From Plantibacter elymi (nom. nud.) (lineage in GTDB: Bacteria; Actinomycetota; Actinomycetes; Actinomycetales; Microbacteriaceae): a stretch of 64,000 bases of DNA. Shown piece after piece: positions 1 through 64,000 of this stretch. The position numbers were made by a program, and so were the translations under genes. The notes beneath the pieces were generated by a model. The model searched no databases, was not told the DNA's origin, and worked only from the letters and a program-made list of their open reading frames with translations. The stretch lies in the NCBI RefSeq assembly GCF_900177795.1, contig NZ_FXWJ01000004.1, forward strand, positions 372,001 to 436,000, given 5' to 3'. Each line of letters starts with the position of its first letter. Within the stretch, counting starts at the first letter, position 1.

Positions 1-440
1 AGCTGCATGCGCCCGTACGGCACGGCGACGAAGCGCTGCCACATGATCCCCCGGCGGAACAGCAGGTCGTCCGCGCGCAGTTGATACCCGATCGACCGGA
101 TGCGACGTGGGATGAACGCCGCGGCGATCAGGGAGATCACGGCGAAGGCGGCGAACGGCCACCAGATCCAGGTCCAGTCCCAGACGAGCGCGACGAAGAC
201 CACGGCCGCTGTGACGAGCACGAGGCCGGCGCCCTCGGAGATGAACTCGACGGCGATGAGCTTGCGGCTCACGCGGCGCCACTCGGCATCAGGCAGTTCG
301 AGCCGCTTGCCGCTCTGCTCCGCAGGGCCGACGTGGACCGTCTCCGGCGACGACAGCTCCTCCAGCGGCGTCTCGATCAGCGGCCGTTCGGCGGGCTGAT
401 CAGGTGTGGGACGGGGCTCCCCCGGGTGCGGCGTCGTCAT
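1..440 (-). CDS. PH-domain (bPH2/DUF304-type) membrane protein, 3' end missing
   Basis: This leftward reading frame is open to the window edge, so the C-terminus is missing. I translated it by hand. A hydrophilic N-terminus of about 60 residues is followed by two hydrophobic segments (LVLVTAAVVFVALVW and WWPFAAFAVISLIAAAF). Then comes RRIRSIGYQLRADDLLFRRG, the pattern of bacterial PH-domain (DUF304) membrane proteins. The start chosen is the third ATG of an ATGATGATG run, about 6 bases after a GAAGG ribosome-binding site; the upstream ATGs at 443 and 446 are alternatives. The gene overlaps the 3' end of the DUF3180 gene by about 40 bases in another frame, so the two are probably translationally coupled at the end of the folate operon. 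Its function is unknown. Confidence 0.75.
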   Translation of the reverse strand, partial: MTTPHPGEPRPTPDQPAERPLIETPLEELSSPETVHVGPAEQSGKRLELPDAEWRRVSRKLIAVEFISEGAGLVLVTAAVVFVALVWDWTWIWWPFAAFAVISLIAAAFIPRRIRSIGYQLRADDLLFRRGIMWQRFVAVPYGRMQ

Positions 441-879
441 CATCATCCTTCGGAACGGTGCAGAACCACTCGGCCACCAAGGCGGCGACGACGAGTGCGA
501 CGGATCCCACGATGGACGCGATCACCAGCCACAACGAGCCTATCGCGGGCAGGATCGGGCGGGTCAGGACGAAGAGCAGGATCCCGACGGTCGCCCCGGC
601 CACCAGGGAGCCCGCATGGCTCGAGGCCTTCGCGAGCGCGGCGACCCGCATGGCGCGGAACGGATCGATCCGCCGGGTGGCACGACCGGTCGTGCTGCGG
701 CGGATCGGCCAGGACAGGGCGATGAGGATGATCGCGACCGCCACGAGCGAGACGGCGAGGGTGACGGGCGGGATGATCGACGCGCGTCCGCCGGAGACCA
801 TCGCGACCTCCACGAGGAAGCCGAAGACGACGCCCACCCCGGCGAGGACGATGAGCGGTGTCGCGGTGGTGCGGGTCAC
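400..879 (-). CDS. DUF3180 family membrane protein
   Basis: This is a 159-residue protein with about four hydrophobic segments: residues 7-27, 38-58, 88-107 and 117-137. A cytoplasmic stretch contains DPFRAMRVAALAKASSHAG, which I recognise as the core of the actinobacterial DUF3180 family. A trailing EWFC and an Asp-rich tail follow. The ATG overlaps the folK stop in an ATGA. In actinobacteria this family commonly sits directly after folK, so it is part of the folate operon by position. Its biochemical role is not established. Confidence 0.8.
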   Translation of the reverse strand: MTRTTATPLIVLAGVGVVFGFLVEVAMVSGGRASIIPPVTLAVSLVAVAIILIALSWPIRRSTTGRATRRIDPFRAMRVAALAKASSHAGSLVAGATVGILLFVLTRPILPAIGSLWLVIASIVGSVALVVAALVAEWFCTVPKDDDDDAAPGGAPSHT

Positions 880-1436
880 GGGTGCGTGCCGTCGTCGGGG
901 ACCACGGAGCCGTCCTTGGCGGCCGCGAGGGTGTCGAGGCGGCCGACGCCGGGCAGCGTCGCGTCGGGGTCGAGGAGCAACCAGGGCACGACGACGAAGC
1001 CGCGCTCGGCGGCTCGCGGGTGCGGGACCGTAAGGCGTTCGTCGGCGATCGTCTCGTCGTCGTAGGCGATGAGGTCGAGGTCGAGCGTCCGGTCGCCCCA
1101 GCGCTCCTCGCGGACGCGGCCGTGCGCGAGTTCGATCCGCTGGAGTTCGTCGAGGAGCGCGTGCGGCTGGAGGCGGGTGCGGACGGCAGCGACACCGTTG
1201 AGGTACGCCGGAGCCGACTCGTCGACACCGGACACCTTGACGGCCGCACTCGAGACGAGCGGTGACCGCCGCACCTCGAGCACCCCGTCGACGGCGGCGA
1301 GGTCCTCCACGGCCTGTGCGATCGTCGCGCGGCGGTCCCCCAGGTTCGCCCCGAGGGCCACGACGGCCCAGACGGCACGGGGCTTCGGTGGTCCGGGCCG
1401 ACGGGCTGGGTCGTGGATCGGCGTGCGCGAGACCAT
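876..1436 (-). CDS. folK: 2-amino-4-hydroxy-6-hydroxymethyldihydropteridine pyrophosphokinase (HPPK)
   Basis: FolK transfers pyrophosphate from ATP to 6-hydroxymethyl-7,8-dihydropterin in folate synthesis. The 186-residue protein shows the family landmarks: GANLGDRRATI near residue 28, AYLNGVAAVRT, RWGDRTLDLDLIAYDD with the metal-binding DLDL, and the closing VPHPRAAERGFVVVPW. The first 20 or so residues, Pro/Arg-rich, are an extension beyond the usual start. The ATG overlaps the folB stop by one base (TGATG), and the stop overlaps the DUF3180 start. This indicates a tightly coupled operon of ftsH-folE-folP-folB-folK. Confidence 0.95.
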   Translation of the reverse strand: MVSRTPIHDPARRPGPPKPRAVWAVVALGANLGDRRATIAQAVEDLAAVDGVLEVRRSPLVSSAAVKVSGVDESAPAYLNGVAAVRTRLQPHALLDELQRIELAHGRVREERWGDRTLDLDLIAYDDETIADERLTVPHPRAAERGFVVVPWLLLDPDATLPGVGRLDTLAAAKDGSVVPDDGTHP

Positions 1437-1825
1437 CAGACGGCCCGCCCGGCCTGGGTGCGGTCGGCCTGGGTTCGCTCGATCGTCACCGCCACGTCCG
1501 CGAAGGGCACCGTGATGGGGGCGCTCGGCTTGTGCACGGTGACCCGGACCGCTTCCGCGCGCTCGTTCGCGAGTACCACGTCGGCGATGCGCTCGGCCAC
1601 CGTTTCGATGAGGTCGACCGGGTCGCGCTCCACGGCTGCGACGACCGCCTCGGCGAGCTCGCCGTAGTGCATGGTCGCGCCGAGCTCGTCGCCACCGGCG
1701 GCCGGGCGGAGGTCCAGCGACACGGTGACGTCGATGACGAACTCCTGTCCGGCCTCGCGCTCGAAGTCGAAGACGCCGTGGTGCGCGAACGCCCGCAGGC
1801 CCGTGAGGGTGATCGAATCAGTCAT
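1436..1825 (-). CDS. folB: dihydroneopterin aldolase
   Basis: FolB cleaves 7,8-dihydroneopterin to the 6-hydroxymethyl pterin used by FolK. The start at 1825 (MTDSITLTG) gives 129 residues, the usual family length; a longer frame reaches 1927 but would run into folP. Seen are LRAFAHHGVFDFEREAGQEF, with the catalytic His-Gly region, then LDLRPAAGGDELGATMHYGE and DPVDLIETVAERIADV, which supplies the conserved Glu. The start overlaps the last 8 bases of folP. Confidence 0.95.
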   Translation of the reverse strand: MTDSITLTGLRAFAHHGVFDFEREAGQEFVIDVTVSLDLRPAAGGDELGATMHYGELAEAVVAAVERDPVDLIETVAERIADVVLANERAEAVRVTVHKPSAPITVPFADVAVTIERTQADRTQAGRAV

Positions 1826-2621
1826 CGGCTCCACCTTGCCATGCATCGAGGGTATCGAGAGCGAGTCTGGTGGCGGCGACGTCGTGGACGCGCACACCCC
1901 AGGCTCCGGCCTGCGCGGCCAGCACACTCACCACGGCGCTCGGCAGGTCGCGCGCCTCCATCGGTGCGTCCTCGGGGAGGAGCGCTCCGATGAACCGCTT
2001 GCGGGACGCGCCCACCAGCACCGGGTACCCGAGCTCGCGCAGTAGGTCGAGCCTCGCCAGGATGCGCCAGTTGTGCTCGGCGTGCTTGGAGAACCCGAGG
2101 CCGGGATCGACGACGATCCGGCCGGGGTCGACGCCCTGACCGCGGAGGGTCGTCACCCGGTCGTCGAGTTCCCGAGCGACGTCGACCGCCGCGTCGGTGT
2201 ACGTGGCGCGGCTCGCCATGTCGGCCGAGTGCCCGCGCCAATGGCTGATGACGCAGTCGAGACCGGACGCCGCCATCACGCCCGGCATGCGATCGTCGGC
2301 GAGGCCACCGGAGACGTCGTTGATGATCGAGGCACCGGCGTCGGCCGCGGCACGGGCGGTCTCCGCGTTCATCGTGTCGATGCTCACTCGCGCACCAGCT
2401 GCGGCCAGTGCGGCGATGACGGGTGCGACCCGGTGCTGCTCCTCGCGGGTGTCGACCCGGGCGGCACCGGGCCGGGTCGATTCGCCGCCGACGTCGATGA
2501 TGGTCGCGCCGGCAGCGATGAGCTCGAGCCCGTGGGCGACGGCGTCGTCGACGTCGAGGTACCGGCCGCCGTCGCTGAACGAGTCGGGTGTGACGTTGAC
2601 GACGCCCATGATCTGGAACAA
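1818..2621 (-). CDS. folP: dihydropteroate synthase
   Basis: FolP condenses p-aminobenzoate with 6-hydroxymethyl-dihydropterin pyrophosphate and is the sulfonamide target. The 267-residue TIM-barrel protein has MGVVNVTPDSFSDGG at the N-terminus, IDVGGESTRPGA near residue 42, INDVSGG near 98, the pterin-binding DPGLGFSKHAEHNW near 170, and LVGASRKRFIG near 205. These are the classical DHPS motifs in order. It sits 4 bases after folE and overlaps folB. Confidence 0.97.
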   Translation of the reverse strand: MFQIMGVVNVTPDSFSDGGRYLDVDDAVAHGLELIAAGATIIDVGGESTRPGAARVDTREEQHRVAPVIAALAAAGARVSIDTMNAETARAAADAGASIINDVSGGLADDRMPGVMAASGLDCVISHWRGHSADMASRATYTDAAVDVARELDDRVTTLRGQGVDPGRIVVDPGLGFSKHAEHNWRILARLDLLRELGYPVLVGASRKRFIGALLPEDAPMEARDLPSAVVSVLAAQAGAWGVRVHDVAATRLALDTLDAWQGGADD

Positions 2622-2625
2622 GCGA

Positions 2626-3288
2626 TCACCCCGCCTGGTCGGCGGACGCGCCGATCAGGACCATCAGCTCGGCCCGTGCGGCCGGATCGGCCAGGGCTCC
2701 ACGGCTGGCGATGGTGACGGTGGTGCTCGTCAGCTGGCGTGACCCGCGCATCGAGACGCAGCCGTGTGCAGCCTGGAGCACGACGAGGACGCCGCGGGGC
2801 GCGAGCCGTTCGACGAGGGTGTCGGCGATCTGCTCGCTCAGGCGCTCCTGGACCTGCGGGCGCGAGGCGAGCGTGTCGACGAGCTTCGGCAGGGCCCCGA
2901 GTCCGATGACGAGTTCGTCGGGCAGGTAGGCGATGTGCGCCGTGCCGAGGAACGGGAGCAGGTGGTGCTCGCAGACGGAGCGGAAGGCGATGTCCCGGAC
3001 GAGCACGACGTCGCTGGTCGCGCCCTCCTCGATCGGGATGGGGCGGGACAGGTGCACACCGGCGTCCTGACCGACGCCCCCGAAGAACTCCGCGTACGCG
3101 TCGGCGACACGTGTCGGGGTGTCGGCGAGGCCGTCGCGGGAGGGGTCCTCACCGATCGCCTCGAGGATCTCGAGGACCGCTGCGGCGATCCGCTCGCGGT
3201 CCACGGACGACCGCGAGGCCGAACCCTGATCGGGCTCGGCCTGCGCGGCTGCGACCGCGTCGTCCGCGGTGTGCTCGCCGTGGGTCAT
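2626..3288 (-). CDS. folE: GTP cyclohydrolase I
   Basis: FolE converts GTP to 7,8-dihydroneopterin triphosphate, the first folate step. The 220-residue protein has a variable acidic N-terminus of about 30 residues. It then shows RDGLADTPTRVADAY, RSVCEHHLLPFLGTAHIAY with the zinc-binding Cys and the His pair, GLGALPKLVDTLASRPQVQE, and AHGCVSMRG with the second zinc Cys. This is a type IA enzyme. It begins 5 bases after the ftsH stop, so it is co-transcribed with ftsH. Confidence 0.97.
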   Translation of the reverse strand: MTHGEHTADDAVAAAQAEPDQGSASRSSVDRERIAAAVLEILEAIGEDPSRDGLADTPTRVADAYAEFFGGVGQDAGVHLSRPIPIEEGATSDVVLVRDIAFRSVCEHHLLPFLGTAHIAYLPDELVIGLGALPKLVDTLASRPQVQERLSEQIADTLVERLAPRGVLVVLQAAHGCVSMRGSRQLTSTTVTIASRGALADPAARAELMVLIGASADQAG

Positions 3289-3293
3289 GCGGG

Positions 3294-5312
3294 CTAGGCG
3301 GTCGCCGGTCGCGGCTTCGTCGCGCGGGTGCGCTTGGGCTTCACGGGAGCCTCGGGCTCGGGCTCGGAGCTGATGCCACCATCGGCCGCACCGGAGTCGA
3401 TGGGTGCGGTGAACGATGCGGATCCGACGGCCGAACCCGACCCGACGGGACGCTTCTTGCTGGACAGCCAGACGGGGCGCGGCGGGAGCTTCTTGACGTC
3501 CTTGAAGATCTCGGCCAGCTGGTTGTGGTCGAGGGTCTCCTTCTCCATCAGCTCGGCGGCGAGGCGGTCGAGCACGGCCCGGTTGGTCGTGATGACCTGC
3601 CAGGCTTCGTCGTGTGCGGCCTCGATGAGCTCGCGGACCTGGGCGTCGACGCGCTGCGCGATCTCCTCCGAGTAGTCACGCTGGTGGCCCATGTCGCGGC
3701 CGAGGAACATCTCACCCGAGGACTGCCCGAGCTTGACGGCACCGACGTCGGTGGTCATGCCGTACTCGGTGACCATCTTGCGAGCGATCCCCGTGGCCTT
3801 CTCGATGTCGTTCGACGCACCCGTGGTCGGGTCGTGGAACACGAGTTCCTCGGCGACGCGCCCGCCCATCGCGTAGGCGAGCTGGTCGAGCAGCTCGTTG
3901 CGCGTGACGGAGTACTTGTCTTCGAGGGGCAGGACCATCGTGTAGCCGAGGGCACGGCCGCGCGGGAGGATCGTGACCTTCGTGACGGGGTCGGTGTTGT
4001 TCATCGCCGCTGCAGCGAGCGCGTGCCCGCCCTCGTGGTAGGCGGTGATGAGCTTCTCCTGCTCGCGCATGACGCGCGTGCGGCGCTGCGGACCGGCGAT
4101 GACGCGGTCGATGGCCTCGTCGAGTGCGCGGTTGTCGATCAGCTGGGCGTTGGAGCGTGCCGTGAGCAGCGCCGCCTCGTTGAGGACGTTGGCGAGGTCG
4201 GCACCGGTGAAGCCGGGCGACTTGCGGGCGACGACCTCGAGGTCGACGCTCGCGGCGAGCGGCTTGCCCTTGCCGTGCACCTCGAGGATCTTCTTGCGGC
4301 CGGCGAGGTCGGGGGCGTCGACGCCGATCTGGCGGTCGAAGCGGCCCGGGCGCAGCAGCGCTGGGTCGAGGATGTCGGGACGGTTGGTCGCCGCGATCAG
4401 GATGACGTTCGTCTTGACGTCGAAGCCGTCCATCTCGACGAGCAGCTGGTTGAGGGTCTGCTCGCGCTCGTCGTGACCGCCGCCCATGCCGGCGCCGCGG
4501 TGGCGACCGACGGCGTCGATCTCGTCGACGAAGATGATCGCGGGCGAGTTCTCCTTGGCCTGCTGGAAGAGGTCGCGGACGCGGCTCGCGCCGACACCGA
4601 CGAACATCTCGACGAAGTCGGAACCGGAGATCGAGTAGAACGGCACACCGGCTTCACCGGCGACGGCGCGGGCGAGGAGCGTCTTGCCCGTTCCGGGAGG
4701 GCCGTACAGCAGGACACCCTTCGGGATGCGCGCACCGACGGCCTGGAACTTCGCGGGCTCCTTGAGGAAGTCCTTGATCTCCTCGAGCTCCTCGATCGCC
4801 TCGTCGGCACCGGCGACGTCGTCGAAGGTCACCTTCGGCGACTCCTTCGAGACGAGCTTCGCCTTCGACTTGCCGAACTGCATGACCTTGTTGCCGCCTC
4901 CCTGCATGCCGGAGAGCATCAACCAGAAGAACACACCGATGAGGAGCAGCGGGAGGAGGAGTCCGAGCATCGACAGGAGCCAGCTCGGCTGGGGCACCTT
5001 GTCGTTGTAGCCACCGGACGGGTCTGCGGCGTCGACGGCCTCGACCACGTCGGCCGCACGGGCGCCGACGTAGTAGAACTGCACCTGCTTGCCGAACTCG
5101 TCGTCCGCCTTCGTCAGCGTGAGGTCGACGCGCTGGTCGCCGTCGGTGATGACGGCCTCCTTGACCTGACCCTTCTCGAGGAAGGCGAGACCCTCTTGCG
5201 TGGAGACCTCACGGAAGCCGTTCATGCTCATCAGGCTGATGCCGATCCAGAAGACCAGGGCGGCGATGATGAGGTACGGGATGGGACCCTTGAAGAGACG
5301 CTTGACGTTCAT
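3294..5312 (-). CDS. ftsH: ATP-dependent zinc metalloprotease FtsH
   Basis: FtsH is a membrane-bound AAA+ protease that degrades misfolded and regulatory membrane proteins. In this 672-residue protein, transmembrane helices lie near residues 13-33 and 112-133, flanking an extracytoplasmic domain. The Walker A motif GPPGTGKT is near residue 204. Walker B lies in [18 protein letters not shown], and the second region of homology is [20 protein letters not shown]. The zinc site HEGGH is near 424-428. The C-terminus is a Pro/Lys/Ala-rich tail, common in actinobacterial FtsH. It heads the folate operon. The 154-base gap to hpt holds its probable promoter region, but I see no clear hexamers there. 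Confidence 0.97.
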
Positions 5313-5466
5313 AAGTTGAGAGGCCGGGGCTGGCCCGTTCCCTTTCTGCAGGAGGGGTCGACGGGCGGAGCCGCGTCGGAAATCAGGCTACCCCCTCGCC
5401 GCTGGATGCCTCCCCTGTGTTTGCCGTGGGCTTAACGGGGGTGCGGTGTGAGGTCGGTGGAGTGGT

Positions 5467-6018
5467 TCAGGCGTAGACGTGCGGGGCGAGGACGCCGACG
5501 TCGCGGAGGTTGCGGTACTTCTCGTCGAAGTCGAGACCGTACCCGACGACGAAGTCGTTCGGGATGTCGAAACCGACGTACTTGCACTCGACGTGCACCT
5601 TGGCGGCCTCGGGCTTGCGGAGGAGCGCGCAGACCTCGATGGAGGCGGCTCCGCGCGAGGCGAAGTTCTCGAGCAGCCAGGAGAGGGTGAGGCCGGAGTC
5701 GATGATGTCCTCGACGATCAGGACGTGGCGACCCGTGAGGTCGGCGTCGAGGTCCTTGCGGATCTGGACGACACCGCTCGACTTCGTGCCGGCGCCGTAC
5801 GAGCTGACGGCCATCCAGTCCATCGAGAGCGGGATGCGGAGTTCGCGCGCGAGGTCGGCCATGACCATGACCGCACCCTTCAGCACGCCGACGAGCAGGA
5901 CGTCCTTCCCGGCGTAGTCGGTCTCGATCTGCCGGGCGAGTTCGGCGAGCTTGTCGCGGATCTCCTGCTCGGTGACGAGGATGGTCGTGAGGTCGTCGGA
6001 AATGTCGCTCTGCTCCAT
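5467..6018 (-). CDS. hpt: hypoxanthine phosphoribosyltransferase
   Basis: Hpt salvages hypoxanthine and guanine using PRPP. The 183-residue protein has LVGVLKGAVMVMADLAREL, the SYGAGTKSSGVV flexible-loop region, the PRPP motif VLIVEDIIDSGLTL near residue 98, and a C-terminal DFVVGYGLDFDEKYRNL, which matches the purine-binding and dimer region of this family. It lies between tilS (upstream, 62 bases) and ftsH, the standard actinobacterial order. Confidence 0.96.
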   Translation of the reverse strand: MEQSDISDDLTTILVTEQEIRDKLAELARQIETDYAGKDVLLVGVLKGAVMVMADLARELRIPLSMDWMAVSSYGAGTKSSGVVQIRKDLDADLTGRHVLIVEDIIDSGLTLSWLLENFASRGAASIEVCALLRKPEAAKVHVECKYVGFDIPNDFVVGYGLDFDEKYRNLRDVGVLAPHVYA

Positions 6019-6079
6019 GCGTCGAGTGTATGCGAGATGACCCGGACGCCCGTGCGACCCTGCTCGGGGAGCCCCGTGG

Positions 6080-7087
6080 TCAGCGGGCCGCGAAGACGAT
6101 GCGTCCCGCGTGCCGGGACGCCGTCAGGCCGGGCAGGTCGATCGGACCCTGGCCCGCCCAATCGGTGACGAGCCGCGCGACCTCGATCGTCTGCGACCGC
6201 GTGAGCGAGACACCGAACTCGCTCTGCACGATGTACCGGATGATCCGCTGGCGGAGCGCCGCCGGATTGGCGGCGAGGGCCCCGGCGCTGACGGATATCC
6301 CGGCCTCGGCGTGCTCGACGAGCTCCTCGATGGTCTCCTCGATCATCTCCTCGAACGCGTCCGCGTCCTCGCGAGCAGCGTCGGCGGTGCGGGCGAGGGC
6401 TTCGGCGATCCCCGGCCCGAGCTCCGCTTCAAGCACCGGCAGGACCCGTTCCCGGACCCGGACCCGCGCGTAGGCGTCGTCGGTGTTGTGCGGGTCGTGC
6501 CACGGCTCGAGTCCTTCGGCAGCGCACGCCTCGCGGGTCTGGGAGCGCCGGATTCCGAGCAGCGGTCGGAGGAGCGCACCGGAGACGGGCGCCATGCCCT
6601 GGAGGCTGCCCGTGCCCGACCCTCGTGCGAGGCCGAGGAGCACGGTCTCCGCCTGGTCGTCGAGGGTGTGAGCGAGCAGCACCAGGGACGCACCGACCTC
6701 GGCTCGCGCGGCGTCGAGTGCGGTGTATCGGGCCGCCCGTGCCGCGGCCTCCGGTCCACCCTCGGAGCCCACCTCGACGACCCGGACGAGGACGGGGTCG
6801 AGCCCGAGGGCACGCGCCTGGTCCGCGGCACGCGCCGCGACATCGGCCGAGCCCGGCTGCAGTCCGTGGTCGACGATCACGGCGCCGGCCTGCAGACCGA
6901 CCTTTCCGGCTTCGAACGCGGTCGCGGCGGCGAGCGCGAGCGAGTCGGCGCCACCGCTCAGCGCGACGAGCAGGTCGGCACCGGCGACGTCACGCGACGG
7001 CGTGGAGGCCGTGCCCGCGATCGCCTCGCGCACCGCCTTCCGCAGGGCGGCGACGGACGGGTTGAGCGGGAGTCGGACGTCGTTCAC
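6080..7087 (-). CDS. tilS: tRNA(Ile)-lysidine synthetase
   Basis: TilS adds lysine to C34 of the CAU-anticodon tRNA-Ile so that it reads AUA. The PP-loop ATP motif SGGADSLALA lies about 35 residues in. VIVDHGLQPGS and AHTLDDQAETVLLGLARGSG follow, then RPLLGIRR, and EPWHDPHNTDDAYAR with the substrate-recognition region. The short C-terminal part ends in ASRHAGRIVFAAR. I prefer the GTG at 7087 because the codons upstream of it look non-coding; an ATG at 7147 would add 20 residues. The gene is divergent from ppa. Confidence 0.9.
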   Translation of the reverse strand: MNDVRLPLNPSVAALRKAVREAIAGTASTPSRDVAGADLLVALSGGADSLALAAATAFEAGKVGLQAGAVIVDHGLQPGSADVAARAADQARALGLDPVLVRVVEVGSEGGPEAAARAARYTALDAARAEVGASLVLLAHTLDDQAETVLLGLARGSGTGSLQGMAPVSGALLRPLLGIRRSQTREACAAEGLEPWHDPHNTDDAYARVRVRERVLPVLEAELGPGIAEALARTADAAREDADAFEEMIEETIEELVEHAEAGISVSAGALAANPAALRQRIIRYIVQSEFGVSLTRSQTIEVARLVTDWAGQGPIDLPGLTASRHAGRIVFAAR

Positions 7088-7151
7088 GCGGACCACGCTA
7101 TTGCACCGCGCCGAGCGCCTCCCCACACCGTTCGCTCCGGGACGCATCGGT

Positions 7152-7157
7152 TATGGT
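7152..7157 (+). promoter_or_regulatory. probable -10 element of ppa (TATGGT)
   Basis: TATGGT stands 60 bases upstream of the ppa ATG in the tilS-ppa divergent gap. No convincing -35 element is seen, as is usual in GC-rich actinobacterial promoters. Confidence 0.4.
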
Positions 7158-7216
7158 TGGTCCTCGTCGGCGACCGCGCCGACTCCACGTCATCCAACCG
7201 CGCAAGGAGCAGGCTT

Positions 7217-7708
7217 ATGGCCGAGTACGACGCCGTCATCGAGATCCCGCGGGGCAGCCGCAACAAGTACGAGATCGACCACGAGACCGGTCGGGTCTTC
7301 CTGGACCGCGTCCTGTTCACGAGCTTCGTCTACCCCGCCGACTACGGCTTCTTCGAGAACACCCTCGGCGAGGACGGCGACCCGGTCGACGTGCTGGTCC
7401 TGCTCGACTTCCCGACCTTCCCGGGCGTCGGCATCAAGGTCCGCCCCGTCGGTGTGCTGCACATGACGGACGACGGCGGCGGCGACGACAAGGTCATCGC
7501 CGTGCAGTACAAGGACCCGCGCTGGTCGCACATCCAGGACCTGAACGACATCCCGCAGGCGACGCGCGACGAGATCGAGCACTTCTTCGTCCACTACAAG
7601 GACACCGAGCCCGGCAAGTGGGCGCGGATCGACGGCTGGGGCGACGCCGCCGCGGCCGAGAAGATCATCCTCGCGGGCTTCGACAAGCTCAAGGCGGAGG
7701 GGCACTGA
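7217..7708 (+). CDS. ppa: inorganic pyrophosphatase (family I)
   Basis: Ppa hydrolyses pyrophosphate to pull biosynthetic reactions forward. The 163-residue protein is the usual length for a soluble family I enzyme. It shows VIEIPRGSRNKYEID, the phosphate-binding start, then PADYGFFENTLGEDGDPVDVLVLL with the metal-binding DGDPVDVLV signature, RPVGVLHMTDDGGGDDKVIAV, and the C-terminal FFVHYKDTEPGKW. The ATG follows an AAGGAGCAGG ribosome-binding site by 4 bases. A perfect hairpin ends the transcript. Confidence 0.97.
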   Translation: MAEYDAVIEIPRGSRNKYEIDHETGRVFLDRVLFTSFVYPADYGFFENTLGEDGDPVDVLVLLDFPTFPGVGIKVRPVGVLHMTDDGGGDDKVIAVQYKDPRWSHIQDLNDIPQATRDEIEHFFVHYKDTEPGKWARIDGWGDAAAAEKIILAGFDKLKAEGH

Positions 7709-7735
7709 CCCCCTGCGGACCTCCGCACACCGCAT

Positions 7736-7775
7736 GACGAAGCGGCCGGCACCCGAGGGTGCCGGCCGCTTCGTC
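7736..7775. terminator. bidirectional hairpin terminator after ppa
   Basis: A perfect 18-base-pair GC-rich stem with a 4-base loop lies between the convergent ends of ppa and the M23 peptidase gene. It has no T tract, so it could serve both strands. Confidence 0.8.
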
Positions 7776-7795
7776 GTGCGGGTCGCTGCGCTCGA

Positions 7796-9106
7796 TCAGC
7801 CGAGCGGCGCCCCCCGGTCGGCCATGAACGGCTGCGCGTCGATAGCGCTGCCGTTGATGCGGACCTCGAAGTGCAGGTGGCAGCCGGTGGAGGCGCCGGT
7901 CGTGCCGACGTAGGCGATGACCTGCCCGGCGGAGACCTGGTAGCCGACACCGACCTGGATGCCGCCGTTCACGATGTGCGCGTAGCCGGTCGAGACGCCG
8001 GAGCCGTGGTCGATGAGGATGAAGTTGCCGTACGTGCCGTACCAGCCTGCGTAGGTCACGGTGCCAGAGGTCGCCGCGTAGATCGGGATCCCGCAGCCGC
8101 CCGCGATGTCGGTACCGCGGTGGAAGCTGCCTGAACTGCCGCCGCCGGTGGAGATCGGATCGCGGTAGCCGTACGTGCCCGAGATGCTGCCGGAGGCGGG
8201 GATAGCCCAACCCTGGCTGCTGAGCTGACCGCCGTCGGCGCTCTCACCACGCGCGGCCGCGGCCGCGGCCTCAGCGGCCTTCCGCGCCGCCTCGCCGGCT
8301 TCGAAGTCCTTGACGGTCTTCGCCGTCGTGTCCTGCAACGCGGTCAGCTGGGCGTTGAGCGTGACGATCAGCTCCTGGTTCTTCTCGAGCTTCGCCGCCG
8401 CCGCGGACGCCGCCGCCTGGGCTGCCTCCATGGCCGTCTGCGCCGCCTGTCGGAGCGACTCGCGCTCGTCGCGGGCGACACCGGCCTGCTCGCCGAGCGC
8501 AGCCGCGGTGTTGCGTGCGGCGACCGCCTGCTCGTAGACGCCGTTGCTGTGCTCGGCGACCTGGTTCATGTTGCCGAGCTTCGACAGGAGGTCGGTCGCG
8601 CCCTTGCTCTCGCCGTCGAGGAAGAGGCTCAGGCTGAGGTCGGCGCCGCCGGAGCGGTAGAGCTGCGAGGCGACCCGACCGGCCTGCTTCGTCGCGGTGT
8701 CGGCCTCGGCCGTCTTGGCATCTGCCTGCGACTGGATCGCCGTGGCCCGGGCGTCGGCCTCGAAGAAGGCCTCCTCAGCGGCCTGGAACTCCGTACCGCG
8801 CTTCTCAGCTTCGTCCTGGGCGACCTGCAGCTCGTCCTGCAACTGGACGATGAAGTTCTTGATGTTCGTGACCTCGGCGGCCTTGGCTGCCTCATTGCCC
8901 TTTGCGGCCTGGACGTCGTCCCACGAGGGGTAGTCGGCTGCTGACGCCGGACCGGCGACGCCGAACGAGCCGACGATCGCGAGCGACATGACGATGGCGG
9001 CGGTGAGGCGTCCTCGCCACCGCGCGGAGGACGCCGATCCGGCGTTGGTCGTCCGGCTTCGGCGCCAAGCGCCGGCAAGCTTCTTGCTCATGAAGTAGGG
9101 GCCCAT
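7796..9106 (-). CDS. secreted coiled-coil M23 family metallopeptidase
   Basis: This is a probable peptidoglycan endopeptidase of the EnvC/NlpD type. A signal sequence (residues 35-57, ending ASA) is followed by ADYPSWDDVQAAKG, then about 200 residues of Ala/Gln/Glu-rich coiled coil. The C-terminal M23 (LytM) domain begins near residue 315. It carries the zinc-site motif HRGTDIAGGCG and the catalytic HLHFEVR, so it looks active. ATG at 9091 (MSKKLAG) is an alternative start. A GTGAC-N4-GTGAC direct repeat lies 15-30 bases upstream. It is a paralogue of the gene at 18930-20231, and its N-terminal half matches the NlpC/P60 gene at 34521-35837. Confidence 0.92.
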   Translation of the reverse strand: MGPYFMSKKLAGAWRRSRTTNAGSASSARWRGRLTAAIVMSLAIVGSFGVAGPASAADYPSWDDVQAAKGNEAAKAAEVTNIKNFIVQLQDELQVAQDEAEKRGTEFQAAEEAFFEADARATAIQSQADAKTAEADTATKQAGRVASQLYRSGGADLSLSLFLDGESKGATDLLSKLGNMNQVAEHSNGVYEQAVAARNTAAALGEQAGVARDERESLRQAAQTAMEAAQAAASAAAAKLEKNQELIVTLNAQLTALQDTTAKTVKDFEAGEAARKAAEAAAAAARGESADGGQLSSQGWAIPASGSISGTYGYRDPISTGGGSSGSFHRGTDIAGGCGIPIYAATSGTVTYAGWYGTYGNFILIDHGSGVSTGYAHIVNGGIQVGVGYQVSAGQVIAYVGTTGASTGCHLHFEVRINGSAIDAQPFMADRGAPLG

Positions 9107-9120
9107 CTCGGTTCGCTGCA

Positions 9121-9134
9121 GTCACATCGGTCAC
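9121..9134 (-). promoter_or_regulatory. GTGAC-N4-GTGAC direct repeat upstream of M23 gene
   Basis: Read on the minus strand, two GTGAC half sites have a 9-base period just upstream of the M23 peptidase start. The same arrangement occurs twice before the NlpC/P60 gene (35894-35934). It resembles the paired GTxAC sites of the MtrA response regulator, as I recall them. Confidence 0.45.
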
Positions 9135-9319
9135 ATCGGTACCACTGTCCACGCTAGCCCGACGGGGGTCGGGACCGGCTGTGGACACTCCCATCGGCCG
9201 CGGCATCCGGGAGTGGTCCACGCCAGAGGCTAACCCCGGCCGGGGGCCGTGGAGCGGTCATTCGGCGCCTGTCGTCACATCCGACAGGGAGCGCCGATCA
9301 CTGCTGTGCGAAGCCGATT

Positions 9320-9347
9320 TTGGATTCGGCCGTTTCATCCGTATGCT
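9320..9347 (+). promoter_or_regulatory. promoter of the tRNA-Glu gene (TTGGAT-16-TATGCT)
   Basis: TTGGAT and TATGCT are separated by 16 bases. The -10 ends 35 bases before the mature tRNA-Glu, and the stretch is AT-richer than its surroundings. Confidence 0.55.
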
Positions 9348-9382
9348 TGTCGCTCGGTAGTCATGAAGCTTCAGGGCTTCGC

Positions 9383-9455
9383 GGCCCTATCGTTTAGCGG
9401 CCTAGGACACCGCCCTTTCACGGCGGCAGCACGGGTTCGAATCCCGTTGGGGTCA
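9383..9455 (+). tRNA. tRNA-Glu (TTC anticodon)
   Basis: A full 73-base cloverleaf is seen. The acceptor arm GGCCCTA pairs with TGGGGTC, and the anticodon stem CCGCC/GGCGG holds loop CTTTCAC with anticodon TTC. The T arm is ACGGG-TTCGAAT-CCCGT. The discriminator is A, followed by an encoded CCA. It is the first of three tRNAs. Confidence 0.97.
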
Positions 9456-9492
9456 CCACCGACTACTGGAAAAACAGCCGCTCGGATTCAGG

Positions 9493-9498
9493 TATAGT
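9493..9498 (+). promoter_or_regulatory. -10 element (TATAGT) before tRNA-Asp
   Basis: TATAGT lies 77 bases before tRNA-Asp in a relatively AT-rich spacer. A weak TGGAAA stands about 20 bases upstream as a possible -35. This suggests the tRNA-Asp unit has its own promoter. Confidence 0.45.
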
Positions 9499-9575
9499 GA
9501 GTCTGCGCGACTGCGAGAAGCACCGAGGAACACCAGCATCACCGCAGTTCGTATCACCAGCAATTCAACATGTAT

Positions 9576-9649
9576 GGCCCTGTAGCGCAGTTGGTTAGCG
9601 TGCCGCCCTGTCACGGCGGAGGTCGCGGGTTCAAGTCCCGTCAGGGTCG
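9576..9649 (+). tRNA. tRNA-Asp (GTC anticodon)
   Basis: A 74-base cloverleaf: acceptor GGCCCTG pairs with CAGGGTC, the anticodon loop is CTGTCAC in a CCGCC/GGCGG stem, the T arm is GCGGG-TTCAAGT-CCCGT, and the discriminator is G. CCA is not encoded. Confidence 0.97.
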
Positions 9650-9659
9650 CAAAAGGTCG

Positions 9660-9692
9660 GAAGCCCTCTCGCAAGGGAGGGCTTCTGCTTTT
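9660..9692 (+). terminator. intrinsic terminator after tRNA-Asp
   Basis: A 9-base stem, GAAGCCCTC/GAGGGCTTC, with an 8-base loop is followed by TGCTTTTG. It lies 11 bases after the tRNA. Confidence 0.7.
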
Positions 9693-9727
9693 GAGACATC
9701 GTCGCCGTTCGTGCAGCTGATGTACTC

Positions 9728-9800
9728 GGCTCTGTAGCTCAGTTGGTAGAGCGCACGACTGAAAATCGTGAGGTCACGGGATCGACGCCCGTCGGAGCCA
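9728..9800 (+). tRNA. tRNA-Phe (GAA anticodon)
   Basis: A 73-base cloverleaf: acceptor GGCTCTG pairs with CGGAGCC, and the anticodon loop CTGAAAA lies in stem CACGA/TCGTG. The T arm is ACGGG-ATCGACG-CCCGT. Here the first loop base, normally T54, is A. The discriminator is A. Confidence 0.95.
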
Positions 9801-9802
9801 CG

Positions 9803-9843
9803 GAACCCCCACCTAGCTTCTACATGGTGGGGGTTCTTTTTTT
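9803..9843 (+). terminator. intrinsic terminator after tRNA-Phe
   Basis: A perfect 11-base stem, GAACCCCCACC/GGTGGGGGTTC, is followed by a run of seven T. It is the strongest textbook terminator in the window and closes the tRNA cluster. Confidence 0.95.
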
Positions 9844-9916
9844 GCCCGGACGCCCGCGAACACCCACGCCACCGCCTGAGTTGCCATTCCTGGCCCACGG
9901 CGGACAGACTCGCACT

Positions 9917-10393
9917 GTGGAATCGAAACCGTCACGCTGGGTGACCGCCTCCGTGTTCGCGGTGCTGCTGGGGACATCGCTCGTCGCGTGCTCGGACACG
10001 AAGTACGGACTGCCACCGGACGAAGCCGTCGGCGCGTGGCGGAGTGGGGACACCCGGCTCGAGCTGGCCGACGACGGAACCTTCGAAGCCACCGCTTGGC
10101 CCTCGGACGTCCAGTGCAGTCGTGGCGACGACCCCCGCGCGGACGACCCGATCGACTTCTCCGGGACGTGGATGGTGGACAACGAGGGGACCCACCGAGA
10201 CCTCGTCCTGCATCCCGGTGACGGCGCATGCGAGACGTCCCGGATCACCTCCGACGTGCGGAGCGACGACGGTCTCGCGCGCCTGTGCGTCCACGCCCGC
10301 GGATCCTTGTCCGGCCCCGCAGAGAACTTCTTCACCCTCTATCAGGGTGATCCTCCGGAGCTCGAGGATCCGGATCGCTGCCTGAACTACTAG
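9917..10393 (+). CDS. small lipoprotein of unknown function
   Basis: A GTG start at 9917 gives 158 residues. Residues 8-24 form a lipoprotein signal (VTASVFAVLLGTSLVAC) with the lipobox LVAC, so the mature protein should be anchored outside the membrane. The mature part includes GAWRSGDTRLELADDGTFEATAWP and IDFSGTWMVDNEG, the pattern of small actinobacterial lipoproteins with a beta-sandwich that read as 'GxW...L.L..DGTF'. Four Cys in the mature part may form disulfides. The frame is open further upstream through the tRNA terminator, but that part cannot be coding. No function can be assigned. Confidence 0.8.
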   Translation: MESKPSRWVTASVFAVLLGTSLVACSDTKYGLPPDEAVGAWRSGDTRLELADDGTFEATAWPSDVQCSRGDDPRADDPIDFSGTWMVDNEGTHRDLVLHPGDGACETSRITSDVRSDDGLARLCVHARGSLSGPAENFFTLYQGDPPELEDPDRCLNY

Positions 10394-10429
10394 CCCGCGG
10401 GGGCAGACGAGTCTCGCCCGCCCGATCCC

Positions 10430-10770
10430 TGAACCTCCTCCCCGCTCCCTGAGCCTGTGGGAGGGCGCACGATCCCCGGCGGTCCCTAAGCCCCCTCCCC
10501 CGGTGCCTGAGCCTGTCGAAGGGCACTCGGAGGCACTTCGACAAGCTCAGTGACCGGAAGAGGTACATCCGCTCTCACTCCGGCCCCCGGGCAACCCTCC
10601 CTGGTCCCTGAGCAACCCCCTCCGGTCCCTGAGCCTGTCGAAGGGCCCACGAGTGCACCCCACGAATCCGGCATGCCCCCTCCGCTCCCTGAGCCTGTCG
10701 AAGGGCCCACGAGTGAACCCCACGAGTCCGGCATGCCCCCCGCTCCCTGAGCCTGTCGAAGGGCCCACGA
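10430..10770. repeat. array of CCCTGAGCCTGTCGAAGGG-type repeats
   Basis: The 442 bases between the lipoprotein and the DUF222 gene hold no gene. They carry at least six copies of a 19-base core (CCCTGAGCCTGTCGAAGGG and its inverse). Three of these, starting at 10627, 10687 and 10745, are embedded in near-identical tandem units of about 58-60 bases with GGCCCACGAGTG. The copy near 10535 is inverted relative to its neighbour at about 10505, so the pair could fold into a hairpin. Confidence 0.85.
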
Positions 10771-10835
10771 GGACACTTCCACAACCGGTACAACTCGGCA
10801 TCTGGAATGTCAGTGGTCCATGGTGGACTGGAGTC

Positions 10836-11915
10836 ATGACCGAGACCACCCTCACCGCGATCCGCGCGAGCGACGAGTACGCCGCGCGCCTCGCGGAGTT
10901 CTCGGACCACTACGCGGACATCCAGCGTCGGCGTGCTGCTCTGGACGCCGAGGAGGCCCGGCTGCTTGCTCGCTCTGCGGCCTACGCGGACGCCTTCGCA
11001 GACGTCACGGTCCCGGCGATCTTCCCGCCGGCGGAACGCCAGGCACTCTCCCGCCGGTCGACCTGCGCAGCCCTCGCGATGGCGACCCGAACGCCTGAGC
11101 GGACGGTGCAGCGCGCGACCAACGACGCGGAACGCCTCGTGAACGACGCGCCCGCGGTACTTGCGTCGCTCGAGGCCGGGCGTATCTCGGCCCGGCACGC
11201 GCAGACGATCATCGATCAACTCAGCGACGTGCCGACCGCAGGGCGCACGGTGTTCCTCGCTGAGGTCCTGGCGATCGCGGAAGAGTCCACCAACGCGAAC
11301 CTCCGGAGGCGCGCCCGCGTGCTCCGGGAGCGTCTCCACCCGGAATCGATCACCGCACGCGCCAAGCGGTCCGAGGCCGACCGCCGCGTCGAGTTCGAGC
11401 CCGCCGCCGACGGCATGGCCTGGGTGCACCTGTTCACCACCGCACCCATCGCGCAAGGCATCGCCGAGCGAGTCGAAGCAGCCGCCGCCGAATCGCGGCA
11501 GGCCGGCGACACCCGCACCTGCGCGCAGTTGCAGGCCGACGCCCTCGCTGCCCTCGCGCTCACCGGCGTCACACCCGACGACATCATGTCGAGCCCGGTG
11601 GTCCCGCACCCGATCGAAGTGCAGGAGCACATCAAGCCGACCGTGCAGATCACCGTCCCCGCGCTCACGATGGCCGGTGTCTCCGACGCACCCGGCTGCG
11701 GCAGGCGAGCCAGAGCCTGCGACCTTGATCACTCGGTCGCCTGGGAAGACGGTGGGACAACGGACGTCGGGAACCTCGCCTGTCTCTGCCGACATCACCA
11801 CCGGATGAAGCACCTCCCCGGATGGAACCTCGACCACCAGCCGGGTGGGGTGCTCGAGTGGACGACACCCGACGGAAAACACCACCGGACAGAACCGGAC
11901 CCCGCACCGTTCTGA
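10836..11915 (+). CDS. DUF222 / HNH endonuclease domain protein with apparent internal deletion
   Basis: Proteins of this actinobacterial family carry an N-terminal DUF222 helical domain and a C-terminal HNH nuclease. They are often multicopy, with an uncertain role. This one is 359 residues. The DUF222 part (RRSTCAALAMATRTPERTVQ, AGRISARHAQTIIDQL) is normal to about residue 280. Then VPALTMAGVSD runs straight into APGCGRRARACDLDHSVAWE. Family members normally have about 80-100 residues between these points. The HNH residues CDLDH and LCRHHHRMKH remain, but the first Cys-containing strand is shortened. I infer an in-frame deletion. Direct repeats flank the gene on both sides. The ATG at 10836 is chosen over a longer frame that runs into the repeats. 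Confidence 0.85.
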   Translation: MTETTLTAIRASDEYAARLAEFSDHYADIQRRRAALDAEEARLLARSAAYADAFADVTVPAIFPPAERQALSRRSTCAALAMATRTPERTVQRATNDAERLVNDAPAVLASLEAGRISARHAQTIIDQLSDVPTAGRTVFLAEVLAIAEESTNANLRRRARVLRERLHPESITARAKRSEADRRVEFEPAADGMAWVHLFTTAPIAQGIAERVEAAAAESRQAGDTRTCAQLQADALAALALTGVTPDDIMSSPVVPHPIEVQEHIKPTVQITVPALTMAGVSDAPGCGRRARACDLDHSVAWEDGGTTDVGNLACLCRHHHRMKHLPGWNLDHQPGGVLEWTTPDGKHHRTEPDPAPF

Positions 11916-11927
11916 CCCCCGCAGGTC

Positions 11928-12150
11928 CCTGAGCCTGTCGAAGGGTTCTTCGTGGGCACTTCGACAAGCTCACTGACCGGGAGAGGTGCACCCGGAACGA
12001 TGAGGCGTCCTCGTGGGCACTTCGACAGGCTCAGTGACCGGAAGAAGTGCACCCGGAACGATGAGGCGTCCTCGTGGGCACTTCGACAGGCTCAGTGACC
12101 GGGCTGGACTGTGCTCGCACGCTTCCGGTCCCTGAGCCTGTCGAAGGGCA
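11928..12150. repeat. 61-bp tandem repeat and CTTCGACAGGCTCAG repeats
   Basis: The 342 bases after the DUF222 gene hold no other gene. They carry three tandem copies of a 61-base unit (starting near 11950, 12011 and 12072) containing GGGCACTTCGACAGGCTCAG and GTGCACCCGGAACGATGAGG. Flanking copies of the inverse core CCTGAGCCTGTCGAAGGG lie near 11928 and 12131. The cores are the reverse complement of those at 10430-10770. Confidence 0.85.
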
Positions 12151-12257
12151 GTCGGGGTGCGTTCGCTCGGTGCGCGGCAAGACTTCCGTCGGCTCACATC
12201 GTGCACCTCCGTCCGCAAGCCCCAGACATCTGGAGACCATCGCGACAGACTGGTCGC

Positions 12258-12716
12258 ATGAGTTCTGCAGACGACCGCACCACCGACGGACCCGACGACG
12301 CACACCGAGTCCCCGCAGGGGTCGACGACGCGACCGTGGAAGCGGTCGGCAAAGTGACCGAGGCGCTCGAGGTCGTCGAGCAGGCACGCGGCATGCTCTA
12401 CGGCTTCCATCGCCTGACCGGAAAGGCTGACCTCGCGCTCGGCGAAGCCGCCGACGCCCTGCGTGAAGCAGGACACGACGCCCTCGCCGACCGGATCGAC
12501 ACCGAGCTGGTCGGACGCAACGTCATCGACGGACGCTGGACGTTCCAGATCGTCGAGGACTACGACGGCAACTACTGGGAACCGTTCCGCACGCTCGAGG
12601 CGGAGGTCCGCAACGAACTGGCGGGCGGTCGCCGCCACCTCGCGGAAGCCGCCATGAAGGAGGACCGCCGCACGCACGGCGCGCCCCACCACGAAGCCAC
12701 ACCGCCGACGGTCTGA
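12258..12716 (+). CDS. conserved actinobacterial hypothetical protein
   Basis: This is a 152-residue soluble acidic protein with no signal or membrane segment. A disordered acidic N-terminus of about 30 residues precedes two probable helices (VEAVGKVTEALEVVEQARGMLYGFHRL; LGEAADALREAGHDALAD). Next comes a conserved-looking GRNVIDGRWTFQIVEDYDGNYWEPFRTLE and a basic tail. I have the impression of a family found next to housekeeping genes in many actinobacteria, but I cannot name its function. The ATG at 12258 follows a -10-like CAGACT by 6 bases, so it may be leaderless. Confidence 0.75.
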   Translation: MSSADDRTTDGPDDAHRVPAGVDDATVEAVGKVTEALEVVEQARGMLYGFHRLTGKADLALGEAADALREAGHDALADRIDTELVGRNVIDGRWTFQIVEDYDGNYWEPFRTLEAEVRNELAGGRRHLAEAAMKEDRRTHGAPHHEATPPTV

Positions 12717-12758
12717 AGCCGCACGGCATCAGGGCCGCAGGCCGTTAGGCTCGATCCG

Positions 12759-13358
12759 ATGACCGATGCACCCGTTTCCCGGACCAAGTTCTCCCGCCAA
12801 CGGGTGATCGTCGGAGCCGCCGAGTTCGCCGACACGCACGGCGCCGACGCCCTCACGCTCGCCGCCCTGGCCCGCGAGCTCGACACCTCGGCACCGGCCC
12901 TCCTCAAGCACGTCCGCAGCACTGAGGACCTCCGCGCCGCCGTCGCCCAGCTCGCCCTCGCCCAACTGGCCAGCGGACTCGACATCGCGACGAACGGCCT
13001 GAGCGGGTCCCCCGCACTCACTGCACTGGCCGACGGGTACCGCCGCTTCGCCCTCGCCTATCCCGGTCGGTACGCCCTCGCGTTCTCGATCGAGGACGTC
13101 CGCGCCGACTCCGGCGAGCCGGCCGACCGCGAGCTCGTGATGCTCGTCGAACGAGCATTGGCGGGGCGCGGTCTCGACAGCGTGGCGATGACGGACGCGG
13201 GACGCATCGTCCGGGCGGCCTTCCACGGCTTCGTGTCCCTCGAGCTCGTCGGCGGCTTCACCCGCGGCGCCGACCCCGCCACCAGCTACGCTGCCCTCGT
13301 GGACCTGCTCGACCATTCGTCCGCGCTCGGCTCACGCCACCTCCAGGAGACGCCATGA
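12759..13358 (+). CDS. TetR/AcrR family transcriptional regulator
   Basis: A 199-residue repressor-type protein. The N-terminal helix-turn-helix spans roughly residues 11-58 (RQRVIVGAAEFADTHG, ALTLAALARELDTSAPALLK). The C-terminal ligand domain has the TetR_C_33 (WHG-type) pattern: LADGYRRFALAYPGRYALAF and FHGFVSLELVGGF. Its stop overlaps the ATG of the arsenate-reductase-like gene (ATGA), so the two are coupled and the regulator may control it. TAGGCT stands 7 bases before the ATG, which suggests a leaderless transcript. Confidence 0.9.
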   Translation: MTDAPVSRTKFSRQRVIVGAAEFADTHGADALTLAALARELDTSAPALLKHVRSTEDLRAAVAQLALAQLASGLDIATNGLSGSPALTALADGYRRFALAYPGRYALAFSIEDVRADSGEPADRELVMLVERALAGRGLDSVAMTDAGRIVRAAFHGFVSLELVGGFTRGADPATSYAALVDLLDHSSALGSRHLQETP

Positions 13359-13960
13359 CCACCACGCCCGCCACCACCCCCACCGTCCTCTTCGTCTGCG
13401 TGCACAACGCCGGTCGCTCCCAGATCGCAGCCGGCTTCCTCGGCGCCCTCGCCGGCGACCGGGTCGAGGTGCTGTCGGCCGGGAGCGAACCGAAGGACCG
13501 GATCAACACCGTGGCGGTGGAGGCGATGGCCGAACACGGTGTCGACATCACCGCAGCCGTGCCCCGCATCCTCACGACCGACGCCGTCCGGGCGTCCGAC
13601 GCGGTCATCACGATGGGCTGTGGCGACGCCTGCCCGATCTTCCCCGGCAAACGCTACGAGGACTGGGAACTCGAGGACCCTGCCGGCCAGGGCATCGAGG
13701 CCGTCCGCCGCATCCGCGACGACATCGAGGAGCGGATCGCCGCACTGTTCGTCGAACTCGTGCCGGCTGAGGCGTCCGAGTTCCCGGCCGCCATCGGCTC
13801 GGTCGCCCACGAAGCGCTCGGCGCGCGCGGGTTCACCCGGTTCGAGCAGCTCACGCGGGTCTCCCCCGCCGCCCTGCTCCGCATCCACGGCGTCGGCCCG
13901 AAGGCCGTCGGCGTCCTGACCGCCGAACTCGCAGCCCGCTCGCTCGCCTTCGCCTCCTGA
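13355..13960 (+). CDS. arsenate reductase / low-molecular-weight phosphatase fold protein with C-terminal helix-hairpin-helix
   Basis: Residues 9-135 match the ArsC (mycothiol-type) branch of the LMW phosphatase fold. VLFVCVHNAGRSQIA is the nucleophile P-loop, followed by LSAGSEPKDRINTVAVEAM, ITMGCGDACPIFPGKRYEDWEL, and PAGQGIEAVRRIRDDI. These enzymes reduce arsenate through a mycothiol adduct and mycoredoxin. At 201 residues it is about 65 longer than ArsC alone. The extra tail (FTRFEQLTRVSPAALLRIHGVGPKAVGVL) looks like a helix-hairpin-helix unit, usually a DNA- or protein-binding module. There is no ArsB/Acr3 neighbour. The pairing with a TetR regulator suggests local control, but the true substrate is uncertain. 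Confidence 0.85.
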   Translation: MTTTPATTPTVLFVCVHNAGRSQIAAGFLGALAGDRVEVLSAGSEPKDRINTVAVEAMAEHGVDITAAVPRILTTDAVRASDAVITMGCGDACPIFPGKRYEDWELEDPAGQGIEAVRRIRDDIEERIAALFVELVPAEASEFPAAIGSVAHEALGARGFTRFEQLTRVSPAALLRIHGVGPKAVGVLTAELAARSLAFAS

Positions 13961-14036
13961 GCGCGATCGTCGGCAAGCGCCCAGCATCGGCACGCAACCC
14001 CATTGCCCAGCGCGACACCCGTCGTATCGTGGTCGT

Positions 14037-14177
14037 ATGAGCAAGCACGCAGCGAACGACGACAACCTCCCCGAGGACCACGAGACCACCGAGGACTCCA
14101 TCGAGCAGGAGGTCGACGGCGAGGACACGTTCCTCCCCGTCGCCGAGCCGACCACCGGTCCCGCCCCCGCCCCGTAA
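14037..14177 (+). CDS. small acidic protein, 46 aa
   Basis: I translated this short frame by hand: MSKHAANDDNLPEDHETTED, then SIEQEVDGEDTFLPVAEP and a Thr/Gly/Pro/Ala tail. It is strongly acidic and probably disordered. TATCGT lies 6 bases before the ATG, which fits a leaderless start and supports expression. Codon use (C or G in nearly every third position) matches real genes in the window. It has no recognised family. Confidence 0.6.
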   Translation: MSKHAANDDNLPEDHETTEDSIEQEVDGEDTFLPVAEPTTGPAPAP

Positions 14178-14203
14178 CCCGAGACACCTCCGGACACCGC
14201 GGC

Positions 14204-14965
14204 TCAGGGGCCGACGAGTGCCCGGAGGTCGCGCAGGGAGCCGTCGAAGACGTTCACATCGATGAACTCCTCCTTGCCGACGTACCCGGGCATCCGTTCC
14301 CGGCTGGTGTACTGCCAGAGGTCCCACGCCCGCCCGTCCGACAGGACCGGCGGCGTGACGACCGAGCGGATCCACATCGGGTTCCGCTCGTACGAGCCCG
14401 TGAGGAACGCGTCGTAGTACCGCATGGTGGCGTAGATGATCGGCGGCCGACCGTAGTGCTCCTCGAGTGCTGCGAGGAGTGGATCGAGCACGGCGGCGAC
14501 CCGCTCGGCGCTCGGTGGCGTGCGGCAGTAGTCGGCGTAGCACTCGAGATCGATGGTGATCGGGAGAGCGCCCGCCGTGACCGGCACGGTGTCGAAGATG
14601 TTCTGCGCCTGCGTCTCGGCCGGGCTGTCGAAACTCAGGAAGTGGTAGGCCCCGATGAGCAAGCCGGTCTCGTCGGCCGCCCGCTGTGCACCCGCCCAGT
14701 TCGCGGCGAACCGTTCGTCCTGATCACCGGATCCCTCGGTCGCCTTCATGATCGCGAAGTCGATGGGCTGAGCCGCGAGGACGTCCCAGTCGATCTCGCC
14801 CTGGTACGAGGAGACGTCGACACCGCGCACCGCGTACGAGGCGGCCAGGATGGCGTTCGGGCGCACGAGCCCCATGGCGACGAGCGCCGCGCAGATCCCG
14901 CCGATCGCGAGCGTGCCGGCGGTCCCGACGACGAGCGGCCACCAGCGTCTCCAGAATCGGTTCAT
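14204..14965 (-). CDS. GH25 family lysozyme, membrane-anchored
   Basis: GH25 muramidases cut the glycan strands of peptidoglycan. This 253-residue protein has one N-terminal transmembrane or signal-anchor segment (about residues 10-32), then VRGVDVSSYQGEIDWDVLA with the conserved first Asp near residue 50. The barrel continues with DFAIMKATEGSG, IGAYHFLSF and the catalytic-site strand ITIDLECYADYC, then PPIIYATMRYYDAF and WQYTSRERMPGYVGKEEFIDVNVF. The motif set is complete, so it should be active. It stands alone between convergent and unrelated neighbours. Confidence 0.93.
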   Translation of the reverse strand: MNRFWRRWWPLVVGTAGTLAIGGICAALVAMGLVRPNAILAASYAVRGVDVSSYQGEIDWDVLAAQPIDFAIMKATEGSGDQDERFAANWAGAQRAADETGLLIGAYHFLSFDSPAETQAQNIFDTVPVTAGALPITIDLECYADYCRTPPSAERVAAVLDPLLAALEEHYGRPPIIYATMRYYDAFLTGSYERNPMWIRSVVTPPVLSDGRAWDLWQYTSRERMPGYVGKEEFIDVNVFDGSLRDLRALVGP

Positions 14966-15010
14966 CGACTCACTCTGTCATGTCTCGGCCCTGTCCCGGT
15001 GCAGGAGGCC

Positions 15011-16083
<1,073 letters not shown>

Positions 16084-16087
<4 letters not shown>

Positions 16088-16899
16088 CGCGCCACTCCGG
16101 CGGCGGTCCGTCCACGGCGGATCGACCCCTGCGCCCCAGCGACCCCGACGACGAGCACGGCCACGACGACGAGGACGAGTGACAGCGCGACCGCGGCGTC
16201 GGGATCGGTCTCGCGCTGCAGGTAGATCTCGAGCGGCAGCGTCCGGGTGACCCCCTGCAGACTGCCCGCGAAGGTGAGGGTCGCCCCGAACTCGCCGAGG
16301 GCCCGCGCGAACGAGAGGATCGCGCCCGACACGACGGCGGGCGCGAGGAGCGGCAGCGTGACGGTGCGGAAGACGGTGGTGGGACGTGCGCCGAGCGTCG
16401 CGGCGACGGCCTCGTACCGCGCGCCGGTCGTGCGGATCGCCCCCTCCAGGCTCAGCACGAGGAACGGCAGGGCGACGAACGTCTGGGCGAGCACGACGGC
16501 GGTCGTGGAGAACGCGATGTCGATCCCGGCGTCCGCGAGTGCCGGTCCGAGCAGGCCGAGCCGACCGAAGGTGTAGAGCAGGGCGATCCCGCCGACGACG
16601 GGCGGGAGCACGAGCGGGAGGAGGACGAGTGACCGCAGCAGCCGTTGCCCCGGGAACCGGGTGCGCGCGAGGACGAGGGCGAGCGGCACGCCGAACACGA
16701 TGCAGAGGGCCGTCGCGAGTGACGACGTCCGCAGACTCAGCCCGAGCGCCGCGACCGACGACTCGGAGGTGACGAGTGCACCGAAGTCCGCCCAGTCCAC
16801 GCGCAGGACGATCGCGACGAGCGGCAGCAGGACGAACGCCGCGCCGACCATGGCGACGACGACGATCCAGCGGGGCACCCCCGAGCCGAGTTCCCTCAC
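16084..16899 (-). CDS. modB: molybdate ABC transporter permease
   Basis: A 271-residue inner-membrane permease with about six transmembrane helices. The BPD-transport EAA-type loop lies near residues 170-195 ([24 protein letters not shown]), where ModC docks. [19 protein letters not shown] and [20 protein letters not shown] are typical of ModB. The modA stop lies 4 bases upstream. Confidence 0.93.
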
Positions 16900-16903
16900 G
16901 GGG

Positions 16904-17713
16904 TCACGGTGCGCCGAAGCCTGCGTCGGCGAGCACCCGCTGTCCCTCGGCGCTCACGACGTAGGCCGCGAAGGCCGCCGCGACCGTGGGGTTCGCGCTC
17001 CCCGCGAGCGGCGCGATCGGGTAGGTGTTGACGGCCTCCGACGACTCGGGGAAGGTGATGCCCTCCACGGCGTCGCCGGCCGCGATGACGTCGGTCACGT
17101 AGACGAGCCCGGCGTCGGCCTCGCCCGAGGTCACCTTGCCGAGGACGTCGGTGACCGACGACTCCTCGCTGACCGGGCTCAGCGCGACACCCGTGGCGTC
17201 CTCGACGGCGTCGGTGGCCGCTCCACAGGGGACCTGCGGCGCGCACACGACCGTCTTGACGCCCGGACGGGCGAGGTCGGCGAACGTTTTCACGCCGGCG
17301 GGGTTCGACGGGGGCACGGCGATCTGCAGGACGTTGGTCGCGAAGTCGACCGGGTCGCCCTCGACGAGTTCGGCATCGGCGAGCTTCGCCATGTTCTTCT
17401 CGTCCGCGGAGGCGAACACGTCTCCGGGGGCTCCGTTCGTGAGCTGCGTGACGAGGTCGGAGGATCCGGCGAAGGTCAACTCGACGGTCGTACCGGGGTG
17501 CGCCTCCTCGAAGTCCTCCGCGAGTGCGGTGAAGGTCGTCTTGAGCGACGCCGCCGCGTAGACCGTGATGGAACCGCTGAGCTCGTCCGCCGTGGCCGAG
17601 GCGGCCGGTGTCGCGGCCGGGGCCGCGCATGCGGACGCTGCGAGCAGGACCCCGGTGCCGAGGGCGAGTGCGCTGAGCAGTCGGAAGCATCGACGGGGTG
17701 CGGTGCGGTTCAT
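16904..17713 (-). CDS. modA: molybdate ABC transporter substrate-binding lipoprotein
   Basis: A 269-residue lipoprotein that captures molybdate outside the membrane. The signal ends in the lipobox ASAC (Cys 29). The mature protein begins [20 protein letters not shown], the family signature, with binding-site segments [27 protein letters not shown] and [13 protein letters not shown]. Substrate could be tungstate instead. Its ATG overlaps the stop of the HTH-TOBE gene. Confidence 0.94.
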
Positions 17714-18114
17714 GAGCTCGCCTTCGGGGTCTCGATGAGGACCGTCGTGGCCTTCACGACGGCGATGGCCGTGGACCCGAGTTCGAGACCGAGTTCACGT
17801 ACGGCCTCACTACTCATGAGCGACACCACCCGGTGCGGCCCGCACTGCAGTTCCACCTGCGCCATGACCGTGTCCATCGTGATGTCGGTGACGATGCCGA
17901 CGAAGCGGTTGCGCGCGGAGCGTCCGATCTCCGAGGGGTCGACGGGGAGGACGGCGTTCTGTCGGGCCAGTCGAGCGAGCGACAGGCCGTCGACGACCGC
18001 TCGGCCCCCCTCGTCCTTCGCGCTGACGAGTGCGCCCTGGTCGATCCAACGACGGACGGTGTCATCACTGACCCCGAGGAACAGCGCGGCGTCTCGGATA
18101 CGGATCTGCGGCAT
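17710..18114 (-). CDS. HTH (MerR/excisionase-like) plus TOBE domain molybdate-responsive regulator
   Basis: A 134-residue protein that leads the modABC operon. Residues 1-55 form an excisionase/MerR-type helix-turn-helix (RIRDAALFLGVSDDTVRRWID). Residues 65-130 are a single TOBE/molbindin domain (SARNRFVGIVTDITMDTVMAQVEL, followed by VVSLMSSEAVRELGLELGS), which binds molybdate oxyanions. It is a plausible autoregulator and repressor of the operon. TAGCCT lies 6 bases before the ATG, so the transcript is probably leaderless. Two 12-base direct repeats just upstream are the likely operators. Confidence 0.88.
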   Translation of the reverse strand: MPQIRIRDAALFLGVSDDTVRRWIDQGALVSAKDEGGRAVVDGLSLARLARQNAVLPVDPSEIGRSARNRFVGIVTDITMDTVMAQVELQCGPHRVVSLMSSEAVRELGLELGSTAIAVVKATTVLIETPKASS

Positions 18115-18131
18115 GCAGACAGGCTACTGCA

Positions 18132-18174
18132 CGCATTCGCGTTGATACGACGTAACCGTAACCGCATTCGCGTT
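18132..18174 (-). promoter_or_regulatory. paired 12-bp direct repeats upstream of mod operon
   Basis: CGCATTCGCGTT (plus-strand reading) occurs at 18132-18143 and again at 18163-18174, 31 bases apart, or close to three helical turns. A CGTAAC doublet lies between them. The first copy sits where the -35/spacer of the operon promoter should be, so these are candidate operators for the HTH-TOBE regulator. Confidence 0.6.
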
Positions 18175-18239
18175 CCGGGCTGTCGGCAGTCGACCGGTGC
18201 TTCGACCCTCCGCGACGCCCACCGCTCCGAAGCATCCGT

Positions 18240-18908
18240 ATGAGATCACGACTGCTCGCCGCCGTCACCCTGCTCGCCCTCGCCACCGGCCTCACCGCCT
18301 GCGCGTCCCCCGACGTGGGAACCGGCGGCGCCACGGGCGACGGACCGCTCGTCGCGTTCTACGGCGACTCGTACACCCTCGGCACCGGAGCGAGCGACCC
18401 GGCCAACCGCTGGTCCACCGTGGTCAGCGAGGAACGCGGCTGGCGGGAGTTCAACCCCAGCGTCAACGGCCTCGGGTTCGTGAACCACCGCGACCGCTTC
18501 GGCGACGGCAGCGGCGACCTGCCCTCCCTCATCATCGCCGAGCAGCCCGACATCGTCTTCGTCACGATGGGGCTCAACGACGCATTCAGCTTCGACGATG
18601 CCGCCGACCGGATCCACGAGCAGATCACGACGGACCTGCAGCGCCTCCGCGACGCCCTCCCGGAGGCCCGCTTCATCGTCGTCGAACCGTTCTGGTACAC
18701 CGACGAGCGACCGCAGTCGATCGAGACGATCATCGGCTGGGTGGCCGACGCCGCGCAGGAGATCGACGCCGACACCATCCCCGGGGCGTCGCACTGGATC
18801 GAGGGGCACCCGGAGTGGATGGCCGCGGACGGCCTCCACCCGAACGACGAGGGGTACGCGGAGATGGCTCGCCGGATGGATGCCGAACTCGAGCGACTCG
18901 GACTCTGA
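18240..18908 (+). CDS. SGNH/GDSL hydrolase lipoprotein
   Basis: A 222-residue exported esterase-type enzyme. The lipoprotein signal ends at Cys 21 (LTAC). Block I is AFYGDSYTLGTG, with the nucleophile Ser 44. Block III is VTMGLNDAF, with its Asn. The C-terminal block DGLHPNDEG supplies Asp 197 and His 200. The block II Gly is in VNGLGF. It may deacylate surface glycans or lipids; the substrate is unknown. Confidence 0.9.
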   Translation: MRSRLLAAVTLLALATGLTACASPDVGTGGATGDGPLVAFYGDSYTLGTGASDPANRWSTVVSEERGWREFNPSVNGLGFVNHRDRFGDGSGDLPSLIIAEQPDIVFVTMGLNDAFSFDDAADRIHEQITTDLQRLRDALPEARFIVVEPFWYTDERPQSIETIIGWVADAAQEIDADTIPGASHWIEGHPEWMAADGLHPNDEGYAEMARRMDAELERLGL

Positions 18909-18929
18909 CCCCTCGACGTCCGTCGCTGC

Positions 18930-20231
18930 TCAGCCCAGGCGGATGCCCCGGTCAGCCATGAACGGGACGGCATCGACGCGCGAGCCGCCGATCCTGACCT
19001 CGAAGTGCACGTGGCATCCGGTCGAGGCACCCGTCGTCCCGACGAGCGAGATGTTCTGACCGGCGGACACCCACTGCCCCTCGCCGACGAGGATGCTGCT
19101 GTTGTGCGCGTACCCGGTCATGACGCCGCCACCGTGGTCGACGAGGACCCAGTTGCCGTAGGTACCGAGCCAGCCGGCGTAGACCACGGTGCCGGCGTTC
19201 GCGGCGTAGACCGCTCGCCCGCAACCCGCTCCGATGTCGGTGCCCGAGTGGAACGGGTTGACGCCGGGCACGGGGCGACCGGGTCGCGGTCCGTAGTTGT
19301 CGGTGATCCGGCCGGAGATCGGCAGGGCCCACCCCTGGCTCCCGACGGCACCCGAGGCACCGCCGCCTCCGCCGCCGCCTCCGCTGCCTCCGCCACCGCC
19401 GGCGTTCGCAGCGGCCTCGGCAGCCGCCCGTGCGGCCTCAGCGGCAGCCGCCGCGGCTGCAGCAGCGGCGGCCGCAGCCGCCTTCACTTCCTCGCCCTTG
19501 CGGTAGTCGGCCTCGGTGGCTGCGCGGTTCTCCTTGAGGACCACGAGCTGGGCCTCGAGCGTCGCGAGGTACTCCTGCTGCTCGGACACGGCGGTCTCGG
19601 CGTCGGCGCGGGCCGCGACGGCATCCCCGAGCGCCGTCTCGGCCGCGGCGGCGAGCTCGCCGAGGGCGGCCTCGGCGATGGTCGCCTGCTCGGTGAGCAG
19701 CGACGCCGTGTTCGCATCGGTCCTCGCCCGGTCGTAGGTGCCGTCCGTGGACTCGCTGAGCTTCGTGATCGTGCTCAAGCGCCCGAGGAGCGACTCCGGC
19801 TCCTGGCCGTCGAGGAATGCGGCGGTGCTGAGGTCGACGTTCCCCGACCGCAACCACGCGGCGACGAGCGCGCCGGCCTGGCGTTTGGAGGCCTCTGCCG
19901 CGGTCGTCGCGGCCACGGCCTGCTCGCGGAGCGAGACGGCACGGTAGCTCGCCTCGTCGACGGCCAGCTGAGCGGCCTCGTACTCGTCGGCACGGAGGAC
20001 GGCCTCAGCTTCGGCGAGCGCCGCAGCGGTCTTCAGCTGCTGGACGAGCCCCTCGATCTGACCGATGGTCGACTGCTTCGAGGACTCGCTCGAGCGGGCC
20101 GCCTCGACGTCCTCCCAGCTGGGGTACTCCGCGGCGGCGGCCGGCTGCGCGAGACCCATCGAGAGGACGATGACTCCGGCGAGCGCCGCGGCGATGGAGG
20201 CGCGACGGCGCGCGGGACGGAGGCGTGGCAT
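18930..20231 (-). CDS. secreted coiled-coil M23 family metallopeptidase, second copy
   Basis: A 433-residue paralogue of the gene at 7796-9106. From the chosen ATG at 20231, a signal peptide (about residues 15-35, ending AAA) leads to AEYPSWEDVEAARSSESS. A coiled coil of about 200 residues follows, with a poly-Ala run and a Gly-rich linker. The M23 domain carries HSGTDIGAGCGRAVYAA and HVHFEVRIGG, so the zinc ligands are intact. The mature N-terminus shares YPSWxDVxAA with the other two hydrolases. It begins 19 bases after the coaBC stop and may be read through from coaBC. A longer frame to 20366 lies inside coaBC and is rejected. Confidence 0.92.
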   Translation of the reverse strand: MPRLRPARRRASIAAALAGVIVLSMGLAQPAAAAEYPSWEDVEAARSSESSKQSTIGQIEGLVQQLKTAAALAEAEAVLRADEYEAAQLAVDEASYRAVSLREQAVAATTAAEASKRQAGALVAAWLRSGNVDLSTAAFLDGQEPESLLGRLSTITKLSESTDGTYDRARTDANTASLLTEQATIAEAALGELAAAAETALGDAVAARADAETAVSEQQEYLATLEAQLVVLKENRAATEADYRKGEEVKAAAAAAAAAAAAAAEAARAAAEAAANAGGGGGSGGGGGGGGASGAVGSQGWALPISGRITDNYGPRPGRPVPGVNPFHSGTDIGAGCGRAVYAANAGTVVYAGWLGTYGNWVLVDHGGGVMTGYAHNSSILVGEGQWVSAGQNISLVGTTGASTGCHVHFEVRIGGSRVDAVPFMADRGIRLG

Positions 20232-20250
20232 GCTGCCATCGTGGCAGTGG

Positions 20251-21564
20251 TCAGCCCCGTTCGGGGGGAGGCTCGCCCGCCTGGGAACGAACCGGCTCGG
20301 CCCGGTGCGCGAGCACGAGGTCGAGCAGGCGGTCGGCGATGCTGCGCTTCGAGCCGGTCGCCTCACCGACCACCTCGCCGGCGCCGTCGATCACGACGAC
20401 CTCGTTGTCGGGCGTGCCGAAGCCGTCCGTCCAGCCCACGCGATTGAGCACGAGGAGGTCGGCGCCCTTGCGTGCCACCTTGGCCCGGCCGAGGGCCAGC
20501 AACTCCTCGCGGTCGGCGGCGGTCTCCGCGGCGAAGCCGACGACCAGTCGTCCGGGCATCCGGGCCGCGGCGAGTCCGGCGAGCACGTCGGGGTTGCGCA
20601 CGAGTCGCAGGGTGAGCTCGTCGCCGGTGTCGTCCTTCTTGATCTTGTGTTCGGCGATCTCGGCGGCGCGGTAGTCGGCCACGGCTGCCGCCATGACCAC
20701 CAGCGTCGCGTCGGCCGCCACGTCTTTCATGGCGACTGCGAGTTCCGCTGCTGTGCCGACCGGGACGACCCGCAGACCGTCGACCGCAGCCGCTTCGGCC
20801 GCGACGTCGGCGTCCAGGTGCGCCGCGACGAGCACCACCTCGGCCCCGCGCTCGGCGGCGGCCTGCGCGATGGCCAGCCCCTGCCGGCCGCTCGACCGAT
20901 TCCCGAGGAATCGCACCGGGTCGAGCGGTTCACGTGTGCCGCCGGCCGAGACGACGACGCGCTCGGCCCGCAGATCATCCGGGTCCGCGTCCGTTCCACC
21001 GACGCGTCCGGCGAGCAGTGCCAAGCCCGCGGCCACGATGTCGTCAGGTTCGCTCATGCGTCCCGGCCCCGTGTCGCCGCCCGTCAGCGCGCCGTGCGCC
21101 GGCCCGATGACGGCCACCCCGCGCGATCGCAGGAGGGCGACGTTCGCCGTCGTCGCCGGGTGCTGCCACATCTCGGTGTGCATCGCCGGTGCCAGCAGGA
21201 CCGGTGCCCGGCTGGCGAGGATGGTGGTGCCGAGGAGGTCGTCGGAGAGTCCCGCAGCGAGTTTCGCGAGGGTGTTGGCCGTCGTCGGCGCCACGACGAT
21301 GAGCTCGGCGCGCTGCCCGAGGGCGACATGCCGGACTTCGGCGACGCCGTCGTAGAGGGAGGTCGTGACGGGGTTCCGGCTGATCGCCTCGAGCGTCGGC
21401 AGGCCGACGAACCGGAGGGCGCTCTCGGTCGGCACCACGTGGACGTCGAAGCCGGCGAGCACGAACCCGCGGACGACGCCGACCGCCTTGTACGCGGCGA
21501 TCCCGCCCGTGATCCCGACGACGACCGTGCGCCCCGCCTCCCGCGATGCGTCCTGCACGCCCAT
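20251..21564 (-). CDS. coaBC: bifunctional phosphopantothenoylcysteine decarboxylase / phosphopantothenate-cysteine ligase
   Basis: This 437-residue protein carries two successive steps of coenzyme A synthesis. The flavin-dependent CoaC half (residues 10-190) has VVVGITGGIAAYKA, VVAPTTANTLAKLAAG (the PASANT-type motif) and LAPAMHTEMW, where the Asn of the textbook PxMN motif is His. The CoaB half (about 200-410) has VVVSAGGTREPLDPVRFLGN, AAAVADYR, HKIKKDD and LLVLNRVGWTDGFGT. A His at that point is, as I recall, usual in actinobacterial CoaBC, so I do not read it as loss of function. Confidence 0.94.
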   Translation of the reverse strand: MGVQDASREAGRTVVVGITGGIAAYKAVGVVRGFVLAGFDVHVVPTESALRFVGLPTLEAISRNPVTTSLYDGVAEVRHVALGQRAELIVVAPTTANTLAKLAAGLSDDLLGTTILASRAPVLLAPAMHTEMWQHPATTANVALLRSRGVAVIGPAHGALTGGDTGPGRMSEPDDIVAAGLALLAGRVGGTDADPDDLRAERVVVSAGGTREPLDPVRFLGNRSSGRQGLAIAQAAAERGAEVVLVAAHLDADVAAEAAAVDGLRVVPVGTAAELAVAMKDVAADATLVVMAAAVADYRAAEIAEHKIKKDDTGDELTLRLVRNPDVLAGLAAARMPGRLVVGFAAETAADREELLALGRAKVARKGADLLVLNRVGWTDGFGTPDNEVVVIDGAGEVVGEATGSKRSIADRLLDLVLAHRAEPVRSQAGEPPPERG

Positions 21565-21644
21565 GCCGCCTCCTCGCTTCCGGCGCTCCCGCGCCGGGTC
21601 CTCGTCTAGTCTGTCCTAGTCCGGCCGGCCGAGGAGGAACCAGC

Positions 21645-22394
21645 GTGTGCACCGTCATCATCGACTTCGAGCCGGGGCGCGCTTGGCCGATCGCCGTCCT
21701 CGGGCTGCGAGACGAGCAGCCGGGGCGGGCCTGGGACCCACCCGGCGCGTGGTGGCCCGGACTCGGTGCCAGCGTCCGCGGCATCCACGACCGCGAAGCG
21801 GGCGGCGCGTGGCTGGCGACGAACAACGACGCCGCAGGCGGCCCCCGGGCGGCGGTGGTCCTCAACCGACGCGAGGACCTCGACATGCCCACCGCCGGAT
21901 GGACCTCGCGAGGCGTCCTCCCCCTGCAGGCCGTCACGACCGGCCTCGATGCGGACGATGCCCGCAGCGCCCGGTCCTGGAACCTCGTGGAGTTGCGTCC
22001 TGACCGCGTCGCCGTGACGAGCTGGGACGGCACCTCGCTCCGGTCGATCGACGTCGCACCCGGTCTCCACCTCGTGACGCACGAGGGTCCCGACCACCTC
22101 GACGTCCCACGGGTCCACCGGTGGCGGCCGGCCTTCCTCGACGTCCCGTCGCCCATCGGGCCGCTGGACGGCGCGACGGCCGCGTCCTGGGAGCCGTGGT
22201 TGCGCACGTTGCGCTCCACGACGCGCGTCCCCGCCGACGCCGACGAGGCGATCGTCCGCGTCGACGACCACGACGGCCTGCGCCTCGCCTCGCTCTCGGT
22301 GACCGCGCTCTCGCTCGGCCCCGACGGCGCGGTGCTCCGGAACGCCCGTCTCGCCGAGCCTGGCCATCTGCCGGAGGAGCTCGTCTGGGAGTGA
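21645..22394 (+). CDS. NRDE/TANGO2 family protein
   Basis: A GTG start at 21645, 9 bases after GAGGAGG, gives 249 residues beginning V-C-T-V-I-I. The Cys directly after the start is the hallmark of N-terminal-nucleophile fold proteins of the NRDE (TANGO2) family. GLRDEQPGRAWDPPGAWWP and GGAWLATNNDAAGGPRAAVVLNRREDL match its pattern, with a degenerate NRDE-like motif. Eukaryotic TANGO2 is linked to heme or lipid handling. The bacterial role is unknown. The longer frame from 21546 is rejected because it would bury the Cys. Confidence 0.8.
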   Translation: MCTVIIDFEPGRAWPIAVLGLRDEQPGRAWDPPGAWWPGLGASVRGIHDREAGGAWLATNNDAAGGPRAAVVLNRREDLDMPTAGWTSRGVLPLQAVTTGLDADDARSARSWNLVELRPDRVAVTSWDGTSLRSIDVAPGLHLVTHEGPDHLDVPRVHRWRPAFLDVPSPIGPLDGATAASWEPWLRTLRSTTRVPADADEAIVRVDDHDGLRLASLSVTALSLGPDGAVLRNARLAEPGHLPEELVWE

Positions 22395-22493
22395 CCCGGA
22401 CGGCGGCGGCCGGCACCCTCCGGGAGCCACGGGACCCGGATCGGACTGCGACCCGTGTGGAGGGCGCCCTGGCGCGCTCGATACTGTTGCAGC

Positions 22494-23399
22494 ATGGCCC
22501 TGAACCCCGTGCGACTGCGACTGCTCGAGGCGTTCGACCGCCTCGGTACGATCCGCGCCGTCGGCCGTGAGCTCGACCTCAGCCCCTCGACCGTCTCGCA
22601 GCAGCTCTCCGTGCTCGAGGCCGAGACCGGCGCCGCGCTCCTGGAACGACGCGGCCGGACGCTCACCCTGACGCCGACGGGTGCGTTGCTCGTCGAGCGC
22701 GCTCGGGCCCTGCTCGCGCAGATGGACGCCATCGAGGTCGAACTGGCCGAGGTCGAGTCCGAGCCGTCCGGTCGGTTCCGCATCGCCGGGTTCGCGAGCG
22801 TCATCGCCCCCATCCTCATCCCCGCCGCGCGCTCCCTTGCACGGCAGTACCCGCGCCTCGAGGTCGAACTCATCGAGGTCGAACCGCACGAAAGCACCAC
22901 CGCCGTCCAACGGGGCACCTGCGACGTCGTGATCACCGTCGATCAGGAGGACGGGTTCCTCCTCGACCCCTCGGTGCACAGCGTGCCGCTCACCACCGAC
23001 CCGCTCCTGCTCATCGCGCCGCTCGACCACCGACTGGCCGCGCAGGAGCAGGTCACCTTCAGCGAGCTGCAGACGGAGTCGTGGGCCCTCGACGCACCAG
23101 GCACGTACCTCGGCGAACTCGTCCCGCTGATCTGTCGTCGCGCGGGGTTCGAGCCGAGGGTGGCCGGACGGTTCACGAGCTACGAGGTCGTCATCGACCA
23201 CGTGGCGGCCGGGTTGTCGATCGCCGTCCTCCCGGACATCGCGATCGGCTCGCGGACGGACGTCGTGCGGAAGCCGATCACCGGGATGAGCGAGCGGAAG
23301 ATCGTCGCGACGGCGCGGAAGGGCTCATTGCAGCGTTCGGCCGTTGCGGCAGCGCTCGCAGCGGTGCAACGGGCCACGGACGAGGCCGTCGCCCGCTGA
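22494..23399 (+). CDS. LysR family transcriptional regulator
   Basis: A 301-residue activator or repressor. The N-terminal winged HTH is LRLLEAFDRLGTIRAVGRELDLSPSTVSQQLSVLE, with TLTPTGALLVERARALL after it. The effector domain is GRFRIAGFASVIAPILIPAA through PDIAIGSRTDVV. The ATG at 22494 stands 6 bases after a TACTGT, consistent with a leaderless transcript. Its target is not evident: the downstream genes are a small membrane protein on the other strand and an MBL hydrolase. Confidence 0.9.
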   Translation: MALNPVRLRLLEAFDRLGTIRAVGRELDLSPSTVSQQLSVLEAETGAALLERRGRTLTLTPTGALLVERARALLAQMDAIEVELAEVESEPSGRFRIAGFASVIAPILIPAARSLARQYPRLEVELIEVEPHESTTAVQRGTCDVVITVDQEDGFLLDPSVHSVPLTTDPLLLIAPLDHRLAAQEQVTFSELQTESWALDAPGTYLGELVPLICRRAGFEPRVAGRFTSYEVVIDHVAAGLSIAVLPDIAIGSRTDVVRKPITGMSERKIVATARKGSLQRSAVAAALAAVQRATDEAVAR

Positions 23400-23436
23400 G
23401 CCGACGCGGACCCGGCCGAGCCTCCTGTGGGGAGGA

Positions 23437-23547
23437 TCAGCCGTGGTAGCCGGACTTGGCCATGGCGACGAGCGCCCCGACCAGGCCGATGCCGCCGAAG
23501 ACGGAGATGAGGGCGATCACGCCGATGAGGATGTCGTTCACGGTCAT
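23437..23547 (-). CDS. small single-pass membrane protein, 36 aa
   Basis: I translated this by hand: MTVNDILIGVIALISVFGG, then IGLVGALVAMAKSGYHG and stop. One hydrophobic helix spans most of the protein, ending in a short basic/aromatic tail. TACGAT lies 6 bases before the ATG, the same leaderless spacing seen at other genes here, which supports it being expressed. No family is recognised. Confidence 0.65.
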   Translation of the reverse strand: MTVNDILIGVIALISVFGGIGLVGALVAMAKSGYHG

Positions 23548-23622
23548 GCACCCATCGTACTGAACCCGGCGGGCCCCACGGCTAGGGTTGGTCCGTCCCC
23601 CGACACCACCCGGAGCAGCACC

Positions 23623-24612
23623 ATGATCACCTCATCGAGCGAGTCCCAGGCTGCCGCCTTCCGCGACGGCCGGATCCCTGCGACAGAGCACCTCGACGCC
23701 GACACGGTCGTCATCGCCGTCCCGACCGGCGACCCCGGCAACCCGTTCACCCTCTGCTCGGTCCTTTTCGGCACCGACGGTCGCGCGATCGTCGTCGACC
23801 CCGGGACCGACACCCCCGAGGGCCGCGAGCACCTGCTGCGGGAGCTCCGCGGCATCGGGGTGACGACGCTCACGGGCGTCGTCGTGACCCACCTGCACCC
23901 CGATCATCTGGGCCTCGCCGGCACCCTCCGCGACGAGCTCGCCGCACCGGTCCTCATGCACCGCCTCGAGGACGAGGCGGCCGGCTCGACGCCGCCGGGC
24001 CCGGCCGACCTCGCTGCGGCCTTGGACGAGTGGGGCGTCCCGGCGGACGACACGACCGTGCGTCCCTGGGCCACTGGTGCGACGGTACCGGCCGGGCACC
24101 TCGGCGACACCCGCGCGGACCGGACGCTCGAGGACGGCGAGCTGCTGACGCTCCCCGGTCGCTCGATCAGGGTCCTGCACACACCCGGCCACACGACGGG
24201 TCACCTCGCCCTGCGGGATGAGGACCGTGGCTACCTGTTCACCGGTGACCACGTGCTGCCGACGATCTTCTCCGGCCTCGGGCTCGGGGCGCGCACCTCA
24301 CAGAACCCGGTTTCGGCCTACCTGTCGTCGCTCGACCGCGTCCGCGGCTTCGACGGCGATCAGGTGATCCCCGGACACGGCTTCCGGTTCACGGGACTCG
24401 CGGACCGCTGCGACGAGCTGGCCGCGCACCATCTGCGGCGAGCCGACGAGGTGCGCGCTGTCCTTCTGGACGACCCAGACGCGAGCGTGTGGACCATCGC
24501 CTCCCGCATCGGCTGGTCGGCCGGATGGGACGCGCTGACCGGTCTCCTCCGCGTCTCGGCCCTCACGCAGACCGACTGGCACCGGGCGCGCCTCCAGCAG
24601 CTCGCAGGCTGA
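23623..24612 (+). CDS. MBL-fold metallo-hydrolase
   Basis: A 329-residue metallo-beta-lactamase-fold enzyme. Metal motifs in order are THLHPDHLG, HTPGHTTGHLAL, the Asp in YLFTGDHVLPTI, and the final His in VIPGHGFRF. A C-terminal helical extension (HHLRRADEVRAVLLDDP) resembles the LACTB2/GloB-like winged-helix tail. The substrate is unknown. TAGGGT, about 36 bases before the ATG, is a probable -10. Confidence 0.9.
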   Translation: MITSSSESQAAAFRDGRIPATEHLDADTVVIAVPTGDPGNPFTLCSVLFGTDGRAIVVDPGTDTPEGREHLLRELRGIGVTTLTGVVVTHLHPDHLGLAGTLRDELAAPVLMHRLEDEAAGSTPPGPADLAAALDEWGVPADDTTVRPWATGATVPAGHLGDTRADRTLEDGELLTLPGRSIRVLHTPGHTTGHLALRDEDRGYLFTGDHVLPTIFSGLGLGARTSQNPVSAYLSSLDRVRGFDGDQVIPGHGFRFTGLADRCDELAAHHLRRADEVRAVLLDDPDASVWTIASRIGWSAGWDALTGLLRVSALTQTDWHRARLQQLAG

Positions 24613-24621
24613 CCGTCCGCG

Positions 24622-25110
24622 CTACCGGCTGAGGCCGGCCCACCCGGCTCGACGACGCGCCAGCGCCCGTTCGAAGGCGTAGAGCCCACCGCCCGCCGCC
24701 ACCCCCGCGGCGAGCACCGCGAACACGACGACCCCGATCGTCGAGGCGAGTCCGATGGGTGCGGCGATGAGGCCGCCGACGATCAGGACGAGGAAAGCCG
24801 CACCGCCACCGGCGATCCAGGCCCGGTGGACCGGGCCCCGCTCGCCCCAGTGGTCGAGGATGCCGAGCGCCAGCAGCGCACCGACCGCCCCGACGGCTGC
24901 GAGCATCCCTCCGACGAGTCCACCGACGAGGACGGCGATCCCGCCGAGATCGGCCGGATGCACCGAGACGGTCCCGACCGTCCCGAAGAGCTCTGCACCG
25001 GCTGCGAGGGCCGCTCCGGCGACCGCTCCGACGCTGACGGCGAGGCCGAACAGCGGGACGACACGGAGAAGGGACCAACCCGGGTCCGCTGCTTCATCGA
25101 ATACGTCCAT
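24622..25110 (-). CDS. hypothetical membrane protein, four to five helices
   Basis: A 162-residue Ala/Gly/Val-rich protein with about four or five transmembrane segments: residues 15-40, 55-85, 98-120 and 122-145. A GERGPVHRAWIAGGGAAFL loop lies between helices. The C-terminus is short and basic. I recognise no family. It is convergent with the MBL gene 10 bases away. Confidence 0.7.
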   Translation of the reverse strand: MDVFDEAADPGWSLLRVVPLFGLAVSVGAVAGAALAAGAELFGTVGTVSVHPADLGGIAVLVGGLVGGMLAAVGAVGALLALGILDHWGERGPVHRAWIAGGGAAFLVLIVGGLIAAPIGLASTIGVVVFAVLAAGVAAGGGLYAFERALARRRAGWAGLSR

Positions 25111-25234
25111 GGCTTCGACCGCCTCCTGCGCGCCTCGTCGTCGACGGCGCTTGGCGCTCAGCGTGGCACGAGGGTGCGTGGTGCTCCAGGGCGTTGCGCG
25201 CGGAGGAGGAGCGGGTGTAGGACTGCGGCGTCCG

Positions 25235-25750
25235 CTACCAGCCGCGTGTGCCCGGGGCGCCCTTGAACGGCCCGACGATCCCCGGCGTGATCCACCCGCC
25301 GTAGAAGTCGCCCTCCTGCGCCTGCACCGGCACCCCGTTCACCTCGCAGGCGTCCATGCGCCCTGGATAGACGGCGATCATGCCGAACAGCGGCGCGTAT
25401 CCCGGGCGTGGATCGGGGTAGGTCCACGCGGCGGCACCGGCGACCGCGTCGCCCACCCGCACGTCGAGGTAGTGGGCCTCGCCCTTGAACTCGCACATGG
25501 TCGTTCCGTCGACCGGCACCAGGACCCCCGGCGAGAAGTCCGCCGCCGGGACGTAGTACACCGGCGGGTGGCTCGTCTCCAGGACCCGGACCGCGGCCGT
25601 CGACTCTGCGATGACCGTGCCGCCGAACCGGATCACGACGCGCTCGTCGCGCGGCTCGACCCGCGGCGGACGCGGGTACTCCCAGACGGACTCCTCACCG
25701 GGTCCGGGCTGGACGGGCAGGGGGCGGCGGAATCGCGAGGAGTCGGGCAT
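25235..25750 (-). CDS. DUF427 domain protein
   Basis: A 171-residue soluble protein with the DUF427 beta-tent pattern: VVIRFGGTVIAESTAAVRVLETSHPPVYYVP, MCEFKGEAHYLDV, AAWTYPDPRPGYAPLFGMIAVYPGRMDACEV. These are followed by a C-terminal GDFYGGWITPGIVGPFKGAPG that is common in the longer actinobacterial members. The function is unknown. GGGGAG precedes the start. Confidence 0.88.
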   Translation of the reverse strand: MPDSSRFRRPLPVQPGPGEESVWEYPRPPRVEPRDERVVIRFGGTVIAESTAAVRVLETSHPPVYYVPAADFSPGVLVPVDGTTMCEFKGEAHYLDVRVGDAVAGAAAWTYPDPRPGYAPLFGMIAVYPGRMDACEVNGVPVQAQEGDFYGGWITPGIVGPFKGAPGTRGW

Positions 25751-25790
25751 CTCCCCATGCTGCCCGGTCCACCTGAGCGACGACCGCGAA

Positions 25791-26219
25791 TCAGGCGCGC
25801 CGACCCTCGGGCCGGAGCGCCTGCCAGAGCAACCACGTACCGGCCGCGGCGTACCCGATCAGCAGCAGCACGACGGCCGTCGAACCGAGGTCGTAGACGA
25901 CGGGGATCACCGGGGAGCCACCGACGCCGGCGTCCGTCGACTTCCAGTTCGCAGTCAGGAGGGCCAGGACGAGCAGCACCGCGGCGCTCGCGAGGATCGG
26001 TCCGCCGGTGGCCCAGACCTTCTGCTTGGTGGTCCACGCGCGCGATCGCCACAGCATGACCATGCCGGCCACCCAGCCGACGAACGGCACGACGAGCCCT
26101 CCGAGCATCACGAAGAGGGCCGCCGTAATCGCGAACCCGCGGCGTTCGAGGACTTGCTCCGCGAACGGCCGGCCGTCCTCGGGTGGGCGGGCACCCTCCT
26201 CGTCATCAGGTCCGATCAC
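25791..26219 (-). CDS. hypothetical membrane protein
   Basis: A 142-residue protein with about four transmembrane helices (residues 28-58, 68-90, 105-125) and an acidic N-terminus. FAITAALFVMLGGLVVPFVGWVAGM and WRSRAWTTKQKVWATGGPIL are the visible landmarks. It overlaps the HTH-cupin regulator stop by 4 bases, so it is the second gene of that transcript. No family is assigned. Confidence 0.7.
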   Translation of the reverse strand: MIGPDDEEGARPPEDGRPFAEQVLERRGFAITAALFVMLGGLVVPFVGWVAGMVMLWRSRAWTTKQKVWATGGPILASAAVLLVLALLTANWKSTDAGVGGSPVIPVVYDLGSTAVVLLLIGYAAAGTWLLWQALRPEGRRA

Positions 26220-26827
26220 GCGCTCCTCCTCGTCGACGTCGCGCGGACGTGCATCCGTTCACCCTGCTTGCCGAACAGGCTGAGGAACTCCACCCCTGCG
26301 GCCTCGGCCCGGCCGAACCAGTGCGGGACGCGGGTGTCGAACTCGGCGACCTCACCCGCGGTGAGCACGATGTCCTGGTCGCCGAGGAGGAGCCGCAACC
26401 GGCCGTTGAGGACATAGAGCCACTCGTAGCCCTCGTGGACCTTCTGCGTCTCAGGCGTCTGCGGGCCGTCGCCGCCGTGGATGATGCTCTTGAACGCGTG
26501 GAGGCCGCCCGATCGGCGCGTCAGCGGCACGATCGTCTGGCCGTGCCGCTGGACGGGCTTCAGATGGACGCGGGGATCCCCCATCTGCGGAGCACCGACG
26601 AGGTCGTCCAGGGGCACCTGGTGCGCCTTGGCGAGTGGCAGGAGCAGCTCGAGGTTCGGTCGGCGCTGGCCGGACTCGAGCCGGGAGAGGGTGGAGACCG
26701 AGATGCCCGTCTCAGCCGACAGGGCGGCGAGGGTGGTGCCGCGATGCTGCCGGATGGCTCGCAGCCTCGGCCCGACGGCATCCAGGACGCCATCGATGGA
26801 CCGTTGCTCGTCGTGTGCATGCGCCAT
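26216..26827 (-). CDS. XRE-type HTH regulator with cupin domain
   Basis: A 203-residue regulator. Residues 20-75 are a Cro/CI-type HTH (LRAIRQHRGTTLAALSAETGISVSTLSRLESGQRRPNLELL). Residues 115-190 are a cupin (HEGYEWLYVLNGRLRLLLGDQDIVL, then GEVAEFDTRVPHWFG), expected to sense a small ligand. It is divergent from the thioredoxin-reductase-like gene, with two operator-like repeats between them. It is therefore the likely local repressor. The start is at 26827; a longer frame to 27127 overlaps the oxidoreductase and is rejected. Confidence 0.9.
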   Translation of the reverse strand: MAHAHDEQRSIDGVLDAVGPRLRAIRQHRGTTLAALSAETGISVSTLSRLESGQRRPNLELLLPLAKAHQVPLDDLVGAPQMGDPRVHLKPVQRHGQTIVPLTRRSGGLHAFKSIIHGGDGPQTPETQKVHEGYEWLYVLNGRLRLLLGDQDIVLTAGEVAEFDTRVPHWFGRAEAAGVEFLSLFGKQGERMHVRATSTRRSA

Positions 26828-26848
26828 GGGTCGATTCTCGCTCCCACG

Positions 26849-26883
26849 TTGCCGCTTCGGCAAGTCTTCTTGCCACTTCGGCA
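26849..26883. promoter_or_regulatory. two TTGCC(G/A)CTTCGGCA operator-like sites
   Basis: TTGCCGCTTCGGCA (26849-26862; extended by one base it is a perfect palindrome, TTGCCG-CTT-CGGCAA) and TTGCCACTTCGGCA (26870-26883) repeat with a 21-base period, two helical turns. They lie in the divergent promoter region of the HTH-cupin regulator and the oxidoreductase. Confidence 0.6.
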
Positions 26884-26936
26884 CCGGTCGGCGCACCCTG
26901 GACACCTCCCAGCACGTCGACCGAACGGAACGATCC

Positions 26937-27908
26937 ATGAGCACCCCCGTCACCCCAGCAACCAGCACCGACCTCGTCGACGCCGTCATCGTCGGCGGTG
27001 GCGCCGCCGGGCTCAGCGCAGCCATCATGCTCGGACGATCACGACGGTCCGTGATCGTCGTCGACGGCGGCGAGCCGCGGAACGCACCCGCCGACGGCGT
27101 GCACGGCTTCCTGACCCGAGAAGGCACCCCGCCTCGCGAGCTCCTGCGCCTCGGCCGCGCGGAGGTGGCATCCTACGGCGTCCGCGTCGTCGACGGTCAG
27201 GTCGTCGACGCGAGTCGGGATGATGAGGGATTCACCCTGACGACGGCGGACGGCGCGATCGTCCGAGGCCGCCGCCTCCTCATCGCCACCGGCACCGCCG
27301 ACGAGCTCCCGCCCATCCCCGGCCTCTGGGAGCGGTTCGGCCGCGACGCCCTCCACTGCCCCTACTGCCACGGCTGGGAGGTCCAGGACCGCGTGATCGG
27401 GGTCCTCGGCACGAACGCGGAGGCCGCAGCCCACCAGGCGCAGTTGTTCCGGCAGCTGAGCGCCCGGGTCGTCGTGCTCCGCAACACCGCGGGCGCCTTC
27501 ACGGCGGAGCAGGAGGCGGCGTTCGCGGCACGGGGCATCGAGGTGGTCGACGGCGTCGTGGAGCGACTCGAGATCGCCGACGACCGACTCGTCGGCGTGC
27601 GCCTGGAGGACGGCCGCACCGTCCCCGTCGAGGCGCTGGCCGTCGCCCCGGTCAACCGCGTGCGCGCCGAGGCGTTCACCGGCCTCGGGCTCCACACGCG
27701 ACCGCACCCGCGTGGAGCCGGATTCGGTGACGCGATCGGCGTCGACGAGCAGGGTGCCACCTCGGTGCCGGGTGTCTGGGCGGCCGGAGACGTCACGAAC
27801 CTGCGCACCCAGGTCCTCCAGGCGGCGGCCGCCGGATCGATGGCCGGCGCGATCATGAACGCCGACCTCGTCCAGGAGGACGTGCGCCGCGCGCTCGCGA
27901 AGCGGTAG
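26937..27908 (+). CDS. thioredoxin-reductase-like NAD(P)/FAD oxidoreductase
   Basis: A 323-residue flavoprotein. The FAD-binding AVIVGGGAAGLSAAIMLGRSRR is near residue 16. GTADELPPIPGLWERFG is followed by CPYCHGWE, a CxxC in the position of the redox-active pair of thioredoxin reductase. The NAD(P) segment VIGVLGTNAEAAAHQAQL deviates from GxGxxA. The FAD-binding GVWAAGDVTN is near the end. Such stand-alone enzymes next to XRE-cupin regulators are common in actinobacteria, with unknown substrates. Confidence 0.9.
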   Translation: MSTPVTPATSTDLVDAVIVGGGAAGLSAAIMLGRSRRSVIVVDGGEPRNAPADGVHGFLTREGTPPRELLRLGRAEVASYGVRVVDGQVVDASRDDEGFTLTTADGAIVRGRRLLIATGTADELPPIPGLWERFGRDALHCPYCHGWEVQDRVIGVLGTNAEAAAHQAQLFRQLSARVVVLRNTAGAFTAEQEAAFAARGIEVVDGVVERLEIADDRLVGVRLEDGRTVPVEALAVAPVNRVRAEAFTGLGLHTRPHPRGAGFGDAIGVDEQGATSVPGVWAAGDVTNLRTQVLQAAAAGSMAGAIMNADLVQEDVRRALAKR

Positions 27909-27948
27909 AACCACCACTGTCGCGCGAGACGCGGACGTGGGACGATGA

Positions 27949-27978
27949 CGGCACGGGGGCAGCGGCTCCCGTGCCGTC
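27949..27978 (+). terminator. hairpin between oxidoreductase and DUF1801 gene
   Basis: ACGGCACGGG pairs with CCCGTGCCGT around a 10-base loop, 41 bases after the oxidoreductase stop and 22 bases before the next ATG. There is no T tract. It could end the first transcript or form in the leader of the second. Confidence 0.5.
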
Positions 27979-27999
27979 TCCGTTCCGACGAGGAGAGAC

Positions 28000-28374
28000 A
28001 TGCCGGGCGCACCCACCACGATCGACGACTACCTCGCCGCGCAACCCACCGACGCCGCGGACGCCATCGAGGAGATCCGACTCCGCGTCCACCGCATCGT
28101 GCCTGGAGTCACCGAGGCCATCCGCTACGGCATGCCGACCTTCATGCTCGACGACCGCTACCTGCTCTACCTCGGCGCCTGGAAACACCACATCGCCCTG
28201 TACTCGATCCCGCCGTTCGACGGCCCCCTCCAGAACGCCGTCGCCGACTACCGGGCCGCGAAGGACACGCTGCAGTTCCCGTTCAGCCGGCCGATCCCCT
28301 TCGACCTGATCGACCGCATCGTCACGGAGCTGTTGGAGCGGCGTCGGGCGGCGGACGCACGCCACGAGCACTGA
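28000..28374 (+). CDS. DUF1801 domain protein
   Basis: A 124-residue member of the YdhG/DUF1801 family: IDDYLAAQPTDAADAIEEIRLRVHRIVPGVTEAIRYGMPTF, a YLGAWKHHIALYSIPPF strand pair, and KDTLQFPFSRPIPFDLI. Families of this type are small cytoplasmic proteins of unknown role. GGAGAG precedes the ATG by 4 bases. A second DUF1801-type protein is at 34139-34516. Confidence 0.88.
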   Translation: MPGAPTTIDDYLAAQPTDAADAIEEIRLRVHRIVPGVTEAIRYGMPTFMLDDRYLLYLGAWKHHIALYSIPPFDGPLQNAVADYRAAKDTLQFPFSRPIPFDLIDRIVTELLERRRAADARHEH

Positions 28375-28385
28375 GGGAGAGCGCC

Positions 28386-28505
28386 CTTCGACAGGCTCAG
28401 GGACCGGGGAAGGGTGCTCAGGGACCGAGGGAAGGGTGCTCAGGGACCGGGGAAGGGTGCTCAGGGACCGGGGAAGGGTGCTCAGAGACCGGGGAATGGT
28501 GCGCT
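28386..28505. repeat. five tandem copies of a 21-bp repeat
   Basis: The unit TGCTCAGGGACCGGGGAAGGG repeats five times with single-base differences, between convergent genes. The first unit starts inside a CCCTTCGACAGGCTCAGGG core like those near the DUF222 gene. Confidence 0.9.
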
Positions 28506-28511
28506 GCGACG

Positions 28512-29714
28512 TCACGGGAGTATCGCGCCCGCACCCTGGGCCAGCCAGAGCCCGACGGTGGCGAGGGCCACCGTCAGCGGGGCGACCACGAACCCGAGCG
28601 CGATGAAGCGGCCCCAACCGAACTCGACGTCCGCCGCGGTGAGCCGCGCGTGCCAGAGCAGCGTCGCGAGTGCCGCCCACGGGGTGATGAGCGCGCCCGC
28701 GTTCACGCCGATGAGCAGGGCGGCGAAGCGCACGGGGTCGCCGGCCACCGGCTCGAGGGCGAGGTACGCCGGGAGGTTGTCGACGAGGTTGGCACTCGCC
28801 ATACCGACCCCCGCCAGTTGCAGGAGCGCCAGGAGCGAGTCGCCGGTCCCCGCGATGGACGCGAGCGCCCGCGCGAGTCCGAGAGCGTGGGCCGCCTCGA
28901 CCACGAGGAACAGCCCTGAGGCGAGCAGGACGAGCTGCCACGGGACCAGCGCCGGACGCAGCGCCGCCGGACGCCGGATGAGGAACACCACGACGAGGAC
29001 CACCGCCGCACCGACCGCCGACATCCACACCGGGATGCCGGACACCAGCAGCGGCAGGAGCACGAGCACCACGACCCCGGACGTCCACAGCAGCACCCGG
29101 TCGTCGTCCTGCGCTTCCACGTCCACCGTGTAGGCACCGGCGAGCTGGCGGCGGTACACGATGGCGAGGACCACGCACGGGACCACGACCGCGATGATCG
29201 CAGGGACGACCATGAGCGCTGCGAATCCGCCGGGGCCGAGCGGGCCACCACCCGACGCTGTGGCGGCCTCGTCGATCGCGTGCTCCGCGAGCAGGTTGGT
29301 GAGGTTCGACACCGGCAACAGCAGCGACGCCGTGCACGCCAGCCAGACGGTGGTCAGGGCGAACGGCACCGGCGACAGCCCGGCGTGTCTCGCGAGCGTG
29401 ATGACGACCGGCGTCAGGAGGACGGCCGTGGTGTCGAGCGAGAGGAAGACGGTGCTGAGCGTTGCCAGCGCGACGACGAGCAGCCACAGTAACCAGGTGC
29501 TCCCCCGACCCCAGCGCACGAGCCGCGAGGCGACGAGGGTGAACAGGCCGGCGTCCGCAGCGAGTTCGGCGACGACGGTGATCGCGACGACGAACAGGAG
29601 GATCGGCCACACGCGGTCGGCGATGCCGAGCGCCTCCGGGGCGGGGAGGACACCGGTGAGGATCGCGATCGTCCCGATGACGAGCAGCACGAGGCCGAGC
29701 ACGGCACTGCGCAC
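28512..29714 (-). CDS. SLC13/ArsB-NhaD superfamily ion transporter
   Basis: A 400-residue polytopic membrane protein with about ten to eleven helices. LATLSTVFLSLDTTAVLLTPVVITLARHAG and LLPVSNLTNLLAEHA form the first helix-hairpin repeat. GVGMASANLVDNLPAYLALEP, GVNAGALITPWAALATLLWH form the second. This is the inverted repeat typical of the ion transporter (ArsB/NhaD/CitMHS) superfamily. The substrate could be arsenite, sodium or a dicarboxylate. No arsenic genes are adjacent. Confidence 0.85.
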   Translation of the reverse strand: MRSAVLGLVLLVIGTIAILTGVLPAPEALGIADRVWPILLFVVAITVVAELAADAGLFTLVASRLVRWGRGSTWLLWLLVVALATLSTVFLSLDTTAVLLTPVVITLARHAGLSPVPFALTTVWLACTASLLLPVSNLTNLLAEHAIDEAATASGGGPLGPGGFAALMVVPAIIAVVVPCVVLAIVYRRQLAGAYTVDVEAQDDDRVLLWTSGVVVLVLLPLLVSGIPVWMSAVGAAVVLVVVFLIRRPAALRPALVPWQLVLLASGLFLVVEAAHALGLARALASIAGTGDSLLALLQLAGVGMASANLVDNLPAYLALEPVAGDPVRFAALLIGVNAGALITPWAALATLLWHARLTAADVEFGWGRFIALGFVVAPLTVALATVGLWLAQGAGAILP

Positions 29715-29827
29715 GAGGCCTCCTTCACCACCGGTCCGTCGGTGCGCTGTCGCCCGCTCGGCAGTCGATCATACGACGGCCGTTGCGGCGATCGCCGTCG
29801 GGACGGCAGCAGATCGCCTGCGAGGTC

Positions 29828-29843
29828 GCCCCGAACTGGGGGC
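29828..29843 (+). promoter_or_regulatory. C4-N5-G4 box upstream of giant protein 1 (box E)
   Basis: GCCCCGAACTGGGGGC is a near-palindrome 125 bases before the giant gene. It matches the shape and flanking GGGGGCA of the boxes at 48648-48686 and 62277-62314. No second box is clear here. Confidence 0.5.
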
Positions 29844-29967
29844 ATCAGCAGCCTTGGAACCGCGGCGACGGGCTGAGAGCATCGAAAGACGTGCCGAAGC
29901 AGATGCGTGGTGCTCTGGCCGCCCACGCTTCCGGTGCGCCATCATCACCGGAACAAAGGGGAACACC

Positions 29968-32900
29968 GTGGGTCGACTGCGAACCGAGCGAGCCGACGAT
30001 CCGCGGACGTCCCTGACGAGGCGCTGGGCCACCGCCCTCGCCGGATCGGTCGCGACGGCGGCGCTGCTCGTCGGGGCACTGGTCCCGGCCACCGCCGCAG
30101 TCGCCGACAGCGCACCGGTCGACCCGGCGAACCCGCTCACCCCGACCACCGTGACCGCCGACGCCCTGCCGACGCCCCAGATCGACGGCGTCGTCTGGGA
30201 CCAGGTCGTCGCGGGCGGGACGGTGTTCGTCGGTGGCCAGTTCACCACCGCCCGCCCGGCCGGCGCCGCCGTCGGCGTCGGGACCGTCCCGCGCTCCAAC
30301 TTCCTCGCCTACGACCTCGCGACCGGTGGGTTGCGCACCGACATCACGACGTCGTTCGACGGCCAGATCCGGGCCATGGCCGTCTCCCCGGACCAGTCCC
30401 GGCTCTACGTCGCGGGTTCCTTCACGAAGGTGGACGGCTCGACCCGCTACCGCGTCGCCGCGTTCTCCCTCCCGTCGATGACCCTCGTCTCGACCTTCGC
30501 GCCGACCGTCAATGCGACGGTCGAGTCCATCGCGGTGACGTCCGGCAGCGTCTACCTGGGCGGCATCTTCACCTCGGTCCAGAAGACCGAACGGCTCCGC
30601 GGAGCTGCGCTCAACGCCACGAACGCGGCACTGCAGCCGTGGAACCCGTCGGTGCTGGGTGGCTCGGTCAAGGCGATCGTCGTGTCGCCGGACGGGTCGA
30701 AGGTCGTCCTCGGCGGCGGATTCACCTCGATCGGCGGATCGACCGAACCCGGGCTCGGCATGGGTGCCGTCAGCGGCGACACCGGTGGGATCCTCCCGTG
30801 GGCCGCGAACTCCATCATTCGCAACGGTGGGACGAAGTCGTCCGTCTTCTCGCTCTCCTCCGATGCCGACAGCGTCTACGGCGTCGGCTACCAGCACAGC
30901 CAGGGTGGGAAGGCCACCGAGGGCACGTTCCGGATGCGCTGGTCGGACGGCGGCCTCGACTGGCTGGCGGACTGCCACGGCGACAGCTACTCCGTGCAGG
31001 TCGTCGGCGACGTCGTCTACACCGCGGGTCATGCGCACGCCTGCGACAACACCGGCGGATTCCCAAACTCGGACGGGTACCACCGCGCCGTCGCCTTCTC
31101 GAAGCAGAGCGTCGGCCGGGTCGCCCACAACACGCCGCCCGGTGGCTGGACCTACGGCAACTTCGAGGGCAACCCGGCCACGCAGCTGCTGCACTGGTTC
31201 CCGGACATGAACGCCGGCACCTTCACCGGACTGAACCAGGGTCCGTGGGACGTCACCGCCGGCGGCGACTACGTGCTCTACGCCGGCGAGTTCACCACGG
31301 TCAACGGCGCTCCTCAGCAGGGCCTCGCCCGGTTCGCCACCCGTGCGGCCTCGACGAACGCGCAGGGCCCGCAGCTCGGGGGTTCGAAGATGACCCCGCG
31401 CGTCACCGCCGTCGGTGGCGGCGCCGCGAAGGTCACCTGGCCCTCCAACGAGGACCGCGACAACGCCGTGCTCCGGTACGACGTCATCCGAGACAACGCG
31501 ACCACCGCACCCGTGTTCACGGTCAACGCGGCCTCCTCGTTCTGGGACAAGCCGGATCTGACCTTCGTCGACCAGGGGTTGACCCCTGGGCGGAGCTACT
31601 CGTACCGGGTGAAGACGACCGATGCGACGGGCAACACCGCCTGGGGTGACAACGTGTCGTTCACGGCCACGGACGGCGCTCCCATCGCGTCCACCGACCT
31701 GGACCGCACCGTCCTCGCGGACAGCCCGTCCCACTACTGGTCCCTCAACGAGGCGTCCGGCACCACCGGCGGCGACTGGGCGGGCGGCGGCGACCTGCAG
31801 CTGACCGGCACGACCCTCGCGCGCGGCCAGGCCGGAGCGGAGTCCGACGGCAGCGGCACGTCCACGGCCTTCGGCGGGGACGCGCGGGGCGTGACGGCGA
31901 CCACCGAACCGTTCACCAACCGCTTCACCCTCGAGGCGTGGGTCCAGACGACGACCACGTCGGGCGGTCCGATCATCGGTGCCTCCAACGGCACTGCGCT
32001 CGGCTCCGGCAACCGCGACCGACTGGTCTACCTCGGCAACGACGGACGCGTCCGCTTCGGCCTGTACCCGGGGACCGTGCGCACCGTCACGTCGACCAGC
32101 GCGGTCAACGACGGCGCGTGGCACCACGTGGTCGCCGTCCTCGGGAACACCGGCCAGCAGATCTACATCGACGGCGTCCTCGAGGCCGAGGACACCGGGA
32201 CCGTCCGGGGCCAGGACTACAGCGGCTACTGGACCGTCGGCGGCACCTCGCTCTCCGGCTGGCCCGACCGACCATCGAGCGACCACTTGGACGGCAAGCT
32301 CGACGACGTCGCGGTATACCCGCGGGCGCTCACCGGCGCGCAGCTCGCCGCACACCATGCCGTCGGCACGGACGGCATCGCGCCCGAGCCGGAGAACCAG
32401 GCGCCCACCGCTGCCTTCACCGCGACGGGAGACCTCCTGACCGTCTCCGTCGACGGAACCGCCTCGACCGACGCCGACGGCACCGTCACCGCGTACGCCT
32501 GGGACTTCGGGGACGGCGCGACCGGTGCGGGAGCCACGGCGAGCCACACGTATACGGCGGCGGGCGACTACACCGTCTCCCTCACGGTGACCGACAACGA
32601 CGGAGCGACCGCGACAGCGACCCGCTCCGTCACGGCCACCGCTCCGGTCGTGACGGAGCCGACGGCGACACTCTTCGCGTCGGACGCCTTCGACCGCTCG
32701 GCGACGAGCGCGTGGGGCGACGCCCCGACCGGTGGCACCTGGACGGTCACGGGCGGGAAGACCGCGTTCGCCGTCTCCGGCTCGGCCGCCACGATCCAGG
32801 CTCCCGCCGGGGGCACGCGGACCGCACGCCTCAATGCCGTCTCGGAGGCCTCGGCGGACGTGCTGACCGATGTGGCCCCCTCGGTCATCGCGAACGGAGG

Positions 32901-34077
32901 TGGCGCCTACTACTCGGTCATCACCCGTCAGGTCGGTTCCGTCGCCTACTCGGCACGCCTCTGGTACCGCGCGGCGAACGACGTCCGCCTGCAGCTGCTG
33001 TCCGGATCGACCGTGCTCGTCTCGCAGAAGATCGACGGACTGACCGCAGCCGCGGCCGACGCCCTCCACCTGCGCGCGGCCGCCGGCGCCCCGGTCGACG
33101 GCGTGACCTCGCTCAGCGCCAAGGTGTGGGCAGGGTCGGCCGCGGAACCCGCTGACTGGCAGGTGACGGCTTCGGACACCAACGCCGCACTGCAGGCACC
33201 CGGCGGCGTCGGACTGTCCGGCTATGTGTCCGGGTCGGCGACCAACGGGCCGGTGACCTTCACGGTCGGCAGCTTCGACGCGATCGCCGCCGGCGGACGC
33301 GAGGCAGCCGCCACCGCGCCTGAACCGACCGATCCCGCCGACCCGACTCCGGTCGAACCGACGGAGCCGGTGACCCCGACGGAGCCGACGACACCGGTCG
33401 AACCCACGGAGCCGACCACGCCGACCGAACCGTCGGAGCCGACCACGCCGGCCGAGCCGACACCGCTCGTCTCCGACGACTTCGCCCGCACCGTCACGAG
33501 CGGCTGGGGTGACGCGACCGTCGGCGGCACCTGGACTCTCACGGGTGGGAAGACCGGCTTCGGCGTCTCGTCGGGCCGTGGCACGATCGCGGCGACCCCG
33601 GGCGCGACCCGGACGGCGATCCTCGCTGCCACCCCCGTCGCCGCCGCGCAGACCTCCGTGACCTTCTCACTCGACCAGGCGCCGACCGGCGGTGGACAGT
33701 TCGTGTCGCTCATCGCCCGGCAGATCGGCGCGGACCGCTACGTCACCCGCGCCTGGGTCCAGGCGACCGGGGTCGTCCAGCTCCAGGTCCAGCGCAACGG
33801 CAGCACCATCAGTGCGGTGAACCTGGCCGGGACGGCGGTCACTGCGGGGACCGAGATCCATCTCGTGACGAGGACGACCGGTACGACGAGCACGACGATC
33901 GAGGCCAAGGCCTGGACCGGCGACACCGAACCCACGGCCTTCCAGCTCGCCGTGGTCGACGACACGGCGGCGCTGCAGGGCTCCGGTGTCGTCGGGGTCG
34001 GCTTCTACCTCTCCGGTTCCGCCCAGGCCGCGACCAGTGTCTCGTTCCGCGACCTCCGCGTGCTGCCGGTCGGCTAG
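29968..34077 (+). CDS. giant secreted propeller-LamG-PKD protein 1 (1369 aa)
   Basis: A GTG start 5 bases after AAAGGGGAA gives 1369 residues. The signal peptide is residues 18-46. Residues 60-455 look like a beta-propeller of six or seven blades, with repeats such as VSPDQSRLYVAGSFTKVDG. They contain a distinctive DCHGDSYSV (335-343) and HAHAC (355-359). Residues 471-566 are fibronectin-III-like; 575-800 a LamG/concanavalin fold (WVQTTTTSGGPIIG, WHHVVAVL); 810-894 a PKD domain (YAWDFGDGATG). Domain X (SDAFDRS...) fills 905-1107 and 1170-1369, split by a Pro/Thr/Glu linker. There is no sortase motif or membrane anchor. It is probably a secreted or glycan-bound surface protein and is homologous to 56760-62156. 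Confidence 0.88.
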   Translation: MGRLRTERADDPRTSLTRRWATALAGSVATAALLVGALVPATAAVADSAPVDPANPLTPTTVTADALPTPQIDGVVWDQVVAGGTVFVGGQFTTARPAGAAVGVGTVPRSNFLAYDLATGGLRTDITTSFDGQIRAMAVSPDQSRLYVAGSFTKVDGSTRYRVAAFSLPSMTLVSTFAPTVNATVESIAVTSGSVYLGGIFTSVQKTERLRGAALNATNAALQPWNPSVLGGSVKAIVVSPDGSKVVLGGGFTSIGGSTEPGLGMGAVSGDTGGILPWAANSIIRNGGTKSSVFSLSSDADSVYGVGYQHSQGGKATEGTFRMRWSDGGLDWLADCHGDSYSVQVVGDVVYTAGHAHACDNTGGFPNSDGYHRAVAFSKQSVGRVAHNTPPGGWTYGNFEGNPATQLLHWFPDMNAGTFTGLNQGPWDVTAGGDYVLYAGEFTTVNGAPQQGLARFATRAASTNAQGPQLGGSKMTPRVTAVGGGAAKVTWPSNEDRDNAVLRYDVIRDNATTAPVFTVNAASSFWDKPDLTFVDQGLTPGRSYSYRVKTTDATGNTAWGDNVSFTATDGAPIASTDLDRTVLADSPSHYWSLNEASGTTGGDWAGGGDLQLTGTTLARGQAGAESDGSGTSTAFGGDARGVTATTEPFTNRFTLEAWVQTTTTSGGPIIGASNGTALGSGNRDRLVYLGNDGRVRFGLYPGTVRTVTSTSAVNDGAWHHVVAVLGNTGQQIYIDGVLEAEDTGTVRGQDYSGYWTVGGTSLSGWPDRPSSDHLDGKLDDVAVYPRALTGAQLAAHHAVGTDGIAPEPENQAPTAAFTATGDLLTVSVDGTASTDADGTVTAYAWDFGDGATGAGATASHTYTAAGDYTVSLTVTDNDGATATATRSVTATAPVVTEPTATLFASDAFDRSATSAWGDAPTGGTWTVTGGKTAFAVSGSAATIQAPAGGTRTARLNAVSEASADVLTDVAPSVIANGGGAYYSVITRQVGSVAYSARLWYRAANDVRLQLLSGSTVLVSQKIDGLTAAAADALHLRAAAGAPVDGVTSLSAKVWAGSAAEPADWQVTASDTNAALQAPGGVGLSGYVSGSATNGPVTFTVGSFDAIAAGGREAAATAPEPTDPADPTPVEPTEPVTPTEPTTPVEPTEPTTPTEPSEPTTPAEPTPLVSDDFARTVTSGWGDATVGGTWTLTGGKTGFGVSSGRGTIAATPGATRTAILAATPVAAAQTSVTFSLDQAPTGGGQFVSLIARQIGADRYVTRAWVQATGVVQLQVQRNGSTISAVNLAGTAVTAGTEIHLVTRTTGTTSTTIEAKAWTGDTEPTAFQLAVVDDTAALQGSGVVGVGFYLSGSAQAATSVSFRDLRVLPVG

Positions 34078-34138
34078 TCCGGCCTCTGGTCGCACCCGGA
34101 ACCACGCCGCCGCCATCCCCGATCCGCGATCGGAGAGG

Positions 34139-34516
34139 TCAGGCCCGGACCCAGCGCCCGATGAGCTCGAGGAGGGCCGGCTCGGCGGCCTCCGCCGCTT
34201 CGATGCTCGAGAAGGTCACGACGCCGCGATCAGGCGCAGCCCACACTGCGAGTCCAGTCGGGTCGTCGAACCGGAAGTGCTCGACGTCGTCCCGCCGGAG
34301 CACACCCCGGTGCAGGATGACGCGGATCCGGTTCGCCGGGTGCAGGGCGAACGTGACGCGGTCCTCGCCGCCGTGGACGAAGCTGGGCGCCTTCCACTTG
34401 AGGTGCTCCGAGAAGCCCTCGTCCGAGGCCATGATCGCCTCGCGCAGACGGACCACCGCCGGCTTCAGCTGGTGCGTCAGGGAGGCGAGGTAGGCGTCCA
34501 CCTCGGCGGAGGTCAT
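34139..34516 (-). CDS. DUF1801-type protein, second copy
   Basis: A 125-residue protein from ATG 34516: SAEVDAYLASLTHQLKPAVVRLREAIMA, HLKWKAPSFVHGGEDRVTF, RVILHRGVLRR, and ending LLELIGRWVRA. This is the DUF1801 / YdhG-like pattern. It begins 4 bases after the NlpC/P60 stop and is likely its operon partner. The frame is open further upstream, but that is antisense to nothing useful and overlaps the NlpC gene. Confidence 0.82.
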   Translation of the reverse strand: MTSAEVDAYLASLTHQLKPAVVRLREAIMASDEGFSEHLKWKAPSFVHGGEDRVTFALHPANRIRVILHRGVLRRDDVEHFRFDDPTGLAVWAAPDRGVVTFSSIEAAEAAEPALLELIGRWVRA

Positions 34517-34520
34517 GGGA

Positions 34521-35837
34521 TCAACCCGTCGGGCGACCGACGTAGGCGGCGACGTCGCCCGATCCCCAGATGCCGCCGACACGGGTGCCCGCGCGCTCGT
34601 TGGCGGCCTCGACGATCTGACCGTTCCCCAGGTAGATGGCGACGTGGTAGTAGTCGTAGCCGCTCGACCAGAAGATGAGGTCGCCGCGCTGCTTCTGGCT
34701 GTAGGGCACGAGGCGCCCCTGCGACTGCATCGTGTAGTACTGGTTGGTCGCCGAGTGCGTCCCGATGCCGCTGCCGTAGGCCGCGCGGGTGAGTCCCGAG
34801 CAATCCCAGACGTTCGGCCCGGAACCGCCGAGCTGGTACCCCTTGCCGACCTGGGCCAGTGCGAAGGCGATCGCCGACTCGACGCCGGCGGAGTTCGGTG
34901 GAGCCACGGGAGCACCGCCGCCACCACCGCTGGAGGCACCGCCACCGGAGGATGCACCGCCACCGCCACCGCTCGACCCGCCACCACCGGACGAGCCGCC
35001 GGACGCGGGAGGGGTGTTCGCCGCCGCTGCCGCGGCGGCCGCTGCGGCGGCCTCCGCCGCCTGACGGGCGGACTCACCGGCGGCGTAGCCGCGCTCGGTC
35101 TCCGCCGTGGTGTTCTTCAGTGAGGCGAGCTGGGCGTAGAGCTGGTCGGCCTGCTGCTCCTGTGCCGCCACCGCCGCCGATGCCGCCGCCGATGCGCTCT
35201 CCGCTTCGTCGTACTTCGTCTGCGCTTCGCCCTCGAGGCGTTCGCGTTCCGTCTTCGCGACCTCCGCCTGGTCGGTGAGACCGCTCGCCGCGTTGCGGTC
35301 GGTCACCGCCTCGGCGTAGCTCGCGGCGTTCCGCTCCCCCAGCTTGTCCATGACGGAGAGCCTCGACAGCAGGTCGTCGGACTTGCCGGCACCGAGCACC
35401 AGGTCGAGGGAGACGTCCCCGCCGCCACCGCGCGACAGCTGCGCGATGAGCGCGCCGGCACGTTGCTTCGAGACCTTGGCGGCGGCGGCGGCCGCCTCGG
35501 CCTGCCCACGGAGCGCCGACTCGCGCGCGGTCGCCTCGGTCACGGCGTCCTGCGCCTGCCGGTAGGCCTCAGCGGCGATCTGCGCCGTTCGGAAGGCCGC
35601 GTCAGACTGCTGCTGGAGCGAGGCGATGAGCGCGGTGATGTTGGTGATCTCGGCGGCCTTGGCGGTCTCGCTCGACTTGGCGGCCTCGACGTCCGCCCAG
35701 CTGGGGTAGTCGTCCGCGTGCGCCGGGAGCACGCCGAGGGTGAGTGACGCCGTGACGACGCCCACTGAGAGGGCCATCGCCAGCCAGGGTCGGCGGCGGC
35801 CGTGCTGCGCACCAGGCGTTCGTGCGGGGGTCATCAC
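34521..35837 (-). CDS. secreted coiled-coil NlpC/P60 peptidoglycan hydrolase
   Basis: A 438-residue RipA-like DL-endopeptidase. The signal peptide (residues 19-41, ending AHA) leads to DDYPSWADVEAAKSSE, then about 220 residues of coiled coil (ITNITALIASLQQQSD onward), a poly-Ala run and a Gly/Ser linker. The catalytic domain from about residue 318 has the Cys in VWDCSGLTRAAYGSG, LIFWSSGYDYYHVAIYLGNG with the His, and QIVEAANE. The active site is complete. The N-terminal half is shared with the two M23 genes. Two GTGAC-N4-GTGA(C/T) repeats stand upstream. Confidence 0.94.
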   Translation of the reverse strand: MMTPARTPGAQHGRRRPWLAMALSVGVVTASLTLGVLPAHADDYPSWADVEAAKSSETAKAAEITNITALIASLQQQSDAAFRTAQIAAEAYRQAQDAVTEATARESALRGQAEAAAAAAKVSKQRAGALIAQLSRGGGGDVSLDLVLGAGKSDDLLSRLSVMDKLGERNAASYAEAVTDRNAASGLTDQAEVAKTERERLEGEAQTKYDEAESASAAASAAVAAQEQQADQLYAQLASLKNTTAETERGYAAGESARQAAEAAAAAAAAAAANTPPASGGSSGGGGSSGGGGGASSGGGASSGGGGGAPVAPPNSAGVESAIAFALAQVGKGYQLGGSGPNVWDCSGLTRAAYGSGIGTHSATNQYYTMQSQGRLVPYSQKQRGDLIFWSSGYDYYHVAIYLGNGQIVEAANERAGTRVGGIWGSGDVAAYVGRPTG

Positions 35838-35893
35838 TTCTCCAGTCCGACGACACGATCACGGCGACCTCGGCGGGTCGCGGCCGTCATCCT

Positions 35894-35934
35894 GTCACAA
35901 CAGTCACAATAGAAACTTTGATCACACTAGTCAC
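35894..35934 (-). promoter_or_regulatory. two GTGAC-N4-GTGA(C/T) repeat pairs upstream of NlpC/P60 gene
   Basis: On the minus strand GTGAC-TAGT-GTGAT (35921-35934) and GTGAC-TGTT-GTGAC (35894-35907) stand 57-97 bases before the ATG. Each pair has a 9-base period. The unusually AT-rich stretch AAAGTTTCTATTG between them probably holds the promoter. The rest of the 332-base gap holds the CTTCGACAGGCTCAG repeats. Confidence 0.5.
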
Positions 35935-36009
35935 TCCGGCCCCGGAGCACCAGCTCGGATCCCCCCGGACGGGTCACGGGCGTGCCGCGGGGTGGCCCGA
36001 TGTGCACGG

Positions 36010-36160
36010 GCCCGCCTGAGGCTGTCGAAGGGTTGCCCGCGCCGGGCGCATCCGCCGCGCGACGATTCCTCGAGGGCACTTCGACAGGCTCAGTGACCGG
36101 GGTGCGGCCCAGGGACCGGGGTGCGGCTCAGGGACCGGGGTGCGACCCACGGACGGGTGC
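36010..36160. repeat. CTTCGACAGGCTCAG repeats and 16-bp tandem units
   Basis: CCTGAGGCTGTCGAAGGG (near 36016) and its inverse GGGCACTTCGACAGGCTCAG (near 36075) are followed by three tandem CAGGGACCGGGGTGCG-like units, to about 36150. They lie between the NlpC gene promoter and the MarR gene end. Confidence 0.8.
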
Positions 36161-36169
36161 GTGCACCGC

Positions 36170-36655
36170 TCAGGCTGGTTCGACGTCCTCGGGCGACCAG
36201 CGCGCGGACTCTCCGGACCGGATGATCGCGAGCAACTGCGACCGCAACGCCGACTCGTCGGGCAGCTCCGGGAAGACGTCCGCCTCGAGCCGGTGCGCGG
36301 CCAACCACGCCTCGTCGCCCGCAGGCGTCCGACTCACCACATGACGACGACGGTCGTCGACGGCGGCGATGCGCTCGACGTGCCCGGCCCGCTCGAGCCG
36401 GTCGAGCGTGCGGGACATCGTCTGGTTCTGCACCCGGGCTCGACGGGCGAGCTCCTTCTGACTGGTGGGGCCGCTGTCGAGCAGATGCAGGACGATGAGG
36501 CCGGCGTGGGTGACACCGATGCCGTCGAGGGCCTGCTGCCAGGTGTGCTCGATCAGTCGTGAGGCCGTGGACAGGAGGCGTCCGGTGGGCCAATCGGCCA
36601 TGGGATCGCGGGCGGCGTCGGCGATCACGCCATCGGTCGCGCGCGCTCCATCCAT
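36170..36655 (-). CDS. MarR family transcriptional regulator
   Basis: A 161-residue winged-helix regulator: LIEHTWQQALDGIGVTHAGLIVLHLLDSGPTSQKELARRARVQNQTMSRTLDRLERAGHVERI, followed by the wing DRRRHVVSRTPAG. TACATT lies 6 bases before the ATG, so it is probably leaderless. It is divergent from the EPS locus and could regulate it, but nothing in the sequence proves this. Confidence 0.9.
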   Translation of the reverse strand: MDGARATDGVIADAARDPMADWPTGRLLSTASRLIEHTWQQALDGIGVTHAGLIVLHLLDSGPTSQKELARRARVQNQTMSRTLDRLERAGHVERIAAVDDRRRHVVSRTPAGDEAWLAAHRLEADVFPELPDESALRSQLLAIIRSGESARWSPEDVEPA

Positions 36656-36816
36656 GGCACCAATGTAGTCGCTGAGGCCGCCACCGAGCCGCCACCGACG
36701 ACCCGCCCGACGCCGCCGACCGGTGCTGTCCCCCGTCCGACACCGGGACCCGCGGCTCGCGGCGACTGCGGCCGCACGGACGGATGACGACGGAATCGCG
36801 CGTCGACGGGCGCTCT

Positions 36817-36886
36817 CACCCCCAGCATTGGGGGTGAGAGCCCCCCTGGAGTGGGGGATCCGTCGATGACCCCCGCTTCATACAGT
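36817..36886 (+). promoter_or_regulatory. paired C4/G4 boxes and -10 (TACAGT) before the EPS priming gene (box A)
   Basis: Box 1 is CACCCCCAGCATTGGGGGTG (36817-36836), a perfect 8-base-arm palindrome. Box 2 is CCCCC-TGGAGT-GGGGG (36842-36857), with centres 23 bases apart. TACAGT at 36881-36886 is a probable -10, 31 bases after the box 2 centre. The boxes would therefore overlap or flank the -35. The remaining 254 bases to the first EPS gene are an untranslated leader. Confidence 0.65.
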
Positions 36887-36974
36887 GGAAAGACATCCAA
36901 GGGGGACGCTCATCTCGACCGGTAGCACCGGGCGGTCGTGGGCACACGAGCGACGTCGCGTTCTCCGCGGGCGG

Positions 36975-37057
36975 CCCGAACCGCCCTTGCGCATCGCGCA
37001 CCCGAACCGCACCCGAACCCACAAGTGGATAGCAGCCCCATGACGACGTACCCGAAC
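36975..37057 (+). repeat. four CCCGAAC repeats in the EPS leader
   Basis: CCCGAAC occurs exactly at 36975, 37001, 37012 and 37051, between the probable promoter and the start of the priming sugar transferase. It recurs in the leader at 38802-39089. Confidence 0.7.
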
Positions 37058-37140
37058 CGCCGTCGGTCCTTCCGACACACCAGCCCTCGCTCCCATGGCG
37101 CGGGAGTCCCCGAGCTCCACGCCGACCGTTCGGCCCGCGC

Positions 37141-38670
37141 ATGAGCGCGGACGTGAACGACAACCCGTTCCCGATCACCGGCCCCATCACCCTCGTGCGT
37201 CGTCGGGCGGCGTCGCTCACCGGCGAATCCAGCGTCGCGGTCAAGTCCCTGACGCAGCGCGAGTGGTCGAAGCGGTACCGCCGCCAGCTCGTCCTGACGG
37301 ACAGCCTCATCGCCCTCTTCGCCGTGTCGGCCGCCTTCGTCGTGCGATTCGGTGACGAGCCGGTCGGACCGGAGGCCCAGCAGCTCTACGTCCTGCTGTC
37401 GGGGGTCATCGTCTTCGTGTGGCTCGCCGTCCTCGCCGTCACCCGCACCCGGGACAGCCGCATCATCGGATCCGGAGTCATCGAGTACAAGCGCGTCCTG
37501 AACGCCAGCGCGTTCGCCTTCGGCATCCTCGCGATCGCCTTCCTCGTCCTGAAGATCGACATCGCCCGCGGCTATTTCATCCTCGCGCTCCCCGCCGGCA
37601 CGCTGGCACTCCTCGCCTCCCGCTGGCTGTGGCGCCGGTGGCTCCTCGGACGCCGCCGCGTCGGCGAGTACACGGCACGGACGGTCGTCGTCGGCCGGCG
37701 TGACGACGTCGCGTACGTCCTCGAACAGGTCGCGAAGCAGCACAGCATGAGCTACACCGTCGTCGGTGCGGCCGTGGTCGACGAGGAGACGGCCGAGCCG
37801 TTCTCCAGTCGTGGGACCTCCGTCCCGGTCATCGCCCATGTGGACGGGGTCGCCCAGGCCGCCGCCAACCTGACGGCCGACGCGGTCATCATCGCCGGCC
37901 CGGTCGACGGCGGCAGCGAGTACATCCGCCGCCTCGGTTGGGACCTCGAGGGGACGGCAACCGAGCTCGTCCTCGCAGCCCGACTCACCGACGTGGCCGG
38001 CCCGCGCATCCACTTCCGCCCCGTCGAGGAGCTGCCGCTCATCCACGTGGAGATCCCGCAGTTCGAGGGTGGTCACCACCTCATGAAGCGCGCGCTCGAC
38101 ATCGGCCTCACGAGCCTCGGGATGCTGCTCATCTCGCCGCTGCTGGCCCTCATCGCGCTCGCGGTCAAGCTCGACAGCCCGGGACCCGTCCTCTTCCGCC
38201 AGGAGCGCGTGGGCCGGAACGGCGAGCGGTTCACGATGTTCAAGTTCCGCTCGATGGTCACCGACGCGGAAGCCGCACTCCCCGCCCTGATGGCGCAGAG
38301 CGAGGGCAATGGCGTGCTCTTCAAGATGAAGAACGACCCCCGGGTCACGCGCGTCGGACGCATCCTGCGCAAGTACTCCCTCGACGAGTTCCCCCAGCTG
38401 TGGAACATCCTGACCGGGGACATGAGCCTCGTCGGCCCACGGCCGCCGCTGGCCAACGAGGTCGCCGAGTACGAGAAGGACGTCCACCGCCGCCTGCACA
38501 TCAAGCCGGGCCTGACCGGCATGTGGCAGGTCTCGGGGCGCTCCGACCTCACCTGGGACGAGAGCGTCCGCCTCGACCTCTACTACGTGGAGAACTGGTC
38601 CATCACGGGCGACCTGATGATCATGTGGCAGACCGTGAAGGTCGTGTTGAAACCGGTCGGCGCCTACTGA
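37141..38670 (+). CDS. polyprenyl glycosylphosphotransferase (EPS priming sugar transferase)
   Basis: It transfers a sugar-1-phosphate to undecaprenyl phosphate, the first step of EPS repeat assembly. Of 509 residues, 1-150 include about four or five transmembrane helices. Residues 175-290 are a Rossmann-like CoA-binding-type domain (VVVGRRDDVAYVLEQV). From about 315 comes the WbaP/CpsE-type catalytic domain: MKRALDIGLTSLGMLLISP, FRQERVGRNGERFTMFKFRSM, LRKYSLDEFPQLWNIL, SLVGPRPPLANEV, RLHIKPGLTGMWQVSGRS. It is first in the EPS locus, behind boxes A. Confidence 0.95.
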   Translation: MSADVNDNPFPITGPITLVRRRAASLTGESSVAVKSLTQREWSKRYRRQLVLTDSLIALFAVSAAFVVRFGDEPVGPEAQQLYVLLSGVIVFVWLAVLAVTRTRDSRIIGSGVIEYKRVLNASAFAFGILAIAFLVLKIDIARGYFILALPAGTLALLASRWLWRRWLLGRRRVGEYTARTVVVGRRDDVAYVLEQVAKQHSMSYTVVGAAVVDEETAEPFSSRGTSVPVIAHVDGVAQAAANLTADAVIIAGPVDGGSEYIRRLGWDLEGTATELVLAARLTDVAGPRIHFRPVEELPLIHVEIPQFEGGHHLMKRALDIGLTSLGMLLISPLLALIALAVKLDSPGPVLFRQERVGRNGERFTMFKFRSMVTDAEAALPALMAQSEGNGVLFKMKNDPRVTRVGRILRKYSLDEFPQLWNILTGDMSLVGPRPPLANEVAEYEKDVHRRLHIKPGLTGMWQVSGRSDLTWDESVRLDLYYVENWSITGDLMIMWQTVKVVLKPVGAY

Positions 38671-38692
38671 TGCGAGGACTTCTGTCGGTGAT

Positions 38693-38765
38693 GCCCCCAA
38701 AGCGAGGGGTGTCCTGCAAAAAGAGGACAAATCCCCTTCCAGAGGGGACAACACTTCGGTACAGT
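38693..38765 (+). promoter_or_regulatory. paired C4/G4 boxes and -10 (TACAGT) before the DUF1972 glycosyltransferase (box B)
   Basis: Box 1 is CCCCCAAAGCGAGGGGTG. Its reverse complement shares 20 contiguous bases with the box C region. Box 2 is CCCC-TTCCAGA-GGGG, centred 38 bases on. Between them GTCCT/AGGAC (38711-38728) forms another inverted repeat. CTTCGGTACAGT ends at 38765 and resembles CTTCGGTAGGAT after box C. The 475 bases between the two coding genes are otherwise leader. Confidence 0.65.
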
Positions 38766-38801
38766 CGTCATCACCACCGCGAACCGGTGGGCTTCTCGAC
38801 A

Positions 38802-39089
38802 CCCGAATCCGTCGAGGACCCGCCCGGTCAATGAAGCCCCTCGCGCGCATGCACCCGAAGCTGCGACGAGACACGCGACGCTTACCCGAGCAGACCGCGC
38901 CTCCGTCCCGTCATCTCCCGACGACGGACGCTCCGCCTGCACGCTCGCGAGCGGAAGCATCGTCGACGTGCACCGGTACCCGACCGAGCACCAGACACCC
39001 GAACACCGACGCCTGAGGCGCCGGGCACCAGCACCATCGCACCCACCCGAACCCGGTGCGGCGGTCGAACGACCATGAGAGACCCGAAC
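38802..39089 (+). repeat. CCCGAA(C/T/G) repeats in the second EPS leader
   Basis: CCCGAAC at 38998, 39046 and 39083, with variants CCCGAAT (38802) and CCCGAAG (38854), fill the long leader before the ATG at 39146. A 61-codon frame at 38831-39016 has poor codon use and no family, and is not called. Confidence 0.65.
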
Positions 39090-39145
39090 TCAGCCATGTC
39101 ACCCACCCTGCCCTCCGCCGTCCGACCACCATCGGCGTCCACCCG

Positions 39146-40414
39146 ATGAGCGCGCCGAGGCGCAAGACCGTCGCCCACGGTCGACGCCCCGACGGCACGC
39201 TCCGCATCGCGATGGTCGGGACGAGAGGCGTCCCGGCCGCCTACGGCGGCTTCGAGACCGCGGTCGAGGAGATCGGCAGCAGGCTCGCCGCCCGAGGACA
39301 CGATGTCACGGTCTACTGTCGGCGCACCGCCGCAGAGCAGCCGGCGGAGCACCTCGGGATGCGCCTCGTGCACCTGCCCGCGGTCCGCAAGAAGGTCCTC
39401 GAGACCCTCAGCCACACCGCCCTGTCGGTCCTCCACATGGCAGTCACGCGCCGCAACGACGTCGCCTTCGTCTTCAACGCCGCGAACGCCCCCTTCGTCC
39501 CCGTCATCCGGGCCAAGCGCGTGCCGACGGCCGTCCACGTCGACGGTCTCGAGTGGAAGCGCGCGAAGTGGAGCGGCTCCGGCAAGCGGTACTACCGCTG
39601 GGCCGAGGAACGTTCCGTGCGCACCGCCGACGCCCTCATCGCCGACGCGGCCGGCATCGCCGACTACTACGAGCAGCAGTTCGGCGTGCCGACGGAACTG
39701 CTCACCTACGGGGCGAAGATCCTGGAGCAGCCGCGCACGGACCTGCTGGGCTCCGGTGCGGGCGTCGAGGCCGGTGCCTTCCACCTCGTGGTCGCCCGCT
39801 TCGAGCCAGAGAACCACGTCGACCTCATCGTCGAGGGCTTCATCCGCAGCGAGGCGCGACACCCGCTCGTCGTGGTCGGCTCCGCACCCTACGGCGCCGA
39901 GCACAGCGAACGCATCGCGGCCCTGGCCGCCAGCGACCCCCGGGTGCACCTGCTCGGCGGGGTCTGGGACCAGGAGCTCCTCGATCAGCTGTACGCGGGG
40001 GCACTGACCTACGTCCACGGCCACTCGGTCGGCGGCACGAACCCGTCGTTGCTCCGCGCCATGGGTGCCGGAACCGCCGTCATCGGTTTCGACTCGGTCT
40101 TCAACCACGAGGTCGTCGGGAGCACCGGTTCCTTCTTCGCCACGGCGGACGACGTCGCGCGGCTCATCGAGCAGGCCGAGCTGGACGAGGCGGGCACGGC
40201 GGCCCTCGGAGCAGCGCTCCAGGCACGCGCCGCCGAGGTGTACCGCTGGGACGCCATCGCCGACGGCTACGAGGCGCTCGCCCTGCGCCTGGCCGACGGC
40301 GCGACCATCCACGGCACCGGACGGTTCAACCGTCTGCCGATCGACTGGAACCCGAAACCCGTCGCCGGCATCCACCCGACACGCATCACCGAGAGCACCG
40401 GAGGATTGGCATGA
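39146..40414 (+). CDS. GT4 glycosyltransferase with DUF1972 N-terminus
   Basis: A 422-residue transferase. IAMVGTRGVPAAYGGFETAVEEIGSRLAARGHDVTVYCR is the DUF1972 start found in rhamnosyltransferase-like GT4 enzymes. The C-terminal nucleotide-sugar half has HLVVARFEPENHVDLIVEGF and YVHGHSVGGTNPSLLRAMG, the GT4 donor-binding E-x7-E-like region. It adds a sugar to the lipid-linked EPS repeat; donor and acceptor are unknown. It overlaps the next gene by ATGA. The start at 39146 is preferred to one at 39056. Confidence 0.92.
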   Translation: MSAPRRKTVAHGRRPDGTLRIAMVGTRGVPAAYGGFETAVEEIGSRLAARGHDVTVYCRRTAAEQPAEHLGMRLVHLPAVRKKVLETLSHTALSVLHMAVTRRNDVAFVFNAANAPFVPVIRAKRVPTAVHVDGLEWKRAKWSGSGKRYYRWAEERSVRTADALIADAAGIADYYEQQFGVPTELLTYGAKILEQPRTDLLGSGAGVEAGAFHLVVARFEPENHVDLIVEGFIRSEARHPLVVVGSAPYGAEHSERIAALAASDPRVHLLGGVWDQELLDQLYAGALTYVHGHSVGGTNPSLLRAMGAGTAVIGFDSVFNHEVVGSTGSFFATADDVARLIEQAELDEAGTAALGAALQARAAEVYRWDAIADGYEALALRLADGATIHGTGRFNRLPIDWNPKPVAGIHPTRITESTGGLA

Positions 40415-41190
40415 CCCGAATCACTGCCGACACCCGTTCGACCACCGAGTCCTACACCGAGATCGTCGCCCGCCTCGCCGGCGCCCAGAAGAAGCGCGCA
40501 CCGGGGGCCCCTGCCTACTCCATCTACGTAAACCGCAAGGCCGGGCGGTATCTCGCCGCCGGGGCGTACAAGGTCGGACTGACCCCGAACGTCGTCACCG
40601 CGATCAGCGCGCTGTTCACCTTCGCCGGCATCGCGATGCTGGCGATCCTGCCGCCCGCCTGGTGGGTCGGTGTCGCCATCTGGCTCGCCCTCGCCATCGG
40701 GTACGCCTTCGACTCGGCCGACGGCCAGGTCGCCCGCCTGCGCGGCGGCGGCTCGGCGAGCGGCGAATGGCTGGACCACGTCGTCGACGCGACGAAGATC
40801 TCCACCCTGCACCTCGCGGTCCTCATCATGGTCTTCCGCCACTTCGACTTCACGAACCCGGCGCTGTACCTCATCCCGATGGGCTACACCGTGGTCGCCG
40901 CCGTCTCGTTCTTCGCGATGATCCTCAACGACCAGCTGAAGGCCGCCTACGGCCACAAGCCGGCCCTCGACGCCCGTCGGAGTTCGCCGATGCGCTCGCT
41001 GCTCGTCATCCCGACCGACTACGGCTTCCTCTGCATGATCTTCCTCCTCATCGGCTTCCCTCCCCTCTTCTTCGCCGCCTACACGCTAATGTTCATCGCG
41101 AACACCGGTCACCTGCTGCTCGCGTCCGTCAAGTGGTTCCGGGACATGGACCGTCTCGGTGCGGCTCCCGCCGCAGACGTCCGGAGCTGA
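40411..41190 (+). CDS. CDP-alcohol phosphatidyltransferase family protein
   Basis: A 259-residue membrane enzyme with about six helices. The complete catalytic signature DGxxARx8Gx3Dx3D is present as DGQVARLRGGGSASGEWLDHVVD, read as separate elements DG, AR, G, D, D near residues 110-132. VGLTPNVVTAISALFTFAGIA precedes it. In an EPS locus it most likely moves a phospho-alcohol from a CDP-alcohol to a glycan or lipid acceptor rather than making phospholipid. A TagD-like cytidylyltransferase at 63168-63710 could supply the CDP-alcohol. It is translationally coupled to the preceding GT4. Confidence 0.9.
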   Translation: MTRITADTRSTTESYTEIVARLAGAQKKRAPGAPAYSIYVNRKAGRYLAAGAYKVGLTPNVVTAISALFTFAGIAMLAILPPAWWVGVAIWLALAIGYAFDSADGQVARLRGGGSASGEWLDHVVDATKISTLHLAVLIMVFRHFDFTNPALYLIPMGYTVVAAVSFFAMILNDQLKAAYGHKPALDARRSSPMRSLLVIPTDYGFLCMIFLLIGFPPLFFAAYTLMFIANTGHLLLASVKWFRDMDRLGAAPAADVRS

Positions 41191-41197
41191 TCCGACG

Positions 41198-42409
41198 ATG
41201 AACGGCCTTGGGGGGTCCGGCCGGTCGACTGCAGCGTCGCCCGGACGGAGGACACTACTGCTCGCGCATCCGAGCGCGGACCTGTACGGATCCGACCGCG
41301 TGTTCCTGGAGACGGTGGAGGCGTTCGTGCGCGACGGCTCCGACGTCGTCGTGACGATGCCGGCCGACGGGCCGCTGAGTGCGCTGCTCGTCGAGCGGGG
41401 CGCGCGGGTGCACATCGTGCCGACGCTGGTGCTGCGGAAGAGTCTGCTGACCCCCCGCGGGTTCGGCGCGCTCGTATCGCAGACCGTCCGCGGGCTGCGA
41501 GCAGGAGGACGACTCCTCCGATCGGTGCAGCCGGACCTCGTGTGGACCAACACCATCACGATCCCACTGTGGACGGCACTCGCCCGTCTGCACCGCCTGC
41601 CGTCCGTCGTGCACGTCCACGAGGCGGAGGGCTCGGCGAAGCCCGTCGTCATGCGCGCCCTCGCCTTCCCCCTGCTGTTCGCGGACCGGCTGATCGCGAA
41701 CAGCCGCTACAGCGCCGAGACGCTCCAGCGCTCCTACCGTCGACTCGCCGGTCGGACGAGCGTCGTCCTGAACGGCGTACCCGGCCCCGACGCGGTGACG
41801 CAGCCCCGCGTGGACGTGCTCGACGAACTCCGCGTGCTCTTCGTCGGCCGTCTCTCACCGCGAAAGGGGCCGGACCTCGTGATCGAGGCCGTCGACGAGC
41901 TCACCCGCCGCGGTATCCGAGCGCGGGCCGACATCGTCGGCGCCGTCTACCCCGGTTACGAGTGGTTCGAGGACGAGCTGCTGGCCTCCATCGCGGAGCG
42001 TGGGCTCGAGGGCCGCGTCACGCTGCACGGATTCCAGCCGTCTCCGTGGGCCGCGCTCGCGACCAGCGACGTGCTCGTCGTGCCGTCCCGACTCGACGAG
42101 CCCTTCGGCAACACCGCGGTCGAGAGCATCCTCGCCGCCCGGCCGGTCGTGGTGAGCGACACCTCAGGGCTCCGCGAGGCGGCCGCGGGCTACCGTGCCG
42201 CGACCTTCGTGACCCCTGGGGACGCGACCGCCATCGCCGACGCCCTCGCCGAGATCCGATCGGACTGGGCCACCCGCTCCAGCGCGGCCATCGCGGATGA
42301 GCGAATCGCCGCCGACCGGCATTCCGTCCGTTCCTACCAGGACCGGATCATCGACTCCGTGGTCGGGCTCCCGATCCGGGCGCGGCGGAGCGGACGCGTC
42401 CATGTGTAG
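41198..42409 (+). CDS. GT4 family glycosyltransferase
   Basis: A 403-residue transferase from ATG 41198. The N-terminal half has LLLAHPSADLYGSDRVFLETVEAF and VWTNTITIPLWTALARLHRLPSVVHVHE. The C-terminal GT-B half has VLFVGRLSPRKGPDLVIEAVDEL and VLVVPSRLDEPFGNTAVESILAARPVVVSDTSGL, the donor-binding E-x7-E region. It is 7 bases after the CDP-alcohol enzyme, in the same operon. Confidence 0.92.
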   Translation: MNGLGGSGRSTAASPGRRTLLLAHPSADLYGSDRVFLETVEAFVRDGSDVVVTMPADGPLSALLVERGARVHIVPTLVLRKSLLTPRGFGALVSQTVRGLRAGGRLLRSVQPDLVWTNTITIPLWTALARLHRLPSVVHVHEAEGSAKPVVMRALAFPLLFADRLIANSRYSAETLQRSYRRLAGRTSVVLNGVPGPDAVTQPRVDVLDELRVLFVGRLSPRKGPDLVIEAVDELTRRGIRARADIVGAVYPGYEWFEDELLASIAERGLEGRVTLHGFQPSPWAALATSDVLVVPSRLDEPFGNTAVESILAARPVVVSDTSGLREAAAGYRAATFVTPGDATAIADALAEIRSDWATRSSAAIADERIAADRHSVRSYQDRIIDSVVGLPIRARRSGRVHV

Positions 42410-42448
42410 CGCCGACCGTCGTCCGGGCCGAGTCTCCGGTGGAGCCCG

Positions 42449-43099
42449 TCAGGCGGCGTCGCGTGAAGTCACGGCCGGCAGCGCGGCCGTGAGCGCGTCG
42501 ACGACCGCTCCGACCTGCGCGATGGTGCGGTCGTGGGCGGCCGACCCCTGCAGGTGGCCGTCGGCGATGTCGAACGGGTCTGCAGGCGTCCTACTCCGCC
42601 CGAACCGGCGGAGGCCCGTGGGCTTCCGGCTCGCGGGTGCGAACCCGCGGCGCCCGTGGATGATCGTCGCGAAGCGGTCCAACACCCCGTCGGCGTCGAC
42701 ATCGGCCTCGTCTGCGAAGCCCGGCACGGTGGCCAGTGCAGCCGCCTCGCGCAGGGTGAACGTCCGAGACCGCGCCGCCGGAGCGAGCGCGGCGATGGCC
42801 GACCGCTCGGCCGTGGAGGCGGTGAGGATGAGTGACGCGCCCTCGACGATCTCCAGCGAGATCGGCCGCGAGCGGTGCGTACCGGCGAACGCCGCGAAGC
42901 CGTCGCCGCGCTCCACCCGCCTGACCCGTTCGCAGATCTCGGAGCCGACCCTGGCCGACACCCCGGCGCTCTCGACCACGACGCCGTCGAAGCCGGCCAG
43001 ACCGCTCAACCGTCGATGCAACAGGAACTCCGCCAGCGGCGAGCGGCAGACGTTCGCCGCGCACACCAACAACAGTGTCTGGTCACGATGCTCGTCCAG
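42449..43099 (-). CDS. low-molecular-weight protein tyrosine phosphatase
   Basis: It probably dephosphorylates the tyrosine autokinase encoded divergently (Wzb/Wzc-type pair). The active-site loop CAANVCRSPLAEF has the C-x5-R of the family. The general-acid Asp is probably in ADPFDIADGHL near the C-terminus. No ATG is available. A CTG at 43099, 7 bases after GGGGAG, gives a normal N-terminus (DEHRDQTLLLVCAANV). TTG at 43174 is the longest alternative, but it would place coding sequence over the promoter region. Confidence 0.8.
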   Translation of the reverse strand: MDEHRDQTLLLVCAANVCRSPLAEFLLHRRLSGLAGFDGVVVESAGVSARVGSEICERVRRVERGDGFAAFAGTHRSRPISLEIVEGASLILTASTAERSAIAALAPAARSRTFTLREAAALATVPGFADEADVDADGVLDRFATIIHGRRGFAPASRKPTGLRRFGRSRTPADPFDIADGHLQGSAAHDRTIAQVGAVVDALTAALPAVTSRDAA

Positions 43100-43206
43100 A
43101 TCCCTGCTCCCCTCGTCCTCCCCACATGATAGTGGGACCACCGGGACGGCCGTACCGGCCCTCCCGCAGCACAACCCCGGCCCGGTGCCGGCAGAAGGGC
43201 ACTGAC

Positions 43207-44649
43207 GTGACCGTTCACGACTACCTCGGCGCGATCCGCAAGCAGTGGGCCGTCATCCTCATCCTGGCGCTCCTCGGTGCAGCGGGTGGGTACGTCTACG
43301 CCCAGTCCATGCCGAGCATGTACCGCTCGACGAGCAGTGCCTATGCCTCGGCCGCCTACGGCGAGTCCACGAGCGAACTGGTGCAGGGGTCGACCTACGT
43401 GCAGAACCTCGTGCAGTCCTACGCGCTGATCGCGAAGTCGCCCTACGTGCTGCAGCCGGTCATCAACGACCTCGACCTCGACCTGAGCGTCGCCCAGCTC
43501 GCCCGCACGGTCACGGCCGACACCCCGCTCAACACGGTCGTCGTCGACATCTCCGTGGTGAACTCCGATCCCGAGCTCGCCAGGGCGATCGCCGACGGCA
43601 TCGCCAAGTCGCTGTCGGACGCCGTCGCGAACATCTCCCCCAAGGACGCCGCGCAGGCGGCCTCGGTCCAGCTGACCATCATCTCGCCGGCCTCGGCGCC
43701 GGTGAACCCGGTCTCCCCGGACGTGCGGTTGATCACCGGCATCGGTGGCGTGATCGGCATCCTCCTCGGCCTCGCCTGGGCGGTCCTGCGCGAGTTGGTG
43801 GACACCCGGATCCGGAGCAACTCCGACATCGACCTCGTCACGGACCTGCCGCTCCTCGCCGAGATCGGCCGTACCTCGCGTGATCGTCGGATCGCCCAGG
43901 TCATCCGTTCGAGCCCGAACGGCATCACCGCCGAGGCGTTCCGATCGCTCTGCATGAGCCTGGCGTTCGCGGACGTCGACAAGCCCGTGGCCTCCATGGT
44001 GGTCACGTCGGCCCTCCCCGGTGAGGGCAAGAGCTCCGTGTCCGTCGGACTCGCCATGTCCCTCGCGGAGTCGAGCGGCAGCGTCATCCTCGTCGACGGT
44101 GACCTCAGGAACCCGTCCATCGCCGAGTACACGGGGCTCGACGGCACGGTCGGACTCACCAGCGTCCTGCTCGGCGACGCCTCCCTCGACGAGGCGGTGC
44201 AGCCCTGGGGCGTGCCAGGCCTCGACATCCTGGTCGCCGGAGCGGTCCCGCCGAACCCGAACCAGCTCCTCGCCTCGGACACGATGCGGAGCACGCTGGA
44301 CCGGTTGAAGTCCCAGTACGACTTCGTGGTCATCGACACCTCCCCGGTCATCCCGGTCACCGACCCGCTGTGGCTCGTCCACGAGACCGACGGCGCGATC
44401 GTCGTGGTCCGCGAGCGTCGCACGAAGCGTCAGCAGCTCCAGAAGGCCCTGTCGACGCTCGACTCCGTCGGCGCGCGGGTGCTCGGCGTGGTGGCCAACG
44501 ACGTCCGTCATCACGAGCGCACCACCTACTACACGGACGACGAGAACGCGCGGCCCCGGCAGAGCGCTCCCGTCCTGGGCGCGCGGCGTCGGCGACCGGT
44601 CGCGGCGACGACGACGGAGCCGACGCCCGAGACCGCGGGAGAGCGGTAA
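43207..44649 (+). CDS. polysaccharide co-polymerase / tyrosine autokinase (Wzz-BY kinase)
   Basis: A 480-residue fusion of an N-terminal Wzz domain and a BY-kinase. Transmembrane helices lie near residues 13-32 and 175-198, the second with the Pro/Gly-rich SAPVNPVSPDVRLITGIGG. The kinase has Walker A ALPGEGKSS near 270, Walker A' VILVDGDLRNPS, and Walker B FVVIDTSP. The C-terminus (HHERTTYYTDDENARP) holds two Tyr, fewer than the usual cluster. It controls EPS chain length and export. GTG start; divergent phosphatase upstream. Confidence 0.93.
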   Translation: MTVHDYLGAIRKQWAVILILALLGAAGGYVYAQSMPSMYRSTSSAYASAAYGESTSELVQGSTYVQNLVQSYALIAKSPYVLQPVINDLDLDLSVAQLARTVTADTPLNTVVVDISVVNSDPELARAIADGIAKSLSDAVANISPKDAAQAASVQLTIISPASAPVNPVSPDVRLITGIGGVIGILLGLAWAVLRELVDTRIRSNSDIDLVTDLPLLAEIGRTSRDRRIAQVIRSSPNGITAEAFRSLCMSLAFADVDKPVASMVVTSALPGEGKSSVSVGLAMSLAESSGSVILVDGDLRNPSIAEYTGLDGTVGLTSVLLGDASLDEAVQPWGVPGLDILVAGAVPPNPNQLLASDTMRSTLDRLKSQYDFVVIDTSPVIPVTDPLWLVHETDGAIVVVRERRTKRQQLQKALSTLDSVGARVLGVVANDVRHHERTTYYTDDENARPRQSAPVLGARRRRPVAATTTEPTPETAGER

Positions 44650-44654
44650 CCCCC

Positions 44655-45971
44655 GTGTCCACGACCGCCCGACACGCGCGGCCGGCGCGCCGCGGTGGAT
44701 CCGGTTCACGCGAGCCGTGGATCGATTCCGCGCGCGGGATCGCCATCATCCTCGTGGTGTTGTTCCACGCGGTGATGTATCTCGGGGTGGCCGGGATCAC
44801 CGGGCCGTGGTCATTGGCCAGCACCCCGCTCGACACCTTCCGCATGCCGCTGTTCTTCTTCGTCTCCGGGCTGCTGGCGCCGTCAGCGCTCGCACGCCCC
44901 TTCCGGGATCTGTTCCGCAAGCGCCTCCTGCTCCTCCTCTACCTGTACGTCGTGTGGAGCACCCTGGAGACCGCCTACGGCGCGGTGATGCCCCCCGTGG
45001 GCGACGCTCAGGATCCCGTCACGTGGTGGTCGTTCGCGTCGATCCTGGTCCAGCCGCATCCGAACCTCTGGTTCATCTACGCCCTCCCGATCTACTTCGT
45101 CGTGGCCTGGCTCATCCGCCGCTGGCCGCGCCTGGTGCAGCTCGCCCTCGCGGCCGCGGTCTCCGCTGCGTTCGGGACCGGGATGCTCTCCTCGCTCGGT
45201 GTGCCCTGGGAGAAGGCGGGTCGCTACTTCTTCTTCTTCCTCCTGGCGGCGCACGCCGCGCCGCTCGTCAGACGTCTGGCGCCGCGTCTCGGGCTCGTGC
45301 ACCTGCTCGTCCTGGTCGGGGTCTACGGCGGCATCGTCGTCTTCGTCCTCAGGACCCAGGCGCGTTTCGTCCCGTTCGTCCTCCTCGGAGCCGGCCTCGT
45401 GGCGACGGCGACGGGCATCGCGCTCGCCGTGGTGTTGTCCCGCTTCCGCTCCTGCTCCTTCCTAGCGGTTCTCGGCACGAGGACGCTCCCCGTCTACCTC
45501 GTTCATACGTTCCCTATGATCGCCGTAGCTGGCGTACTGCATCCGATCGCCGAGACGCTCCCGCTGTGGTGGAGAATCGTGCTCCCTCCCGCGCTCGCGG
45601 CGGCTTCCATCCTGATCTCCCTTGGGATCCACCGGCTCCTTCGGTCGGTGCCCGGCGTCTTCACCGTCCCGGTGAAGAGCTGGACGATCGCCTCAGAACC
45701 GCGTTCTCGAAACATGGACCCGTCACAGATCCTTGCTGTACCATCCGTCAACAGCACTATCGCGCCACCCGACCGAAACGGCCTGTCACGGGCCGAGTCC
45801 GCTCCATCCGACGCAGCTGAACCTCCCCCGCATCCACCCCGCGTCGACGGATCGGGCGCTCCCGATCCCCGTGAGGAACCCCTTCTTGACTTCCGACCTC
45901 CACGCAGCCGGTCCTCCCACGACCGACCGGCCAACGCTCCGATCGACGCGCCGTCGCGTCCGACCGACTGA
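44655..45971 (+). CDS. acyltransferase family 3 membrane protein
   Basis: A 438-residue integral membrane O-acyltransferase with about ten helices. The N-terminal WIDSARGIAIILVVLFHAVMYLG carries the catalytic-type His, and FRMPLFFFVSGLLAP follows, as in ExoZ/OatA relatives. It probably acetylates or otherwise acylates an EPS sugar. It begins 5 bases after the kinase stop. The last 90 or so residues are Pro/Ser-rich and low complexity. The final 101 bases overlap the next gene's start in another frame, so one of the two ends may be misplaced. Confidence 0.88.
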   Translation: MSTTARHARPARRGGSGSREPWIDSARGIAIILVVLFHAVMYLGVAGITGPWSLASTPLDTFRMPLFFFVSGLLAPSALARPFRDLFRKRLLLLLYLYVVWSTLETAYGAVMPPVGDAQDPVTWWSFASILVQPHPNLWFIYALPIYFVVAWLIRRWPRLVQLALAAAVSAAFGTGMLSSLGVPWEKAGRYFFFFLLAAHAAPLVRRLAPRLGLVHLLVLVGVYGGIVVFVLRTQARFVPFVLLGAGLVATATGIALAVVLSRFRSCSFLAVLGTRTLPVYLVHTFPMIAVAGVLHPIAETLPLWWRIVLPPALAAASILISLGIHRLLRSVPGVFTVPVKSWTIASEPRSRNMDPSQILAVPSVNSTIAPPDRNGLSRAESAPSDAAEPPPHPPRVDGSGAPDPREEPLLDFRPPRSRSSHDRPANAPIDAPSRPTD

Positions 45972-48591
45972 CCGCTCGAGCGGCATCCGCCGTGCCGGCA
46001 CCGTCCTGGCGAGCGGTCTCGCGGCCGGAGCCCTGCTCCTGACCTCGCTCACGGCCGCAGCACCGGCGAACGCCGCAGGTGAGACCTGGTCCGTCGGCAA
46101 GCCCGTCGCGAGCGACACCTTCGCGCGGACGGTCGCGACCGGATTCGGCGCGGCCGATCTCGGAGGCGACTACACCTCCGCGGTCACCACCGGGATGGCC
46201 GTCGCGAACGGCGGCAGCATCACCTTCACCACCCCGGGGACCGCCCGCCAGGCACTGCTCGCCGGTGTGCAGATCGCAGACGTCCAGGCCACCGCCACCA
46301 TCACCGTCCCAACCCTCCCCACCGCCGGGAGCGGCGTCTACTTCGGGCTGCAGGCCCGATCGGACGGCAAGCGGTACTACCAGAGCACGGTGCGCGTCAC
46401 GCCCACCGGTTCGGTCTATCTCGGCACGGCACGCATTGACGGGTCGACCACGAACCAGAAGAAGCTGTCGAAGGAGGCGCTGGTCGCATCCGGTCTCCAG
46501 CCCGGCCAATCGCTGCAGATGGACCTGCGCACCCGGTCGTCCACCACCGTCACCGTGGCCAGTCGTGCGTGGGTCGTCGGAGCGGCGAAGCCCTCCTGGC
46601 AACGGATCGCGACCGACGCGAGCGCTGAGCGGCTCCAGTCCGGCGGGATCGGCGTGTGGAGTTACCTCTCCAGCGCGGCGGCACCGCTCGGTCTCGGGAT
46701 CAGCGCCCTGAGCGCGGCCCCGGTGACCTCGTCGTCGGCCAACCCGGAACCCGAACCGACGACCCCGGTCCCCGCGCCGACCGAACCGACGGACCCCGTC
46801 GAGACCCCGGTGCCGGAACCGACTACACCAGCGACCCCGACGACCCCCACCGCTCCCGCGACGCCGACCACCCCGACCACGCCGACGGGCCCTGACACCC
46901 AGGTGCCGTCGAGCGGCCGAGGTTCGGCTGCGGTCGGGGCGACCTCGTACGCGATCCCGAAGGGCGCGTTGTACGTGACGGCAGGCAACGGCACCGGGGG
47001 CTCGGGCAGTCTCGCCTCGCCCTACACGTCACTGACGCACGCCGTCGCGAAGGCGCCGAATGGATCGACGCTGGTGCTGCGCGCCGGCACCTACCGCGAG
47101 AGCGTCGTCCTCGCGAGCTCGAAGCAGCTGACCATCCAGTCCTATCCCAAGGAAGCGGTCTGGTTGGACGGCAGTGACCGCGTCACCGGCTGGAACAAGA
47201 GTTCCACGGGCTGGGCCGTGACGGGCTGGAACACCGGCTTCGACACCAGCCCGACCTTCACCAAGGGTGCGTCGGACGGCAGTGCCGAGGCCATCAAGTT
47301 CATCAACCCCGCTTACCCGCTCGCCGCCTACCCCGACCAGGTGTGGGTCGACGGCGTCGCCCAGCAACAGGTCGCCAGTGAGCGAGCGGTGGGAACGGGC
47401 ACCTTCTTCGTCGACCGCGCCGGGAAGCGCCTCATCCTCGGTACGGACCCTGCCGGGAAGACCGTCACGGCGAGCAAGCTCCAGACGGCACTCGCCGTGA
47501 AGAGCGTCGGCAGCGTCGTGCGCGGCCTCGGTGTCCGGAACTACGGCAACTCGGTGTACCAGATGGGTGCGATCACGGCTCAGAACGACGCCATCACCTT
47601 CGAGAACCTCGTGGTGCAGGACAACGCCACGATCGGCATGTACGCGTGGGGCACCGGCGTGACCTTCGCGAACATCACCGCGACCGGCAACGGGATGATG
47701 GGCGGCGGAGCGAACTCGGCCGACAAGTTCACGCTCAAGAACTCCGTGATCTCGGGCAACAACGTGCAGAACTTCAACCGGATGCCGGTGTCCGGCGGGT
47801 TCAAGATCACGCGTTCGCGCACCGTCGCCTTCACCGACAACGACTTCCAGAAGAACACCACCGTCGGCCTCTGGCTCGACGAGTCGGTGTACAACGGGAA
47901 GGTCTCGGGGAACCGTTCCATCGGCAACGGCGCGACCGGCATCATCCTCGAGATCTCGGACACGTTCTCCGTGACGAACAACGTCATCGCCTCGAACGGG
48001 CGGTACGGCCTGTGGATCGGGAACACCGGCAACGTGCAGGTCTGGAACAACACCATCACGGGCAACTCGATGGCCGCCCTGCAGCTGACCCAGGACAAGC
48101 GTCGCCAGACGAACGTGAACTCCGCGGGCCACGACCGGCGTCAGCCGCTGCCCGACATGACGGTGCCGTGGATCATCAAGAACGTCACGGTGTCGAACAA
48201 CGTCATCTCGGGTGCCGGCGGCGGCTGCCTCGTCTGCGTGGAGGACCAGTCGAAGGAGTTCACGGCCGAGCAGATGAAGCTCACGCTGAACGGCAACGTC
48301 TACCAGCGCGCCTCCGCGAATGCCCCGTCGCTCGCGGTGCGCTGGGGACAGGGTGCAGCGACCGCGAAGAGCTTCGCGACGGTGGCCGCGTTCACGAAGG
48401 CGACCGGCCAGGAACGGCGGTCGGTCCTCGTCGAGGGCACCGCGGTCACGACGACGGGCTACCAGTTGACGCCGGCGGCCCTCGCCCAGTCGGCGCTCGT
48501 CGTGGTCGCCGTACCGAGCTCCATCGCCGGCCTGCTGGGATTGCAGGCCGGGATCGCCCCGGCGCGGGCGGGGAGCCTCCTCAGCCCCTGA
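45871..48591 (+). CDS. secreted right-handed beta-helix protein with domain X
   Basis: A 906-residue secreted protein. A long basic n-region precedes a signal segment (ASGLAAGALLLTSLTAAAPANA, about residues 45-67). Residues 79-290 are the same domain X (SDTFARTVATGFGAADLGG) as in the two giant proteins. A Pro/Thr/Glu linker follows (290-345). From about 360 a DUF1565-like start (LASPYTSLTHAVAKAPNGST, LRAGTYRESV) leads into a parallel beta-helix of many NNxI/GNxV coils. The fold suggests a polysaccharide lyase or glycan-modifying enzyme of the EPS. GTG 45871 is chosen; TTG 45886 is possible. Confidence 0.85.
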   Translation: MRNPFLTSDLHAAGPPTTDRPTLRSTRRRVRPTDRSSGIRRAGTVLASGLAAGALLLTSLTAAAPANAAGETWSVGKPVASDTFARTVATGFGAADLGGDYTSAVTTGMAVANGGSITFTTPGTARQALLAGVQIADVQATATITVPTLPTAGSGVYFGLQARSDGKRYYQSTVRVTPTGSVYLGTARIDGSTTNQKKLSKEALVASGLQPGQSLQMDLRTRSSTTVTVASRAWVVGAAKPSWQRIATDASAERLQSGGIGVWSYLSSAAAPLGLGISALSAAPVTSSSANPEPEPTTPVPAPTEPTDPVETPVPEPTTPATPTTPTAPATPTTPTTPTGPDTQVPSSGRGSAAVGATSYAIPKGALYVTAGNGTGGSGSLASPYTSLTHAVAKAPNGSTLVLRAGTYRESVVLASSKQLTIQSYPKEAVWLDGSDRVTGWNKSSTGWAVTGWNTGFDTSPTFTKGASDGSAEAIKFINPAYPLAAYPDQVWVDGVAQQQVASERAVGTGTFFVDRAGKRLILGTDPAGKTVTASKLQTALAVKSVGSVVRGLGVRNYGNSVYQMGAITAQNDAITFENLVVQDNATIGMYAWGTGVTFANITATGNGMMGGGANSADKFTLKNSVISGNNVQNFNRMPVSGGFKITRSRTVAFTDNDFQKNTTVGLWLDESVYNGKVSGNRSIGNGATGIILEISDTFSVTNNVIASNGRYGLWIGNTGNVQVWNNTITGNSMAALQLTQDKRRQTNVNSAGHDRRQPLPDMTVPWIIKNVTVSNNVISGAGGGCLVCVEDQSKEFTAEQMKLTLNGNVYQRASANAPSLAVRWGQGAATAKSFATVAAFTKATGQERRSVLVEGTAVTTTGYQLTPAALAQSALVVVAVPSSIAGLLGLQAGIAPARAGSLLSP

Positions 48592-48610
48592 TCACCCCCG
48601 GATCATGATC

Positions 48611-48642
48611 GGAACGGCGTGTGCTCCGGCACACGCCGTTCC
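48611..48642 (+). terminator. hairpin terminator after the beta-helix gene
   Basis: A perfect 14-base stem (GGAACGGCGTGTGC / GCACACGCCGTTCC) with loop TCCG lies 20 bases after the stop. There is no long T tract. It separates the upstream EPS unit from the polymerase unit. Confidence 0.8.
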
Positions 48643-48647
48643 GTCGT

Positions 48648-48716
48648 CACCCCTCGCTTTGGGGGCAACATCCCCGCGAACGGGGGAAGGCCTTCCGGGG
48701 TGCCCTTCGGTAGGAT
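48648..48716 (+). promoter_or_regulatory. paired C4/G4 boxes and -10 (TAGGAT) before the EPS polymerase gene (box C)
   Basis: Box 1 is CACCCCTCGCTTTGGGGGCA (48648-48667), identical over 20 bases to box B read inverted. Box 2 is CCCC-GCGAAC-GGGGG (48672-48686), with centres 22 bases apart. CTTCGGTAGGAT ends at 48716, with the -10 32 bases after the box 2 centre, as in A. CCCGAAT (48768) and CCCGAAC (48784) follow in the leader. Confidence 0.68.
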
Positions 48717-48851
48717 CGGATGACCGGTGGACGGATGCAGACCCGGCGCATCCCCACTCCAGGCCCTCCCGAATCGACCGACGCCCGAACGTCCTCGAAC
48801 CCTGCGGCCCCGGCGAACCGACGATCCGACCGGAGCCATGAGGGGGCGATC

Positions 48852-50207
48852 ATGACGGCACGACCGAGCATCCGAGCGACCCGCCGGACCAGCCCCACGG
48901 CCCCCGCCGAAGCGCTCGCCCCGACGGCGGCCGTGCCGACGACACCGCTCCGGCCGCACACGTGGATGGACCGGACTGCGGCGGCGACGGCCCCGGTCCT
49001 CCTCGCGATGTCGATCGACCTGCCGCAGGGCCTGAAAGTGGGCTACGTCTTCGCCCTCCTCCTCATCCCGGTGTGGCTCCCCGTCCTGGCCCGCTTCCGC
49101 GAGGCCCGCCTGTTCGGCGTCCTCGGACTCGCCGCGATCGCCATGGGAGCCGTCCTGACCGCGTTCAGCAGCGCCGGACAGTCCACCAGCCAGACCCTCC
49201 TCGCCGGGAACTCCTTCATGGTGCTGGGGCTCGTCGCCGGCACCGGTGCACTGCTCTGGGCCCGTACGGTGATCGGCGCCCCCATGGTCGCGGTCTGGTT
49301 CGGGCTCGGCATGGTGGCGGCCATCCCCCTCGGGAACGGACTCTCGAGCGTCAACGTCTGGCGCTTCGGGCTGTCCCTGCCGCTGACCGTCCTGCTCCTG
49401 GCCCTGGCATGGCGCTGGAGCTCCCGGCTCATGGAGTTCGCGGTCATCGCCGTCATCGGCGTCGTCGGCGCCCTGAACGACGCCCGTTCCGGAAGCGCGA
49501 TGCTCGTGATGACGGCGGCCCTCGTCCTCTGGCAGCTGCGTCCGTCGAGCCCGGGCGGACGCGGCTCCACGGTCCGGACACTCCTGGGCCTCGGCGTCCT
49601 CGCCGCGGCCGTGTACACCATCGCGCAGGCCGTGATCCTGGGCGGGCTGCTCGGTGAGCGGACGCAGGAACGCACCCAGGCGCAGATCGACACCTCGGGG
49701 AACCTCATCGTGGGCGGCAGGCCGGAGGCCGCCGCCACCGTCGAGCTCGTCGTGAACCGTCCGCTCGGCTACGGTTCTGGAGCGCTCCCGACCCTGTCCG
49801 ACATCCTGTCGGCGAAGACCGGCATGTCCTTCATCGGCTACCAACCGAACAACGGCTACGTCGAGCGGTACATGTTCGGCAACGGCTACGAGGTCCACTC
49901 CATGATCGGCGACCTGTGGGTGCGCTTCGGACTCCTGGGGACCGCGCTGATCGTGCTCCTGTTCGTCCTGACCTTCCGGGCCATCGGCGACGGACTCGCC
50001 CGCCGCGCGGCCAGTGCCCTCGTGGTCTGGCTCGCCATCAGGATGCTGTGGAACCTGTGCTTCAGCCCGATCGACTCGTCCATGCTCCTCACGATGCTGT
50101 TCCTCGGGGTGGCCTTCGTCCCGGTGGCGACTCGGCACCGGGCCGATCCGTCGGGGACCGTCGCGCTGCGCACCCTGCCGAGCTCCCGGTCGGCGGTGCG
50201 CCGATGA
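48852..50207 (+). CDS. O-antigen ligase / Wzy-like EPS polymerase
   Basis: A 451-residue membrane protein with about eleven helices and a hydrophilic N-terminus of 40 residues. The long extracytoplasmic loop before the last helices has NRPLGYGSGALPTLSDIL and GNGYEVHSMIGDLWVRFGLLGTALIVLLF, the G-x-G...H-N/S layout of Wzy_C/ligase proteins. It probably polymerises lipid-linked repeats at the outer membrane face. ATG at 48852, 6 bases after GAGGGGG. It overlaps the next gene by ATGA. Confidence 0.85.
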   Translation: MTARPSIRATRRTSPTAPAEALAPTAAVPTTPLRPHTWMDRTAAATAPVLLAMSIDLPQGLKVGYVFALLLIPVWLPVLARFREARLFGVLGLAAIAMGAVLTAFSSAGQSTSQTLLAGNSFMVLGLVAGTGALLWARTVIGAPMVAVWFGLGMVAAIPLGNGLSSVNVWRFGLSLPLTVLLLALAWRWSSRLMEFAVIAVIGVVGALNDARSGSAMLVMTAALVLWQLRPSSPGGRGSTVRTLLGLGVLAAAVYTIAQAVILGGLLGERTQERTQAQIDTSGNLIVGGRPEAAATVELVVNRPLGYGSGALPTLSDILSAKTGMSFIGYQPNNGYVERYMFGNGYEVHSMIGDLWVRFGLLGTALIVLLFVLTFRAIGDGLARRAASALVVWLAIRMLWNLCFSPIDSSMLLTMLFLGVAFVPVATRHRADPSGTVALRTLPSSRSAVRR

Positions 50208-51262
50208 CCGCCGCCACGCCGCAGGCCAAGCCGCGCCTCGAGTGGGTCGACGCCGGCAAGGGGCTCGCGATCACCCTCGTCGCCATGTACCACTCGGCGA
50301 GCTGGTTGCTCGGCGCCGGGTTCGAGATCGACGGGTGGCGGCAGGTCAACGAGGCTCTGTCGTCGCTCCGCATGCCCCTGTTCTTCATGCTGGCCGGACT
50401 GTTCGCCGCGAAGTGGCTGACCGCGTCCTGGAGGGCACTGTGGCGGTCGAAGCTCTCCCTCTTCGTCTGGGTGTTCCTCATCTGGGAGGTCATCGGGTCG
50501 GCGGTCTTCCTCCTCGGGCTCACGATGAAGGGTCAGCCGATCAACCTCGTCGGCACGATCCGCGACCTGGTCGTCTCGCCCATCGCACCCCGGTTCGAGC
50601 TCTGGTTCATCTGGGCGCTCGCGATCTTCTTCGTCGTCGCGAAGCTCATCCGACGCATCGACTGGCGGATCCAGCTCGTGGTCGCCGGTGTCTGTTCGGC
50701 CGCCGCGCTCAGCGGCTGGGAGACCGCCAACATCGGGTGGAGCGGCTCGGTCAAGTACTGCTTCTTCTTCCTCGCCGGTCTGTACCTGAAGGACGCGGTG
50801 TTCCGACTGAGCCGCGCGCGGGTCGGGGTGCTCCTGGTGACCCTCATGGTCTCCTGGGTCGCGGTGTCCGCGGTGGTCGCCGTGTTCGGACTGCGCTGGG
50901 TGCCCGGCCTGTACTTCGTGAACTGCGTCCTCGGCGTCGTCACCGGGGTGACCGTCAGCCGCTGGCTCGCGCGGATCCCGCGCCTGGTGTCCATCGGGTC
51001 GAACACCCTACCGGTCTACCTGACCCACACACCGCTCATCATCGTCATGGCCTACCTGCTCGCACTGCTCGCGCGGGTCACACCGATCGCGATCGTGGCC
51101 CCCGGGCTCCCGCCGGTGCTGGCCGGACTCGCGATCGCCGGGTCACTGCTCATCAGCGGGGCCGCCATGCGCGGGCCGGCACGGGTGCTCTACGAGGCAC
51201 CCGGGTTCCTCCGCGGACCGGCTCCTGCTCCGACGCGCGCACGGCACTCCGATGTCCGCTGA
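50204..51262 (+). CDS. acyltransferase family 3 membrane protein, second copy
   Basis: A 352-residue O-acyltransferase with about ten helices: EWVDAGKGLAITLVAMYHSASWLLG with the His in helix 1, LRMPLFFMLAGLFAAKW, and VSIGSNTLPVYLTHTPLIIVMAYLL near the C-terminus. It is related to the acyltransferase at 44655 in fold but not closely in sequence. Two such enzymes imply two acyl decorations on the EPS. It is coupled to the polymerase gene. Confidence 0.9.
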   Translation: MTAATPQAKPRLEWVDAGKGLAITLVAMYHSASWLLGAGFEIDGWRQVNEALSSLRMPLFFMLAGLFAAKWLTASWRALWRSKLSLFVWVFLIWEVIGSAVFLLGLTMKGQPINLVGTIRDLVVSPIAPRFELWFIWALAIFFVVAKLIRRIDWRIQLVVAGVCSAAALSGWETANIGWSGSVKYCFFFLAGLYLKDAVFRLSRARVGVLLVTLMVSWVAVSAVVAVFGLRWVPGLYFVNCVLGVVTGVTVSRWLARIPRLVSIGSNTLPVYLTHTPLIIVMAYLLALLARVTPIAIVAPGLPPVLAGLAIAGSLLISGAAMRGPARVLYEAPGFLRGPAPAPTRARHSDVR

Positions 51263-51272
51263 GCCCGCCCGG

Positions 51273-51809
51273 TCAGCCGACGGCGCTGCCCCAGTCGGAG
51301 ACCTCGCCGACGGCCACGGCCGGGTTCCCCGCGACGACGGTGCGCGGTGGCACGTCGCGGCGGACGACCGAGCCCGCGCCGACGACGGCACCCTCGCCGA
51401 GGGTCACGCCCTTCAGCACCAGGCAGCGCGTCCCGATGAGGACCTTGCGCTCGATGACGATCGGCGCGGTGTGGGCGCGGCGTCGTCCGGTCGGCGACGT
51501 CGTCCAGTGGAAGTCGGTGTCGAGGATCTGCACCTCCCAGGAGATGCGGACGTCCGGTCCGATCTCCAGGCCCGATTCGACGTTCACGATGGTGCGCATG
51601 CCGATCTTCGACCCCTTCGACAGATGCAGCGTCGCACCCTCGCCGACCCACATCTGCGCGCCCTTCGACACCGTGCAGCCGCGGTCGAGCCGGTAGGTCC
51701 CCGGACCGCCGAGCTTCACGCCCGCCTCGATCCTCGCGCCCGGGTGTCCGCGGAGCACGCCACGTGCATAGCTCCAGAAGTGCTTCCGCACGGCACGCAG
51801 TCGTCCCAT
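51273..51809 (-). CDS. left-handed beta-helix acyltransferase
   Basis: A 178-residue hexapeptide-repeat protein: VSKGAQMWVGEGATLHLSKGSKIG, then MRTIVNVESGLEIGPDVRISWEVQI with the catalytic-type His in LDTDFHWT, then RKVLIGTRCLVLKGVTLGEGAVVGAGSVV and VVAGNPA. This is the serine/maltose O-acetyltransferase pattern. It probably acetylates an EPS sugar in the cytoplasm. It runs against the flanking EPS genes, so it has its own promoter. Confidence 0.9.
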   Translation of the reverse strand: MGRLRAVRKHFWSYARGVLRGHPGARIEAGVKLGGPGTYRLDRGCTVSKGAQMWVGEGATLHLSKGSKIGMRTIVNVESGLEIGPDVRISWEVQILDTDFHWTTSPTGRRRAHTAPIVIERKVLIGTRCLVLKGVTLGEGAVVGAGSVVRRDVPPRTVVAGNPAVAVGEVSDWGSAVG

Positions 51810-51895
51810 CGATCCATCCGATCCTCGAATTCCCCGACTGCGAGCCTAGCGGCGACCGTCGGACCGCCAGTACCCCGTCTCCGGAGGCCATTCCC

Positions 51896-52960
51896 TTGAC
51901 CAAGCACCCGAGCACCATCACCGTCCAGCAGTCCTTCCCGGAACCGCGGCCGACCACGAATCCGTACATCGTCATGCTGCGCGACCACCTCGCGACGACG
52001 CCCGGCGTCGCGGTGCGGACGTTCTCCTGGCGCGGGGCCATCCTCGGTCGGTACGACGTCTTCCACGCCCATTGGCCCGAGATCCTGGTGTCCGGATCCT
52101 CGGCTCCCAAACGCGCCGTCCGCCAGCTCCTCACCCTGGTCCTGCTGGCGAGGCTCGCCCTCACGCGGACGCCCATCGTGCGGACGCTCCACAACCTCCA
52201 CCGGCCGTCCGGGATCTCGCGGGTCGAGCACGCACTCCTCGGACTGTTCGAGCGCCGGACGTCCTTCGTCATCGTGCTCAACGAGCAGACGGTCCCACCC
52301 GCAGGCGTCGGCGCAGCCCTCATCCCGCACGGTCACTACCGCGACTGGTACGCGCGGTTCCCGCAGCGGGACGCCGTGAGCGGTCGCCTGAGCTATTTCG
52401 GCCTCATCCGGCGGTACAAGGGTGTCGACGGTCTGCTCCGTGCGTTCACGGCCCTTCCCGGGAGCGAGCACAGCCTCCGGGTGGCCGGACGGCCGTCCAG
52501 TGACGAGCTCGCGGCCGAACTGCGCGGCCTGGCGGAGGACGACGACCGGATCGACCTCAGCCTCGAGTTCCTGAGCGACGCCGAGCTCGTGGACGTCGCG
52601 CGGCAGGGAGAGCTCGTCGTCCTGCCCTACCGCGAGATGCACAACTCGGGCGGCGCGCTCGCCGCGCTCTCCGTCGACCGTCCCGTGCTCGTCCCGTCCA
52701 ACGCGGTCAACGAGCGGCTCTCCGCCGAGGTGGGACCCGGCTGGGTCGTGCAGTACGAGGGAGAGCTCGACGCCGCCGACCTCGAGCGCGCCCTCCGGGT
52801 CGTCTCGGATCCGTCACGGAGCAGCTCCCCCGACCTCTCGGCCCGGGACTGGGACCTGTCCGGCGAGCTGCACCTCGCGGCGTATCGATCGGCGCTCGGC
52901 GACGATCGACCGGACGCGTCCGGCTCCGCTGCGCGGAAGTCCGACGTCCGTGCGATCTGA
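51896..52960 (+). CDS. glycosyltransferase (GT-B fold)
   Basis: A TTG start 8 bases after GGAGG gives 354 residues beginning TKHPSTITVQQSFPEPRPTTNPYIVML. GRYDVFHAHWPEILVSGS and PIVRTLHNLHRPSG are typical of GT-B enzymes of EPS loci. The C-terminal half has LSYFGLIRRYKGVDGLLRAF and LVVLPYREMHNSGGALAALSVDRPVLVP, the donor site. A donor cannot be named. Read from any ATG the gene would lose its first strand, so the TTG is favoured. Confidence 0.88.
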   Translation: MTKHPSTITVQQSFPEPRPTTNPYIVMLRDHLATTPGVAVRTFSWRGAILGRYDVFHAHWPEILVSGSSAPKRAVRQLLTLVLLARLALTRTPIVRTLHNLHRPSGISRVEHALLGLFERRTSFVIVLNEQTVPPAGVGAALIPHGHYRDWYARFPQRDAVSGRLSYFGLIRRYKGVDGLLRAFTALPGSEHSLRVAGRPSSDELAAELRGLAEDDDRIDLSLEFLSDAELVDVARQGELVVLPYREMHNSGGALAALSVDRPVLVPSNAVNERLSAEVGPGWVVQYEGELDAADLERALRVVSDPSRSSSPDLSARDWDLSGELHLAAYRSALGDDRPDASGSAARKSDVRAI

Positions 52961-52993
52961 GCTGCACGAGCCCACCCGGCACGCGGACACCGC

Positions 52994-53977
52994 TCAGGCG
53001 TCGACGCGTCGGTACTCCTCGTACGAATACCCCACGGCACCGGCGATCATCCCGAAGCCGCGCGCCAGCGTCCGGACGCCTTTCGCCCGATGGCGGAGGG
53101 ATCGGGTGACGAGACCGACCGCCGACCTCACCGCGCCCCCGGCCGCGCGCACGAGCCCCTTGGCGATGCAGCGGACCCTCGCCGTGAGCCGTCCGCGGAG
53201 GGAGTCCTCGAGCGCGATGGACGTCTGGCTCCAGCTGTTGCCGCTGCTGAACGCTCGGCGCACCACCCAGTCGCGCGTGCTGCGGGCTGCCGGGACGATG
53301 TCCCAGACCACCGCCTCGTCGCACCACACGAGACGTCCGCCGGTGGCGTGCAGCGTCCGGGTGAACATCGTGTCCTCGCCGCCCGCGTGCCCGAAGGCCG
53401 TGTCGAACACCAGCCCGAGGCCGCGGACCACCCGCAGGTCGATCAGCAGGTTGTTGGTGGCTGCCACCGACACCGCCGTGCCCGTCGGCATCCGGCGCCG
53501 GGTGAAGAACTCCCCCGCCTGGATCCAGGCGGAGGGTTCCCGCTCGAAGCGGGAGACGACGGGGCCGACCACGGCCACGGCGTCGCCGCGGTCGAAGGTC
53601 GCGACGAGGTCCACCAGCCACCGCTCGGTCGGCCGTTCATCGTCGTCGATGAACACCAGCAGGTCGCTCGCAGCGGCCTCGGCGAGCGCACGGTTGCGTG
53701 CGGCGGTGATGCCGCTCTCCGATTCGCAGCGATATGTGAGCACGACCGGGCCCGCCGACGGGAACGCCTCGACGAAGGCCCGGGCGCTCTCCTGCGGATC
53801 GTTGTCGACGACCAGCACCTCGACGCGCTCGAACCGCTCGATCACCTGCTCGGCCTGCTCGATCAGCGCCGGCAGCGCCACCCGGAGGTCGTCCGGCCTC
53901 CGGAAGGTCAACATGGCCACGACCAACGAGGTCGCGGGCTGGCGTCCGGTGGCTCCGGCCGGGGTCTCCGAGTGCAT
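52994..53977 (-). CDS. GT2 family glycosyltransferase
   Basis: A 327-residue GT-A enzyme. TSLVVAMLTFRRPDDLRVALPAL opens the nucleotide-binding fold, and VLVVDNDPQES and LVFIDDDERPTERWL hold the DxD-type metal site. GHAGGEDTMFTRTL with its ED pair follows. The last 90 residues are a basic amphipathic tail (RGRLTARVRCIAKGLVRAAGG), suggesting membrane association. It is convergent with the GT-B gene. GAGGGAG precedes the ATG. Confidence 0.9.
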   Translation of the reverse strand: MHSETPAGATGRQPATSLVVAMLTFRRPDDLRVALPALIEQAEQVIERFERVEVLVVDNDPQESARAFVEAFPSAGPVVLTYRCESESGITAARNRALAEAAASDLLVFIDDDERPTERWLVDLVATFDRGDAVAVVGPVVSRFEREPSAWIQAGEFFTRRRMPTGTAVSVAATNNLLIDLRVVRGLGLVFDTAFGHAGGEDTMFTRTLHATGGRLVWCDEAVVWDIVPAARSTRDWVVRRAFSSGNSWSQTSIALEDSLRGRLTARVRCIAKGLVRAAGGAVRSAVGLVTRSLRHRAKGVRTLARGFGMIAGAVGYSYEEYRRVDA

Positions 53978-54079
53978 GTGCTCCCTCTCCGCGGCAGAGC
54001 CGTCGATCGATGACCAGACTATTGGGTGCCGGGACGTCCCCACCGCCCCCACCTCGGGCGTCGTCGCGGCGGTGTGCGC

Positions 54080-55621
54080 ATGACCGCCGGGACCGCGCCG
54101 GGGACCACGAGCGGCGACTTCGGCCGCCATGCCGCCCGGGGCGCGGCCGTCACGATGGTCGGTCAGCTCACCAGGATCCTCGTCCAGGTGGTGTCCGTGG
54201 TCGTGCTCGCGCGGTTCCTCACGCCCAACGACTACGGCCTCTTCGCGATGGTCATGGCCGTCGTCGGCGTGTCGGAGATCTTCCGCGACTTCGGGCTCTC
54301 CAACGCAGCGATCCAGGCGAAGACCCTCAGTGATCGACAGCGCGACATCCTGTTCTGGGCGAACTCGGGCATCGGCATCGCGCTCGGCGCGATCATCTTC
54401 GGTCTGGCCTACCTGATCGCGGCACTCTACGGGAAGCCCGAGCTCGTGCCGCTCGCGCAGTTCATGGGGCTCGCCTTCCTCCTGAACGGCGTCTGCACCC
54501 AGCACCGTGCGAGCCTCAGCCGGTCGCTGCGCTTCACGACGCTCGCCGTCGTCGACGTCGCCGCCGCCGTCATCGCGCTCGCTGTCGCCATCGTCTTCGC
54601 CGTCGTCGGCGCCGGGTACTGGGCCCTGGCCTGGCAGATGGTGACGCTGTCGTTCGCGACGCTGATCCTCGTGCTCATCGCGTCGCGCTGGCTCCCCCGG
54701 CTCCCGCGACGCGGGGTCGACATGCGGGGCTTCTACCGGTTCGGTTGGAACATGGTCGCCACCCAGCTCGTGGGCTACGCGGCCAACAACACGGACTCCT
54801 TCGTCATCGGCCTGCGCCTCGGTGCGGCTCCGCTCGGCATCTACAGCCGAGGCTTCCAGCTCCTCATGAACCCGCTGAACCAGCTCCGCGCGCCGGTCAC
54901 CCGCGTCGCGATCCCGGTCCTCTCGCGGATCCAGGACCAGCAGGCGCGCTTCGACTCCTACGTCGTGCGCGGACAGGTCGCACTCGGCTACACGCTCGTC
55001 GCTGGCCTCGGGCTCGTCGCCGGCGCCGCGGAACCGATCGTGGCCCTCGGTCTCGGCGAGCGCTGGCTCGAGGTGGCCCCGGTCCTCCGGTTCCTGACGG
55101 TGGCCGGTGCCTTCCAGACCCTCGCCCTCGTCGGGTACTGGGTCTACGTGTCGAAGGGGCTCACCGCCCGGCTGTTCCAGTTCACGCTCATGAGTGCGGC
55201 CCTGAAGATCACCTTCGTGCTCATCGGGTCGAACTGGGGCGTCGTCGGCGTGGCCGCGGGCTTCGCCCTCGAGCCGGTGGTGTCCTGGCCGCTCTCGCTC
55301 TGGTGGTTGAACCGTTGGGCGCCGATCCCGATCCGGAAGCTCCTGTTCGGGGTCGTGCGCATCTCGCTGCTGACCCTCGCAGCCGGGGCCGCCGCGTACG
55401 CTGCGACCGTCCTCACCGTTGGCGGCGGTTCCGTCCTGCAGATCCTTGCCGCGATCGTGGCGGACCTCGCGGTGTACGGCCTCGCCGCACTCGTGATCCC
55501 CGCCGTGCGTCGAGACCTGCGGATGGTCCTCAGCATCGTCTCGGCCGCGCGACGGTCGAAGACCCCACCCGCCGCCTCGACCGAGCCGGACGGCCCTGCC
55601 GACGACGGGAGTCTCGCATGA
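54080..55621 (+). CDS. Wzx-type polysaccharide flippase
   Basis: A 513-residue polytopic membrane protein with about fourteen helices. GRHAARGAAVTMVGQLTRILVQVVSVVVLARFLTPNDYGLFAMVMAVVG is the start typical of the polysaccharide-transport (MOP) family close to WzxC. DFGLSNAAIQ and NTDSFVIGLRLGAAPLGIYSRGFQLLMNPLNQLRAPVTRVAIPVLSRIQ are further signatures. It moves lipid-linked repeats across the membrane for the polymerase. It overlaps the following GT2 gene by ATGA. Confidence 0.94.
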   Translation: MTAGTAPGTTSGDFGRHAARGAAVTMVGQLTRILVQVVSVVVLARFLTPNDYGLFAMVMAVVGVSEIFRDFGLSNAAIQAKTLSDRQRDILFWANSGIGIALGAIIFGLAYLIAALYGKPELVPLAQFMGLAFLLNGVCTQHRASLSRSLRFTTLAVVDVAAAVIALAVAIVFAVVGAGYWALAWQMVTLSFATLILVLIASRWLPRLPRRGVDMRGFYRFGWNMVATQLVGYAANNTDSFVIGLRLGAAPLGIYSRGFQLLMNPLNQLRAPVTRVAIPVLSRIQDQQARFDSYVVRGQVALGYTLVAGLGLVAGAAEPIVALGLGERWLEVAPVLRFLTVAGAFQTLALVGYWVYVSKGLTARLFQFTLMSAALKITFVLIGSNWGVVGVAAGFALEPVVSWPLSLWWLNRWAPIPIRKLLFGVVRISLLTLAAGAAAYAATVLTVGGGSVLQILAAIVADLAVYGLAALVIPAVRRDLRMVLSIVSAARRSKTPPAASTEPDGPADDGSLA

Positions 55622-56571
55622 ACACCGCCGCCGTCCCCGACTTCCGCGGCACCGCCGTCGTGGTCGTCAACTACGGCTCAAGTGCGCTGCTCGCCGAGCA
55701 CCTCACGAGACTCACCCGGGACGCTCCGGGGCTCGTGACGGTCGTCGTCGACAACCTGACGACCACCGCGGAGCGCGCCCGGCTCCAGACCCTGGCCACC
55801 GCCGAGGGCTGGTACCTGGTGGAGCCGTCGGGCAACCTCGGCTTCGGAGCAGGCGTGAACGCCGGCGTCGAACTCGCCGTCGAGGCGGGAGCCAGCCGGT
55901 TCGTGATCCTCAACCCCGACGCGGAACTCCTCCCGGCCGCTGCGGCCGCACTGTTCGCCGCGTGCGAGGCCGACCCATCGGCCCTGGTCGCGCCGCGCAT
56001 CCTCCGCCCGGACGGCAGCCTCTGGTTCGGCGGGTCCGACCTGTACCTGGACGACGGTCGTATCCGCTCCCGTCGTCGTCGCCTGGCGACGGTGCCGCTC
56101 CATCGGATCGAGCCCTGGCTCACCGGCGCGTGCCTCGCCATCGGCCTGTCGCTCTGGCGCGAGATCGGTGGCTTCTCGGACGAGTACTTCCTCTACTGGG
56201 AGGATGTCGACCTGTCGCACAAGGTCGTCGCCGCCGGGGGCACGCTGCTCGTCCTCGACGGCGTCACCGCCGTGCACGCGGAGGGCGGGACCCAGGCCGT
56301 CGGACAGACCTCGTCCGGTCAGGCCAAGTCGGGGCTGTACTACTTCTACAACATCCGGAACCGCCTCGTCTTCGCCGCGCTCCACCTCAGCGAGCGCGAC
56401 GAGGCCTCGTGGCGGCGCTCCACCCTCGCGGTCTCGTGGGAGATCCTGCTCCAGGGCGGCCGGAAGCAGTTGCTGACGAACCCGTCCGTGGTGTGGACCG
56501 CCGTCCGTGCGATCCGCGACGGCCGCCGACTCGCGGCGCGGATCCGCGCCGAACGGGCCTCCACCCACTGA
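55618..56571 (+). CDS. GT2 family glycosyltransferase (rhamnosyltransferase-like)
   Basis: A 317-residue enzyme: TAVVVVNYGSSALLAEHLTRL, NLGFGAGVNAGVELA, FVILNPDAELLP with the DxD-type NPDAE, WLTGACLAIGLSLWREIGGFSDEYFLYWEDVDL with the catalytic ED. This is the WcaA/RfbN-like pattern. C-terminal helices (YYFYNIRNRLVFAALH) are usual in the group. It is the last gene of the EPS cluster, followed by a 20-base-stem terminator. Confidence 0.93.
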   Translation: MNTAAVPDFRGTAVVVVNYGSSALLAEHLTRLTRDAPGLVTVVVDNLTTTAERARLQTLATAEGWYLVEPSGNLGFGAGVNAGVELAVEAGASRFVILNPDAELLPAAAAALFAACEADPSALVAPRILRPDGSLWFGGSDLYLDDGRIRSRRRRLATVPLHRIEPWLTGACLAIGLSLWREIGGFSDEYFLYWEDVDLSHKVVAAGGTLLVLDGVTAVHAEGGTQAVGQTSSGQAKSGLYYFYNIRNRLVFAALHLSERDEASWRRSTLAVSWEILLQGGRKQLLTNPSVVWTAVRAIRDGRRLAARIRAERASTH

Positions 56572-56581
56572 TCGGGGCCCG

Positions 56582-56625
56582 CACCGAGAAACGCCCCTGA
56601 TGAGCATCAGGGGCGTTTCTCGGTG
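56582..56625. terminator. 20-bp-stem terminator at the end of the EPS locus
   Basis: CACCGAGAAACGCCCCTGAT and its exact reverse complement surround the loop GAGC. It lies between the GT2 gene and the convergent giant gene and can serve both. Confidence 0.9.
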
Positions 56626-56759
56626 TGCTCCGTATCCCGACGGAGGCACATCTGGCGATGTCCCGGCGCTGCGAACACCGGTGGACACCGCCGTTGATGC
56701 GGCCGGGAGTGGGCGTCTCATCGAGGACGGCGTCCACTCCCGGCCGGGTCTCGGTCAGC

Positions 56760-59700
56760 TCAGAGCGCGGTGACCCGGTAGCCGGTGTAGTTCACGACGA
56801 CCGGACCGTTGGTGATGGTGCTGGAGAGGTAGGTGTCCACCCCGACCGACCCCGGCGCCTGCAGCGCGGCGGTCGTGTCGGTGGTGCTCGCCTGCCAGTC
56901 GGGCTCGGTCTGCCCGTCCGCCCAGGCCTTGGCCTTGATGGCGGTCGTGCCGACACCGGACACCTGCGTACGGACCGTGATCTTCATCCCGGGGGTGTAC
57001 GCGAGGCCGGCGATGTTCACCGCGGTCAACGCCGTGGATCCCTTCATCAGCTGCAGACGCAGGACACCGTTCGCCTGCACCCAGACGCGCGCCGCGTAGT
57101 TGTCGGCGCCGACCTGACGGCCGACCAGGGAGACGAACTGTCCCCCACCGGTCGATGCCTGTGCGATCGTGAACGACACCGTCGAATCGGTCGCGGTGGA
57201 CGAGACCTGGGCGAGTCGAGCGGTGCGGGACTGCCCGGCCGTGGCCGAGATGAGGCCGGCGGTGCCGTTCACCGAGAACGACGACGCCGTCCCGGCGAGC
57301 GTCCACGGGCCGCCGGTCTGCGCGGCTCCCCAGCTGTTGGCCGCGGTCCGTGCGAACGTGTCCGCCGCGATGACGACCGGATTGGGGTCGACCGGGGGCA
57401 CGATCGGCGCGGTGACCGTGACGGTCCGCGTGGTCGTGGCCGTGAGCCCGCCGTTGTCCGTGACCGTCGCGGTGACCGTGTAGGTCCCGTCGGCGGCGTA
57501 AACGTGTGAGGACGTCGAGCCGGTTCCGGTCGTGCCGTCTCCGTAGTCCCACGCGACCGAGGCGATCGTGCCGTCGGGATCGGTGGACGCGGTGGCGTCG
57601 AGCGCCGCGGTGAGCCCGGAGGCCGTCGCCGTAAACGACGCGGTCGGAGCCTGGTTCACCGGGGTCGGCTGGGCCGCACCCGGCGTCGCTGCGAGCAGGT
57701 CGTCGAAGGTGACGGTCACCGGTCCGTTCGTGGTCGATCCCGACAGGTAGCTGCTGAGGCCGACCAGGCCGGCGGACTGCAGCCCGGCGGTGGAGTCGGT
57801 CGCCTGGACCTGCCAGGCGGTCGGCTCCGTCGCGCCGGCGACCCAGACCTTCGCGCCGAGGGTGGTGGGCGAGGCACCCGTCACCTGCAGCTTGATCTGG
57901 AGCGCCTGTCCGGCGGTGTAGGTGAGGCCCGGGACGGTGACGGCCTGGAGAGCCGTCGCACCCTGCAGGAGCTGGATGCGGACCGCTCCGTTCGCCTGGA
58001 TCCAGACGCGGGTGGAGTAGAACGCGCTCCCGACCTGGCGACCGATGACGGACGCGTACACGCCGCCACCGTTCGCCACGGCGGAGGCCGTGATCTTCGC
58101 GCTCACCGTCACGTCCGTCGCGGACACCGCGTTGAGGCGTGCCGTGCGGGTCCCGCCCGCGGGCAGCGACATCTTGCCCGTGCCGTTGCCGACCGAGAAG
58201 CTGGTGTTGCCTCCGGCGACGGTCCAGGCTCCGCCCGTCCCCGCCGTGCCCCACGCGTTGCTCGCGGTGCGCTCGAAGGTGTCCGCCGCGTAGGTGGACG
58301 CCACCGGGATCTCCGCGACCGTGACACTCAGGGTCGTGGCCGCCGTGCCGCCGCGGTTGTCCGTCACGGTCTGAGTGACCGTGTAGGTGCCCGCCGTCGC
58401 GTAGCTGTGGGTCGTCGTCGTCCCGGTGCCGGTCGCTCCGTCACCGAAGTCCCACGCCACCGAGGCGATGGTCCCGTCCGGGTCCGAGGCACCCGATCCG
58501 TCGAAGCTCGCCGTCAGTCCGGTGGACGCCGCCGTGAAGCTCGCGACCGGCAGCTGGTTGGGAGCCAGCGTCGTGGCGACGTCGTGCGAGACGCTCGCGG
58601 TCGCGCCGACGCTGTCGGTGACCGTCAGGCTCACGCTGAACGTGCCCGCCGTGGCGTACGTGTGCGTCGCGGTGACGCCCGTCCCGGTGGTCCCGTCGCC
58701 GAAGTTCCAGGCGTACGAGGCGATCGTCCCGTCGGGATCGACCGAGGCGGAGGCGTCGAAGGACCCGTCCAGGTTCACGACCGTCGGTGTGAAGGCCGCG
58801 GTCGGGAGCTGGTTCGGAGCCACGGCCGTCACCGTCTGCTGAGTGGTGGCCGTTCCACCGCGGTTGTCCGTCACCGTGAGGCTGACGGTGTAGCTGCCGC
58901 TCGCGGCGTAGGTGTGGGAAGCCGTGGCGCCGGTGCCGGTCTGGCCGTCACCGAAGTCCCAGGCGTAGGAGCTGACGACCCCGTCCGTGTCGGTCGAGGC
59001 CGACGCATCCGTGGTGAGCTGGAGGTTCGCGACGGCATTCGTGAACGCGGCGGTCGGCAGCACGTTGGGAGCCTGGCCGAGGCCGAGCTCACGGTGCTGG
59101 GTGACCTGGGCGTCGGTCAGCGGCGCGTTGTACACGGCGACCTCGTCGATCTTTCCGTTGAAGTACGGGACCGAACCCTGCCAGGCGTTGTCGCCGCCGA
59201 CCCGCCAGTACCCGGTGTAGTCCTGCGCACCGGTCTGCGGGTTGGTACCGACGGACGAGCCGTCGATGAACAGCTTCATGCCGGCTGCGGACTGCTGGGC
59301 GACCACGTGGTGCCACTGGCCGTCGTTGACGGCGGCCTGTGAGGTGATCGTGTTCTCCTGGCCGGTCCAGGTGCCGAAGACGAGCTTGCCGTCGGGACGC
59401 AGGAAGACGTGTCGGTCGTACCCGCCGGACCCGCCGGTCTGGTTGGAGCCGAAGCCGATGACCTTGCCGCCCTGGGTGGAGGTGGTCTGGAACCAGGCCT
59501 CCATCGCGTAGCTGGTCGGGTTGGAGTAGCTCGACTGGCTCGAGACACCGCCCTCGTCCCAGCCGTTGGAGGTGAACTGGGCCGCCCGGTTGTCGACGCC
59601 GGAGATGGCGCCGTTCGCACCCTTGGTGACCTGACCGAAGTACAGGCCGTTCGACTCGGTCGGGCCGGCGTCGACGGCGGTGGACCCGCTCGTCTCGTTG

Positions 59701-62156
59701 AGGCGCCAGTAGAGTGCAGGGTCGAGGCCGAACACCGCGGCGCCGTAAGCGTCGGCCGGTGCGGTCGGGACGGTGGACGTGCGGCCGGAGGCGACGTAGT
59801 GGGCGTCGACCTGCTGGCGCGTCAGGACCGTCGGGAACACGGACACGTCGTCGATGTCGCCGGAGAAGTTGCTGCTGCTCGGGCCGTTGGGCCAGCCACC
59901 GAGGCTGTCACCACCGACACGCCAGTAGCCGTTGAAGACCTGACCGCTCGTGACGTCGGCCCGGGCCGCGACCTTCCGCCCGTCGACGAACAACTGCATG
60001 CCGTTCGCTCCGAGTGAGGCGGCGACCTGGTGCCACTCGCCGTCGTTATACGCCTTGGGGCTGGTCACGACGTTCGTCGCGCCCGTGTAGGTGCCGAAGT
60101 TCAGTCGGCCGTCGTTGCCCATGTAGACGTGACGGTCGTAGGAGGAGGAGTTGCCGGTCGCGGATCCGCCGAACCCGATGATCTTGCCGCCGGAGGTGGT
60201 CGTGGTCTTGAACCACGCCTCCGTGGTGAAGACGTTCGGGGACGGCCGCTGGACGGTGGAGGAGCTGGATCCGCCCGAGAAGGTGGTGGCCGCGTTGTTC
60301 GAGGCGGCTTCCTGGCCAACCGCTCCGCGCGTCACGCCGGTGGCGGTGAGGGTCAGGTCGTCACCCGAGGTCCAGTCGAAGCCGGTGGTCCCGCTCGACT
60401 CGCCGAGCGGCCAGAGGGAGGTCGCGCCGTCGTTCAGCACCGACTGCTGGTAGCTGCTGATCACGCCGTCCTCGGAGACGGTGACCGCGACGTTGAGTCC
60501 CTGCTGGAAGTTGCCGTACGGGTCGGTCGCCCTGATCCGGTAGTTGTAGGACTGTCCGGGCGTCAGGCCGGTGTCGAGGAAGGACATGACCGGGCGCTTC
60601 CAGAACGTGGAGGAGGCCTGGGTCGTGTACACGGGCGAGGCCGTGACGTTGTTGCGGATCACCTGGTAGGTGAGGTCCGAGTTGTCGCGGTCGTAATTGG
60701 CCTGCCAGGAGATGCGGGCCGTCCCACGGCTGAACGACGTGACGGTGGGCACGAAGTTGGAGCCGGTGAGTCGGGGGCCGTCCTTGTTCGGGGCGATCGA
60801 CGCCTTCGCGAACCGCACGAGGCCCTGCATGCCCGTGCCGTTCACCTGGGTGAACTCACCGGCGTAGAGCACGTAGTCACCGGCGACGGTCACGTCCCAG
60901 GCGCCCTGACCGGTACCGGTGTAGCTGCCGGTGTTGATCGTCGGGAACCAGTTGAGCAGGGTCGGTGCCGGGGTGCCTGCGAAGTTGTAGTAGCCGTACG
61001 GGTCGGCGGTCAGCGTGCCGGTGGTGGCCTTGGTGAAGGCGGTCGCGCGCTGGAAGCCCCAGGGGTCGGTCTGCGGGTATCCGCCGACGTTGCCGCAGTA
61101 GTGGGCGTGGCTGGCCACGTAGACGACGTCGGTGTCGGCCGCCACGGAGTACGAGTCGCCGTGGCAGTCCTCGACCCACTGCAGCTCGCCGCCGGTCCAG
61201 TCGGCCTTGAACGCGCCCTCGATGTTGCCGCCCTTGCCGAAGGTGTACCCGGTGCCGTAGACGCTCGTGCCGTCACTCGTGAGCGAGTTGATCGACGCCT
61301 CCTCACCGCCGTTGCGGACGAGGGAGTTGACCGCCCACGGCATGGAGCTGCCGGAGGTGGTGCTCAGAGCCGCGAGCCCGTAGCCGGGGCTGTTCGAACC
61401 GTTCACCGACGTGAAGTTGCCACCGATGACGATCTTCGAGGAGTCGGGGCTGAGGACGAGCGCCTGCACCGTTCCGCCGACGACGTCCGGTGCGAGGCCG
61501 GTCAGTGCGCCGTTCGAGGCGGCGAAGCCCGCCACACCGGCGCGGGCCGAGCCCTGCGCCGAGGTGAACTGACCACCGGCGTAGACGGTCGTGTCCGTCG
61601 CGGTGACCGCCTTGACGATCGAGTTGATCGAGGGCGCGAAGCCGGCGACCAGCGTCTGCGTCGCCACGTCGAACGCCGCGAGGCGGTACCGGGTCGTCCC
61701 GTTGACCGCCGTGAACTGCCCGCCCGCGTACAACTTCGTACCGTCGGGCGATGCCGCCAGCGAGCGCACCTGCTGGTTGAAGTTCGGTGCCCACGGGAGC
61801 AGCGCGCCCGTCGACAGGGTGTAGGCGAGGAAGTTGTTGCGGGTCACGGTGTTCGCACCGGCCGCGGATCCCGCCGGTCGCGCGGTCGTGAACGAGCCGG
61901 CGACGTAGACGGTGTTGCCGATGACGACCTGGTCCCAGACGACGCCGTTGATCTGCGGCGCGGGAAGGGCGTCGGACGAGACCGTCGCGGGCTGGCCGGT
62001 GGTCGGCGTGGTGTCGGCCGATGCCGCCTGTGCGGTAGTCAGCGTGCCGAACAGGACGGCCGCGACGGTGATGCCGACGAGGGCGAGGCGGCGCGCGCCG
62101 GATGGTCGGTGCGTCCGCCGCGTGATCGCGGGCTCGGACAACAGCAGTGTGGTCAT
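56760..62156 (-). CDS. giant secreted propeller-LamG-PKD protein 2 (1798 aa)
   Basis: From ATG 62156 the protein has a signal peptide (about residues 22-47). A beta-propeller-like region (60-450) is closely related to the protein at 29968-34077, including DCHGDSYSV near residue 329 and SHAHYC after it. A fibronectin-III-like segment follows (457-559), then two LamG domains (567-789, 802-1025), three PKD domains (1032-1280, each with AWDFGDG or AWNFGDG), domain X (1284-1497), a fourth PKD (1502-1590, AWDYGDG) and a final domain X (1592-1798). No anchor motif is seen. It probably binds the EPS or wall glycan, or acts as an adhesin. Paired C4/G4 boxes lie upstream, as for EPS genes. The longer frame to 62258 runs into the leader. 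Confidence 0.9.
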   Translation of the reverse strand: MTTLLLSEPAITRRTHRPSGARRLALVGITVAAVLFGTLTTAQAASADTTPTTGQPATVSSDALPAPQINGVVWDQVVIGNTVYVAGSFTTARPAGSAAGANTVTRNNFLAYTLSTGALLPWAPNFNQQVRSLAASPDGTKLYAGGQFTAVNGTTRYRLAAFDVATQTLVAGFAPSINSIVKAVTATDTTVYAGGQFTSAQGSARAGVAGFAASNGALTGLAPDVVGGTVQALVLSPDSSKIVIGGNFTSVNGSNSPGYGLAALSTTSGSSMPWAVNSLVRNGGEEASINSLTSDGTSVYGTGYTFGKGGNIEGAFKADWTGGELQWVEDCHGDSYSVAADTDVVYVASHAHYCGNVGGYPQTDPWGFQRATAFTKATTGTLTADPYGYYNFAGTPAPTLLNWFPTINTGSYTGTGQGAWDVTVAGDYVLYAGEFTQVNGTGMQGLVRFAKASIAPNKDGPRLTGSNFVPTVTSFSRGTARISWQANYDRDNSDLTYQVIRNNVTASPVYTTQASSTFWKRPVMSFLDTGLTPGQSYNYRIRATDPYGNFQQGLNVAVTVSEDGVISSYQQSVLNDGATSLWPLGESSGTTGFDWTSGDDLTLTATGVTRGAVGQEAASNNAATTFSGGSSSSTVQRPSPNVFTTEAWFKTTTTSGGKIIGFGGSATGNSSSYDRHVYMGNDGRLNFGTYTGATNVVTSPKAYNDGEWHQVAASLGANGMQLFVDGRKVAARADVTSGQVFNGYWRVGGDSLGGWPNGPSSSNFSGDIDDVSVFPTVLTRQQVDAHYVASGRTSTVPTAPADAYGAAVFGLDPALYWRLNETSGSTAVDAGPTESNGLYFGQVTKGANGAISGVDNRAAQFTSNGWDEGGVSSQSSYSNPTSYAMEAWFQTTSTQGGKVIGFGSNQTGGSGGYDRHVFLRPDGKLVFGTWTGQENTITSQAAVNDGQWHHVVAQQSAAGMKLFIDGSSVGTNPQTGAQDYTGYWRVGGDNAWQGSVPYFNGKIDEVAVYNAPLTDAQVTQHRELGLGQAPNVLPTAAFTNAVANLQLTTDASASTDTDGVVSSYAWDFGDGQTGTGATASHTYAASGSYTVSLTVTDNRGGTATTQQTVTAVAPNQLPTAAFTPTVVNLDGSFDASASVDPDGTIASYAWNFGDGTTGTGVTATHTYATAGTFSVSLTVTDSVGATASVSHDVATTLAPNQLPVASFTAASTGLTASFDGSGASDPDGTIASVAWDFGDGATGTGTTTTHSYATAGTYTVTQTVTDNRGGTAATTLSVTVAEIPVASTYAADTFERTASNAWGTAGTGGAWTVAGGNTSFSVGNGTGKMSLPAGGTRTARLNAVSATDVTVSAKITASAVANGGGVYASVIGRQVGSAFYSTRVWIQANGAVRIQLLQGATALQAVTVPGLTYTAGQALQIKLQVTGASPTTLGAKVWVAGATEPTAWQVQATDSTAGLQSAGLVGLSSYLSGSTTNGPVTVTFDDLLAATPGAAQPTPVNQAPTASFTATASGLTAALDATASTDPDGTIASVAWDYGDGTTGTGSTSSHVYAADGTYTVTATVTDNGGLTATTTRTVTVTAPIVPPVDPNPVVIAADTFARTAANSWGAAQTGGPWTLAGTASSFSVNGTAGLISATAGQSRTARLAQVSSTATDSTVSFTIAQASTGGGQFVSLVGRQVGADNYAARVWVQANGVLRLQLMKGSTALTAVNIAGLAYTPGMKITVRTQVSGVGTTAIKAKAWADGQTEPDWQASTTDTTAALQAPGSVGVDTYLSSTITNGPVVVNYTGYRVTAL

Positions 62157-62276
62157 GGTGTATCTCGCAGTCTTCTCGGGTGAAGGAGTCGGACCGCTGG
62201 CACACACGTTCGGGAGACGCGGGCGGGCTGATGAGGTCCTCCACGCAGTCAAGCGCAAGATGGGGGACGACGATGC

Positions 62277-62314
62277 ACCCCGTTGGGGGCAGATGCACCC
62301 CCAGATCAGGGGTG
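62277..62314 (-). promoter_or_regulatory. paired C4/G4 boxes upstream of giant protein 2 (box D)
   Basis: On the minus strand CACCCC-TGATCTG-GGGGTG (62297-62314) is followed by TGCCCCC-AAC-GGGGTG (62277-62290), with centres about 22 bases apart. They stand 121-158 bases before the ATG. A CCCGAAC (62208-62214, minus) lies in the leader, as in EPS leaders A and B. Confidence 0.65.
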
Positions 62315-62376
62315 ACTTTCGCTGACGGCGCCGATCACACCTGACAGATCGACAGCTGTCTGATACAGAGCGATCG

Positions 62377-63030
62377 TCAGCGCGGTGCGGATCCCTCGAA
62401 GACGACTGCCGGCTCGGCCGCCGCGTAGTCCACGGTCACCCGGACGGCGTCGCGCGCGTCCTCGGGGACGTTGAAGACGAAGGTGCCACGGACGGTCTCG
62501 CCCGCCGCCACCTGCTCGGGGAACGGCACGCCGCCCGGAGCGGCCAGCTCGATCGCCGGCGTGAGATCTGCTCCGTAATAGGCGTTCGCGACCGCGCCCG
62601 CCAGGGAGTAGGCGTCGGAACCGGAGTTGGTGAAGGCGATCGTCACCCGGATCGACGGGCCGGCGACCTCGCCGGGCTGAGACGCCTCGCCGTCCACGGC
62701 CTCCAACGATTCGATGCGCACGCTCACCGCGTCACTCACCGGGGCGGTCTCGTCGAGACCGATCGCGCCGTCGCTCGATCCGGCGGGGGGCAACGTCGAG
62801 CCGGGCTCCGCGGTCGGCAGCGTCGACGAGGAGGACGAGGGAAGTGCGGACGGCGCGGTCGTGCCCTGCCCCGACGGCGTGCCCGGTCGGACGGTCGACC
62901 ACAGGACGATCCCGACGACGACGAGGGCGACGACCACGGAGACCACGATGGTCACGAGGCGGCGACGCCCCGGTGCTCCGGCTTCGTGTGCTGCGGGGGA
63001 CACCTCGGTGCGGTCTTCTGCTTCGGCCAT
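62377..63030 (-). CDS. membrane-anchored protein with DUF4352-like domain
   Basis: A 217-residue protein from ATG 63030. A cytoplasmic N-terminus of 25 residues precedes one transmembrane helix (LVTIVVSVVVALVVVGIVLW, about 24-45). A Ser/Thr/Pro-rich linker follows. The exported domain (VSVRIESLEAVDGEASQPGEVAGPSIRVTIAFTNSG, then FPEQVAAGETVRGTFVFNVPEDARDAVRVTVDY) is the immunoglobulin-like pattern of DUF4352 proteins. The role is unknown. It is divergent from the cytidylyltransferase gene. Confidence 0.75.
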   Translation of the reverse strand: MAEAEDRTEVSPAAHEAGAPGRRRLVTIVVSVVVALVVVGIVLWSTVRPGTPSGQGTTAPSALPSSSSSTLPTAEPGSTLPPAGSSDGAIGLDETAPVSDAVSVRIESLEAVDGEASQPGEVAGPSIRVTIAFTNSGSDAYSLAGAVANAYYGADLTPAIELAAPGGVPFPEQVAAGETVRGTFVFNVPEDARDAVRVTVDYAAAEPAVVFEGSAPR

Positions 63031-63167
63031 GTCATGCTCCAGATCGTCTCGGGAACTGTATCGCACCGGCCCGTCAGGGGGCATCGGAGCCGGCACCCCT
63101 CCTCGGGTGGCACCTGAAAGTGGACTCGGCAAGCGCTGATGACCCTCATACCCTCGGAAGAGGCTCA

Positions 63168-63710
63168 ATGAACGCGCCGAAGACGACAGGGAAACACTCG
63201 AGTGGGGAGCGTTCGGCGATGACCGATCAGCAGAGCAGCGCGCAGCAGTCCGGACGACAGGGACGCGTCGGCTACGCCGCAGGGGCGTTCGACCTCTTCC
63301 ACGTCGGCCACCTCAACATCCTCCGTCACGCGAAGAGCGCCTGCGACTACCTCATCGCCGGGGTCGTCTCCGACGAGCTGCTGCGCACCCGGAAGCGCAT
63401 CGAGCCGATCGTCCCGCTGACGGAACGCCTCGAGATCGTCCGTCACATCGGCTTCGTCGACGAGGCCGTCGAGGAGACCTGGGAGGACAAGCTCCAGGCG
63501 TGGGACGCCCTGCGGTTCGACATCTTCTTCAAGGGCGACGACTGGCGCGGCACCGCGGAAGGCCTCCGTCTCGAAGCCGAGTTCGCCAAGGTCGGCGTCG
63601 AGGTCGTCTACTTCCCCTACACGATGAGCACCTCCAGCACCGCGCTCCGTCGTGCGCTCGCGCACCTCGACGAGCAGCGCGAGCTCGACACCACACTCGT
63701 CCAGGCCTGA
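63168..63710 (+). CDS. cytidylyltransferase (TagD/glycerol-3-phosphate cytidylyltransferase-like)
   Basis: A 180-residue nucleotidyltransferase. After about 30 disordered residues comes VGYAAGAFDLFHVGHLNILRHAKSACDYLIAGVVSDE, with the HVGH form of the HxGH motif. R-x-P-IVPLTERLEIVRHIGFVDEAV, FKGDDWRG and the C-terminal TMSTSSTALRR (in place of RTxGISTT) follow. It makes a CDP-alcohol from CTP. The likely consumer is the CDP-alcohol transferase in the EPS cluster. The ATG at 63168 follows GGAAGAGG by 5 bases; 63219 is an internal alternative. Confidence 0.88.
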   Translation: MNAPKTTGKHSSGERSAMTDQQSSAQQSGRQGRVGYAAGAFDLFHVGHLNILRHAKSACDYLIAGVVSDELLRTRKRIEPIVPLTERLEIVRHIGFVDEAVEETWEDKLQAWDALRFDIFFKGDDWRGTAEGLRLEAEFAKVGVEVVYFPYTMSTSSTALRRALAHLDEQRELDTTLVQA

Positions 63711-63811
63711 GCCCCGCCACTCCCCCGCCCGTCCCCGCCTGCCCATCCGCGCCCCCTGCATCGCGGCGGCGAGGTACTGTTGGACGGATCGACTCACAGG
63801 GCGGTGGACAC

Positions 63812-64000
63812 ATGACGAAGGCTCGGCAGGCGCTGCTCGCACGCCTCACCGGTTCGCTGCCCGTCCACGGTTCCATTGTCGGTGTGGCCACCGAGGAGCG
63901 CACGGTCGTCATGACCTACGGCGACGGCCCGAGTCCCGACGGCACACCAGGGGTCCTCGACGCCCTCGCCGAAGCCGGCGCGACCGCGACGTTCTTCGTC
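63812..64000 (+). CDS. polysaccharide deacetylase (NodB-like), 5' part only
   Basis: Sixty-three codons are present before the window ends: MTKARQALLARLTGSLPVHG, then VVMTYGDGPSPDGTPGVLDA and AGATATFFV. This is the start of a carbohydrate esterase 4 domain. Motif 1 is usually TFDDGP. Here it is TYGDGP, so the first Asp (the general base) is Gly while the metal-binding Asp is kept. It has no signal peptide at this start. A TACTGT about 30 bases upstream of the ATG is a probable -10. It may act on the EPS or be a degenerate binding protein. Confidence 0.8.
   Translation, partial: MTKARQALLARLTGSLPVHGSIVGVATEERTVVMTYGDGPSPDGTPGVLDALAEAGATATFFV

Follow-up and report, generated by a model that had tools for sequence, protein, structure and literature searches.

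Organization of the locus

The window, that is the whole 64-kb stretch of DNA analysed here (64,000 nucleotides, C3:372001-436000), is part of the genome of Plantibacter elymi, which comprised 4,122,483 bases in 8 contigs. Four paired C4-N-G4 palindromes (A to D) and one single box (E) were identified in the window, and all five inverted repeats of the preliminary description were present where it had placed them (Table 1).

Pair A was located upstream of gene A, here called PssY-like, whose product is predicted to be a polyprenyl-phosphate sugar transferase of the EPS-initiating type. Pair B preceded the gene of a GT4 glycosyltransferase, which was followed by an EPS cluster with a Wzz/BY-kinase-like gene and a beta-helix gene. 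The true start codon of the ORF past C is probably further in, since its first ATG overlapped the presumed transcription start. Pair D and box E were upstream of genes for two giant secreted-type proteins, and the start of giant D could be set at a conserved ATG (62156) from the genus alignment.

Table 1. Boxes, promoter elements and genes in the 64-kb window (positions counted from its first base)
Feature	Sequence	Position	Strand	Remark
Box E, single	CCCCGAACTGGGGG	29829..29842	+	No clear -10 at 32 bp; kept in G002
Giant secreted-type protein E		29968..34077	+	Pfam propeller, fn3, LamG, PKD
Probable degenerate box before NlpC/P60 gene (34521-35837)		35961..35973	-	Strict C4/G4 in six relatives
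Box A1	CCCCCAGCATTGGGGG	36819..36834	+	Centre at about -66 from the presumed transcription start
Box A2	CCCCCCTGGAGTGGGGG	36841..36857	+	Centre 32 bp before -10
Promoter A, -10 hexamer	TACAGT	36881..36886	+	Identical in 7/7 genus genomes
Gene A (PssY-like)		37141..38670	+	Pfam CoA_binding_3 and Bac_transf
Box B1	CCCCCAAAGCGAGGGG	38694..38709	+	Identical in 7/7 genus genomes
Palindrome in B1-B2 interval	TGTCCT-N8-AGGACA	38710..38729	+	In 7/7 genomes; one arm substitution in G001
Box B2	CCCCTTCCAGAGGGG	38733..38747	+	Centre 20 bp before -10
Promoter B, -10 hexamer	TACAGT	38760..38765	+	Identical in 7/7 genus genomes
GT4 glycosyltransferase, first gene past B		39056..40414	+	Pfam
Wzz/BY-kinase-like gene		43075-44649		EPS cluster; Pfam
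Beta-helix gene		45733-48591		EPS cluster; Pfam
Box C1	CCCCTCGCTTTGGGGG	48650..48665	+	B1 inverted; in 3 aligned genomes, one base different in G006
Box C2	CCCCGCGAACGGGGG	48672..48686	+	Centre 32 bp before -10
Promoter C, -10 hexamer	TAGGAT	48711..48716	+	TAGAAT in G002 and G006
ORF past C		48720..50207	+	No Pfam match
Giant secreted-type protein D		56760..62156	-	Pfam Rax2/DUF5122-like propeller, two LamG, four PKD
Promoter D, -10-like	TTGACT	62247..62252	-	31.5 bp from centre of proximal box
Box D, proximal	CCCCCAACGGGG	62278..62289	-	Short loop (3-4 bp)
Box D, distal	CCCCTGATCTGGGGG	62298..62312	-	Identical in 3 aligned genomes

Centre-to-centre spacing within the pairs was 22.5 bp for A, 38.5 bp for B and 21.5 bp for both C and D, and the loop between the C and G runs ranged from 3 to 7. 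B1 and inverted C1 had 20 bases in common (TGCCCCCAAAGCGAGGGGTG), which confirmed the identity reported earlier between an inverted B box and C. The palindrome in the wide interval of pair B is perhaps a degenerate middle box.

The -10-like hexamers of A (36881) and C (48711) each had the centre of the second box 32 bp before them, which places them about 24 bp past the last G of that box. Both hexamers had been named in the preliminary description, and its distance of 31-32 bp after the second box holds when counted from the box centre. TANNNT was missing from the D promoter, where TTGACT, a hexamer that the preliminary description had overlooked, was found instead at 31.5 bp on the minus strand. 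Unlike A, C and D (31.5-32 bp), the B hexamer at 38760 was only 20 bp from the centre of B2.

Occurrence in the genome

In the window 12 distinct boxes were counted, against a mean of 5.7 (sd 2.75) in 60 order-3 Markov windows, and four pairs, exactly A to D, against none in all 60. A strict pair pattern (CCCC-N7-GGGG ... CCCC-N7-GGGG) run over the 4.12-Mb genome returned A, B and C only, and the reversed pattern used as control returned 0; D was not caught because its proximal box has a loop of 3-4 bp. A looser three-arm pattern was barely more frequent genome-wide than its control (56/53 against 47/46), and an isolated arm therefore carries little weight. In the other families belonging to this order, the reversed control turned up about as often as the strict pair.

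A matrix scan of the kind proposed in the preliminary description was carried out with profile R1, composed of 25 pairs, which were left from 31 promoters after removal of three near-duplicates and of g34, g49b and g106. Its strong matches in the own genome were A, C and D only, a result that is partly circular since all three were among the 25 rows; strict pairs occurred nowhere else in the genome. In seven Plantibacter genomes R1 recovered A in 7/7, C and D each in G000, G002 and G006, and B in none. A weak R1 site F (G000:C3:357582) before a baeRF gene had an E value of 0.36 and was not counted, and a box guessed early at C7:579192, before a histidine kinase, was dropped for its N9 spacing.

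Conservation in the genus Plantibacter

Seven genomes were compared, G000 (the own genome) and six others. The strict pair was found in the six others in 6/6 for A, 4/6 for B and 2/6 for C, and reversed GGGG-N-CCCC pairs numbered 0 in all seven genomes. A1 was kept in 7/7 with one variable loop base, and in the alignment hardly any change was seen in the A boxes or from A2 down to the -10, in contrast to the variable 7-bp linker that separates A1 from A2 and to the variable DNA further upstream. B2 carried CCCC in five of the seven genomes and CTCC in G001 and G004. Pair B was retained even in G005, in which a gene other than this glycosyltransferase comes next. C and D could be aligned in the three genomes with a similar cluster (G000, G002 and G006), and E in two.

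Gene-A loci across Microbacteriaceae

A search profile was made from four gene-A proteins, and 80 of 135 relatives, with 52-91% identity, were taken; nearly all were from Microbacteriaceae and three were from Arthrobacter or Paenarthrobacter. The upstream region was defined as 900 bases plus 60 of the match, and a box as CCCC-N4-8-GGGG. An upstream box was present in 60 of the 80 loci, a count inflated, like the others from this set, by shared ancestry (many Cryobacterium and Leifsonia). An equal coding stretch gave 10, the downstream region 7, and the reversed motif upstream 18. The boxed loci spanned Plantibacter, Leifsonia, Cryobacterium, Mycetocola, Labedella, Humibacter, Clavibacter and others. 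The boxes were thus kept upstream of orthologues, as the preliminary description had asked, both in the genus (7 genomes) and in the family (60/80 gene-A loci).

The distance to the -10 was determined in 77 loci, the three Plantibacter loci being excluded, and a box 180-700 bases upstream was regarded as promoter-placed. Such a box was present in 53 of these 77 non-Plantibacter loci, of which 40 had TANNNT at 28-36 bp from the box centre and 13 had none in that range. In total 43 TANNNT matches were counted, against a shuffle mean of 6.6 and a maximum of 15 in 1000 shuffles, and 36 of them were at 31, 32 or 33 bp. The consensus was approximately CCCCC-(C/G)AA-N-GGGGG, with TANNGTC some 23 bases further downstream. 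The distance from site to -10 is mostly fixed in gene-A promoters, with its peak at 31-33 bp, and B and E of the window do not fit it.

A foreign-promoter model was prepared from 30 gene-A promoters of other genera (11 of 41 were dropped, mostly same-genus copies). On 197 kb of own DNA it gave one match at E<=2, which consisted of box C2 and its -10 (E 0.077), and A and D were not matched in that search. The model was also run on 40 of the 80 loci, including all 20 without a strict box, and a promoter match was found in 4 of these 20.

The strict pair was found upstream of gene A in only three of the 80 loci, all from Plantibacter. In these loci the pairing described in the preliminary description was thus confined to Plantibacter. 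Pairing is not the essence of the signal, and what is conserved is a single box that precedes the -10 by about 32 bp. It looks like this single box was the ancestral unit and Plantibacter has a second one. In some Cryobacterium promoters, a C-run with a broken partner was seen by eye in the place of the second box.

Paired boxes and their targets in other genera

A tight pair was detected by scanning in 47 of 398 family genomes and 24 of 85 genera, and part of these 47 genomes were low-complexity contigs with an equally high reversed control and many false pairs. By eye 31 paired promoters were picked, of which 26, from 15 genera, were counted, five same-genus same-target copies being dropped; the set did not include the pairs at L089, L092 and L122, nor coding- or low-complexity-looking ones (e.g. 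L018, L021-L023, L061, L069, L077). TANNNT was found 30-34 bp past the last box centre in 7 of the 26 promoters, with 0.8 expected, and was elsewhere or absent in the other 19. The best five-base window of TANNNT offsets was reached by 0 of 2000 shuffles. Some foreign boxes were nearer to the -10, at about 10 and 20 bp. The 19 offsets seemed to favour whole turns of the helix (Rayleigh p about 0.005 for 10.5 bp), in a post hoc test carried largely by the 32-bp class.

Among the pair loci that were opened, several targets belonged to glycan synthesis, namely UDP-GlcNAc 2-epimerase (L055), GT2 (L059) and an initiating sugar transferase (L067/L082, L084). Pairs also preceded propeller giants (L071/L087, L123), a 2129-aa fn3 protein (L078/L094) and the type IV pilus-type genes at L050 and L088. 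Others stood before a trypsin-like protease (L045) and, in g5, before a hydrolase-amidase operon (L083, L085, L086, L124). Regulatory genes were represented by sigma factors (L070/L093, with a FliD-type gene downstream, L024/L049 and L120) and by a LAL regulator (L058/L079, L080). Pairs without evident surface role were found in DnaB/SSB surroundings (L048), in a short-chain dehydrogenase region (L081) and at L122, where a dioxygenase ORF lay over the pair.

Homologous targets recurred across genera: g1 and g5 shared the sugar transferase and also giant proteins, the latter with g34 as well, g17 and g32 shared pilus genes, and g49 and g56 shared a pair of HSP70-like and ECF-type genes. The relative of giant D in G160 was boxed and had 62% identity over 1806 residues. 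The same type of site thus stood upstream of several transcription units, A to E in the window and recurrent surface or EPS targets elsewhere.

Possible role of the boxes

The boxes were symmetric, with C before G, and were located upstream of the -10 at a mostly fixed distance, so their layout is that of a dimeric activator bound next to the -35 region. Each box is probably the operator of one undescribed homodimeric activator, common to much of Microbacteriaceae and class II-like, which would turn on EPS initiation and giant surface proteins; binding of a protein, activation, the involvement of a single protein and the transcription start are all inferred from sequence. The view of the preliminary description was supported in so far as the boxes form an undescribed set resembling a regulon, with a site of dimer type before EPS and giant surface-protein genes.

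A dimer on the promoter-proximal box, with its centre about 32 bp upstream of the -10, would touch RNA polymerase beside the -35 region; with a transcription start some 7 bp past the hexamer, the centre of that box falls at about -44. A second dimer might, in Plantibacter, bind two helical turns upstream on the same face and give cooperative or tighter control. The occupied boxes would then switch on EPS initiation together with the giant surface proteins. The loop length of 3-7, loose for a dimer site, and the lack of 32-bp spacing at B and E were counted against the operator reading, as were the gene-A loci and paired promoters that lack a strict box or a TANNNT at the expected distance, the absence of A and D from the matches of the foreign-promoter model, and the pairs at genes with no evident surface role.

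The boxes might instead bind a repressor, whose occupation beside the -35 would block polymerase. Box B2 and the foreign boxes at about 10 and 20 bp from the -10 would fit this, since a protein so near would hinder polymerase, but a spacing of 31-33 bp, which most boxed gene-A promoters have, is what proximal activators typically show, and a repressor would tolerate more positions. A repressor is thus rather unlikely as the general explanation, and such a role is possible above all at B.

Hairpins or terminators in the leader RNA are a very improbable explanation. C4-N-G4 is able to fold, and the loop lengths vary as RNA loops may, but the boxes were upstream of the -10 and hence probably outside the transcript. 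Moreover, reversed pairs, which are equally foldable, were absent from the seven genus genomes, and reversed boxes were upstream of gene A in 18/80 loci against 60/80. Chance C and G runs in DNA of 70% GC, which the near-control three-arm counts, the equal frequency of pairs and reversed controls outside the family and the false pairs of low-complexity contigs might suggest, have a negligible probability, being refuted for A to D and for the gene-A promoters as a group by the pair-free Markov windows, the confinement of the strict pair to the window, the genus conservation and the gene-A statistics, and they may account for E.

With an activator bound at the boxes as the preferred reading, a wider role could tentatively be imagined. 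One LuxR/NarL-type regulator with a C4-N-G4 operator might decide, in all of Microbacteriaceae, whether cells live freely or attached to a surface, and would have under its control the initiation of EPS, the giant adhesins with propeller/LamG/PKD domains, type IV pili, and flagellar-type sigma and ECF genes; genera would swap targets and add a second box for a stronger response. Microbacteriaceae is a large family whose members live on plants, in soil and in ice, and a box ahead of the enzyme that commits the cell to EPS synthesis offers a handle on a possible common switch of their surface coat. From the box one would also predict where transcription starts and which surface proteins of unknown function are co-regulated.

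Relation to known systems

In promoters of the NarL/FixJ family (DosR boxes, NarL 7-2-7), dimeric CCC...GGG half-sites are about one turn apart, and tandem boxes are located near -42 and -64. The dimeric and tandem layout is like that of the boxes here, while the sequence is different. Operators of the CsoR/RcnR type are inverted repeats with a C-tract followed by a G-tract, with shorter spacing (about 4 bp) and metal genes as targets; the C-then-G inverted repeat is shared with the boxes, and spacing and targets differ.

In the open-access literature, outside which most subscription papers lie, no description of the box, its promoter geometry or its target set was found, nor was a described EPS regulator for Microbacteriaceae. 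Dimer-operator regulons are of a known kind, and the operator, promoter geometry and target set of the boxes appear to be new, with an unusual reach.

RamA, a LuxR-type protein, is a regulator of central carbon metabolism in Corynebacterium glutamicum, and its sites are given as A/T/C-GGGG-N and A/T/C-CCCC-N (PMC4847777). The RamA regulon resembles the present set in being actinobacterial and in having runs of four or more G or C and several motifs per promoter, whereas the RamA motifs are given there as single stretches and do not form a C4-N-G4 palindrome that keeps a fixed distance from the -10. Runs of five or more satisfy the published form trivially, and several boxes read GCCCC. Since the RamA sites are C4/G4 runs, the site type of the boxes (A/T/C-CCCC and GGGG stretches) may point by analogy to a LuxR/NarL (GerE)-type protein.

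Candidate regulators

The genome contained 25 GerE matches in 24 proteins (L148 and L150 being one protein), three of which (L151, L148 and L152) were profiled across genomes. In the 25 GerE loci of about 3 kb, whose DNA fell short of some promoters, no strict box was seen before a GerE gene, and the sole strict box was just behind the L137 gene. This count carries no weight for L129, L133, L143 and L146, whose frames ran to the locus edge, nor for operon members with a more distant promoter; five neighbourhoods were viewed wider.

One candidate is the NarL-type response regulator L152 (G000:C6:254088-254735), which phosphorylation would make bind the boxes, though the odds of its being the regulator appear to be low. 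It has 216 aa with a receiver and a GerE domain, and its gene comes after one of histidine-kinase-like type and a conserved one of 410 aa, with an HATPase gene two places upstream. L152 was 100% identical in 7/7 Plantibacter genomes and was found with 71-75% identity in 15/15 non-Plantibacter box-pair genomes, while it was clearly present in only 8/15 genomes without pairs (Fisher p 0.006), in sets that were chosen by eye and with "without" meaning no strict pair, boxes being possible. Over five genera its HTH was more invariant than the receiver (85% against 68%). However, the same presence profile is expected of any well-conserved regulator, several of the seven genomes lacking L152 are small, no strict box was found in its 15-kb surroundings, and the profile was obtained for just three of the 24 GerE proteins of the genome.

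The MarR protein (36170-36655), which the preliminary description had suggested as a possible regulator, is encoded divergently from gene A, next to box A, and shows 94-98% conservation within the genus. It was nevertheless rejected as general regulator because no match at E<=1e-10 was found in 11 of the 15 non-Plantibacter box-pair genomes; relatives were present in 4/15 of these and in 3/15 without pairs. Among the genomes lacking MarR at this threshold were G160, where the relative of giant D is boxed, and G295, where gene A has a box. Beside gene A it was seen in only 3 of the 80 loci, a figure to be read as at least three, as the ORF caller missed at least one expected case (Plantibacter L216). 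The protein is hence scarcely believable as the regulator, and it may have a local role at box A in Plantibacter.

Three other candidates were rejected. The NarL-type L151 (G000:C7:577047) has a 65% relative adjoining a box pair in G054; as a common regulator it was dropped because identity reached at most 48% in G001, a boxed genome of the same genus, and 46% in G061, and neither G139 nor G058 gave a match at E<=1e-30. L148, a protein of 545 aa whose two GerE domains might in theory fit four half-sites, was dropped as a family-wide factor, being present in 7/7 Plantibacter and 0/30 other genomes. The LAL regulator (AAA_16-TPR-GerE, 903/899 aa) is encoded behind a box pair in g32 (G374, G400). 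In 29 genomes its relatives were near-full-length in three g32 genomes, 34% identical in G046 and partial in three others. It would be a target or a local factor, since it had no match in Plantibacter and none at E<=1e-8 in 22 of the 29 genomes searched.

EPS gene content and promoter conservation

The Plantibacter species differed in the EPS genes lying 3' of promoter B when window 39056-55621 was compared with loci L033-L044, while promoter A (ahead of a sugar transferase gene) and promoter B (ahead of the EPS cluster) were retained. A palindrome of a different type from the C4-N-G4 boxes, TGTCCT-N8-AGGACA, was located between B1 and B2, the two boxes of promoter B, and in the alignment it was kept in seven genomes, with one substitution in Plantibacter genome G001.

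Other features of Plantibacter

The NlpC/P60 gene was preceded by a box which was strict, with both arms intact, in all six other Plantibacter genomes, and had one arm broken in the P. elymi genome. A weak box, about 19 bp ahead of a TATACT hexamer, was observed upstream of a baeRF-family gene adjoining a ClpC-like gene, and was matched in four Plantibacter genomes. In addition, a protein of 545 aa with two adjacent GerE (LuxR-type) helix-turn-helix domains was encoded at locus L148; its conservation was 88-98% across the six other Plantibacter genomes, and the genome search revealed relatives in none of 30 other Microbacteriaceae genomes.

Coordinates of features in P. elymi (genome G000)
Feature	Window	Contig	Locus	Strand
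TGTCCT-N8-AGGACA palindrome	38710-38729			
NlpC/P60 box	35961-35973			minus
Weak box before baeRF gene		C3:357582-357624	L126:12583-12625	
Double-GerE gene		C6:402121-403752	L148:52-1689	

Box pairs in other genera

Box pairs were also present in other Microbacteriaceae genera. In four genomes of genus g5 (L083, L085, L086, L124) the pair lay between a DNA-ligase gene region and a hydrolase-99 aa-amidase operon, followed by a long leader apparently common to these loci. The pair in g32 (L079/L080) was followed by the gene for an AAA-TPR-GerE regulator of 903/899 aa, and that in g49 and g56 (L049, L119, L120) had an HSP70-like gene on one side and a gene for an ECF-type sigma factor on the other.
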